A stretch of 39,966 bases of DNA. It comes from Lachnospiraceae bacterium (GTDB taxonomy: Bacteria > Bacillota > Clostridia > Lachnospirales > Lachnospiraceae). The stretch spans positions 1 to 39,966 of the forward strand of contig JAJPXU010000039.1 of assembly GCA_021205305.1 (NCBI GenBank), written 5' to 3'. This document shows, piece by piece, positions 1-39,966 of the stretch. The notes below the pieces were generated by a model, which saw nothing but the letters and a program-made list of their open reading frames with translations, ran no database searches and was not told the DNA's origin. How positions within the stretch are numbered: the first letter of the stretch is position 1; each line of letters starts with the position of its first letter. The position numbers were made by a program, and so were the translations under genes.

Positions 1-2
1 CT

Positions 3-1340
3 TATATTCTCCCTTTCGGCCAGGCCATCGCCGAGCTTAGACGCGGAATCCTCATCAATGAAGCAGGGGCTTTTCTCTGGGAACAGCTGCAAACCGGCCC
101 ATCCTACGAAGAACTGCTCGCGGCATTCGCGTCTCACTATCAGGCCACAGAAGAAGAACTTCCCGAGTTAAAAGCAGATATGGATGAATTTCTTGGGCAG
201 CTTATGGCCTTTGGCATTCTGCGGGCAGAGGAACCTGCGAATACGTGTCAGCATCCGATAGCAGAATCTTCCGATTCGCAGGACAGCATATATACAGATA
301 TTTCCATCGAACCAGATACGCGAAACGCAGCGCTGTTCGATTCACAGGAAGATTTCCGCGCGCAGGAGCACTTCCTGGAAATCGGTGGTTTGACGCTGCG
401 GCTTCTTGGCCCATCTGCCGCCTTTGCTCCGGAATTTGTCTCTTTTGCATGCAAAGCAGAAAGCAGCAAGCTTCCTGACCTGACGGTTGAAGTTCTCTCT
501 GCATACCATTTCGCAGATGAGCCAACTGCACGCCGGTGCGCAGATGAGCCTGCCGAATCCTGTCTCGCAGATGAGCGAACCGCCCCCGCTCCCGCAGACG
601 AGCCTGCCAAATTCCGGCGCGCAGACACACCTGCCGCTCCATACCTCATCCGCCATCCGGAACTGACCGTACAGGACTGCGGAGACTTCTTCCGGCTGCA
701 TTTCCCGCAGGCTCCGCAGATTCAGGGGATGACTCTGCGCAAAGACGGATCACACGCGCGTTACATCTGCACGCCGCCCTTCGAAGGACAGGCCGTCACT
801 GATCTGTTCCACGCCATCCGCATCGCCTATCTTTACCTCGCACAAAAAAGGGGCATCTACGCCCTGCACTCCGCCTCCATCCTATACCAGGGAAAAGCCT
901 GGCTTTTTTCCGGACAGTCCGGCGCCGGGAAATCAACACACACCGAAATCTGGAACCGTCTGTTTGGAGTTCCCATTCTGAATGGCGATCTCAACCTGCT
1001 CACCATCCGGGATGGCGCTCCTGTCGTCTGCGGTCTTCCCTGGTGCGGTACCTCCGGCATCTCGACTGCAAAAGACTATCCGCTCGGCGGAATTATTCTA
1101 TTAAAACAGGCCAGGCACAACCTCTGCCTGGCCCCCGGAGCAGATCGACAGATCCTGCTTCTTTCACAGCGCTTCATTTCCCCCATATGGACACGCGGCC
1201 AGCTCGAAAACAGCCTGCAATTCGCGGAGACCATTTCATCGCTCGTCCCCGTCCGCCGTCTCAGCTGTACAAAAGACGACGAAGCCGCGGTCTATATGAA
1301 AGAGCAAATCGATTCTGAACAACGGAAAACACATCCATAA
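3..1340 (+). CDS. PqqD domain fused to HPr kinase-like protein (5' partial)
   Basis: The reading frame is open from base 3 to the stop at 1338-1340 and runs off the left edge, so the true start is not seen. The first 75 or so residues have the PqqD pattern: an LINEAGAFLW core, a helical stretch, then a final FLGQLMAFGIL helix. After a variable linker, the C-terminal half is HPr kinase-like: ALHSASI, then a P-loop GQSGAGKST at 912-938, then NGDLNLL and GLPWCGTSGIS. PqqD domains bind leader peptides of RiPP precursors. HPr kinase-like proteins of lasso peptide clusters (paeninodin type) phosphorylate the peptide, and related kinases also occur in exopolysaccharide loci. The linker (513-644) is a 27-bp tandem repeat. 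The natural partners here are the YxxP-leader proteins at 7402-8193. Substrate and activity are inferred. Confidence 0.85.
   Translation, partial: YILPFGQAIAELRRGILINEAGAFLWEQLQTGPSYEELLAAFASHYQATEEELPELKADMDEFLGQLMAFGILRAEEPANTCQHPIAESSDSQDSIYTDISIEPDTRNAALFDSQEDFRAQEHFLEIGGLTLRLLGPSAAFAPEFVSFACKAESSKLPDLTVEVLSAYHFADEPTARRCADEPAESCLADERTAPAPADEPAKFRRADTPAAPYLIRHPELTVQDCGDFFRLHFPQAPQIQGMTLRKDGSHARYICTPPFEGQAVTDLFHAIRIAYLYLAQKRGIYALHSASILYQGKAWLFSGQSGAGKSTHTEIWNRLFGVPILNGDLNLLTIRDGAPVVCGLPWCGTSGISTAKDYPLGGIILLKQARHNLCLAPGADRQILLLSQRFISPIWTRGQLENSLQFAETISSLVPVRRLSCTKDDEAAVYMKEQIDSEQRKTHP
513..644 (+). repeat. 27-bp in-frame tandem repeat in the PqqD-kinase linker
   Basis: Four full units plus a partial one begin at 513, 540, 567, 594 and 621, each opening with GCAGAYGAGC or a close variant. 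They encode 9-residue units of the ADEPA type. The period is a multiple of three, so copy changes keep the frame and alter only the length of the linker between the PqqD and kinase domains. Confidence 0.85.
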
Positions 1341-1366
1341 GAAAAGCATTCTTAGCAGGCCCCGTT

Positions 1367-2269
1367 TCAGTCTTCCATACGCTTTAAATAATACACCTCT
1401 CCCTCCACATAATCTTCTGCCTCAATGGTACATTCCGCGTCGGTGTACAGCATATCTTCATATTCATATGTGCCATAAACGAAAACGTCATACCCCTTCG
1501 TCAGGGTCACCGTATAGGTCTGTTCCTCATCCGTCCCCGCATCCGCTATGACAGAAACCGTCACTGCGTTTTCTCCGGACATCGCTGCTTCCAGGTCTTC
1601 ATCCAGCGCATACTCCCCGCAGCCCAGTTCCATAATTCCTTCTAACAGCAGAATCTCCTCTTCCCCTGATACCACATAAGTCCTTATTTCAAGAATTGCC
1701 TTTGTCTCTTCATCAATGATATACTCAATCGAAAAAGAATCTACATCTTCTTCCCCATATCCGTACGATTCGAGGAAAGAAGTATCATAGCTGTCCGCAG
1801 GTTCCGTGGTATACAGATAAATCAGCCCGTCCTCCGCCTCTTCAGATACAATCTGCTCTTCTTCAATATACCGAACAGGGCTATCCATCCTGGCTTCCTT
1901 AAAGCTTTCATACCAATCTTCTAAGAAAAGATATTGATACAACGATCCATCATCTGCTGCTTCAAAGTAAACATTTTCTTCTCCATCCCAAACTAAAATT
2001 CCCCACTCATCTTCCTCAATATACCATTCTTCATCCTGATGATACTGATAAACGTGCTCTGTCCCATCCGCCTCAATCTGTCTCAGTGTATGACACATAC
2101 TCCCATATTGGGATACAAGTGTCTCAAAAGCATTCACATCCTCCAGCTCCATCAGAAGATTCTCCTCTGCCGCTTCGGTGCTCTGCTCCTCTTCTGCTGC
2201 TGCGGGGAATCCCACGGACATACAGAATACACACATCATAATCATAAACGCTGCCAGCCTTTTTTTCAT
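1367..2269 (-). CDS. Secreted acidic protein of unknown function
   Basis: The protein has 300 residues. The start chosen is the ATG at 2269, which opens a signal peptide (MKKRLAAFMIMM, hydrophobic core, AAA before EEE) and has AAGGAGAG upstream; the longer frame to 2341 would bury the signal peptide. The mature protein is very rich in Glu and Asp, with many Tyr and Trp residues and a beta-strand-like pattern, and has no cysteine pair or catalytic motif that I recognise. I know no family for it. A LytTR-type direct repeat with a -10 box lies 90-150 bp upstream and matches the one before the acyltransferase-kinase operon, so the two units are probably co-regulated. It ends tail to tail with the PqqD-kinase gene, 26 bp apart. 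Confidence 0.75.
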   Translation of the reverse strand: MKKRLAAFMIMMCVFCMSVGFPAAAEEEQSTEAAEENLLMELEDVNAFETLVSQYGSMCHTLRQIEADGTEHVYQYHQDEEWYIEEDEWGILVWDGEENVYFEAADDGSLYQYLFLEDWYESFKEARMDSPVRYIEEEQIVSEEAEDGLIYLYTTEPADSYDTSFLESYGYGEEDVDSFSIEYIIDEETKAILEIRTYVVSGEEEILLLEGIMELGCGEYALDEDLEAAMSGENAVTVSVIADAGTDEEQTYTVTLTKGYDVFVYGTYEYEDMLYTDAECTIEAEDYVEGEVYYLKRMED

Positions 2270-2358
2270 TTCATTCTCTCCTTTTCTCGTGGACAGCCAT
2301 CGGAGGGCTGTAAAACAAGCAGGCTCAGACAAATCCTGCAAACAATCGTTACTTATTT

Positions 2359-2419
2359 ATCATATCATCATTTATTTCCCTCAGCACAACTATTGGTGCG
2401 TTCATTTCCGACCATTTAT
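2359..2419 (-). promoter_or_regulatory. LytTR-type direct repeat and promoter of the secreted protein gene
   Basis: Read on the plus strand, ACTATTGGT (2389-2397) and ACCATTTAT (2411-2419) are 9-bp direct repeats separated by 13 bp, the layout bound by LytTR response regulators (AgrA, VirR, ComE). On the minus strand a TATGAT -10 box (2359-2364) follows exactly 24 bp after the repeat. The repeat therefore covers the -35 region, as expected for an activator site. Confidence 0.65.
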
Positions 2420-2450
2420 GACAAAAAAGTTATTGATCACCTCTGTACCG

Positions 2451-3854
2451 CTATTCTGTAAAAAGATTCAGCCGAATGCGTACCGTAAAGGTTTGGGCCT
2501 GCTCGTCAAAGCAGAAACGCGCATCCCCGTCATATTTTTCCGCCGTATGCTGCAGGCTGGACAGCCCGTAGCCGCCGCCCTCCCGGCTGCTCTGAAACGC
2601 CTCTGCAGGAAGAAATGTCCCGTTCATGGGATATTTGCCGGAAGGATACACCTTTTCACATGGGTTTACCATCTGTATAATCATCGAATCACCAACCACG
2701 CCGATTTCTACGGTAATCCAGCGGTCTCCCTCTATCTGTCCACAGACGCGGATCGCATTATCCAGCGAATTGCCCAGCAAAACAGTCAGATCAACCGGCG
2801 CAATGGAAATATCCCCACAGTTCGCCTGCACACTGCAGCGGATCCCCTGGTCCGCCGCCATCCCCACATAATATTGCAGCAGTCCATTGACCGTCGTGTT
2901 TTTGCAATAAAGAACCGTATCCTGGTGGCTGATCTCCCCACTAAGCTCCGAAAGATATTCTTTCATTGCTTTCTCATCGCCCAAGGCAAGCATCTCCGAC
3001 AAATGATTCATCGAGTAACGCATATCGTGACGGAGCCGCCGAAGCTGTTCCATCTCATGGGTGATGCTCTCATACTGTAAATTTTGTATCTCCATAGTTT
3101 TGCGCTCTTCACTGTCACGTTTCCGGCGCACGGATTCACGAAATAACGTCCAGTAAAAAATGCCAAGCATTGACACATCCAGCAGAAGCGGCGGAACCAG
3201 CCACCACCAGTAGTCCGCCAGCATTCCTGCCGGTCGGGAAGAATAAATCATCAGTATGACAAAATAGAGAAAGGTCATCAGAATCAGCATTCCAAATTCA
3301 CGGCGGATATTTTCAATTTCAATTTCCGCAAGATATGCCCGCACCGTCCGGCACATAAACAGTGCAGAAAGAGGAAGCAGCACCGCCGCCGTACCCGCAT
3401 AAAGCGCCAGCGTCAGGGGCGGATAAATATCCGGCAGCATGCCGCCCGGAAACAGCGGGGTGACAAGATTTACCAGCAGGTACTGCGTGGCCGCGTAAAA
3501 CAGGGTCAGTACCAGGGCAATCATTTTTTTAACCGTCTCCACCTGCAGCGCCCGAAAATAAAACGCCACGAAAATCAGAATTACAACCAGCATATACAGA
3601 TTTGCGAACATAGCCTGGTAATAGGAAGAACGAATCACTTCCATGCCCATGATGAGGGGAAATACAGCCGAGGATAGAAGTGCCAGTGCTCCGCAGCTGA
3701 TGTTGACGCTCTTGCGGGGATAGCGAAATGCCCCTTCCGCAAAAGGAAGGATACACAGGAGCATCCCTGCCCCAAACTGGATAAGAAATCCGGCAAAATT
3801 GCGAAAATAAAAAAACAAAAAAGCCTCCTCTCCACTGGCATTCACATCTAACAT
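2451..3854 (-). CDS. AgrC-like GHKL sensor histidine kinase
   Basis: The protein has 467 residues from the ATG at 3854, which has AGAGGTGG 7-8 bp upstream. The earlier ATG at 3890 lacks such a site. The N-terminal half holds about six to seven membrane helices. A coiled linker leads to the phospho-acceptor box RRLRHDMRYS (His about residue 276), then a GHKL ATPase domain with an N box LLGNSLDNA (Asn about 362 and 366) and a G box GGGYGLSS near the C terminus. This is the AgrC/ComD/VirS type that usually senses a peptide and signals to a LytTR regulator. No response regulator or AgrB/AgrD-like gene is next to it in the window, but LytTR-type sites lie before this operon and before the next gene. 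It is the second gene after the acyltransferase, 67 bp downstream. Confidence 0.88.
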   Translation of the reverse strand: MLDVNASGEEAFLFFYFRNFAGFLIQFGAGMLLCILPFAEGAFRYPRKSVNISCGALALLSSAVFPLIMGMEVIRSSYYQAMFANLYMLVVILIFVAFYFRALQVETVKKMIALVLTLFYAATQYLLVNLVTPLFPGGMLPDIYPPLTLALYAGTAAVLLPLSALFMCRTVRAYLAEIEIENIRREFGMLILMTFLYFVILMIYSSRPAGMLADYWWWLVPPLLLDVSMLGIFYWTLFRESVRRKRDSEERKTMEIQNLQYESITHEMEQLRRLRHDMRYSMNHLSEMLALGDEKAMKEYLSELSGEISHQDTVLYCKNTTVNGLLQYYVGMAADQGIRCSVQANCGDISIAPVDLTVLLGNSLDNAIRVCGQIEGDRWITVEIGVVGDSMIIQMVNPCEKVYPSGKYPMNGTFLPAEAFQSSREGGGYGLSSLQHTAEKYDGDARFCFDEQAQTFTVRIRLNLFTE

Positions 3855-3921
3855 CCGCCAGCCACCTCTTTTTAGCATGCATTCTAGCATACCAAATTAT
3901 GACATGCAAGGCTTTCGTGCT

Positions 3922-5067
3922 TCACTGTGACAGAGTTCCCCCTTTTGTTTTTCTTTGTTGTGCGCGCAATCGCTGCCATGCCGATACTCCATGTGCCACA
4001 ATCACAGCCAGAGCCGAAATCGTAACTCCAAGCAGCATGGTAATTCCCACCGGGAGCTCCTGTGTCCCACGCGCGACGGAAAGCGCCAGTCTGATAATGA
4101 TAGCAATCAGAATCCAATGAATAAAATAAATCTTTGCGATATTCCTGCTGACCTCAGACGCAAAGTCGAGCAAACAAGCCGGAAGATGCCCACAGATGAC
4201 GTAGTATCCTCCCAGCATCGCCACCGCCGCCAGAAGGCTCGCGATTACATCCGGAGTAGAAATGTGATAATAGCAGTTCTGCCCTTCGCCAAACATCCCC
4301 AGTCCATAACAGATGCCTCTGACAAACCAGACCGCCGCCGCTGCCGCACAGGGGATAGATACCACCAGATAGAAGCGGCGCTTATCGCGCACATGACGCA
4401 GACAATCCCCAAACAGATAACCGACAATCGGCACAATCATCCAGTGCAGAAGCGGAAAATCGGAGCACACCAGCCCCGCCGCATCCTCTGTCCCAATCAG
4501 GTAGCCCAACAGAACATTGAGAATCGGACTTCCCATATCCACCGTGCCGATCGCGGTCGCCGCCAGTGAGGCGGCAAGCCCAATACAAAGCATTCCCGTT
4601 TTGGGCAGGCGCATCCAGATAAAGAACGCCATCACAAGCGTCGCCAGCCCCGCAAACTGAAAAATATCATTCATAAAAGTCAGATACGGAATCTGCGTCA
4701 GATACTGCTCCGCGTCTCCGGTAAGCGCATACGCCAGCAGGTAGGGAATGGTACTCCGGCATACGTTCAGCAGATATCCTGCCGCCAGAATCAGCAGCCC
4801 ACGTTTTACAAGCGCCTGCCACGAGTTTTTTCGTGAGTACGCCATCCCGATCCCCATCGCAAACATATACATCGGCGCGCTGAGCGGCCCGCCAATGATC
4901 GTATCAAACAGGTAAGGAACGCCGGACACTAACCCAGCTTCCGGAGTACACTCAATGATGCAGTGAATCGGCGCAAGGCACAGAATAGCCAGCGCTTTTG
5001 CCAGATCCAGTTCCGGCTGCCGTCCGGTATTCACCTGCTTATCCGAAAAAATACTGCGAACGTTCAT
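3922..5067 (-). CDS. Multi-pass membrane acyltransferase-like protein
   Basis: The protein has 381 residues from the ATG at 5067, with GGGGAAGG just upstream; an upstream in-frame ATG lies at 5094. The N terminus has RQPELDLAKALAILCL and a nearby His (APIHCI), the pattern of acyltransferase-3 and DUF1624/HGSNAT-like membrane acyltransferases. About ten hydrophobic helices follow. Such enzymes move acyl groups across the membrane onto sugars or other surface molecules; the acceptor here is unknown. It is first in a two-gene unit with the GHKL kinase, and a LytTR-type promoter sits 50-110 bp upstream. The acyltransferase label is from pattern and could be a related membrane family. Confidence 0.72.
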   Translation of the reverse strand: MNVRSIFSDKQVNTGRQPELDLAKALAILCLAPIHCIIECTPEAGLVSGVPYLFDTIIGGPLSAPMYMFAMGIGMAYSRKNSWQALVKRGLLILAAGYLLNVCRSTIPYLLAYALTGDAEQYLTQIPYLTFMNDIFQFAGLATLVMAFFIWMRLPKTGMLCIGLAASLAATAIGTVDMGSPILNVLLGYLIGTEDAAGLVCSDFPLLHWMIVPIVGYLFGDCLRHVRDKRRFYLVVSIPCAAAAAVWFVRGICYGLGMFGEGQNCYYHISTPDVIASLLAAVAMLGGYYVICGHLPACLLDFASEVSRNIAKIYFIHWILIAIIIRLALSVARGTQELPVGITMLLGVTISALAVIVAHGVSAWQRLRAQQRKTKGGTLSQ

Positions 5068-5113
5068 CTTTCCTTCCCCTTTCTGCTCTTCCATAATACT
5101 TCGCAATATTTCT

Positions 5114-5174
5114 ATTTTATCATTAAATCGGCCTTTTGTGGAAACTGTTCGTGCGTTGAAACCATACCATTTGT
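5114..5174 (-). promoter_or_regulatory. LytTR-type direct repeat and promoter of the acyltransferase-kinase operon
   Basis: On the plus strand ACTGTTCGT (5144-5152) and ACCATTTGT (5166-5174) are 9-bp direct repeats with a 13-bp spacer. A minus-strand TAAAAT -10 box (5114-5119) follows 24 bp after the repeat. Spacer, repeat sequence and distance to the -10 match the site at 2359-2419, and the GCGTT following the first repeat is also shared. Confidence 0.68.
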
Positions 5175-5240
5175 GTCAATAACACTTTTATGGAATCGAG
5201 TCGGAGGCGGCTTGCCAAGTTTTTCATTGCTCATACAATT

Positions 5241-5416
5241 GTAACTATTCAGAACAGCAGGCCACAGACCGCCTTCTTCGAAGGCTATATGCCGCCTACG
5301 CGTCATATGTCTGAGGCTTGATGGGCGTTCCGCCCATCCCGAAATACAAATACAGCCTTTAGCAGGTAAACCTGCACAGTCTGTCTTTGCATTTCGATGC
5401 TGTTCTGAACTGTTAC
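5241..5416. repeat. Intergenic element with GTAAC...GTTAC inverted ends (176 bp)
   Basis: The left end GTAACTATTCAGAACAGCA matches the reverse complement of the right end (TGCTGTTCTGAACTGTTAC) at all but two positions. Inside are further hairpins: GATGGGCG-TTC-CGCCCATC and GCAGGT-AA-ACCTGC. The element fills the space between the ABC exporter stop and the LytTR promoter and carries no ORF of note. Shorter relatives lie at 30105, 31042 and 35945. It resembles a MITE or REP-like palindromic element. Confidence 0.7.
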
Positions 5417-5423
5417 ATAAAAT

Positions 5424-7205
5424 CTAAAAATCATGAATCATCTGCTCTACCGCTTCCCCGTCCAGCACTTCACACCGCCGGTTCCGAATCGCGTATACGC
5501 GGTTGCAAATCGTAAGAACCGTGGGGCGATGCGTAGTCACGATACAAGTACGCGGATACTTGTCGCTCATGATATTGCGCAGCAAATGCCGCTCTGTCGC
5601 GACATCCAGCGCGGAGGTTGCCTCATCCAGAAGCAGGATCGGTGATTTGCGCAGCAGAGCACGCGCGATGGAAAGCCGCTGCGCCTGCCCCTCTGAGAAA
5701 CCGCCACCGCGTTCCTTGATTTCACTGTATATCCCATCCGGCAGCTTCTCTACAAAATCCCAGGCACAGGCCAGTTTCAGCGCCTCGATGATCTCCTCAT
5801 CGGTCGCGTCTGTCTTTACGTTACGCATATTCCCTGCGATCGTGCCGGAAAACATCGTATTTCCCTGCGGCACGTATGAAAACATCATCCGCGCGGCCGG
5901 GGTCATGGGGATCGCGTCCAGCGTTTCTCCGCCATACAGCGTCAGGCTTCCCGCCTTTACCGGCATCAGGGCCAGCACCAGCCGCAGCATCGTCGTCTTT
6001 CCCTCACCGGACGGTCCGACCAGAGCCACGATCTCATGCGGCTTCGCGCAAAAAGAAGCGTCCTCGAATACCTGTGTACCCGTCTGGTACGCATAGTAGA
6101 TGTGATCGGCGCAAACACGGATCCCGTCCTCCCTGTGCCGTTCCAGAAAAGCCTGTACCTCAGGAGCGTTGCTGTAATCCTCGCGCGGCATCTCAATAAT
6201 ATCCATCAGCCTGCCCGCAGAGGTCGTCAGGGAAATCGCGCTCGGTACAAGAGAAGTGAGGTTGCTGAGCGCGCCTGTCAGAGTTCCCGAAAGAGACAGG
6301 AACATCGTCATCGTACCATAGCTGATCGCCCCGCTCCAGACGCGATAAATCCCCCAACCATAACTGGCGTAGGAAACCACCAGCCCTACCGTCGTTAACA
6401 GCAGCGACGTCCAGACAGACATTCGCTGAAAGTCCAGCCTCATATCAATGTATTCCTTCTGCAAATCCTTCAGGTACTGTACATAAAGGGAAATCAGCCC
6501 GAACGCCTTAATAGTCTGGATATTGGAAAACGATTCCTGGTTAAAACCAGACATCTTCGCGTTCATAGCCGCACTGCGCTTATTGTTATTCACCATACGC
6601 CGCATCAGCTTCCTTGAGAGCAGCAGCGACACCGGCATTCCCATAAAAGCAAACACCGCAAACGTCCAGTCGTAATATACCACCATGGCAAAGGCACTGA
6701 TAAACCGGAACGCGTAGATAATCGCATTCGGAATAAAGCTCAGCACCCCGCTGGAAATCTGGCTCGCGTCCGAGCTCCACCTCGTCAGCAGATCGCCCGT
6801 GTGATAATTCGTCAGGCTCTCCCAGTCCGTCACCAGAATCTTCTCAAAAATCTCGGATTTGATCTCCGCATCCACCTTCATGCTGATCCATTCCGATGCA
6901 TAATTCGAGATCATACTGACGATCGTATTGCCGATATTCAGGCCGATCATAAAACAAAATGTCTGCACCACCACACCGGTCTCATGCCCGGTAATGATAT
7001 CTACCAGGTCACGCGACACCAGGCTGGACAGCAGCGATACCACCGTCCCTGTCAGCCCCAGCGCCGTATAAAAAATCATCGGCAGCCAGTACCGCCGCGC
7101 ATAAGAATAAATCCATTTTGTCTGTGCGATAAAATCCTTCAGGCGCCCCGCCCTGATGCGCCCCCAGTAAAATGCCAGCCGCTCTTTCATATGTCTCTCA
7201 CTCAC
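5424..7205 (-). CDS. ABC exporter, fused membrane and ATPase domains, no peptidase domain
   Basis: The protein has 593 residues. The GTG at 7205 is chosen because GGAGG lies 7 bp upstream; the ATG at 7190 is an alternative with a poor site. Residues about 30-330 form a six-helix ABC type-I exporter domain. The ATPase domain has Walker A GPSGEGKTT (residues 397-405), signature FSEGQ (about 503) in place of LSGGQ, and Walker B ILLLDEATSAL. There is no C39 peptidase domain, so it does not cleave double-glycine leaders. Its gene lies just downstream of the two leader-bearing proteins but behind their terminator, with a probable extended -10 (TGTTATACT) near 7258. Like the D protein of lasso clusters, it probably exports their products. 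The cargo is inferred from position. Confidence 0.88.
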   Translation of the reverse strand: MSERHMKERLAFYWGRIRAGRLKDFIAQTKWIYSYARRYWLPMIFYTALGLTGTVVSLLSSLVSRDLVDIITGHETGVVVQTFCFMIGLNIGNTIVSMISNYASEWISMKVDAEIKSEIFEKILVTDWESLTNYHTGDLLTRWSSDASQISSGVLSFIPNAIIYAFRFISAFAMVVYYDWTFAVFAFMGMPVSLLLSRKLMRRMVNNNKRSAAMNAKMSGFNQESFSNIQTIKAFGLISLYVQYLKDLQKEYIDMRLDFQRMSVWTSLLLTTVGLVVSYASYGWGIYRVWSGAISYGTMTMFLSLSGTLTGALSNLTSLVPSAISLTTSAGRLMDIIEMPREDYSNAPEVQAFLERHREDGIRVCADHIYYAYQTGTQVFEDASFCAKPHEIVALVGPSGEGKTTMLRLVLALMPVKAGSLTLYGGETLDAIPMTPAARMMFSYVPQGNTMFSGTIAGNMRNVKTDATDEEIIEALKLACAWDFVEKLPDGIYSEIKERGGGFSEGQAQRLSIARALLRKSPILLLDEATSALDVATERHLLRNIMSDKYPRTCIVTTHRPTVLTICNRVYAIRNRRCEVLDGEAVEQMIHDF

Positions 7206-7330
7206 CTTAAAGCCTCCGTCTAGATGCTGTATAAACAGCCAGTCATTTCTGTGAATCGAGTATAACATAAATGTTCCTGCGATACCACAGTTACGCTTGT
7301 ATTTTTCCGTAAAAATCATCATCGTGAGAG

Positions 7331-7370
7331 AAGACAAAAAGACCCGAAGCACAATTATAAGCTTCGGGTC
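7331..7370 (-). terminator. Rho-independent terminator after the leader-protein genes
   Basis: A perfect 10-bp stem GACCCGAAGC / GCTTCGGGTC (7341-7350 and 7361-7370) with a 10-base loop is followed on the minus strand by TTTTTGTCTT. It separates the two leader-protein genes from the ABC exporter. Confidence 0.9.
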
Positions 7371-7401
7371 TAAACACAGTCACTACACAAAACTTACTAT
7401 A

Positions 7402-7797
7402 TTAACCATTGCATATCAAGGAATAACCAGTAATAACAAGACCATCGCCAGCTGAAACATAAACATCGCCTAAGCCAATATTATCACTTGCATTGTTCCA
7501 ATATGTATAGTCAATATATAAAGTAGAAGTCCCATCTCCTGATTTTAACGATCCGCCGGATGATACATATGTAACTGCCTGATTAAAACTCAAAACCAAC
7601 GTCTGAGAGGAAGAGGTATGATCTGCATCATGTTTTGCATTTACTTGAATCACATATGTTTCTCTTCCAGTCTCAGGTGTCTGAGTTATATACGCGCTCA
7701 CACTATAACAGCCCGTACCATTACCGCTTGCCGTATACACGCCCTCTGAAATCTCCTCATTTGCCAAGACTACTGGCCTTCTATACATTTTATCCAT
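7402..7797 (-). CDS. YxxP-leader small protein with predicted beta-sandwich core
   Basis: The protein has 131 residues. The ATG at 7797 has AGGAGG 7 bp upstream. Residues 1-25 form a leader (YRRPVVLANEEISEGVYTAS) nearly parallel to that of the neighbouring protein at 7834. YxxP near the start is the motif that lasso peptide leaders present to PqqD-like B1 proteins. The remaining 105 or so residues alternate like beta strands, have one Cys near each end of the core (GCY and LICNG) that could form a disulfide, and contain SDNIGLGDVYV, which recalls small carbohydrate-binding beta-sandwiches. There is no lasso-type core. I infer an exported protein guided by PqqD recognition; modification by the nearby kinase or nucleotidyltransferase is possible but unproven. 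Confidence 0.75.
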   Translation of the reverse strand: MDKMYRRPVVLANEEISEGVYTASGNGTGCYSVSAYITQTPETGRETYVIQVNAKHDADHTSSSQTLVLSFNQAVTYVSSGGSLKSGDGTSTLYIDYTYWNNASDNIGLGDVYVSAGDGLVITGYSLICNG

Positions 7798-7833
7798 CGA
7801 TAATCCTCCTGTCTGTCACTCACACATTATCTA

Positions 7834-8193
7834 CTAACAGTTAAAATCTGTCACCGGGTCATTCGGCCCATAGTTTTTCTGCTCCCAAGTTGGCTTATAA
7901 TAACCGATATCTGACTCATAACTGGACGCATAACCGGAAGCCACATAATCTGTCAACAGGCCACAACCATTTGAACGATAGGCGCGGCAACCAAGACATC
8001 CATAATTGTATTTATACCCCGGCGTCCCATTCGACCAATCGTAGGTAGGTGCCTGCCAGACACCGTTCATATAAGCACTCTCACACTTCACCGTACCAGT
8101 CGCTGAAATTGTCTCCGCTCCGCTCGAAGTATATATCCCTTCCGCCAACTCACTGTCCGCCAATATCAATGGCTTTCTATAAGTATTTTTCAC
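7834..8193 (-). CDS. YxxP-leader small protein with Cys/Tyr-rich core
   Basis: The protein has 119 residues from a GTG at 8193. That start makes the leader begin four residues before the YRKP motif, exactly as in the downstream paralogue, and an AGAAGG site lies about 10 bp upstream. A longer frame starts at a TTG at 8259 without a ribosome site. The leader YRKPLILADSELAEGIYTSS aligns with that of the 7402 protein, but the cores do not. This core has five Cys (three in GCLGC and NGCGL) and many Tyr, Gly and Asn residues. The pair is driven by a promoter at 8276-8304 and ends at the 7331 terminator. A modified or disulfide-bonded exported product is inferred; no known family is recognised for the core. 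Confidence 0.7.
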   Translation of the reverse strand: MKNTYRKPLILADSELAEGIYTSSGAETISATGTVKCESAYMNGVWQAPTYDWSNGTPGYKYNYGCLGCRAYRSNGCGLLTDYVASGYASSYESDIGYYKPTWEQKNYGPNDPVTDFNC

Positions 8194-8275
8194 TTCATCT
8201 GCACCTTCTTTCCCGGCTCCGCTGTCTCTCTTCACGTCCAAAAACGAGCCGTTGCTCAAAATTAGTCTTTTATAA

Positions 8276-8304
8276 AATATACGCCAATTTTCCCCGATTG
8301 TAAA
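8276..8304 (-). promoter_or_regulatory. Sigma-A-type promoter of the leader-protein genes
   Basis: On the minus strand TTTACA (8299-8304) and TATATT (8276-8281) are separated by 17 bp. The untranslated leader to the GTG at 8193 would be about 75 nt. With the downstream terminator, this makes the two small proteins their own transcription unit, allowing higher expression than the enzymes. Confidence 0.7.
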
Positions 8305-8391
8305 GAAATTTGCGGCAATTTCACGCTTCGAAATATCACCAAAATTTTACATTCATTTTTGTGGACTTTTCCTGTCCCGGCTGCTCCCCGA

Positions 8392-9753
8392 CTATTCGTC
8401 AAATATCCGCAGTTCTTCCATCCTGCGGCTGCGTTTTCCGGCCTCTTTTAATATAGAGAGCGTGGAGGTATGCCGGACTCTGCGATTGTTGCGCAGAAAT
8501 CGAATCAGTGTGAGCGTCCACAGAGCTGGCCAGAGCAACACGATTTTCCCCTTTTGGGGATAGTTCAGGTGCATCTGGTGATGGAATTCCCTAATGTAAT
8601 CCGTCAGATGTGCGCCTTTCATCGCTACCATACGCTCAGATTCTGAATGCCCAAATTCTTCGGAATCAAAAATCTCACGCAGAAACGCTTCTGCGTGTTC
8701 CTCATCCGGGTTCAGAAACAATACACCAGAAACATCCAGGCCAAGGTATTTCACGCAGGCGCCAGTGACCAAGGACGCGAACCGGCAAAGCCCGTCTTCT
8801 CTGAGAATTCCGGTAAGTTCTCGCTTTTCTTCCTCGTTCCACGGCTGCGCAAACAGAACACTCCAGTCACAGAGCAGTTTTAAGCCGAAGCCGGCTCTCA
8901 GGAAGTGCTGCAGCATATGCAGGAGCAAATGCCATGCCTGGTATGGACGGTCGAGTACTGGGAATTCAATATCCATGATTTCACGCCGGACACAGTGAGC
9001 CGGGCACTGCCGCATCCGTGTTTTCATGCGCTCGTTTCTGCCGGAATCCTCAAATGGTTCCGCCGGAAGCAGATGAAGCTCCACCTCAATTTCCTCAGAG
9101 GAAACATATACGTCATGATGAACGGATTCCTGCGTCTCGGCCAGATGAAAACCGGCTTCTGCCATAATGCCGGGAATATCTGCCCCCTTTGGCGTAGCCT
9201 CATGGTAACCCGGAGGCTCCCTGTTAGATTTTTCAGAAATACACCCCAAACACCCTTCCTCTGGCTCTTCTACAACCAGGAGATCCACGTCTCCGGATTT
9301 GCGCAGCTCCGGCACAGGATAATCCGCAGCTGCGCTGACGCCCTTTAACACAATCACAGAAACCCCGTGAGTTTCCAAAAACGCAACCAGATATTTTGTC
9401 AGAAACAGCAGATGATACGCCTGCGGCACGGTATGACGGGCAGCTGCCTCGACCTCTTGTTGAAAGCTTTTCCAGGCCGCCGCGTTCCCTCCATTCTCTG
9501 TAAAAACCCCGTTCTTCGTTCTTGCAACTGCTTCCCCACAGGCGGCGTCGTAAAGCAGCGGCAGCACCGCATGCTTTCGCGCGACAGCGGACAGCTGTGA
9601 CAGCTGCCCCTGATCAATCTCCCAAGGCGGCCCGGCAGGCTTTTCTGTTGAAGCCAAAAGCGATTCAACAGACTTTTCCGCTGAAGCAGAAAGTGCCTCC
9701 GCAAGCATCCACAGAAGTGCCTGCTCTTCTGATGTCAATTCTTCTTTTTGCAT
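8392..9753 (-). CDS. Nucleotidyltransferase family protein (PF14907-like)
   Basis: The protein has 453 residues. The ATG at 9753 has GGAGGA 5-6 bp upstream. The central region VIVLKGVSAAADYPVPELR then GDVDLLV (Asp155 and Asp157) is the hallmark of the uncharacterised nucleotidyltransferase family found beside lasso peptide genes (PadeN type) and in exopolysaccharide loci. Members transfer a nucleotide or sugar-phosphate group, and in lasso clusters they act after an HPr kinase-like enzyme. The C-terminal half has the HLLLHMLQHFLRAG helix typical of the family. An insertion after GDVDLLV (EEPEEGCLGCISEKS) is unusual. The N terminus has a short imperfect repeat (SAEKSVESLLASTEK). The gene is 81 bp after the flippase on the same strand. 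The substrate is unknown; the two leader proteins are candidates. Confidence 0.82.
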   Translation of the reverse strand: MQKEELTSEEQALLWMLAEALSASAEKSVESLLASTEKPAGPPWEIDQGQLSQLSAVARKHAVLPLLYDAACGEAVARTKNGVFTENGGNAAAWKSFQQEVEAAARHTVPQAYHLLFLTKYLVAFLETHGVSVIVLKGVSAAADYPVPELRKSGDVDLLVVEEPEEGCLGCISEKSNREPPGYHEATPKGADIPGIMAEAGFHLAETQESVHHDVYVSSEEIEVELHLLPAEPFEDSGRNERMKTRMRQCPAHCVRREIMDIEFPVLDRPYQAWHLLLHMLQHFLRAGFGLKLLCDWSVLFAQPWNEEEKRELTGILREDGLCRFASLVTGACVKYLGLDVSGVLFLNPDEEHAEAFLREIFDSEEFGHSESERMVAMKGAHLTDYIREFHHQMHLNYPQKGKIVLLWPALWTLTLIRFLRNNRRVRHTSTLSILKEAGKRSRRMEELRIFDE

Positions 9754-9834
9754 TCTGTTCCTCCGCTGTCCGCACTTTTCTACGGCCTTTTTTCCGGCTG
9801 TAGTTTTCTCCTACCGCTATTCTTTTCCTGACTG

Positions 9835-11385
9835 CTACTTCTTGCGGACACCACTCTTACCTGTAAGTCTCCCCTTTACAATCGCCAGAACCTCCCGGAA
9901 CTCTCCCGTGCGGCCATACAACAGCAAAAAACACAGATTTGGCCAAATGACCGCGATCAGCAAACGAAGCAAAAACTTCACCAAAATCGTTCCACCCATC
10001 TGACCGCAAATCCGATCTGTCACAAACCAGACACCCGCCAGGACTGCCGCATATTTTGCATATTTCGCAAAATAGGAGCGGACCGGTGCTTTCAGGCAGT
10101 GCTTATAAAGCACATATGGCTCCACCCAGAGTGAGGTCGTCACTGTGCTGATAAAGGTTCCCCAGAATACGCCCGCGGCGCCAAACCGCAGCGCCAGCAC
10201 AATGGATACCGTCAGGTTTACCAGTGCTTCCGCGATAGATTTGTAGCGGTCATACCAGAACAGCCCCAGCGAATCCCGGAAAATCAGGGTTGCCTTCCGC
10301 ATCCCTGTGAGATAAAAATTCAGACAGAGTACCAGCACCACTCCCGGATCAAAGACATAATTCACCCCGAAACTGATCTCTACAAACAGGCTCAGCAGCT
10401 CATACAGGCAGATCGCGGCAAACCCGTAGAGCCACTGTCCGATAAAAAAAGAGGTTTCAAATATTTTCCGTATATGTGCCTCATCCTCCAGGACGCCGAG
10501 ATTCCCCACGCTGGCGGAAATCCCCTGAAAGACCTGGTCCAGCACCTGTCGCACAGAACCGATCACCAGATAATAGTTGGAATACTTTCCCACACTGCCG
10601 AGCCCGACCAGCGCTGAGAGCAGGATGTTATCGGTATTATTGACTATCACCGTACCGATTTTGTGCATCAGCATAGCCTTGACATTCTTTATAATCCCGT
10701 TTTTTTCCTGCTGATCCAGAGGCGCGACTTCCCGGTCTCTCAGAAACGGATACATACGATCTGCCTTTCGGGAGATACTCACGTTGCCGCTCACCGTGCA
10801 GACCACGGCGATGATACAGAACAAAAGAAAATTTCCGGTTGTCAGCAAAATCAGAATCTGTGCCACATCCTGAATGACAAGGAAAATCGTATGGTACATA
10901 GTACCGATATATGTCAGCTGGTGCGCCTCAATCAGCGTTTTTTTATAAATCAAAAGATAGGAAAGCACCGAATTCGCCAGATACAGCAGGTAGATCAGCG
11001 TCAAATGCTCCACCTGCGGCCTGTCTTTCATGATCACATCCATAAATGGGACGACCAGAAGTCCGCCAACCAGCACAATCAGCGCCACGATCCGATAAAA
11101 CCAGCAGTACAGGCGCATGATGGATTTCTGCTTTTCCGTATCTTTCTCCGCGACCGGCTTATAAAGGGCATAAGTGATCGCCGTACCAACCCCCAGCTCC
11201 GAGAGTGCGAGCACATTCAAAATGTCCGTAAACAGGCCATTGATACCGACGTAATTTTCACTCAGAACATGGGTAAATACCACCCGCGTCACAAAGCCCA
11301 TCAGAATGGCTATCATCCGGGAAGCGACGGCGACCGTTGTATTCTTTACCGAATATTCTGTTCTGGTGCGTGTTTGATCTGCCAT
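9835..11385 (-). CDS. Wzx-like polysaccharide flippase (MOP superfamily)
   Basis: The protein has 516 residues from the ATG at 11385, with AGGAG 7-8 bp upstream. A longer frame to 11499 adds a charged stretch unlikely to precede the first membrane helix. About twelve to fourteen membrane helices are spread over the whole length, with the typical N-terminal pattern SVKNTTVAVASRMIAILMGFVTRVVF and a NNTDNILLSALVGL motif in the middle. Such proteins move lipid-linked oligosaccharides across the membrane. It lies between the Stealth transferase and the nucleotidyltransferase, suggesting that the locus makes a surface glycan or phosphoglycan. No polymerase or initiating transferase is seen next to it. 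Confidence 0.88.
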   Translation of the reverse strand: MADQTRTRTEYSVKNTTVAVASRMIAILMGFVTRVVFTHVLSENYVGINGLFTDILNVLALSELGVGTAITYALYKPVAEKDTEKQKSIMRLYCWFYRIVALIVLVGGLLVVPFMDVIMKDRPQVEHLTLIYLLYLANSVLSYLLIYKKTLIEAHQLTYIGTMYHTIFLVIQDVAQILILLTTGNFLLFCIIAVVCTVSGNVSISRKADRMYPFLRDREVAPLDQQEKNGIIKNVKAMLMHKIGTVIVNNTDNILLSALVGLGSVGKYSNYYLVIGSVRQVLDQVFQGISASVGNLGVLEDEAHIRKIFETSFFIGQWLYGFAAICLYELLSLFVEISFGVNYVFDPGVVLVLCLNFYLTGMRKATLIFRDSLGLFWYDRYKSIAEALVNLTVSIVLALRFGAAGVFWGTFISTVTTSLWVEPYVLYKHCLKAPVRSYFAKYAKYAAVLAGVWFVTDRICGQMGGTILVKFLLRLLIAVIWPNLCFLLLYGRTGEFREVLAIVKGRLTGKSGVRKK

Positions 11386-11580
11386 TCCTCTGCTCCTGTC
11401 ATCCTGGTCTCTTCCTGCCGACAACCTGTCATCCGTGTTTCTTCCGTCTCTGCGCATATCTCCGCGGCAAGGCCCTGTCTGTATCTTTCCTTCCGTCATT
11501 ACCTGCTCATGGTTCTCTCCTGAAATTGCAGCAGGCAGAATTCATCCGTCTCCTGCACAACAGCAGGCTCTTACCATCTG

Positions 11581-12579
11581 CTACCGCTCGAACGCGGATT
11601 TTTCCGGTAAAATCTTCTCAAACGATTGCCGGATTTCCGCTTTCGCAGCCTCAAAATCAATTGCGTGATTCGCGTCATTGATACAGACGCATTTCGCTTT
11701 TTGCTTTTCAATCGTGCGGCAGAGTTTCTGATTGTCATCGCTCACATTAAAATACCGAAGATCCCGCAGCACATTTTTCGGATGAAATTCCCCGCTCAGT
11801 TTCTGCCACTCCCTGACCAGATAAGGGCCAATATCCTCATTTGAGCGAAAACGGTGTGTGGAAAATTCGCTCAGGTAATCCCCCTCCTTCTGCCAGATTA
11901 TTTCAAACGTAGATTTGCAGAAAGGGAACGGTCCATGAGGCGTATAAAAGCCTGTATAAAGCGGAAACGTCAACTCCAGCAGATTGTAGAAAAAGTACAG
12001 CGGCGGATACCCGGGGTGAAAATAATTTCCGGGATGCCGACGCACATTCTGCCGCTTATCAAAATATTTAGACAGCATCAGCGAAATATTCAGAAACTCG
12101 TGCGACATATTCGGATTGGCAGGATTGGCCACCACCGGCTGGAATGCCAGCAGATCGCAGGGCTTTCCGTCTATAAAATAGTCCTTCGGCGCGGTCGGTG
12201 CGGTCAGAAACATATCATCATTAAAATAAACAAAATTCTCACTCAAAGCATCAATCCGGTGCAGATGCATCTCAATGACGCGGCTGTTAAACGTCGGCAG
12301 ATATTTCTCCGGAATATAGTCCCGGTGATTGACCACCTTAAGCTTCGGATGTTCCGTGTTAAGCCATCCGGGCAGATGTCCCCAGGTTACAAAATAAATA
12401 TGGCCTGCCCAGGGTGCAAATTTTTCCACACCGCGAAACCAGTATGGCAAAAGCTCCCAGTCCCGGTAACGCTCCGGCCGGGCGTCCGCGTCTCTGGACG
12501 GCGCATAACGCGCTTTTTCCCGCTGCCATGCCGGGTCGTCTCCATCTACCCAGGTAACTACAAAATCAATCGCACCCAT
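11581..12579 (-). CDS. Stealth family sugar-phosphate transferase
   Basis: The protein has 332 residues. The ATG at 12579 has GGAGG 10 bp upstream. It shows the conserved Stealth regions in order: IDFVVTWVDGDDPAWQ at the N terminus, then RYRDWELLPYWFRGVEKFAPW with IYFVTWGHLPGWL, then FVYFNDDMFL, and RFRSNEDIGPYLVREW near the end. Stealth proteins (bacterial capsule hexose-phosphate transferases and GlcNAc-1-phosphotransferase of animals) make phosphodiester-linked glycans. It is followed by a flippase, supporting a phosphoglycan for the surface. The acceptor and sugar cannot be told from sequence. Confidence 0.9.
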   Translation of the reverse strand: MGAIDFVVTWVDGDDPAWQREKARYAPSRDADARPERYRDWELLPYWFRGVEKFAPWAGHIYFVTWGHLPGWLNTEHPKLKVVNHRDYIPEKYLPTFNSRVIEMHLHRIDALSENFVYFNDDMFLTAPTAPKDYFIDGKPCDLLAFQPVVANPANPNMSHEFLNISLMLSKYFDKRQNVRRHPGNYFHPGYPPLYFFYNLLELTFPLYTGFYTPHGPFPFCKSTFEIIWQKEGDYLSEFSTHRFRSNEDIGPYLVREWQKLSGEFHPKNVLRDLRYFNVSDDNQKLCRTIEKQKAKCVCINDANHAIDFEAAKAEIRQSFEKILPEKSAFER

Positions 12580-12631
12580 GCTGTCAAAGCCTCCTGCAAC
12601 TTCTGCTTTCCTTATATAATACTGCTATATA

Positions 12632-12739
12632 CTACATTCCGGTGTTAGGAGCTATTGCAAAATAACTTATACATTTTGCACCACCTAATGCGCATATCGC
12701 GATCCATAAAAGCCTCAACGCAGCCCGTTTCGCCGCCAT
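12632..12739 (-). pseudogene. 35-codon ORF after PqqD, possible stub of a lasso B2-type protease
   Basis: An ATG lies 3 bp after the PqqD stop and opens 35 codons ending in TAG. The peptide has RAALRLLWIAICALGGAKC followed by ISYFAIAPNTGM. The spacing of LRLLW, LG-AK and the final AP-TG recalls the N terminus of the transglutaminase-like B2 protein that normally follows PqqD (B1) in lasso clusters, but the catalytic Cys/His/Asp domain is missing. It could also be a real small membrane peptide. The resemblance is from memory and is weak to moderate. Confidence 0.35.
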
Positions 12740-12742
12740 TTA

Positions 12743-13039
12743 TCAAATCACAACCCCCTGCTTCCGCAATTCCGCCAAAAACGCGCCTGCATCCTCTCTG
12801 GCCTGTTTCGCCGGAATTTCATATGTCTCACTGAGCTTTTCCGCGATTTCATCCAGATCCATTCCCTGCCGCAGCATTTTCCAGATCGCGGCGCCCATTT
12901 CATTCATCGGCACTGGTTTCACATAGGGCATACCGGACTGTTCCATATCAAGCAGCCAGTAAATGCCCGCGGCATGGCGCAGCTGATATCGTTCTTTTTG
13001 GGGGATTATTTCCCCTTTTTGCTTTTTTCTCTCTTCCAT
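12743..13039 (-). CDS. PqqD family leader-binding protein
   Basis: The protein has 98 residues. It has the PqqD pattern: a YQLRHAAGIYWLLDM beta stretch, VPMNEMGAAIWKMLRQGMDLDEIAEKL, a helix EIPAKQAREDAGAFLAEL and a final strand KQGVVI. PqqD domains (RRE, or B1 in lasso clusters) bind the leader of a ribosomal precursor and bring it to processing enzymes. The YxxP leaders at 7402 and 8193 are fitting ligands. It heads the minus-strand run PqqD - Stealth - flippase - nucleotidyltransferase. A second PqqD domain is fused to the kinase at the left edge. The start has AAAAGG only 3-4 bp upstream. Confidence 0.87.
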   Translation of the reverse strand: MEERKKQKGEIIPQKERYQLRHAAGIYWLLDMEQSGMPYVKPVPMNEMGAAIWKMLRQGMDLDEIAEKLSETYEIPAKQAREDAGAFLAELRKQGVVI

Positions 13040-13141
13040 GAACCTTTTCTCATATGCGTACTTGCTCGCATTTCTTCATAAACTTCACGCTTTATAAAAT
13101 CCGCAGGAATAAAATGTCTTTTCCTGGTATCGGATTTATGC

Positions 13142-13186
13142 TATGATATTCCATATACCTTGTATTCATCCGCAGCTGGTATATGG
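13142..13186 (+). promoter_or_regulatory. Extended -10 and 9-bp inverted repeat before the secreted DUF4832 gene
   Basis: TGCTATGAT has a TATGAT -10 box at 13142-13147 with an upstream TG; the -35 is weak. Directly after it lies a perfect inverted repeat CCATATACC (13151-13159) and GGTATATGG (13178-13186), with an 18-bp spacer. Placed at the expected transcript start, it could be an operator or a 5' leader hairpin. Confidence 0.5.
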
Positions 13187-13239
13187 ACACTGATTAATGC
13201 TTTTCCTGCTGTGTCCGTCCGCTTTTTCAGGAGGCTTTT

Positions 13240-14808
13240 ATGTATAAACTGTCCGGGCGCGCCCATTCTGTATTTTTACCACAGATCTTTTCCTTGGGTC
13301 TGCTGCTTCTGTTCTGCCTGCTCTTCGCCGGGCAGCCGTCTTACGCATCCTCCGGCTCTTCGTTTTCCTATACATCCGAACCATTTGAGGAAACCACGCT
13401 TTCCCTGGAAAATCCTTACCGGGGCTTTTATCAGATCCACGCCTATGAACTGAATGACGGGAATTCCTCTCTGGGCGCTGCCATCCAAAAGCAGATTGCA
13501 TCCGATGAAGGACTGACCCTCGTCCTGCTCGAAATCAACCTGCAAAACTACGCGGAATGCGCCATCTCGGAAAGCGCGCTCTCACAGATTGATTCCATCC
13601 TGACTGCCTGGAGCGCCAGCGGCAAACAGATCATTCTCCGCTTCCTCTATGACTGGGACGGAAACGGGCTGGAGTCGGAACCTTCCTCTCTGGAACAGGT
13701 GCTTGAACACATGGAGCAGGTCACGGCCATCGTCAACCGCTACGCGGACTCGATTCATATCCTGCAGGGTATCTTTGTCGGCAATTATGGAGAAATGAAC
13801 AACTCCGCCTATCTGAGTGCCTCCGATATGACTACGCTGCTCACGACCCTTGCTGATCTGACCGACCCGTCCATCTACCTCGCGGTGCGGACACCCGCAC
13901 AGTGGCGTACCGTGACCGGACTTTTTTCTCTGCCCAAGACGTTTCTCGCCTTTGACGGCTCCCTGCTCTCCCGCCTGGGGCTTTACAACGACGGCATCCT
14001 CGGCTCTGAGACAGACTTAAGTACCTACGGCAGCACTTCGCGAGCCGGTTCCAGCGACCTCTCTGACAAGGGAACGCGCGAGGAAGAGCTTACCTTTCAG
14101 GAAGAACTCTGCCGCTACGTACCAAACGGCGGCGAGGTCGTCTATGACTACACACAGGGAGACCTGGAAGCAGCCATTGATGCACTCTCGCAGATGCACA
14201 TTTCCTACCTGAACGCGGGCTATGACGAATCTGTGCTGGATACCTGGAAGGAAATCACCTATACCGGCGACGATGTTTTCTATGGCTGCAGCGGCTACGA
14301 TTACATCAGCACCCACCTCGGCTACCGCTATATCCTGACCGCTTCCGGTATGGAAACAGGCCGTCAGACCGCTGGGGAGGCGACGCTTTGCTTTACCATC
14401 CAAAACACTGGGTTTGCTTCCAGCACACGCGCGTTCGACGCCACCGTCACGCTCCGTATGTCTGCGTCAGCTGATTCGGATGACGCTGCCGCTGAATCCG
14501 ATGAGACAGAAGCTTCCTCTGAAACATCCTCCGGCGATGCGCTCCCTTCCACAGATGAGGAGCCGTCTGACAGCCGCGAAACAGATACGCTTACATACAC
14601 CGCTACCATTGATCTCCGCGCGCTGAGTACCGGGGAAAGCACAATCGGTACGGCCATCATCCCCGTTGGCGAGCTTGTCGACGGCACGTATACTGTCTAT
14701 CTGACCCTGACGGACGCGGTCACCGGTACGGAAATTGCCCTGGCGAGCAGCCCGGAAGCGACCGCATACGGCTATCCGCTCGGAATGCTCACGATTGGAA
14801 ATGAATAA
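13240..14808 (+). CDS. Secreted DUF4874/DUF4832 family protein
   Basis: The protein has 522 residues. The ATG at 13240 has AGGAGG 5 bp upstream. A signal peptide (hydrophobic core LGLLLLFCLLF, cut near SYAS-S) is followed by the DUF4874 start NPYRGFYQIHAYEL, strands such as LVLLEINLQNYAE and IILRFLYDWDG, and the motif QGIFVGNYGEMNNSAYLS, whose Glu is in a glycosidase-like setting. A DUF4832-type half follows, ending in a beta domain split by an Asp/Ser/Glu-rich segment (about residues 408-450). Proteins of this family look like TIM-barrel glycoside hydrolases but are uncharacterised as far as I know. It faces its paralogue at 14884-16311, the last gene of the Pel operon, so an action on the same exopolysaccharide is a fair inference. 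Confidence 0.78.
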   Translation: MYKLSGRAHSVFLPQIFSLGLLLLFCLLFAGQPSYASSGSSFSYTSEPFEETTLSLENPYRGFYQIHAYELNDGNSSLGAAIQKQIASDEGLTLVLLEINLQNYAECAISESALSQIDSILTAWSASGKQIILRFLYDWDGNGLESEPSSLEQVLEHMEQVTAIVNRYADSIHILQGIFVGNYGEMNNSAYLSASDMTTLLTTLADLTDPSIYLAVRTPAQWRTVTGLFSLPKTFLAFDGSLLSRLGLYNDGILGSETDLSTYGSTSRAGSSDLSDKGTREEELTFQEELCRYVPNGGEVVYDYTQGDLEAAIDALSQMHISYLNAGYDESVLDTWKEITYTGDDVFYGCSGYDYISTHLGYRYILTASGMETGRQTAGEATLCFTIQNTGFASSTRAFDATVTLRMSASADSDDAAAESDETEASSETSSGDALPSTDEEPSDSRETDTLTYTATIDLRALSTGESTIGTAIIPVGELVDGTYTVYLTLTDAVTGTEIALASSPEATAYGYPLGMLTIGNE

Positions 14809-14822
14809 CCTGCATACCATAT

Positions 14823-14873
14823 GTTTTCATACAGTCTTCGCAGCAAGTACGAGGACCTGTTCTGAATCGTCAC
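14823..14873. repeat. Degenerate intergenic repeat between convergent genes
   Basis: GTTTTCATACAGTCTT at the left end is identical to 39078-39093, and the similarity continues for about 18 more bases. The right end CTGTTCTGAAT-CGTCAC resembles the right end of the 5241-5416 element. It fills the 75-bp gap between two convergent genes. Confidence 0.45.
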
Positions 14874-14883
14874 AACCCACCAT

Positions 14884-16311
14884 TCATACAGCCGGCCGCC
14901 ATCCGAACACAGTACCGATGGGCAGCAGATTTTTGGCATTCTGATTCGCGAACCAGATGGTCTCCCCGTCTTCCTGCCGCAGCCGCAGAAAAAGTTCTTC
15001 CCGCCATGGGATTCCGTCTTTGCCGTCAGCCGCCACGCCTGGGCATTCTGCGGTAATACAAAATGTCTGTCCCGCGTCCCAGGCTCCCGGATTTGTATCC
15101 AACGGCTGCCGTACTTCGCTGCCGTCCGCGCCGCGCGCGATCAAAGACAGGCGCGCAGCCCGAAACAAATTGCCAAACCCGACGTTTTGCCCGCGAATTT
15201 CCAGGTGCAGTGTGAGACTGCCGCCACTGATTTCCCTTTCTTTTCGCGCTTTTCCAAACCGGAGCGCCCGGTTCCGGGCGAATGACATACGCTCCTCACG
15301 GAACCATCCGGACACTTCCTCTATGACAAACCGATACCCCAGATGCAGACCAATATAGTCATAAAGGCTGCATCCCTGGTACACGGTATCTTTTCCCCGG
15401 TAGCACAGCTGTTTCCATCTTGCAATCACCGTCTCGGAATACACCCGATTCAGATACGTCAGGTGCATCCGGCGCATCGTATTTAAAACCTCATCCACCG
15501 TAAAATCATACCTGTTTTTCGATGTCCCGTCCGGCGCCTCCCCACCGTTCGGCACCCGCACACACGCCTCGTTCAGATAGGATAGTTCCAGAGACGCACT
15601 CCACGGCCGGTTTTCAATCAAAGTACCCTGGGCGTTTCTGGAATTGATCTCCCCGTACCGCCCTTCGGCAAATGTCCCCAGGTGGGATTCCGAAGCAAAC
15701 AGACCGTCGTCATACAGACCCACCGCCAAAGCAGAACACTCCGGCGCTGCCTGAAGAATCCGCTTCTGCACCGGTTTTCTTACGGACAGGAAGCAGGTAC
15801 CGCCCGTTGCCTCCCAGAGTGTTTTCGCGAGCAGGCAGATATTCTCATCGGACAGGTAGCGGGACGAATGCATCTCCCCCCAGCTGCCCACCAGAAGTCC
15901 CTGCAAAGTAAGAATGTATGGGGCGTATTTCGCAAACAGCGGCCCCAGCTGGCGGATATGGCGCAGGATCTGGGAAATCTCGTCCGGCTCCCGTTCCATT
16001 CCTTTTCCTTCCCGGTCGTACACCGTGCGGACAATCATCTGCTTTGCATGCGAAGAAAAAAAATCAAAAATTCGCCGGATATTGCTCAGCTCCCGCTCCG
16101 TCAGGTCGTCCATGCGGCAGCAGCCAATATCCAGAATAACCTGCGCCAGGTGTTCCCGCGTATCCAGACACCACTTCAGTTCTTCCTCATGGATCGTTTC
16201 GCGCACATCAAAACTGTACACCTGATACCAGCCGCGCCCCGGATTAGGCAGTTCGGCAGCTGTCTCCGCCAGCGTGGCGGGCCAAAAACGACTCTTTTCA
16301 CGACGAAACAT
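14884..16311 (-). CDS. DUF4874/DUF4832 family protein without signal peptide
   Basis: The protein has 475 residues. It is a clear paralogue of the secreted protein at 13240: NPGRGWYQVYSFD, QMIVRTVYDREGKGMEREP, LQGLLVGSWGEMHSSRYLS, VRVPNGGEA, and YLNRVYSETVIARWK with CSLYDYIGLHLGYRF all align in order. It lacks a signal peptide: the N terminus is MFRREKSRFWPATL. It closes the long minus-strand Pel-type operon, 89 bp after the GT2 gene. Fold prediction from the family is a glycosidase-like barrel. A cytoplasmic member beside a secreted one is odd. It may act on a lipid-linked or cytosolic intermediate, or be exported by another route. Confidence 0.76.
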   Translation of the reverse strand: MFRREKSRFWPATLAETAAELPNPGRGWYQVYSFDVRETIHEEELKWCLDTREHLAQVILDIGCCRMDDLTERELSNIRRIFDFFSSHAKQMIVRTVYDREGKGMEREPDEISQILRHIRQLGPLFAKYAPYILTLQGLLVGSWGEMHSSRYLSDENICLLAKTLWEATGGTCFLSVRKPVQKRILQAAPECSALAVGLYDDGLFASESHLGTFAEGRYGEINSRNAQGTLIENRPWSASLELSYLNEACVRVPNGGEAPDGTSKNRYDFTVDEVLNTMRRMHLTYLNRVYSETVIARWKQLCYRGKDTVYQGCSLYDYIGLHLGYRFVIEEVSGWFREERMSFARNRALRFGKARKEREISGGSLTLHLEIRGQNVGFGNLFRAARLSLIARGADGSEVRQPLDTNPGAWDAGQTFCITAECPGVAADGKDGIPWREELFLRLRQEDGETIWFANQNAKNLLPIGTVFGWRPAV

Positions 16312-16400
16312 CTCTCTCCCACACTCCCTGTTACTGTTCCCGCAAATCGAATTTTCCGCTACAGGATCGGCACCAATGCCTGCCCATTTTGAAGATTCCG

Positions 16401-17204
16401 CTACTGTCCGCAGTTTGCACCATCCGTACGATTCATCTGCCGGACATTCGTATCCATTTTCAAGACCTTTATCCGGACCAGCACCGCCAGAATCGAAAAC
16501 ACCATCCGAAACATATAAAACACCGGCTTCAATCCGGAATGCATACTCTTCCCTGACATCCGGCTATGCATCACGGCCGGAATCTCCCGCACCTGAAATC
16601 CGAGAAGAAGCATCTGCATTACCATGTTGGCGTCCGGATAGCGATCGTCAAAATGGTTGTATTTCGAATAATAGAGAAACGCGGCGCGGCCGAGACCCTG
16701 CAGACCGGTTGTAGGGTCGCTGATTCTTTGCCCGGTTCCGAGATACACCAGTTTCCGGTAAAACCGGAACGCCAGATTTCTCACTCTGGAAATCGGGTAC
16801 TGACCGCTGCCCTCCATAAAGCGGGACGCCAGGATAATGTCCGGATACCGGCCCTCTTCATCCGGTGTCTTCAGCGCCTGATAAATCCGGGGAATATTGC
16901 AGACGTCATGCTGCCCGTCCGCGTCCATCTGGATCACATAGCGGTAATTCCGCCGGATCGCGTACTTATAGCCGAGCTGAAGCCCGCTCCCGTAGCCCAG
17001 ATTAAAAACATGCGTCACCAGCTTGTGCCCCCGCGCCTTCACAATCCAGTTCGTATTGTCCGAAGATGCGTCATTCATAACCAGGATATCCGCAATCGCG
17101 CGGATTTCCGGCTGTTCCAGCGCCTCCAGCACCGCCGGTATATTTTCTTCTTCGTTATATGCCGGTATGATAATCAGCAGTTCTTTCTGTTTCTCTTCCT
17201 CCAT
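16401..17204 (-). CDS. Glycosyltransferase family 2 (polyprenyl-phosphate sugar transferase type)
   Basis: The protein has 267 residues. The start at 17204 is 3 bp after the GT4 stop, with GGGAGA upstream. The N terminus LLIIIPAYNEEENIP, then VMNDASSDNTN, and the metal site IQMDADGQHD are those of dolichyl-phosphate mannose synthase-like GT2 enzymes. The C terminus has a single hydrophobic segment (VFYMFRMVFSILAVLV). With the DUF2304 protein two genes upstream it forms a pairing often seen in polysaccharide loci. It probably loads a sugar on undecaprenyl phosphate or adds a side group to the Pel-like polymer. Confidence 0.9.
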   Translation of the reverse strand: MEEEKQKELLIIIPAYNEEENIPAVLEALEQPEIRAIADILVMNDASSDNTNWIVKARGHKLVTHVFNLGYGSGLQLGYKYAIRRNYRYVIQMDADGQHDVCNIPRIYQALKTPDEEGRYPDIILASRFMEGSGQYPISRVRNLAFRFYRKLVYLGTGQRISDPTTGLQGLGRAAFLYYSKYNHFDDRYPDANMVMQMLLLGFQVREIPAVMHSRMSGKSMHSGLKPVFYMFRMVFSILAVLVRIKVLKMDTNVRQMNRTDGANCGQ

Positions 17205-17207
17205 CTT

Positions 17208-18458
17208 TCATTCTCCCGTACCGATTCCTTCATCCAGCAGCGACAGCAGCTGCCTGATTTCCCCCAGATCGAAGTTCTTCTTTCGAGCCGCGGCTTCCTT
17301 ATACCGCTGCCGTTCTTTTGGATGATCCAGCATCCACACAATTCCCTCGGCGATATTCTCCGCCGTCAGAGCACACAGCCTGCCATCCACACCTTCCGTG
17401 ATCTGCTCACGATTGCCGCTGCAGTCCGAAGCGAGAATCGCGCAGCCCAGCGTCTGCGCCTCCTCAATCGCGATGCTCTTTCCCTCAAACCGTGTGGCAT
17501 GTACATACAGATCCGTCTGCGCGTAATAGGGATACGGATTCTCCTTCTGTCCCAGAAGAAGAAAATCCTTCTCCAGTCCCAGCGCGGCAATCTGATGTTC
17601 CAACGCTTTTCTCCGGTCGCCTTCGCCCAGGACATACCAGCGAACCTTCCGCCCGCGCTGTTTTAAAAGATAAAGTGCTTCAACCGCAAGATCGTACGCT
17701 TTCTGCTCAGTCAGCCGCCCCACTGTCAGAATCCGCAGGCCTTCAAAGATATCTGTAAATCCCCCCGGTTCACGAGCCAGCCGGTGAATTTCGCTGACAT
17801 CCAGGATATTGTGGAATACCGCCGTCCGGCTCTCACATTCCGGATATGCTTTCAGAAACGCTTCCCTGACCTCATCCGAGACGGCAAACACCCGGTCAAA
17901 CGAGAGATAGCAGTCCAGATCCAACTCCCTGGTATAACCAGCCATCCCGTAATCTATATGGATAAACGCAGCCTTCTTCGCGGCATTTACGTAGTCCGCG
18001 ACATAGTAGGCAGCGCCCCCTTCCAGAAACGCCACAGCCAGGTCATAGCGCTTTCGCGTCCTGGCGGAACCGTCCGCGACCAGCCTCCAGAGCAGCTTTT
18101 CCGGCAGAATTTTATGCTTCCGGCACATATCCGCAAAATTGCGCGCCAGATACGGCAGCCGTCTGAAAACAGCCCCGCCGGTAAGCGCGTCGCGCAATAC
18201 CGTCCGCCGCAGCTGCTTCCGGCCTTCCCCGGAAAGTACCGGCAGTTCTGTATAGTCACGGTTCAATAGCCGGACGCCCTCCGGCACATGTCCCATCAGC
18301 TGTCCCTGACCCAGAAGTACATACAGGGAAAGCTCGTACTTTTCCCGGTCAAGGCAATGCAGCAGCGCCAGCAGGGCGTGTTCCGCTCCCGCGTTTCCCA
18401 TCGTATTAATGACAAACAGGATTCGTTTTTTTCGCTTCTTTTTTCTCTTTCGTCCCAT
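17208..18458 (-). CDS. Glycosyltransferase family 4
   Basis: The protein has 416 residues. A basic start (GRKRKKKRKKR) runs into the first Rossmann strand ILFVINTMGNAGAEHAL. The second Rossmann half has LRILTVGRLTEQKAYDLAVEAL, WYVLGEGDRRKALE, LLGQKENPYPYYAQTDLYVHATRFEGKSIAIEEAQ, with the E-x7-E motif in the last part. This is a retaining GT-B enzyme. Its first 53 bases overlap the end of the DUF2304 gene in another frame, and no clear ribosome site precedes the ATG, so translational coupling is likely. It acts in the cytoplasm, presumably on the exopolysaccharide of this operon. Confidence 0.9.
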   Translation of the reverse strand: MGRKRKKKRKKRILFVINTMGNAGAEHALLALLHCLDREKYELSLYVLLGQGQLMGHVPEGVRLLNRDYTELPVLSGEGRKQLRRTVLRDALTGGAVFRRLPYLARNFADMCRKHKILPEKLLWRLVADGSARTRKRYDLAVAFLEGGAAYYVADYVNAAKKAAFIHIDYGMAGYTRELDLDCYLSFDRVFAVSDEVREAFLKAYPECESRTAVFHNILDVSEIHRLAREPGGFTDIFEGLRILTVGRLTEQKAYDLAVEALYLLKQRGRKVRWYVLGEGDRRKALEHQIAALGLEKDFLLLGQKENPYPYYAQTDLYVHATRFEGKSIAIEEAQTLGCAILASDCSGNREQITEGVDGRLCALTAENIAEGIVWMLDHPKERQRYKEAAARKKNFDLGEIRQLLSLLDEGIGTGE

Positions 18459-18843
18459 CCTTTTTCTCTTTTCCGCCTTTGGCCGGTATCATCTTCAGTT
18501 CCGTCAATATCTGCTCATTTTCCTGATTCAGAAGGGAAACCTGCATGGCCAATTCCTGATTTTTGCGGATCAGCTTCGAAACTGCCATACTCTGCCAGAA
18601 CAGGACAGCCGTCAGGAACAGTGCCGTCACAAAGAGAAAGATCAGACCGGCCGGTGTCATATCGGCGCACCAGGAAAGCGCTCCCGGCCAGATGGCCCAG
18701 ATGACCAGCAGAATCGCAAACAGCCCCCAGACCAGACCGGCTGCCTCTGTCAGCTTCTTTTTTACATATTCCCAGAAAGACAGGAACAGAAACAGGAGTC
18801 CGGCTGCCGCCATTGCAAGTTTCATACCGATGACCATATTCAC
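18406..18843 (-). CDS. DUF2304 membrane protein
   Basis: The protein has 145 residues. The GTG at 18843 has GGAGGGG 8 bp upstream; the ATG at 18837 is an alternative. Three membrane helices are spaced as in DUF2304, with the ILLVIWAIWPGALSW segment and an end of helix 3 running into VSKLIRKNQELAMQVSLLNQE. That stretch is a coiled coil. A lysine-rich tail (KKDGTKEKKEAKK) follows, longer than usual for this family. DUF2304 genes commonly sit beside GT2 polyprenyl-phosphate transferases, as here. Function is unknown. Confidence 0.83.
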   Translation of the reverse strand: MNMVIGMKLAMAAAGLLFLFLSFWEYVKKKLTEAAGLVWGLFAILLVIWAIWPGALSWCADMTPAGLIFLFVTALFLTAVLFWQSMAVSKLIRKNQELAMQVSLLNQENEQILTELKMIPAKGGKEKKDGTKEKKEAKKTNPVCH

Positions 18844-18861
18844 CTTTCTATCCCCTCCTTG

Positions 18862-20304
18862 TCACATACGAGCATCATATACCTTTCCGGAAGGCCGCCT
18901 TCCTTTTCCTTTTTTCAGGATCGACCCTCGGCAAAACACATGCGCGTCCAGATGACGTTCCACCCAGCGCAGCCGCCCGTAGGCGATTGTCCAGCCCGTG
19001 AACGCGCCCACGATCACGCCGACGCCGTACCAGACTTCCGCCAGGTTCGTCGCTGCCAGGCTGCCTGCAAACGTGATAAGGCAAAACCCTGCCGCCGTCA
19101 AAAGCGCCCCCGTCATATCGTTAAAATAGTAAAGAAAAATAATCGCGGAGTACATGATAAACAAAATAAAATACCCTGCCGCCAGGCACGGATAAATCCG
19201 CAGCACCATACCGGAAAACCCCAGCTGCGGCAGAAAAATCATGCAAACCAGAAAAATCGCGACTGAAATAATGAACTGAATCCGCACCAGATTCATCAGT
19301 TCTGTGGAAATCTGCCGGAACATTCTGCGCTTCGCGTTCTCGATATCCATCCCCCGCCCTCCGATCACGGCCTCGGAATAAGCGCGGTAGCGCTCATGAA
19401 AATGCATCTCTACCCGCGCGATGAAAATGACGGTAGCCGACAGATTGGTAAACATCGCCAGACAGCTCGCCATATCGTATGGCTCTGCGCAGATGAAGCT
19501 ATTCGCCACGGTAATCCGCAGATCCGTAGACCAGAAGACAAAGTTATGAATATACAAGCCCAATGTATAGAGAAAATTCGTCATCATCAGCTTCCAGTAT
19601 GTTCGAAAATATCCGAGCACACGCCGATACCGGCGGCTGTTCGTCTTGAAATACTGTTTCACTGCGGCAAGCTCCAGGCAGGCAATCAGGAAAAACCCGG
19701 CTGTCAGCGCAACCAGCATCGCCCAGGTGACCTCCCAGGAACGCTGTTTTACCAGAATCCAGGCCAGGACAAAGGACGTTGCCATTCCGGTCAGAAAGAA
19801 CCGCGATATTTTGCCGTAATCCTTGCAGATACTTAAGTAAAGCATTGCATAAAATACCAGCAGCAGGGAAACGAACCCGCAGTAGCCGACAAGCACATAC
19901 AGCAGATCCACACCCCCAATGAAATATTCATGCAGGCAAAAGGGAATCGCCAGCGCACAGCCCAGAGTCAGCGTCAGCACCAGACCCACGTAAAAGCAGG
20001 GCAGGATATCATCATAATGCTCCTCATAGATCACGTCCGACATATAGCGTGACAGTACCGTGTTAAATGGAGACGCCACCAGCAGCGCAAAGATAAAAAT
20101 ATACAGAATCGTACAGGAGAACAGCTCCCGATCTGTATATCCAGCTTTCGAAAAACCCAGCGCCTGCCCCATCAGCAGAATGTCGCCGATCACCAGGAAC
20201 ATCGGCGCGGCTGTGATCGCTGCACTGTAAAAGAAGCCGACCAGGCTGGTAAAGATTGTGTTTTTTTCAAATATCTTATTGAGCGTAACCCCAATCCCAG
20301 CCAT
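18862..20304 (-). CDS. pelG: PelG-like exopolysaccharide transporter
   Basis: The protein has 480 residues with about twelve membrane helices. The N terminus AGIGVTLNKIFEKN then GFFYSAAITAAPMFLVIGDI, and SPFNTVLSRYMSDVIYEEHYDDILPCF, are characteristic of PelG. PelG is a MOP-superfamily protein that works with the glycosyltransferase PelF and, in the membrane complex with PelD and PelE, carries the Pel polymer across the membrane. It lies 84 bp after pelF. A basic tail (SILKKGKGRRPSGK) extends the C terminus. Confidence 0.92.
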   Translation of the reverse strand: MAGIGVTLNKIFEKNTIFTSLVGFFYSAAITAAPMFLVIGDILLMGQALGFSKAGYTDRELFSCTILYIFIFALLVASPFNTVLSRYMSDVIYEEHYDDILPCFYVGLVLTLTLGCALAIPFCLHEYFIGGVDLLYVLVGYCGFVSLLLVFYAMLYLSICKDYGKISRFFLTGMATSFVLAWILVKQRSWEVTWAMLVALTAGFFLIACLELAAVKQYFKTNSRRYRRVLGYFRTYWKLMMTNFLYTLGLYIHNFVFWSTDLRITVANSFICAEPYDMASCLAMFTNLSATVIFIARVEMHFHERYRAYSEAVIGGRGMDIENAKRRMFRQISTELMNLVRIQFIISVAIFLVCMIFLPQLGFSGMVLRIYPCLAAGYFILFIMYSAIIFLYYFNDMTGALLTAAGFCLITFAGSLAATNLAEVWYGVGVIVGAFTGWTIAYGRLRWVERHLDAHVFCRGSILKKGKGRRPSGKVYDARM

Positions 20305-20388
20305 TCTGCTCTTCTTCCCTTCTCACCCTTTTGTCCTTTGTCACCCGCGTGCCTGCCAGCGCGAAGGCGATTATTATACAGGAACTCC

Positions 20389-21861
20389 TTATAGATGAAA
20401 TTTCTCCATCGGCCATGTCAGCTTCATGCTGTCCGAAAAATCATGGTAAATCGTCTCATAGGTTTTTTTCATATCTTCAATGCGGTACTTCGCCATCACG
20501 CGGCGGTATCCGGCCTCTCCCATCTCGCGGCGGCGGCCGGGATTTCTTGCCATCTCTACCATCGCCCGCGCGATCTCCTCTACATTCATAATGTGAGTCA
20601 GAATCCCCGCCTGGCCAAAGTCATCATTCTCACCGTAAATCAGGCCGTAACAATTTCCCACATCGGTCGCGATGACCGGACGGTGGGCGGCATAGCTCTC
20701 CAGAATCGTCAGCGGCTGTCCCTCGCTGATGCTTGTCAGGATCGTCACATCCATCCTGCCAAGATAGTCTTTCACATCAATCCTGCCCGTAAAGATCACA
20801 TCGGATACGCCCAGCGCCTTTACCAGGTCAAAACATTCCTGCGCGTAAACCTTGTCCTCGTCGCTCGGTCCCATAATCCACAGCTTCATGCCAGGCTCCA
20901 TCTTTTTCGCAAAGGCAAAGGCCTGAATCATTGTCTTGACATCCTTGATCGGCGTCACACGCAGCACCGCGCCGATGTTAACGATGTCTTTTTCTTCCTC
21001 CGGCTTGCCCGGAAGATTCATCAGGCGCTGCGTATTGATCCCATTCGGCGTCACCATGGTCTTTTCCGGCGGACAGCCCAGTTCCATCTGAAGCTCCCGC
21101 GCGTGCTCGAACAGGCTCGTGACCAGATCCGCCCTCTGATAAGCCAGATCCGAAAGCTTATGGAATTGGTCAATCCAGATATTTTTATAAATCCCGGTCA
21201 CCCACTTTGCCTTGATCAGCTCTTCCTCGCGTTCCCTGGTGTAAATCCCATGTTCGGAAATCATTAGGCGGCAGCCGTAGAAATACTTCGCCATACTTCC
21301 GAGAACGCCTGAATAACCGGTCGCGACACAATGGTACAGATCCGCCTGCGGAATCTCGGACTGCATCGTGAGGAACAGCGGCAGGTAAATGGAGCGCATC
21401 GTCCACAGAAAATCAGAAAAGACAATCTGCGAATACTTCAGCCGGTAGCACTCTGATACTGCCTGCAAAAAATCTTCCCCCATCAGAAGGTCATCAATCG
21501 AAAGCTCTTTGCGCTGCAGCAGATCAAACAGCGTATTCCAGTCCGTCTCCTGATTCAATATCATGCTGCGGAGCGCCTGGTATTCTTTCTTTTTCAGTCT
21601 CCTGGTATGGCGTCTTCCCCGGCGGATGCTCCAGTCCTGATCTTCCAGGTAGACTGCGTGTACCTCCGTGACATTCTCCGGCAGCGTATAAGCAAAATCT
21701 GCTCCCACTGAGCGGTTCGCCACCACCGCCAGCACAATAAACTCGTGATTCGGCAGAGACTGAATCAGACTATGTACCCACCCGGAAACGCCGCCGACCA
21801 CATAAGGATAACAGCCTTCCGCCACAATGCATATTTTCGTAACCGGCACCTCCTCTGGCAT
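20389..21861 (-). CDS. pelF: PelF-like glycosyltransferase (GT4)
   Basis: The protein has 490 residues. The start KICIVAEGCYPYVVGGVSGW is the PelF signature, and the length is close to that of known PelF. GT-B features follow: VTSLFEHARELQ, TPNGINTQRL, IGAVLRVTPIKDVKTMIQAF, and VTILTSISEGQPLTILESYA with the E-x7-E motif. PelF builds the Pel chain from UDP-sugars in the cytosol and needs the PelD/E/G membrane complex. The ATG at 21861 has a weak site. GAGGAGG lies inside the first codons, but no usable in-frame start follows it at the right distance. It is 10 bp after the DUF2194-like gene. Confidence 0.93.
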   Translation of the reverse strand: MPEEVPVTKICIVAEGCYPYVVGGVSGWVHSLIQSLPNHEFIVLAVVANRSVGADFAYTLPENVTEVHAVYLEDQDWSIRRGRRHTRRLKKKEYQALRSMILNQETDWNTLFDLLQRKELSIDDLLMGEDFLQAVSECYRLKYSQIVFSDFLWTMRSIYLPLFLTMQSEIPQADLYHCVATGYSGVLGSMAKYFYGCRLMISEHGIYTREREEELIKAKWVTGIYKNIWIDQFHKLSDLAYQRADLVTSLFEHARELQMELGCPPEKTMVTPNGINTQRLMNLPGKPEEEKDIVNIGAVLRVTPIKDVKTMIQAFAFAKKMEPGMKLWIMGPSDEDKVYAQECFDLVKALGVSDVIFTGRIDVKDYLGRMDVTILTSISEGQPLTILESYAAHRPVIATDVGNCYGLIYGENDDFGQAGILTHIMNVEEIARAMVEMARNPGRRREMGEAGYRRVMAKYRIEDMKKTYETIYHDFSDSMKLTWPMEKFHL

Positions 21862-21871
21862 AGTCTTCTGG

Positions 21872-23782
21872 TCAATAGTAATACAAATCTGTCGATTTTT
21901 CCAGTATTATTTTGACATTTTGCTCATTTACTTCAATCAAATATAAGTCCGTCTCGATTTCCTCCCAACTGCCGCCCTCGATGGAAGCGATTTCCTCCCC
22001 GTCTGTGCGCAGAAGGAACCATGCTGTATCCGTAAGTCCTGTCGTCGTGAGAGAAATCGTATCCCCCTCGCGCGTATCCGTATAGTCCAGGGCCAGAAAT
22101 GCCCGCACCCGCTCATCGCTCTCAGAAAGCGTCGTCCGTTCAAAATCAGAAAACGCTTTCCAGTAAGTGCCGATGTTGCTGGAAAAATCTTCATACAGGT
22201 TTTCCCAGTGGTCGGATTCATCCTCCGGCCAGAGCACTCTCGTCAGATCCAGGGAAATGGTAGAATACCCAAGTGCGGTCTCCAGGGCACGGAGCGTCAA
22301 ATCCTCTGAAAAAGTATGGCTGTAAGCGTCGCTGGTAATTCCCTGTACCGTCGTCGTCTCATTGATATAATCGAGCAGATAGCAGTCTCCTGTATCCGCG
22401 GTAACCACCGTCGTGACAGTTTCCAGATACGTCCCGTCAGCCGCCTCCCCGGTCAGGGCGGCCGCCTCGGTCAGCTGCCCTTCCGAGACGTACAGGGCAC
22501 TGTACTGATAAGCGCTTCCCGATGATTCCCAGAAAGCCGCGTCCTGCGAAGACGCCTCCGCAAGAGACGCCCCGTCCGTCCGCCAGAGAGACAGCCCCAC
22601 TTCCGCACTCTGTTCTTTCAGATATTTCAGATAATAAACCAGGTCATCCGTCTTTGGTTCGTCTATACCGGAGGAATCCGTCCGGACAGCCAGCAGACAG
22701 GTCATCACAAACCCGGAATCCTCTGAAATCGCCGCCAGCCCCGGAAAAATCACATCCCGGAAAAGCTTGTCGGAATCCCGGCTGTAGATCGTCTGCATCT
22801 CGGTACTGTTTTCAGATGCCAGCACCGGCCCGTTCACAATGACCAGATTCTGCGCATTGACAATCGGATAAATATCATAATCATACATCTCGGAAACCAG
22901 CGCAGTCAGAAAGCCAAGTCCGCCCAACCCTTCCAGATAATCCCCGCATACCGCAAAGACATAGGCATTCCCATAGGACGACCGCCAGATCAGGGCCGGA
23001 TAAGGATCCGTTTCGGAATCCGCTTCCTCCATCATCCCGGCCATATAGACTTTCGTCCTCGATCCGGTCTGGTACCAGGGCGTCGTCAATTCCAGATCCT
23101 GCCGTTCCTCATCCTTCTCATCTTCCACGATGTATTCCGCTTTTCCGCCAATCAGAAAACCCTCAAAGAGCTGAATTCCATCCAGCGTACAGGATTCCGC
23201 ACGTATGGTATGAATCCCAAGCAGTTCCTGCAGGTTCTCCGATTCCTGAATCACACTCACATCCGGCAGGTTGCAGAAAATCATAGAAATCCCAGTTTCC
23301 GCAATCTCCATCAGCAGCTCCACGTCCGTATCGTAATCCAGGTAATCCGAATTGATCAGCAAAATCTCCGGCGTCTCCTCCATGCGCGCATACCAGGACG
23401 AAAGGCTCTGATAGGAGAGAACCTCCCGTTTCGTATAAGTACACCATTCCCGCACCGTATCCCCCAGCGCGTCCTCACGCAGACTCCCGATATAAACCGC
23501 CAGATCCGATGCCGCAGCTGCCGTGGAACCACTTTCTGTGCTCTGACTATCTGTCGCTTCAAAGTCTTCTCCGACGTTCTGGCTGTCCGCCGCCTCCGAA
23601 TCTTCTCCGGTACCCTTCCCCGCGGTCCAGGCATCCGCCTGTGTCAGGAGTTCCCCTTCCGAGACATGGCTGTTGGTATCATAGTCATTCCACTGATCTC
23701 TCGCCACCCCACAGAGCAGAAAAAGGAAACAGATAACCGCCATCATGATTACGATTGTAAAATAATTTCGTCTTGATATCAT
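21872..23782 (-). CDS. DUF2194-like exported protein in the PelA position
   Basis: The protein has 636 residues. The ATG at 23782 has AAGGAGG 4 bp upstream. One N-terminal membrane helix (FTIVIMMAVICFLFLLCGVA) is followed by an extracellular part. Residues about 45-90 are a low-complexity Ser/Thr/Glu linker. Later parts include EILLINSDYLDYDTDVELL, IYPIVNAQNLVIVNGPVLASEN and LFRDVIFPGLAAISEDSGFVMTC. The layout resembles DUF2194 proteins of Gram-positive exopolysaccharide loci. Its place, directly before pelF, is where Gram-positive pel operons carry a PelA-type deacetylase. I do not see a confident deacetylase DxHxxH set, so a modifying or scaffolding role is only inferred. Confidence 0.65.
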   Translation of the reverse strand: MISRRNYFTIVIMMAVICFLFLLCGVARDQWNDYDTNSHVSEGELLTQADAWTAGKGTGEDSEAADSQNVGEDFEATDSQSTESGSTAAAASDLAVYIGSLREDALGDTVREWCTYTKREVLSYQSLSSWYARMEETPEILLINSDYLDYDTDVELLMEIAETGISMIFCNLPDVSVIQESENLQELLGIHTIRAESCTLDGIQLFEGFLIGGKAEYIVEDEKDEERQDLELTTPWYQTGSRTKVYMAGMMEEADSETDPYPALIWRSSYGNAYVFAVCGDYLEGLGGLGFLTALVSEMYDYDIYPIVNAQNLVIVNGPVLASENSTEMQTIYSRDSDKLFRDVIFPGLAAISEDSGFVMTCLLAVRTDSSGIDEPKTDDLVYYLKYLKEQSAEVGLSLWRTDGASLAEASSQDAAFWESSGSAYQYSALYVSEGQLTEAAALTGEAADGTYLETVTTVVTADTGDCYLLDYINETTTVQGITSDAYSHTFSEDLTLRALETALGYSTISLDLTRVLWPEDESDHWENLYEDFSSNIGTYWKAFSDFERTTLSESDERVRAFLALDYTDTREGDTISLTTTGLTDTAWFLLRTDGEEIASIEGGSWEEIETDLYLIEVNEQNVKIILEKSTDLYYY

Positions 23783-23908
23783 GTTTCCTCCTTTCCGGCG
23801 CTCTGCACCGTCTTCTCATCCGCCCCAGGGGTCTCTCTGCCATGCAAAACGCAGGAGCAGCACACAGCGTTGTCGCGCATACATCCCCAACATTTCTTTT
23901 ACATCTTG

Positions 23909-26476
23909 TCACGATACATTGTTATAGCCATAATCGATAGCAAAATTGTACAGATAATAGGTATTCTGTTCAATATAATAGCACACGAAGTCATCCGTCT
24001 CATAATAGACCTTAAATTCATTCGGATACAGTTCGGCAAATGCCTGCGCCCAGTAATACATCCGCGACATCATAATCCAGCGGCTTTCCAAATGATATAT
24101 GGACGAGGTGGAACCATAGGGCAGCAGCCGTTCAGCCCCCTCTTCCGAAATCGATCGCCCACTGTACAAATAATCTGAATAATAATAATCAATGGGCGTC
24201 TTCTCAATAAAGAAGTAGACATACTGCGTTGGAATAATGATTTCTCCGTCTTCTCCGGTGGATTCCATTGCGTACAGAAATTCACTGATTTCATAGTGAT
24301 ATCCATGATCTTCCCCCATTCGAAGCTCATCATTGGCAGAGCAGATCGTCCAGGTAAAATCTTCATTGTCACGGATAATATTCGTCAGGCAGGTCACTGC
24401 CTCATTTGTGCCATAAGCTTCCGCAATCTCTACTTTTCTCACCAGTCCCTTTTGAATCACGGCCGAAACTGCCAGCACAATCACCAGAATGGTCGCCGTA
24501 TTTCTGACTCTCCCGTTTTTCAGCCAACCAGTCAGCACACTCCACACCGCATCAAAGAAAAACACAACAGCTACTACCGACATATAGGCAAAAAAGATCG
24601 TACAGCGAGACGAATCCATCAGGGACGGCAGCCCCAGAGCCCCCGCTGCAAGCAGTGCTCCCAGACAGGTAAGGCAGAGTCCGGTGGACAACAGTCTTGC
24701 TCCGTATTCCCTGGACTTGCTCCGGGTCAAAAACAGCACGCCCGTCAAAGGGATCAAAACAATCATCCGAACCAAAAATGTTGACAGGTCAACCACACTT
24801 GTATCCAGAACATTATATCTGATCTGCGTGCGTATGGAGGTAAATACGCCGTTGATGCGGAAATAAATTTTAATCAAGGCCGCCCTGACCTGGTTTCCTA
24901 CCCCGGAAGACTTCGTACGGATTCCGCCCTGCCACAGATCGGCCATAGAAATAAGCCGCGCGTCTCCAATATCGCTTTCTTCTTCCGTGTCTTCTGATTC
25001 CTCTTCCAGGTCTTCTTCGTCCGCGTCATCTGACTCTTCCGCCAGATCTTCTTCCCCCAGCGTATCCGATTTTGTTTTACTATTACCAACCACCGTGCCG
25101 CTTCCCGCTTCTGTCCCGCTCTCTGTCTCATCCGCGTTCTCTGTCATCGTTTCATTTCCGGCTTCCTCTTCTGTCTCAGTTTCCGTTTCAGTTTCCTCCT
25201 CTGTATCCGAAGACCCGGAAGAGCCGCTGATGACATTCATGCCCCACCGCAGGGAACCCTGCAGCGGAGTGCCCATCGCCACAGCAATCCCCATCGGAAG
25301 GATGGCCAGCGCCACGCTCAGAATACCGGCAATCATGACACGCCCAAAATACTGCTTCCGGAACAAACGAAAACCATATCCGACCGCAATGCAGGCACAG
25401 AATATCCCCGCAATTATCGTGTTATAAAAATGTGCGGAGATCGTCATAGAAAAGGAAATTGCAAATGCGGCCAGACAGATAAAAGAATCGTTCGTCCCGG
25501 TATGCTTTACAGGTAATTTCTCCGCATGCTTTTTCACGGCCGCTTCCGGATCCTGTGGCAGCAGGGCTGCACGGTCAAGCTCTTCTTTCTTCGTCTGAAA
25601 AAACAAAAACAGGAAAAATATGGATGGCAGAATAAAGATCATGCCGAACTCCTGCGGCAAAGAGGAACAGAAACGCCAGTACGTCGCGTAAGAATAAACA
25701 TCCAGTCCCGCATAAACCGCTACGCCAACATAAGGGATATAGCGATTTTTACAGCATACTTTCAAAAATGTAAGCAGCGAGTAATGAATCAGCAGCGTTT
25801 GCACCAGGCAAAATACCCGCAGCAAAACATAAGTATCAATGCCGGTCACCGCATGGAGGTAGTAGATGATGCAGTGAAACCCGAACGGATAGACGCCCGC
25901 TATAAAAATCTCTCCCTGGCTCATCCCGTTGATCCAGTAGTTGTGAACGATAATATCCGAAGCACAGTAGGCATAATGTTCAAGCAGGTTCCTGCCGTAC
26001 TGCCCAAGCACCAGGGCCGTCACCGCAAGGAAAAAAATCCATTCCACACTTCTGCCCCGTACCATCGTGCGCAGGAAACGCGCCCCACAGCGGATTTTCT
26101 CTCCAAGGAAACGCAGAATATGCAGGAAAAAGGTCTTCATCCCCATTCGTTTTGAAAGCACCAGCTCCACATTGCGCCACATGGCATTCAGACTTTCGTG
26201 CCAGGGCCTGTGGTTCAGCTTCCAGTCCGCAATGCCATAGATCAGGCAAGTCCCCAGCACCAGCGTCACCCGATTGGAGATATGGAGCAGCTGCAGGGCA
26301 AAGACCAGATTCATCAGGGAAAAATTTCCGATCAGAAAATAAAAGAAAAACCGTACAGACAGCCCGAATCCGGCTGCTTTCCGGTGAAAAATCAGCGCAG
26401 GAATGCCCGTAGTCAGGATCAGGTACCAGAAAAGCACCGACACAAACTGTAAAATTGTCAGTACATCCATCGACAT
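23909..26476 (-). CDS. Large multi-pass membrane protein (GT-C-like) of the Pel operon
   Basis: The protein has 855 residues. About a dozen membrane helices are arranged in two blocks (about residues 1-420 and 560-690), with a final soluble part rich in Tyr. The region after ALVLGQYGRNLLEHYAYCASD with a large first extracellular part (HNYWINGMSQGEIFIAGVYPFGFHCIIYYLHA) recalls GT-C mannosyltransferase-like proteins using lipid-linked sugars, but I cannot assign a family. Between the blocks lies a strongly acidic segment of about 85 residues (24973-25215) made of Glu/Thr/Asp-rich runs. It is the third gene of the pel operon, a position not occupied by such a gene in the classical pel set. A polymerase, side-chain transferase or ligase role is possible. 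Confidence 0.7.
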   Translation of the reverse strand: MSMDVLTILQFVSVLFWYLILTTGIPALIFHRKAAGFGLSVRFFFYFLIGNFSLMNLVFALQLLHISNRVTLVLGTCLIYGIADWKLNHRPWHESLNAMWRNVELVLSKRMGMKTFFLHILRFLGEKIRCGARFLRTMVRGRSVEWIFFLAVTALVLGQYGRNLLEHYAYCASDIIVHNYWINGMSQGEIFIAGVYPFGFHCIIYYLHAVTGIDTYVLLRVFCLVQTLLIHYSLLTFLKVCCKNRYIPYVGVAVYAGLDVYSYATYWRFCSSLPQEFGMIFILPSIFFLFLFFQTKKEELDRAALLPQDPEAAVKKHAEKLPVKHTGTNDSFICLAAFAISFSMTISAHFYNTIIAGIFCACIAVGYGFRLFRKQYFGRVMIAGILSVALAILPMGIAVAMGTPLQGSLRWGMNVISGSSGSSDTEEETETETETEEEAGNETMTENADETESGTEAGSGTVVGNSKTKSDTLGEEDLAEESDDADEEDLEEESEDTEEESDIGDARLISMADLWQGGIRTKSSGVGNQVRAALIKIYFRINGVFTSIRTQIRYNVLDTSVVDLSTFLVRMIVLIPLTGVLFLTRSKSREYGARLLSTGLCLTCLGALLAAGALGLPSLMDSSRCTIFFAYMSVVAVVFFFDAVWSVLTGWLKNGRVRNTATILVIVLAVSAVIQKGLVRKVEIAEAYGTNEAVTCLTNIIRDNEDFTWTICSANDELRMGEDHGYHYEISEFLYAMESTGEDGEIIIPTQYVYFFIEKTPIDYYYSDYLYSGRSISEEGAERLLPYGSTSSIYHLESRWIMMSRMYYWAQAFAELYPNEFKVYYETDDFVCYYIEQNTYYLYNFAIDYGYNNVS

Positions 26477-26558
26477 CTGCGCATCCCCTTTCTTTCCTTC
26501 TGATCATCGGAACTCTTTTCCGGACAGTTCTGCTATCTCATTCTATACGGCAATGTAT

Positions 26559-27557
26559 TTATCCCACCGGTTTCTCATTAAACATCCGAATCAGTTCCAG
26601 CGTCTCATTGTCGATCACCACATCCGAATGCTTCACCTGCTCCATCGCTTCAAAGAAACGGTCTCTCCACCCCGCGGTAAAATACAGCTTCAGTCTGCAG
26701 GTATAAGAAACCAGCTGATCCGGATAACACTCCACGACCCGTGTACACCAGGTATCCGCCCGCTCATACTCTTCAATCTCCATCAGCCGCAGCACGATGG
26801 ATTCAAAAACACTGCTTTCCATCTTCGCCGGGTTTTCCTCAAAAAGAATTTCACAGACCTCGTCCATCTCCCGGACGAAGGTTTCCTGTTCCAGGCCGGT
26901 AAAGACATGCTGCGCGAGCACCTGATCCATATAGGTAATCAGCAGAGCAGCCTCCTCCGAAGCATCTTCCCCGCTTTGCTTTGCCTCCTGAATCTGTGTA
27001 TAAAGCTTCCCTACATAGGCACGGAAATCATTCAGCTGATCGCGGAGCACAGACGCGGCATAATGGGAAGTCTCTGAGTCCTCGCTGTTCAGCGCAAGCG
27101 CGATGGAAGCCAGAGAATTCTGGATATCCCCGCGGATGACATTGAGCATCAGACCGCGCAGGCTGGCCCGGTCGCTGACCGCCAGCGCTTCCTCCATCGG
27201 CACCAGATTGCTCTCCTTCTCCACATCCGCCTGCAAAAGAGAGCGCACCCGCTGCTTACTGAATATCACATCTGCCAGGTCTACCTCCCGGCGCAGCAGC
27301 AGGTGGTGAAAACAGGTCCCGAAAAAAAAGAAGAGCACTCCCACGACCGGGCAGAGCAGCATGACAAACGTATTAAGCACATACTGCGCCGCGCCCTCTT
27401 TTTTCCGACGCAGGCAGATACCAAAAAGCAGGTACAGCAGCGCTACCGCCGCATTCACCGCCAGCAGAACTATAAACCAGCGCGGAAACCGCTGTAGCAG
27501 TGACACCGTATTTCGTGCTATATTCTGTATCGTGTTCTGCACCATCTCTCGTTTCAC
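26559..27557 (-). CDS. pelE: PelE-like membrane protein
   Basis: The protein has 332 residues. A GTG at 27557 has AAAGGAT about 8 bp upstream; an ATG lies four codons later. Two membrane helices (about residues 27-49 and 63-83) precede a mostly helical cytosolic part with TPR-like pairs (RADTWCTRVVECYPDQLVSYTCRLKLYFTAGW near the end). Two helices plus helical repeats is the PelE layout, and the gene lies between pelD and pelF as PelE does. PelE is a membrane scaffold that joins PelD to PelF and PelG. The family call rests on architecture and position rather than on strong motifs. Confidence 0.72.
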   Translation of the reverse strand: MKREMVQNTIQNIARNTVSLLQRFPRWFIVLLAVNAAVALLYLLFGICLRRKKEGAAQYVLNTFVMLLCPVVGVLFFFFGTCFHHLLLRREVDLADVIFSKQRVRSLLQADVEKESNLVPMEEALAVSDRASLRGLMLNVIRGDIQNSLASIALALNSEDSETSHYAASVLRDQLNDFRAYVGKLYTQIQEAKQSGEDASEEAALLITYMDQVLAQHVFTGLEQETFVREMDEVCEILFEENPAKMESSVFESIVLRLMEIEEYERADTWCTRVVECYPDQLVSYTCRLKLYFTAGWRDRFFEAMEQVKHSDVVIDNETLELIRMFNEKPVG

Positions 27558-27607
27558 AAGAAAATATCCTTTCTATACCTGCCGGATGACCGGGCAATGC
27601 TTATCCA

Positions 27608-29785
27608 TTACAGGTCAATGCCCCTCTGCACATGCGCGTCCATCTCCAGCTTCCGCACGCGTTCGAGGACAAATCCGGCCGCTTCTTCATCCGAATTCGA
27701 CAAAAGCAGGTAAAGGTTCTCTGACATCACTCCGAGGTAATCCGTCTGACGGAATGCGCCCCGCAGCCGCTCGGCCGCCTCCTCTATGGAAAACGCTTTG
27801 GTATCGATCGCCACCAGCGCACATTCTGTGAGCCCGTTCGTCTGTGCGGAGAGATACGCACGCACCAGCTTTGTAAAGGCCTCCTCTTCCATGATCGGTG
27901 TGCCGCTGATATAGCGCCGGTCTTCCAGCGCCGCCAGATAGCGGTTCGCGCGCAGCACGGCATTCTGAATCAGGTCGCTGATCACAGTCAGGGTATCTGC
28001 CTGTGCAAGCGTCATGTGCTCCCACGGAATCCCCCACACCATCAGGATCAGCTGCATCTCATCCTCGGAATAGATGGCACAGGCCATCAGCGGATAGCGT
28101 TCATCCAGTTTTTTATTGATGTAAACGCGCCGTTCTGTAAGAGCCGTGCTCATCTCTTCCATCGTAAGGTACTGAATGGATTTTCCCAGCTTGCGCGCCT
28201 GCTGCGAAGTCGACGAGTATAGACGCGCGTATTCCCGGTTCGCAATCGTATAAATCGCCACATCCTTACTGCCCATCAGCTTCGCTACGATGTCCGCGGC
28301 GTAAAACAGCACTTCTTCCGGTTCGTATTTGTTCAGCCGGGAAGTAACCTCATAGATTTTCCCCAGGCTGTCGCTCTGATTGATGATCTGATCCACCAGC
28401 ATATTTTTCATCCGGGCGTTGCTGGTATTGATATCCTGGATGTCATCCAGCTGATTCTCCATGTATTGCAGCTCCTGCCGGTTTTCCTGCTGCATCACAT
28501 TCAGCCGGTCTTTCATATACCCCACAATAAGTCCGACGATAAAAAGCTGCGCCATCCAGACATAAGTATTATAGTCCATCATCACTTCAAAGCTGCTGCG
28601 GTGATAACTCTGGCGGAACACGTATCCCAGGACGGCCAAAAGCGCGGAAAACGTAGCCTGCTGCTGCCCATAAACAATCGCGAAAAGAAGTACATAGAGC
28701 AAATAAAAATCCAACTTTGCAAAATACTTACTGTCGGTCGCCCGATTATTCAGCATAAAAAACGGAATGAAGCATATCATGTTCTCCGCAAAAGGCAGCA
28801 CAGCCCAGAACAGCGAAACCACCCGGTCAAAGAAACGGTTCCGCAAACTGCCCTGTGCTCCATCCAGGGAGATAAATGTATTCCGGTGTTTTTTCATATA
28901 AGACGCAATCTGCAGAAGCGACTCCCGCGGCTCATGCCGGATCGCCAGCCGGAATTCCGCGGCAAATGCCTCATTCGAAAGCACCAGCCGGTTCATCTGC
29001 CCGACGGAATTATCTTCCACCTCCGTGCCGGAACCGAGTCCTTCACATAAAATCCGGGCGATCTCCATCTGCGTGATGGCATATGACGCCGAAAGATTAT
29101 ACAGCGGCTTCTGATGCGACTCACATGCGCACACCTGGTAAATAAAATCCATTGCATCCTGTAAATGCAAAAGGGAGATCTGATAACGGTCAGAAGCAGA
29201 TATCTTCCCTGTTTTCAGACCCTCTGCACACATTTTCGCACTGATGTGCGTACATTCCTCAGCCGAATGCGGAACCGAATACAGGTGATCCAGCCGGAGC
29301 ACCACGACATCCAGCCCCATCTGCTGATTGTAATTCTTGCACTGCTGCTCCAGCTGGGCAAACACCATCGCCCGGAATCCGCGTGCGCTCGCCGGTTCCT
29401 CCTCCATAATATTCGTCGAGTAGGAATTACCGTACACTTCTTCCGTCGAAAGATACACAAACCGTCCGCTCTGCCGCGCGGCAAATACCGTCAGCAGATT
29501 CGTCATCCCAAGAGAAAAACGAACCGACTCTTTTCGGGCGTCCGTCCAGTCATAATTGGCGTCATAGGCCCCCATACACAGGACAAGCTGCGGATTTACG
29601 CTTTCAAAGACTTCCTTCAGGCAATCGCTGTCATAAGGGAAATAATAATACTCAAATACCTTCCGGTTCCGGGTACTCTCAAAGCGCCGCTCTGTCAGCA
29701 CATAAATCCGATGACCCTCTTTATTTAATTTATCAATCGTGGCATTCATCAGATTATTTGCGCCGCCAACCAGCAATACATCCAT
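27608..29785 (-). CDS. pelD: PelD-like c-di-GMP receptor with N-terminal SDR domain
   Basis: The protein has 725 residues from the ATG at 29785; a TTG at 29830 would add 15 charged residues. Residues 1-310 form an epimerase-like SDR domain (MDVLLVGGANN, YLSTEEVYGN, LLHLQDAMDFI). Residues 321-424 hold four membrane helices. A coiled segment (about 425-470) leads to a GAF domain (about 475-615), and residues 630-725 form a degenerate GGDEF domain. RQTD (679-682) sits five residues before the GGDEF position, which reads SENLY. This is the PelD design: no cyclase activity, but an inhibitory-type RxxD site that binds c-di-GMP and switches on Pel synthesis. The SDR domain has lost key residues (see findings). 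It heads the operon. Confidence 0.88.
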   Translation of the reverse strand: MDVLLVGGANNLMNATIDKLNKEGHRIYVLTERRFESTRNRKVFEYYYFPYDSDCLKEVFESVNPQLVLCMGAYDANYDWTDARKESVRFSLGMTNLLTVFAARQSGRFVYLSTEEVYGNSYSTNIMEEEPASARGFRAMVFAQLEQQCKNYNQQMGLDVVVLRLDHLYSVPHSAEECTHISAKMCAEGLKTGKISASDRYQISLLHLQDAMDFIYQVCACESHQKPLYNLSASYAITQMEIARILCEGLGSGTEVEDNSVGQMNRLVLSNEAFAAEFRLAIRHEPRESLLQIASYMKKHRNTFISLDGAQGSLRNRFFDRVVSLFWAVLPFAENMICFIPFFMLNNRATDSKYFAKLDFYLLYVLLFAIVYGQQQATFSALLAVLGYVFRQSYHRSSFEVMMDYNTYVWMAQLFIVGLIVGYMKDRLNVMQQENRQELQYMENQLDDIQDINTSNARMKNMLVDQIINQSDSLGKIYEVTSRLNKYEPEEVLFYAADIVAKLMGSKDVAIYTIANREYARLYSSTSQQARKLGKSIQYLTMEEMSTALTERRVYINKKLDERYPLMACAIYSEDEMQLILMVWGIPWEHMTLAQADTLTVISDLIQNAVLRANRYLAALEDRRYISGTPIMEEEAFTKLVRAYLSAQTNGLTECALVAIDTKAFSIEEAAERLRGAFRQTDYLGVMSENLYLLLSNSDEEAAGFVLERVRKLEMDAHVQRGIDL

Positions 29786-29986
29786 GGTACTTTCCCGCCC
29801 CTTTACGGATTCTCCGCGCCTCTCGTGCAATCATAATAAACATCATACCGAATTTCCCTTCTTTTTTCAACACTTTTCTCAAACGTTCCCCTAATCGTTC
29901 CATAATCCTCTTTTCTGCCCCTGTATTTGCATTTGATACGCCTCCTTTTTGAAAATTCATCAATTCCGGATTCTGCATAATTTCTG

Positions 29987-30007
29987 CATAAATTTACAGA
30001 ATTTATG
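29987..30007. promoter_or_regulatory. Palindrome CATAAATT-N5-AATTTATG in the pelD/importer divergent region
   Basis: CATAAATT (29987-29994) and AATTTATG (30000-30007) are perfect inverted repeats with a 5-bp spacer. The palindrome is centred 21 bp upstream of the importer -35 box and faces pelD on the other side. It has the shape of an operator for a dimeric regulator; the regulator is unknown. Confidence 0.45.
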
Positions 30008-30017
30008 AATGGCCGCC

Positions 30018-30046
30018 TTGACAGAATCCCTGTCCGGTGCTAGAAT
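30018..30046 (+). promoter_or_regulatory. Sigma-A promoter of the amino-acid importer
   Basis: TTGACA (30018-30023) and TAGAAT (30041-30046) are 17 bp apart. The start codon is about 130 nt downstream of the expected transcript start, leaving a long structured leader. Confidence 0.8.
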
Positions 30047-30058
30047 AATCCAAGTGAC

Positions 30059-30091
30059 AAGGGCGTCAGCTTTCGTGGCTGCGCCTTTTTT
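30059..30091 (+). terminator. Terminator hairpin in the 5' leader of the importer
   Basis: GGCG-T-CAGC (30062-30070) pairs with GCTG-CGCC (30078-30085), extended by AA/TT pairs, and six Ts follow. It lies 13 bp after the -10 box and 90 bp before the substrate-binding protein start, so most transcripts would stop unless it is read through. Confidence 0.7.
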
Positions 30092-30104
30092 GCATTATTA
30101 TTCA

Positions 30105-30153
30105 GTAACGCTTCCGAACAGCAGGCTTTGGACCGCCTGTTTTGATGGGTTAC
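30105..30153. repeat. Short GTAAC...GTTAC intergenic repeat (49 bp)
   Basis: GTAACGCTTCCGAACAGCAGGC at the left and GCCTGTTTTGATGGGTTAC at the right share the GTAAC and GAACAGCAGGC blocks of the family at 5241, 31042 and 35945. The arms form an imperfect stem. It lies in the leader of the substrate-binding protein gene. Confidence 0.6.
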
Positions 30154-30182
30154 GATCATTTCAAGAAAAGGAGTGTTTCATA

Positions 30183-31034
30183 ATGAAGAAGAAATTAGCT
30201 TTCGTACTTGCTGCGGCGATGATCGCAGGCTGCATGACCGTTCCGGCAGCAGCTGAAGAAGAGACTGAAGAATCCAAGGTATGGGTGATCGCGACAGACA
30301 CCGTATTTAAACCATTCGAATACACCGATGAGAACGGTGACTTTGTAGGTATTGACGTAGACATTCTCGCGGCGATTGCCGAAGATCAGGGCTTTGAATA
30401 TGAGTTGAATTCCCTCGGCTGGGACTCCGCGATTGCAGCCTGCCAGGCCGGTCAGGCGGACGGCATGATCGCCGGTGCTTCCATTACGGATGAGAGAAAA
30501 GAAGCCGGTTGGACATTCTCCGACGGATATTACAACGCGACACAGTCCATGACCGTAGCATCTGACTCCGAGATCACCGGTTTTGAAGACCTTGAAGGCC
30601 TGACCGTTGGCGTAAAGACCGGTACCCAGGGCGCTTCCTACGCAGAAAGCCTGCAGGAAGAGTACGGATTTGAGATTACCTATTTTGAAGATTCACCGAC
30701 GATGTATCAGGCAGTGCTCGGCGGACAGGTGGTAGCCTGCTTCGAGGATACGCCGATCATGGCTGCTTCCATTCAGGACGGCGATCTGGCTCTGACTATT
30801 CTGTATGATACCGAGAACGACGGCGCTCCTTACGGTTTCGCGATCTTCTCTGAGGACAGCCAGGAGCTGCTTGATATGTTCAACGCAGGATTAGCTGACA
30901 TCGTAGAGAACGGCACCTATGCGGAAATCATCGCTACTTACCTTGGCGAGGATGCGGCTGCTACGGCAGAAGCTTCTATGCTTGGCGACGCTGAGACTGA
31001 GACAGAAGTCGAGACGGAAGCAGTTACAGAATAA
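30183..31034 (+). CDS. Amino-acid ABC transporter substrate-binding protein
   Basis: The protein has 283 residues. The ATG at 30183 has AAAAGGAG about 9 bp upstream. A signal peptide (KKKLAFVLAAAMIAGC) could be cut as a lipoprotein at Cys17 (IAGC) or as a secreted protein after PAAA. The mature part has the SBP_bac_3 pattern: FKPFEYTDENGDFVGIDVDIL, MIAGASITDERK, GLTVGVKTGTQGASYAE, with the final YAEIIATYL helix. It binds a polar amino acid outside the cell and feeds the permease and ATPase that follow. The acidic tail (DAETETEVETEAVTE) is typical of Lachnospiraceae. The gene is followed by a GTAAC repeat and a terminator-like hairpin, so it is probably made in excess over the permease. Confidence 0.95.
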   Translation: MKKKLAFVLAAAMIAGCMTVPAAAEEETEESKVWVIATDTVFKPFEYTDENGDFVGIDVDILAAIAEDQGFEYELNSLGWDSAIAACQAGQADGMIAGASITDERKEAGWTFSDGYYNATQSMTVASDSEITGFEDLEGLTVGVKTGTQGASYAESLQEEYGFEITYFEDSPTMYQAVLGGQVVACFEDTPIMAASIQDGDLALTILYDTENDGAPYGFAIFSEDSQELLDMFNAGLADIVENGTYAEIIATYLGEDAAATAEASMLGDAETETEVETEAVTE

Positions 31035-31041
31035 TCTTCAG

Positions 31042-31097
31042 GTAACCGTTCAGAACCAAAGCGTAGAGACCTGCGGCCTGCTGTTCTGAGAAGTTAC
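31042..31097. repeat. Short GTAAC...GTTAC intergenic repeat (56 bp)
   Basis: The ends GTAACCGTTCAGAAC and GTTCTGAGAAGTTAC are inverted repeats. The inner part, read on the other strand, is nearly identical to 35945-35980. It lies directly after the substrate-binding protein stop. Confidence 0.75.
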
Positions 31098-31180
31098 ATT
31101 TTCGACCGGTGGAAATTCCGTAGCTGACAGAATACGGCACAGTTACAGGTTTTAAAAACATTTCTACTATTAATGAAAGA

Positions 31181-31224
31181 AAGGTTGCTGTAAAATCCGC
31201 CGCGGGTTTGGCAGCAGCCTTTTT
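31181..31224 (+). terminator. Intercistronic terminator-like hairpin before the permease
   Basis: AAGGTTGCTG (31181-31190) pairs with CAGCAGCCTT (31212-31221), followed by TTTTT; the loop itself can fold (CCGC/GCGG). It lies between the substrate-binding gene and the permease, and partial stopping here would lower permease and ATPase expression. Confidence 0.75.
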
Positions 31225-31252
31225 ACATAATTTCATCCGAAGGGAGACATTT

Positions 31253-31924
31253 ATGGTTCTGATTCTTACAAAATACGGGCATCTTTTGCTGAATGCCATG
31301 GGGCAGACGGTTCTGCTCGCATTGTGCGGTCTGTTTTTTGCCTGTATCCTCGGCATTTTCTTCGGCATTCTTGGCGTTATGAACAATAAAGTATGCCGCG
31401 CGATCGACAAGGTCTTTGTCGACGTCATCCGCGGTGTGCCTCTGATCGTACTCGCCTACTTCGTCTATTTCGGCGTACCCTATTTTATGAAAAATATTGT
31501 CGGCAGTCCCATCACGCTCTCCGCCCTGCAGGCCGGCACCATCTGTCTGGCGCTGAACTGCGGCGCTTACATGGCCGAGATCATCCGCGCCGGAATCCAG
31601 TCTGTAGACAAAGGCCAGATGGAAGCTGCCCGCAGTCTCGGACTTCCCTGGTGGAGAGCCATGTACCGTGTCGTCATGCCGCAGGCCATCCGCACCATGA
31701 TCCCCAGCATCATCAATCAGTTTATCATCACCCTGAAAGACACCTCGATCCTTTCCATCATCGGTTTTCCCGAGCTGGTCAACACTGCGAAAAACGTGGT
31801 GGCAAATACCTTTATGTCTTTCCAGACCTGGGGGATCGTCGCTGTCATGTATCTGATCGTGATCGAGATCTTAACCGTGGCATCCAGAGCGCTTGAGAGG
31901 AGGCTGAACCGTGGCAAAGAGTAG
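31253..31924 (+). CDS. Amino-acid ABC transporter permease
   Basis: The protein has 223 residues from the ATG at 31253 (AGGGAG 6 bp upstream). It belongs to the HisM/GlnP family: about five membrane helices, the [19 protein letters not shown] segment, and the EAA loop [20 protein letters not shown] that contacts the ATPase. It forms the membrane channel for the amino acid delivered by the upstream binding protein, probably as a homodimer since only one permease gene is present. Its end overlaps the ATPase start by 14 bp, so the two are translationally coupled. Confidence 0.95.
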
Positions 31925-32654
31925 TAATGTAAAAATCCATGTGTCCCATCTGAAAAAGAATTTCAAAAAGCTGGAAGTGCTCAAAGACATCTCCACAGAC
32001 GTCCACGAGGGAGAAGTGGTCGTTGTCATCGGCCCTTCCGGCAGCGGCAAATCCACCTTTCTTCGCTGCATCAACAACCTGGAAGAAATCACTGGCGGCG
32101 AAATTACCGTCGATGGCATGAGCCTGACCGATAAAAAAACCGACATCAATAAGCTGCGCGAGAACATCGGCATGGTATTCCAGCACTTTAACCTGTTCCC
32201 GCACATGGATGTGATGCGGAACCTGACACTCGCACCGGTAGATCTGAAAAAAGCCAGTAAGGAAGAAGCTACGGAACGCGCCCATAAGATGCTCCAAAAA
32301 GTAGGCATGGAAGACAAAGCCAACGCCTTTCCGAACCAGCTCTCCGGCGGCCAAAAGCAGCGCGTCGCCATCGCCCGCGCCCTATGCATGGAGCCGGATA
32401 TCATGCTGTTTGATGAACCGACCAGCGCCCTCGACCCGGAGATGGTCGGTGAGGTACTCCAGGTCATGAAACAGCTCGCAGCGGACGGTATGACCATGGT
32501 GATTGTCACCCACGAGATGGGCTTTGCCCGCGAGGTCGCGGACCGCGTCCTCTTCATGGACGGCGGCTATATCGTCGAAGAAGGCACCCCGCAGGAGGTG
32601 CTGCTGAACCCGAAAGAACCACGGACGATTGATTTTCTCAATAAGGTGCTGTGA
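31911..32654 (+). CDS. Amino-acid ABC transporter ATP-binding protein (GlnQ-like)
   Basis: The protein has 247 residues. It starts at a GTG (31911) with AGGAGG 7 bp upstream inside the permease gene. Walker [11 protein letters not shown]-loop [13 protein letters not shown], signature LSGGQKQR, Walker [15 protein letters not shown] and the switch His in VTHEMGFA are all intact. It powers uptake of the polar amino acid. A strong terminator follows the stop at once. Confidence 0.96.
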
Positions 32655-32687
32655 AAAAAGGGGCGTTCTGTTTAGCGCCCCTTTTTT
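32654..32687. terminator. Bidirectional rho-independent terminator
   Basis: AAAAAAGGGGCG (32654-32665) pairs with CGCCCCTTTTTT (32676-32687), giving a T run on either strand. It ends the importer operon on the plus strand. On the minus strand it lies 9 bp after the stop that the GT2-MarR gene would have if its A7 run gained one base. Confidence 0.92.
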
Positions 32688-32695
32688 CTATTCCA

Positions 32696-32811
32696 TCATA
32701 TATTTTTTTCGTGTTTCTCCTTTACCGGCTTCTTTTTCGTCTCCTTCGTCCCGTTCTTTTCCTTCGTCCCGTTCTTTTCCTTCTTCACGCTGCTTTTGAT
32801 TCCGGTAATCT
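32696..32811 (-). pseudogene. Out-of-frame lysine-rich 3' extension of the GT2-MarR gene
   Basis: One extra base in the T7 run at 32856-32862 (A7 on the coding strand) would carry the upstream gene into a frame reading SDKDGDTKNADTGIKITGIK, then KEKNGT repeats, then a TGA at 32696-32698. That stop lies 9 bp before a strong terminator. The present stop at 32812 instead leaves about 125 bp of coding-like sequence before it. Confidence 0.55.
32743..32778 (-). repeat. 18-bp tandem repeat in a K-rich coding-like tail
   Basis: CCTTCGTCCCGTTCTTTT is present twice head to tail (32743-32760 and 32761-32778) and begins a third time. On the minus strand, in the frame of the putative lost GT2 tail, it encodes KEKNGT units. 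Confidence 0.85.
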
Positions 32812-34311
32812 TTATCCCGGTATCTGCATTCTTCGTATCCCCGTCCTTATCTGACTTTTTTTCCGGCCACTGCCTGGGTTTTTTCTGCCGCTCTTTGCCG
32901 AATCCGCTGTGTCAAGCGCAACCGTAAAAGAGACCTGTGAGAGCTTCTCACGCATATTGCCGCACACTTTTTCCATAAACCCCTGAAAAAGCGCCGCGTC
33001 CTCTTTTGAAAAATCTTTCATGCAGGCCCGCCTGCACTCTTCTACCGCATGATGGATCTCTTCCAGATATGCCTTCGATTTTTCCAATAGTTCAATGGAA
33101 ATCCGCTCTTCCGTATCCGGATCAAACTCAATCAGCTTATCATGCTTCAGCCGCTGAAGCGCGCGCGAGGTTTTCTGCGAATTCAGCCCTGCAAGTTCAG
33201 CAATTTCCTTCCGGTCCTCGAACTGCCGGCAGTTTTCCAGCAAAAGCAGCAGCAAGGCTTCATCCAGTGTGATCTGTTTGAGCATTGCGCTTAATCCCAG
33301 ATAATATTCCAGCAGCTTGCGGAAGTAGTAGAGATCCGCCAGAATCCCCTGCGTCAGGCTGACAGACTGCCCGGCAAGCTTCATGCGTTCTTCTCCGAGT
33401 TTTGCTGTCCCAGGCACTACAGAGGGCATAACAAAACCGTCCCAGGCGGTGCTGATCAGGAACATACGCACTTTCTGTTTTACCTCATCGTAGTCCTCTG
33501 CATAGACATCCCGGTAAAAAGCGTTATAATAATCAAAAACGGTACTCTTCATCCGGATTGTATTGCTGATACTCATTCCCTGGGAAACCAGGCTGTCTTT
33601 GCGGTTCATATAATAATATACGGGTGCCTGAATCGCACGAATTCCTTCCGCGTAGCGGATATATTCCAGATTAAACAGGAAATCCTCACACCAGTCAAGC
33701 TCCACATCCATCCGGATCTGGTGTTCCTCAATGATAGAACGGCGGAAGAACTTGTTCCAGAGTACGCCATAATAAAAATCCGCCGGATTCTCGATCATAT
33801 AGGAGGCAAACTCTCTGCGGTCCATGAGATGGTCCGCGTCAATGTCGCCCTTCTGTGAAACACGCTTTCCCGTCACCCGGTAAAAATCAGCAATCACCAT
33901 ATCGCACTGTTTTCCAGATTCGGCTGCTGCTCCGGCTCTCAATTCAGCTGCTGCTCCGGTTCCTGCCCCGGCATCGCCATTGTATCCCAGCATAGAACGC
34001 ACGAACAGCTTTGTCGAATCCGGTGTCAGCCAGTCGTCGCTGTCCGCAAACTGGATAAATTCGCCGTTCGCCAGATCCAGCGCATGGTTCCGGGTCGCAG
34101 AGACACCCGCATTTTTCTGATGGACAACGCGGATTCTCTTATCTTTTTTCGCGTACGCATCCAGCAGTGCGTCCGTGCCGTCACTGCTGCCGTCATCCAT
34201 CAGCAAAATCTCCAGATTCTGGTATTCCTGGTTTAAAATACTGTCCACACAGCGCCCGATATAGTCTTTTGCGTTGTAAACCGGGACAATGATGCTCACA
34301 AGCGGTTCCAT
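32812..34311 (-). CDS. Glycosyltransferase family 2 fused to a MarR-like winged helix
   Basis: The protein has 499 residues from the ATG at 34311 (GGAGGA 6 bp upstream). Residues 1-240 are a GT2 domain: LVSIIVPVYNAKDYIGRC, MDDGSSDGT, metal site FADSDD (about 88-93), and ELDWCEDFLFN. A 26-residue Ala/Gly insert (111-136) comes from a 24-bp duplication. Residues about 345-455 look like a MarR winged helix: DEALLLLLLENC, then IAELAGLNSQKTSRALQRLKHDKLIEFD, then a wing and a dimer helix. GT2 enzymes transfer sugars in the cytoplasm; the winged helix could bind DNA or serve as a dimerisation unit. The last 15 or so residues differ from a longer, better-looking frame reached by one extra A (see findings). 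Confidence 0.85.
   Translation of the reverse strand: MEPLVSIIVPVYNAKDYIGRCVDSILNQEYQNLEILLMDDGSSDGTDALLDAYAKKDKRIRVVHQKNAGVSATRNHALDLANGEFIQFADSDDWLTPDSTKLFVRSMLGYNGDAGAGTGAAAELRAGAAAESGKQCDMVIADFYRVTGKRVSQKGDIDADHLMDRREFASYMIENPADFYYGVLWNKFFRRSIIEEHQIRMDVELDWCEDFLFNLEYIRYAEGIRAIQAPVYYYMNRKDSLVSQGMSISNTIRMKSTVFDYYNAFYRDVYAEDYDEVKQKVRMFLISTAWDGFVMPSVVPGTAKLGEERMKLAGQSVSLTQGILADLYYFRKLLEYYLGLSAMLKQITLDEALLLLLLENCRQFEDRKEIAELAGLNSQKTSRALQRLKHDKLIEFDPDTEERISIELLEKSKAYLEEIHHAVEECRRACMKDFSKEDAALFQGFMEKVCGNMREKLSQVSFTVALDTADSAKSGRKNPGSGRKKSQIRTGIRRMQIPG
33918..33965 (-). repeat. 24-bp tandem duplication inside the GT2 domain
   Basis: Two adjacent copies (33918-33941 and 33942-33965), each starting ATTCRGCTGCTGCTCCGG, encode an Ala/Gly-rich insert in the loop between two core parts of the glycosyltransferase. 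The frame is kept. Confidence 0.75.
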
Positions 34312-34421
34312 ATATTCTCCTCCAATCTTTCCAGATCCCATGAATCATATTTCAGGCAGCTCTTTGCTTCCCTTTACACCGTTTCATCCTCTTTGCAGTC
34401 TCAGATGGGCCTGCTTCCGCT

Positions 34422-35720
34422 TCATTCCACACGAATCGCGTTCGGATAAATCTTTGCAAGCGTGTCATCATCGTAATATGTATCCAGCCACACCTGCCAG
34501 CCCTGTGTCGCTTCCACGTCCTCGAGACGCTCATTGCTGCGCAGCAGCGCCATGCCGGACACAAGCATATTACAAATCAGAAAAACAACCATACACCAGG
34601 TAAGAATTTTGCCGCCGCGCATCGGGATCTTTTCGACCAGCCCGGACAGGCGCGGATAGAGTACCCGCAGCCACAGCACCGCCGCCATTCCCCAGAACAG
34701 ACAATACAGCAGATTGATGCGTCCGCCCAGGTTAAAGGGAATCTCGCTGTAATCCCAGAACACCGTGCCAAATATCATTTCGGACAATACACTGCACAAA
34801 TATTCGTAGACCGCCCCCAGCACCGTCCCCGTCAGAAAAATAAAACTGTCCGAACGGTCCCGATAGGGATACAAAAGCCGGGTCGCCGCCGCAATCGCGA
34901 AGCCCCATATGATACTGAACTGTCCCCACACCAGACTGGTGCGGCTCATCCAGACACCGGTCGTAATTCGCATAAAAACAATTTCAAAAAGGTCGCCCAA
35001 GATAGCTCCAAGAATGAACTTCCATATCAGCTTATAGGGCGAACAGCCCGACGCAAAAACACCTGCCTCGCGCACTTCTTTCTTCTCGACCGCCTTTTTC
35101 TGCGGATAGGCACGTTCAATCCTGCGTGTCACCTGGCGGTAGAGGCGTCCGCCGAGATTCCTGCTCAGAGAGGTAAACCAGTTGTCGACCGTCCTCCATC
35201 TCTCTGCGTGCGCACTCCTGCCATACATGAGCGTCAGGGTCGCCAGCGCATCAAGCAGAACCGCAACTACACAGATCCAAATGACCAGCACTTCCGCAAG
35301 CTCCGGTAAAACCCGGAACGGAACGATAAGCAGCGCATTCCCCCAGAGCATACAGACAGTCGCCAGCGTTCCCCACATCAGAGTTACCGGAAGACAAATG
35401 TAGCCGTCCAGATTCCACTTTACATTTGAGTAATCCCACCATCGCTCATGGTAAAAATACTCGACAGCCCGTCCGCCAATCCACTCGGTCATTGCCGTCA
35501 CGACCGTAGCACCGCAAAACAGCCAGAACCAGGACAGTTCTTCCCCAAACACGGTAATCAGCACCATCGGGATACCATAGCTGATACACAAAGGAGCATT
35601 AATCACGCCGCGGTTTACAAAGCGCCTTTTCTTTAGCGCGGCCATAATCGTCTCCAAAACCCAGCCAAGGAACGAGTAAACAAGGAAAAGCCAGGCCAGT
35701 TCATATCCATTGTAAGTCAT
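34422..35720 (-). CDS. Duplicated DUF1113/CmpB-like membrane protein (PF06541 type)
   Basis: The protein has 432 residues with about nine to ten membrane helices. Two copies of the same unit are visible: LVYSFLGWVLETIMAALKKRRFVNRG...WWDYSNVKWNLDGYICLPVTLMWG in the first half, and AILGDLFEIVFM...FWDYSEIPFNLGGRINLLYCLFWG in the second. This family is annotated as a putative ABC-transporter type IV membrane protein, but its function is not known. The C terminus after the last helix (about residues 395-432) is outside or inside the membrane and unassigned. It is a single-gene unit with a promoter at 35884-35912. Confidence 0.82.
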   Translation of the reverse strand: MTYNGYELAWLFLVYSFLGWVLETIMAALKKRRFVNRGVINAPLCISYGIPMVLITVFGEELSWFWLFCGATVVTAMTEWIGGRAVEYFYHERWWDYSNVKWNLDGYICLPVTLMWGTLATVCMLWGNALLIVPFRVLPELAEVLVIWICVVAVLLDALATLTLMYGRSAHAERWRTVDNWFTSLSRNLGGRLYRQVTRRIERAYPQKKAVEKKEVREAGVFASGCSPYKLIWKFILGAILGDLFEIVFMRITTGVWMSRTSLVWGQFSIIWGFAIAAATRLLYPYRDRSDSFIFLTGTVLGAVYEYLCSVLSEMIFGTVFWDYSEIPFNLGGRINLLYCLFWGMAAVLWLRVLYPRLSGLVEKIPMRGGKILTWCMVVFLICNMLVSGMALLRSNERLEDVEATQGWQVWLDTYYDDDTLAKIYPNAIRVE

Positions 35721-35883
35721 AGTAAAATCTTTCCTTTTCTTTCGTATATATGGTTTACGGACTACAGCATATCATTTATCGTTCAAGTACAAAATAACTG
35801 TTTCTTCCTGGCAGGCACCATATCAGACATTGCAAGAATCATATAAAACAACATATTTGCTTCTTATGGTATTTTTATAATAT

Positions 35884-35912
35884 AGAGTAAACGTTTTCCG
35901 GCTGCCTGTCAA
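35884..35912 (-). promoter_or_regulatory. Candidate promoter of the DUF1113 gene
   Basis: On the minus strand a consensus TTGACA (35907-35912) is followed after 17 bp by TACTCT (35884-35889), a weak -10. The leader to the ATG at 35720 would be about 155 nt, AT-rich and without clear structure. The remainder of the 350-bp gap up to 36073 holds the GTAAC repeat fragment and the radical SAM terminator. Confidence 0.5.
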
Positions 35913-35944
35913 TCCTGTTTTTGTAAAGGAAACCGTAAAAATTC

Positions 35945-35980
35945 GTAACTATTCAGAACAGCAGGCCGCAGGTCTACGCT
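35945..35980. repeat. One-ended copy of the GTAAC repeat
   Basis: GTAACTATTCAGAACAGCAG and the following 16 bases match, in reverse complement, 31058-31097 nearly throughout, and the first 23 bases match the left end of the 5241 element. No matching right end is seen before the radical SAM terminator, so it is a partial copy. Confidence 0.7.
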
Positions 35981-36020
35981 CCGCTTCAGCCGCAAAACTC
36001 CTTGCCCGGCTCTGCGCACA

Positions 36021-36063
36021 AAAGGAATCCCCGACAGAAGCTGTCTCCTTTCTGCCGGGGATT
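36021..36063 (-). terminator. Rho-independent terminator of the radical SAM gene
   Basis: AATCCCCGACAGAA (36026-36039) pairs with TTCTGCCGGGGATT (36050-36063) over 14 positions with one mismatch. On the minus strand CCTTTT follows. It begins 10 bp after the stop codon. Confidence 0.85.
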
Positions 36064-36073
36064 TCACCCTCAT

Positions 36074-37441
36074 TTATGCTTTTTTCGCCTTATGACTCTG
36101 ACTCTCTTCCCAGATCTCATCAGCGGTCGGTTTCCAGTTTTCGGCATATGGCGTGGTCTTATCACACAGATCATCTACACTCTCCGGACTCTGGTAGTCT
36201 GTGTTAACTGCCTTTGTCTGTTTTACCATCTCGCGCAGCCGCTCCGGATTTTCCAGCATCGGGCACGGACGCAGCATATTGTCATTGAATGGCTGGTTGT
36301 CATGGTAAGCCTGGAAAATCGGGCTCTTCAGCGCATCCTTCAGCGAAGTTTCCTTGATGTTGCAGTTCGAGTAGTGAATGAACACGCACGGCTCCACATC
36401 GCCCTTCGCGTTGATGTGCATATAGAGCCGCCCGCCGGCAATACAGCCGTGTACATACTCGGCGTCATTCTGGAAATCCAGGGTAAACAGGGATTTTGTG
36501 CCGCGGTATTCACGAATCTTCTCATACATCTTTTTGCGCTGCTGGGGCGTCGGCAGAAGATCCGGTGAGGCGTCATTTCCAACCGGCATATAGTGGAAGA
36601 ACCAGGCAAAGAAAGCGCCGCTTTCGATCAGGTGATCGAAATATTCCTCGCTGCTCACGCTGTCCACGTTCGCGGCAGTATAACAGGTTGATACGCCAAA
36701 CGGCAGCCCGCGGTCTTTCAGAAGCTTCATCGCATGCATGACTTTCTGATAAATGCCTTCGCCGCGCCGCCCGTCATTGGCCTCTTCGGAGCCTTCTACG
36801 CTGAACGCCGGGATAAAGTTCTTTACACGCAGAATCTCATCACAGAATTCCTCATCAAAAAGAGTCCCGTTCGTGAATGCCAGGAACTCACAATCCGGAT
36901 GCATCTCGCAGAGCTTAATCAGGTCTTTTTTGCGCACGGTCGGCTCACCGCCGGTGTATATGTACATATAAACACCAATCTCCTTACCCTGACGGATGAT
37001 GGAATCAATCTCCTCCAGCGTCAGATTCAGCTGATGTCCATACTCCGCCGCCCAGCAGCCGGTACATTTCAGATTGCAGGCACTCGTCGGATCAAGCAGA
37101 ATCGCCCACGGCACATTGCAGTTATGCTCCTGCGCATAATCCTTCTGCATCGCGGTACCTTTCAGGCTGGCATTGATAATAAAGTTCTTAAAAAAGGTTT
37201 CCCGCACACCCGGATCCAGTTCATACATACGAAGGATCAGCTTATACCAGTTATTGTCCTTATCCGCAATCGCAGAGCGGATCGCATTCCTCTGGGAAAC
37301 ATAATAATCCTTCGGCATATATTTATCAACCAGCTCCATCAGCCTGGGAATATTGGCTTCCGGGTCCTTTTCCAGATAACCAATTGCTTTTGTCGCCACC
37401 ATCTCCGTGGCTGCCATTTTTGCTTTGTCCGCCAGTTTCAT
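36074..37441 (-). CDS. Radical SAM protein with C-terminal cysteine-rich extension
   Basis: The protein has 455 residues. The ATG at 37441 has AAGGAG about 10 bp upstream. An N-terminal helical region of about 110 residues precedes the radical SAM core: the cluster motif CNLKCTGC (Cys122, 126, 129), then YTGGEPT (about 163-168). After the barrel, four further cysteines (HGCIAGG, EPCVF, SNCNI, RPCPM) look like a SPASM/twitch-type auxiliary cluster site. Such enzymes modify peptides, cofactors or lipids; this gene has no obvious substrate beside it. It is followed by its own terminator. I would not link it to the PqqD locus, which is 23 kb away. Confidence 0.88.
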   Translation of the reverse strand: MKLADKAKMAATEMVATKAIGYLEKDPEANIPRLMELVDKYMPKDYYVSQRNAIRSAIADKDNNWYKLILRMYELDPGVRETFFKNFIINASLKGTAMQKDYAQEHNCNVPWAILLDPTSACNLKCTGCWAAEYGHQLNLTLEEIDSIIRQGKEIGVYMYIYTGGEPTVRKKDLIKLCEMHPDCEFLAFTNGTLFDEEFCDEILRVKNFIPAFSVEGSEEANDGRRGEGIYQKVMHAMKLLKDRGLPFGVSTCYTAANVDSVSSEEYFDHLIESGAFFAWFFHYMPVGNDASPDLLPTPQQRKKMYEKIREYRGTKSLFTLDFQNDAEYVHGCIAGGRLYMHINAKGDVEPCVFIHYSNCNIKETSLKDALKSPIFQAYHDNQPFNDNMLRPCPMLENPERLREMVKQTKAVNTDYQSPESVDDLCDKTTPYAENWKPTADEIWEESQSHKAKKA

Positions 37442-37572
37442 CGTTTTTCTTTCTCCTTTTTCGTGTATTTTATGCGCACATTTTTCTGTTCATGAGTCCG
37501 CATACTTTCTGTCAAAATACGTTTCACTCTGCCCCATTCGGGACAGATTCTTCTGCCTGCTGCAAACAGGTC

Positions 37573-38154
37573 TCATGATCTGCTGTATTCGTCCGGCGGC
37601 TCACAAAAGCGATCCAGAATCTTAATCGTATAAACAGCCACACACAGATTCAGAATCCCTTCCAGCACTACTGCGGCACCTACCAGAATCCTGGTAGCTC
37701 CTTCCCCGTTAAAAGGGTCCACCACCAGAATCATCCCAAAAATACCAGCCAGCACTGCAACCAGCAGGATTCTCCACCACAGACTCAGCCCGAACTTTTT
37801 CGCATCCAGCGACATCTGAATTCGAAACAGCGCATCCGTCAGGATCACCAGACCAAGCACCACGTACAGCATCCGTGAGTAAGTTTCTCCCCGGATCAGA
37901 ATCAGCAGGCCCAGCGCCGCCATCAGGATTCCAAAGGCAAAATCATACTGAAACGCCAGGCAGTAGAAGTCTTTGGAAAAATAGCCGATCATCTTAATCA
38001 CTCCGTCCGCGATAAAAATAAGCCCCAGCGAACGGATGAGAATGTCAGTCGGATACCCTGAATGAACCAACAGGTCAACGCCAAACGCACAGATAATAAG
38101 AGCAATGACAATATATCCGTTACGCGCTATTTTCAGCGTTCTTCGTGAATCCAT
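37573..38154 (-). CDS. DUF308/HdeD-like membrane protein
   Basis: The protein has 193 residues from the ATG at 38154 (AGGGAGGG 5-6 bp upstream); an ATG at 38175 is less likely. Six membrane helices occur in pairs, with short polar links such as RSLGLIFIADGVIKMIGYF and RILVGAAVVLEGILNL, the repeated unit of the DUF308/HdeD family. Its role is unknown; in enteric bacteria HdeD is tied to acid resistance, but that does not carry over safely. It lies behind the TetR gene's terminator and 131 bp before the radical SAM gene on the same strand. Confidence 0.8.
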   Translation of the reverse strand: MDSRRTLKIARNGYIVIALIICAFGVDLLVHSGYPTDILIRSLGLIFIADGVIKMIGYFSKDFYCLAFQYDFAFGILMAALGLLILIRGETYSRMLYVVLGLVILTDALFRIQMSLDAKKFGLSLWWRILLVAVLAGIFGMILVVDPFNGEGATRILVGAAVVLEGILNLCVAVYTIKILDRFCEPPDEYSRS

Positions 38155-38210
38155 TCCACGCCCTCCCTTCGCCATTATTTTATTCCGTCATTTTTCGAAA
38201 AAAAACAGAC

Positions 38211-38248
38211 AAAAAAAGAGCGGTGCCCAAAAATCAGACACCACCCTC
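38211..38248 (-). terminator. Terminator after the TetR gene
   Basis: On the minus strand GGTGTC pairs with GGCACC (with one G-U), flanked by GAG/CTC, and seven Ts follow (38211-38217). It lies 33 bp after the TetR stop. Confidence 0.7.
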
Positions 38249-38281
38249 AAAATGACTAAATACCAAAACCATTCGCTGTAA

Positions 38282-38836
38282 TCAGTAATCGGCGGACGAA
38301 TGCACCGCCAGATCCATTAATTCCATCGCACGTCTCATGTCTGAAGTCAGATTCTCATTCATACCATGCTCCAGCCAGTCCAACAGAACGCCCTCCAAAA
38401 TACACTTCTGAAAATTCCTTATAATTCGCTGATCCTCTTCCGGGAGCATCTGCACATCAATGTAATCCTTTGCCCGCAGGACATATTCAGAAACCATATA
38501 CTCGCACAAAACATCAATCTCACGCATCATGACCGCACGATCCAGGGAACGGTATATATGGAGAAACGCTCTCCTGTTTTCCGAAAACATTTCCATAACC
38601 TGGAGCAGTCCGTCAAAGACATCCTCCGCATCCAGATGCGTCTCCATAATCCGGTTCATTTCACGTTTCACAGCAAATTCCATGACATCCGTGATATCCC
38701 GGAAATAATAGTAAAAAGTATTGCAGTTAATCCCGCAGCGCTCCACAATATCTTTCACTGTTATTTTCGAAAAGGAGCGTTCATTCAGCAATTCAAATAC
38801 CGTCTGTATGATCCGTTCTTTTGTATAACCAGCCAT
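38282..38836 (-). CDS. TetR family regulator
   Basis: The protein has 184 residues. The N-terminal 50 residues are a TetR HTH: KERIIQTVFELLNERSFSKITVKDIVERCGINCNTFYYYF. The C-terminal ligand domain is helical and has no family-specific motif that I recognise; it resembles the TetR_C_8-like group of Clostridia. It is divergent from the esterase gene, with nested inverted repeats between the two, so it probably represses that gene and perhaps itself. The ribosome site is weak (GAGATG). Confidence 0.92.
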   Translation of the reverse strand: MAGYTKERIIQTVFELLNERSFSKITVKDIVERCGINCNTFYYYFRDITDVMEFAVKREMNRIMETHLDAEDVFDGLLQVMEMFSENRRAFLHIYRSLDRAVMMREIDVLCEYMVSEYVLRAKDYIDVQMLPEEDQRIIRNFQKCILEGVLLDWLEHGMNENLTSDMRRAMELMDLAVHSSADY

Positions 38837-38956
38837 GAAAAATCACATCTCATCTTTCTCTTTCCATTTTACTGCCATCCGGATGTTATTTGTTGTTCTT
38901 TATAACACAGTTCCGTTAAAAAGTCCAACTTTTTTATTTTGGAAACAGAACGTTAC

Positions 38957-39033
38957 AGGTCACACTATGACCAAATTTACGTTATTTTAGCCTCTGCAGG
39001 TGTGACCTATAACCAACATCCGCTAAAATACGT
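38957..39033. promoter_or_regulatory. Nested inverted repeats between the TetR and esterase genes
   Basis: AGGTCACAC (38957-38965) and GTGTGACCT (39000-39008) form a perfect 9-bp inverted repeat. A second pair, ACGTTATTTTAGC (38979-38991) and GCTAAAATACGT (39022-39033), interlocks with it and reaches the esterase -35 box. They are good candidates for TetR operators. The rest of the 320-bp gap holds the promoter and the repeat at 39078. Confidence 0.6.
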
Positions 39034-39060
39034 TGACGGGAAAAAAGAAAATGCTATAAT
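39033..39060 (+). promoter_or_regulatory. Sigma-A promoter of the esterase gene
   Basis: TTGACG (39033-39038) and a perfect TATAAT (39055-39060) are 16 bp apart. The -35 touches the right arm of the upstream inverted repeat. Confidence 0.8.
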
Positions 39061-39077
39061 AAATGCGAATGAATCGG

Positions 39078-39111
39078 TTTTCATACAGTCTTAGCTTCAA
39101 ATGCAAGAACC
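39078..39111. repeat. Short repeat shared with 14823
   Basis: GTTTTCATACAGTCTT is identical to the sequence starting at 14823, and the following bases (CAAATGCAAGAACCT against CAAGTACGAGGACCT) are similar. ATACAGTCTT occurs again about 45 bp on, just before the esterase ribosome site. Confidence 0.55.
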
Positions 39112-39156
39112 TATGCGGAATAAAACGATATAATACAGTCTTTTGCGGAGGAAATC

Positions 39157-39918
39157 ATGGTTGATAAATGGAAAATCACAATCCCTGAACTGACCGGAGA
39201 TGAAGAGCGAGGCGTCTATGTATACCTGCCGGAGTCTTACGCGTTTGAACCGGAACGGCGTTATGAGGTGCTTTACATGTTCGACGGACACAATGTTTTT
39301 TTTGACTCGGACGCGACCTACGGAAAATGCTGGGGCATGAAAGAGTATATGGACTACACGGGAACACCGCTCATCATCGCCGCCGTAGAATGCAACCACA
39401 GCCCGGATAACGGACGCCTGAAGGAATACACGCCATTTCCCTTTGAAGCTCCTTCCCTGGGGAAGATTGAGGCCCGGGGCCAGATCACCATGGACTGGAT
39501 GGTACATACTTTTAAGGAAGAAATCGACCGCCGCTACCGCACCCTTCCGGAGAGAGAACACACCTTTATCGCCGGAAGTTCCATGGGCGGACTGATGAGC
39601 CTCTATGCACTGCTCGAATACTCCCGGTATTTTTCGCGCGCGGCAGCCCTCTCTCCCTCCCTGTGGGTCGATCTGGACGGACTCGCCAAAATGATCAAAA
39701 AGGCTGTGATTCCATCTGATACCATTCTCTATATGGATTATGGTGAAAAAGAGCTGGCGAACCATAAGGATATGCTGCGAACATTCGGCCAGGTCACGGC
39801 AAAGCTGATGAAAAAAGGGATTCTGCTGGAAAGCCGGATCATCCCCGGCGGAACGCACTGCGAAGCAAGCTGGGAAAAGCAGATTCCGTTTTTTATGAAT
39901 ACCCTGCTGTACTCCTAG
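39157..39918 (+). CDS. Alpha/beta hydrolase, putative esterase (PF00756 type)
   Basis: The protein has 253 residues. The ATG at 39157 has GGAGG 5 bp upstream. It has the esterase D/feruloyl esterase fold: VYLPESYAFEPERRYEVLYMFDGHN, the nucleophile elbow GSSMGG (Ser142), a likely acid in YMDYGEKE (about Asp194) and the His in GGTHCEASW (His234). There is no signal peptide, so it is intracellular. Possible substrates are acylated sugars or siderophore-like esters. It is divergent from the TetR gene, which probably controls it. Confidence 0.9.
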   Translation: MVDKWKITIPELTGDEERGVYVYLPESYAFEPERRYEVLYMFDGHNVFFDSDATYGKCWGMKEYMDYTGTPLIIAAVECNHSPDNGRLKEYTPFPFEAPSLGKIEARGQITMDWMVHTFKEEIDRRYRTLPEREHTFIAGSSMGGLMSLYALLEYSRYFSRAAALSPSLWVDLDGLAKMIKKAVIPSDTILYMDYGEKELANHKDMLRTFGQVTAKLMKKGILLESRIIPGGTHCEASWEKQIPFFMNTLLYS

Positions 39919-39966
39919 TATAACGTTCGATATTTAACTCGACTTTTTCAGCGGGAGCGTATCCAC

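Follow-up and report, generated by a model that had tools for sequence, protein, structure and literature searches.

A leader shared by unrelated small proteins suggests a branch of the LPP-type pathway tied to Pel-type exopolysaccharide loci in Lachnospiraceae

The DNA analysed here (the window, 39966 bp) is the whole of contig G000:C3, and it raises the question of what two adjacent, protein-sized products with lasso-type YxxP leaders are made for. The first, P1 (7402..7797, minus strand, 131 aa), was delimited from its ORF, the leader alignment and an AlphaFold2 model; its leader (residues 1-25, 7723-7797) is MDKMYRRPVVLANEEISEGVYTASG, and residues 26-131 form the core. The second, P2 (7834..8193, minus strand, 119 aa), was delimited from its ORF, homologues and motif, and combines the leader MKNTYRKPLILADSELAEGIYTSSG (residues 1-25, 8119-8193) with a Cys-rich core carrying a GCLGC...CGL motif. 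We place the start of P1 at the ATG at 7797, with AGGAGG upstream, and that of P2 at the GTG at 8193, with AAGAAGG upstream (a mechanical ORF list puts the P2 start at a TTG 22 codons upstream of this GTG). The coordinates given in a preliminary description of this DNA proved correct, as did its observation that both proteins begin four residues before YRRP or YRKP. The two leaders are indeed alike: they are identical at 13 of 25 positions, and their local score of 82 compares with no more than 31 in any of 1000 shuffles, which rules out chance likeness; the cores are unrelated by sequence, since their score is 27 and the shuffle mean 29.8. We consider it probable that the pathway known from linear polyphosphorylated peptides (LPPs) has a branch in Lachnospiraceae and that P1 and P2 are its substrates, with protein-sized cores serving a Pel-type exopolysaccharide matrix. 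Many unrelated small proteins share a short tag that the enzymes of this branch appear to recognise, and these proteins are probably modified, trimmed and exported beside a Pel-type cluster.

The leader is found well beyond the window. A regular expression, which demanded Tyr, Lys/Arg, Pro, Gly, Val/Ile/Leu, Tyr/Phe and Ser-Gly and allowed a spacer of 6 to 22 residues, yielded 34 leaders from 29 loci. The invariance of the demanded positions is built in, because the expression required them; although the spacer was left free, all 34 leaders are of equal length with Glu 13 residues after the Tyr, and V, I or L stands two residues past the Pro in every one (a free position, Y and P being required). 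The second half of the motif reads ExxEGVYxxSG, and position 22 is Ala in 25 of the 34 leaders and Thr in six, Thr22 being present in both window leaders. A profile built from 31 leaders found 40 ORFs at E <= 1.2e-5 in 23 of 397 family genomes (the leader genomes), the next match being at E 0.003; at a cut-off of 0.1 it gives 42 genomes, of which the 19 with only E 0.003 or worse were left uncounted.

Searching a set of 38 loci (the window, L008-L016, L048-L066 and L097-L105) with a leader HMM gave 54 ORFs, which lie at 37 of the loci. A regular expression split 51 of these ORFs into leader and core (three, from L060, L061 and L105, were left out of the core count). At E <= 1e-3 the 51 cores form 10 groups, six with 27, 10, 3, 3, 2 and 2 members and four singletons, single linkage possibly having merged some. 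Fifty complete cores measure 53-138 aa, and one (L010 9416) is a 16-residue fragment. These counts bear out that the leader is conserved among homologues beside PqqD genes, with varied cores. Homologues of P1 occur at nine loci in genome_contigs and in 17 of the 397 family genomes, and those of P2 in 12 of the 397, each count including the window's own genome and one probable chance match in a very large frame (G369, G234). Three leader proteins lie on IMG/VR viral contigs (L116-L118), one of them P2-type by eye; they leave the argument unaffected. The leader-protein cores at L099 9663 (-) and L100 9874 (+) look beta-grasp (ubiquitin-like) by eye only; no exporter of the cassette family lies within the 17-20 kb covered at these two loci.

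As to the nature of the cores, neither P1 nor P2 matches a family in Pfam or NCBIfam at E <= 1, ten other leader proteins gave no Pfam family above the cut-offs, and a PDB sequence search with P1 returned nothing useful. The P1 core had been called beta-sandwich-like with two Cys: two Cys were counted, and an all-beta structure of seven strands is predicted. For P2, called Tyr/Cys-rich, five Cys were counted and the Tyr richness was judged by eye. In the AlphaFold2 model of P1, residues 1-27 have pLDDT <50 and ten-residue blocks from residue 31 average 59-93, the core being predicted as one compact CBM2-like beta-sandwich (Foldseek's own ranking, re-examined with VIA-align). The match to CBM2 carbohydrate-binding modules is in predicted fold only, at 11% identity, and in contrast to these modules P1 has no catalytic partner domain. 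His56 and His60 are invariant across nine aligned P1-type proteins, and a metal site in the sandwich at these residues is possible.

It might be argued that the system makes short modified peptides, the large cores being cut on to small antimicrobial or signalling RiPPs; RREs (PqqD domains) and kinases of this kind are described as RiPP enzymes, and several divergent cores per locus are known in lasso clusters (PMC13381572). We regard this as quite unlikely, given that nine P1 homologues align over the entire core with 53-67% identity to P1, that P1 is predicted to form a single compact domain, and that no second protease was recognised among the annotated families, which do not cover every recurrent family.

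For the surrounding genes, Pfam and NCBIfam confirm the two PqqD domains, HprK-like P-loop kinase, nucleotidyltransferase and peptidase-free ABC exporter previously reported for the window. Its left end falls inside a gene (3..1340, plus strand; assigned by Pfam, NCBIfam and motifs), truncated at the 5' end by the contig edge, which encodes an N-terminal PqqD (RRE) domain fused to the HprK-like kinase. HprK-related NCBIfam models match this kinase weakly, below cut-off, and the P-loop SGxGKSTH and NGDxNL are conserved in 22 aligned sequences. The MsbA-like exporter (5424..7352, minus strand) shows only ABC_membrane and ABC_tran above Pfam cut-offs, and its top two NCBIfam matches, both under the cut-off, are MsbA models; the idea that this exporter brings its own leader peptidase was rejected, no peptidase C39 being among the Pfam matches. 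Beyond P2, all on the minus strand, lie an NTP_transf_5 enzyme (PF14907, 8392..9753, E 1.6e-27), a polysaccharide flippase (Polysacc_synt by Pfam, 9835..11499), a Stealth-family protein (CR1-CR4 by Pfam, CR4 slightly under cut-off, 11581..12579) and a discrete PqqD/RRE protein of 98 aa (12743..13039, PqqD E 4.1e-16). The NTP_transf_5 enzyme, whose motifs are conserved, is PsmN/LppN-like by kind and context, not by sequence comparison. Three minus-strand genes between kinase and exporter (1367-5106) have no relative among the compared loci; by eye, that at 2451-3890 (-) resembles an AgrC-like sensor kinase and that at 3922-5106 (-) a membrane acyltransferase.

The PqqD domains resemble those that read lasso and LPP leaders. 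Seventeen PqqD domains of these loci were combined in a profile that matched four PDB chains at E <= 0.1, namely TbiB1 (1.1e-8), LppB (1.1e-5), TfuB1 (2.7e-5) and PbaB1 (1.1e-4), all of which are RREs of lasso or LPP leaders; with the discrete PqqD of the window alone, LppB was the best match, a weak one (E 0.1). In LppB, Asn33 fixes a kink at the leader Pro, Asp70 bonds the leader Tyr and Phe74 lines both pockets (PMC13381572). With residue numbering mapped from an alignment of the window's discrete PqqD with LppB, equivalents of all three are kept in 8/8 discrete PqqD domains, and in 19, 22 and 21, respectively, of 24 kinase-fused domains.

The preliminary description had seen no full protease, a view that the relatives overturn, since 24 of the 38 loci carry a dedicated SipW-like serine peptidase of ~140-190 aa. 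Peptidase_S24 matched two of three members tested; against NCBIfam, sigpep_I_arch ranked first in both of two members tested, with SipW in second or third place and no match reaching its cut-off. All 21 members compared share the same three residues, namely Ser in GxSM, His in HR and Asp in VGD, and PDB sequence searches with the peptidase and with the PqqD-kinase gave nothing useful. At L008 the peptidase ORF begins 11 bases past the kinase ORF, on the side matching the missing left end of the window contig. The missing protease therefore looks like an edge effect, because the contig starts inside the PqqD-kinase gene, near which relatives have the signal peptidase gene; in the window's own assembly (90.9% complete) the peptidase gene was not found.

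The peptidase profile matched 83 of the 397 genomes at E <= 1e-5, and leader genomes fill all of the top 20 places (E < 1e-45), the next genome following at 1.5e-42. At this cut 374 genomes have neither peptidase nor leader, and the Fisher value of 7e-31 is descriptive only, because the cut was chosen after viewing the list and the profile was built from these loci. When all 83 genomes are counted, the profile matches 21 of the 23 leader genomes and 62 genomes without the leader (Fisher 1e-13). Three leader genomes are not among the best 20, namely G000 because of the contig edge, G146, which is 68% complete, and G389, whose match is weaker (E 2.5e-19). In descriptive terms, this peptidase clade seems to track the leader. 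Ten more distant peptidase loci (L106-L115) have an ABC protein in eight, a kinase-sized match in seven, a separate PqqD in six and NTP_transf_5 in six; the P1/P2-type leader was found in 0/10. Small proteins with WxxP leaders ending IAASG, EYVAACG or EYVAVC occur at L106 (18646-18900, +), L111 (10568-10978, +) and L114 (14244-14660, - and 16618-17043, -), and these cassettes look like sister systems around a more distant SipW-like peptidase. L106 also carries PelF and PelG genes.

Across the 38 loci, an ABC exporter (at least 480 aa) was found in 28, the small peptidase in 24, a PqqD-kinase (at least 370 aa) in 23 and NTP_transf_5 in 21, all four occurring together in 17. Ten loci are without the exporter: L016 and L066 are short contigs, and L065, L097 and L099-L104 have a leader protein and no exporter of the cassette family in the 10-20 kb covered (L065 and L102 reach contig ends; L101 shares its contig with a cassette ~27 kb away). 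At L060, one exporter and one leader protein lie between two PqqD-kinase-like genes (13823, + and 17323, +; 377 and 430 aa). At L011 (7019-9814, +) and L013 (6967-9765, +), flippase and NTP_transf_5 are fused in proteins of 931-932 aa, which suggests that NTP_transf_5 works with the flippase or its cargo.

This fusion is among the observations that would fit a role of the leader as an ABC export signal only, with the RRE passing the protein to exporter and peptidase, and the kinase and nucleotidyltransferase acting elsewhere, for instance on the polysaccharide. The closest companions of the leader are the exporter and the peptidase (the exporter is present at 24/24 peptidase loci), and the kinase or NTP_transf_5 was not found at some of the 38 loci. 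We nevertheless judge such a role unlikely, since a PqqD-only profile also matches the kinase protein at 19 of 23 kinase loci (not at L048, L055, L060 or L105), with the leader-pocket residues mostly kept, and Ser-Gly closes the leader motif in 54/54 profile-found ORFs.

A lasso peptide locus, which the leaders bring to mind, was rejected, as no cyclase was found at the loci tested. In 20 of the 23 leader genomes (the PF00733 search omitted G025, G213 and G389, and some leader contigs are short), every match to the Asn synthetase-like macrolactam cyclase lies on another contig or at least ~24 kb away; the nearest, at ~24 kb, is in G304, and G000 has two weak matches only, on other contigs. The absence of a cyclase noted in the window thus holds at the leader loci of these 20 genomes. 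A lasso peptide locus that is a relic or has gone off track, its cyclase having been lost, is very improbable: although the lasso-type PqqD, kinase, nucleotidyltransferase and exporter are common to paeninodin-like clusters (PMC13381572), the cyclase-free set recurs in many genera with conserved catalytic motifs, and the complete cores are protein-sized. Lasso precursors of ruminal Lachnospiraceae are reported to have other leaders (PMC7533575). The earlier proposal of a leader-guided, non-lasso system therefore stands as regards the conserved leader, the unrelated cores and the lack of a cyclase at tested loci, and fails as regards the protease, which is dedicated and SipW-like in relatives; that folded proteins are tagged and exported is our inference.

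Another characteristic of these loci is their connection with Pel-type genes. By domain search, two DUF4874/DUF4832 proteins of an exopolysaccharide neighbourhood (13240..14808, plus strand, and 14884..16311, minus strand) lie to the right of the cassette. They are followed, all on the minus strand, by Glycos_transf_2 and Glycos_transf_1 glycosyltransferases (16401-17204 and 17208-18458), PelG (PF16933, 18862..20304, E 2.5e-152), a PelF-like glycosyltransferase (DUF3492 plus Glycos_transf_1, 20389..21861, DUF3492 E 1.5e-77; we take DUF3492 to be PelF), a DUF2194 protein of the Pel-like operon (21872..23782) and an epimerase in which one stretch weakly resembles DUF4118, under the cut-off (27608..29830); at a guess, it is a GalE-PelD fusion. 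PelG is present in all 23 leader genomes among the 397 sampled, in 19 on the leader's contig within 30 kb and in G025, G146, G240 and G389 on another contig. In a family sample of 299 genomes (taken as G000-G298, which fits the rows shown; about one genome per genus), PelG was found in 53 (52 over cut-off), comprising 17/17 leader genomes and 36/282 others, and the Fisher value of 1.5e-14 is a guide at most, the genomes being related.

The closest known system is that of the LPPs (lppAKBSDN of Paenibacillus alginolyticus; Popov et al. 2026, PMC13381572), which were initially encountered at capsular polysaccharide loci in Bacilli. Its set comprises the SipW-like peptidase LppS, the RRE LppB, the HprK-like kinase LppK, the NTP transferase LppN and the MsbA-like LppD, and its precursors, 1-3 per locus and 35-200 aa long, have a YxxPxVLxHQxIxFETxxS leader and variable C-termini. 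According to the same source, LppK adds as many as four phosphates to core Ser3 of the precursor, LppS cleaves after Thr-1 with the RRE needed, and lppN deletion had no effect in the host used; PsmN of pseudomycoidin attaches hexose to phospho-Ser (PMC9266682).

By analogy, a route of five steps may be proposed for the Lachnospiraceae proteins. The YxKPx[VI] strand of the leader would dock on a PqqD domain, discrete or kinase-fused; the kinase would then add at least one phosphate to the invariant Ser of ...VY(A/T)(A/S)SG (Ser24 in P1 and P2), and the NTP_transf_5 enzyme would attach a sugar or nucleotide to the phosphate. The fusion of RRE and kinase fits this mechanism, because it joins a putative leader-binding domain to a putative Ser-modifying enzyme. 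The SipW-like peptidase would cleave just before Ser24, most likely at VY(A/T)|(A/S)SG, that is at VYT|ASG in P1 and IYT|SSG in P2, making the modified Ser residue 2 of the mature protein. Signal peptidase sites have a small residue at -1, and Thr22 in that place would fit both this and the Thr-1 of LPPs as described. A cut after Tyr21 may be considered as an alternative, with Ser24 as residue 3, as reported for LppA; whichever the cut, the invariant Ser-Gly would provide the phosphate acceptor. Finally, the ABC exporter would move the protein out, and the core would fold and bind, or be tied to, the polysaccharide. The sequences themselves show the common leader, the set of genes, the leader-pocket residues of the RRE, conserved catalytic motifs, the link with Pel and, at the loci tested, no lasso cyclase; the five steps as events and the role in the matrix are inferred.

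A bolder reading, which we put forward tentatively and think rather doubtful, is that of a protein-sorting system and not a peptide natural-product pathway. About ten unrelated types of folded protein would be routed by one leader through an RRE-kinase, which would equip the new N-terminal Ser with a handle of phosphate and subsequently of phospho-sugar, and this handle would join the protein covalently to, or hold it in, the nascent Pel-type exopolysaccharide. If true, this would be a leader-guided counterpart of sortase or exosortase anchoring. Returning to the LPP-type pathway, the peptide version of the machinery is known already (published in 2026, PMC13381572). At the present loci whole folded proteins appear to be the cargo, which would extend RRE-guided modification from peptides to proteins and would suggest that gut bacteria have matrix proteins defined by a leader. 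For LPPs and paeninodins, the roles are described as unknown, a biofilm role being the authors' speculation (PMC13381572); the Lachnospiraceae branch gives a handle on this question, because the sole modelled substrate has a predicted carbohydrate-binding fold and PelG is present in every leader genome, in 19 of the 23 within 30 kb of a leader gene. The word starts Clostridi and Lachnospir are absent from the main text of PMC13381572, and our literature search recognised no paper on this branch.

Comparison with known systems places the window between several of them. With the Gram-positive Pel operon (pelDEADAFG; PMC7112168) it has in common PelF-like and PelG genes and DUF4832 genes, the last reported there at clostridial and streptococcal pel loci; in contrast to the window, no RRE, HprK-like kinase or leader protein is mentioned in the portion of that source available to us. 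The DUF2194 protein and the epimerase gene may be counterparts of PelA and GalE/PelD. The phosphorylated lasso peptides of the paeninodin/pseudomycoidin type are described with an RRE and [Y/W]xxP leader, an HprK-like kinase, a nucleotidyltransferase-like enzyme and an ABC exporter, as here; unlike them, the Lachnospiraceae branch has no macrolactam cyclase at the loci tested, a serine instead of a cysteine leader peptidase, and protein-sized cores (50 complete ones of 53-138 aa) where lasso peptides have short ones.

The LPP system, as described, has most in common with the Lachnospiraceae cassette: the YxxPxV leader, PqqD/RRE, HprK-like kinase, SipW-like serine leader peptidase, MsbA-like exporter, NTP transferase, lack of a macrolactam cyclase, polysaccharide neighbourhood, and 1-3 precursors per locus in the same size range with variable C-termini. 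The window itself shows the discrete RRE, HprK-like kinase, NTP transferase and MsbA-like exporter, the likeness to LppK and LppN being by kind and not by sequence, and the SipW-like (archaeal-type) signal peptidase is found in relatives only (24/38 loci). In contrast to LPPs, the leader ends in ExxEGVYxxSG instead of HQxIxFETxxS, the RRE is often fused to the kinase, some substrates lie away from any exporter seen, the complete cores are protein-sized and that of P1 is predicted to be folded, and the loci are linked to Pel. The observation in the preliminary description is confirmed and its interpretation partly supported, the system probably being of LPP type, in a new branch whose cores are protein-sized and whose loci are closely linked to Pel-type exopolysaccharide genes.
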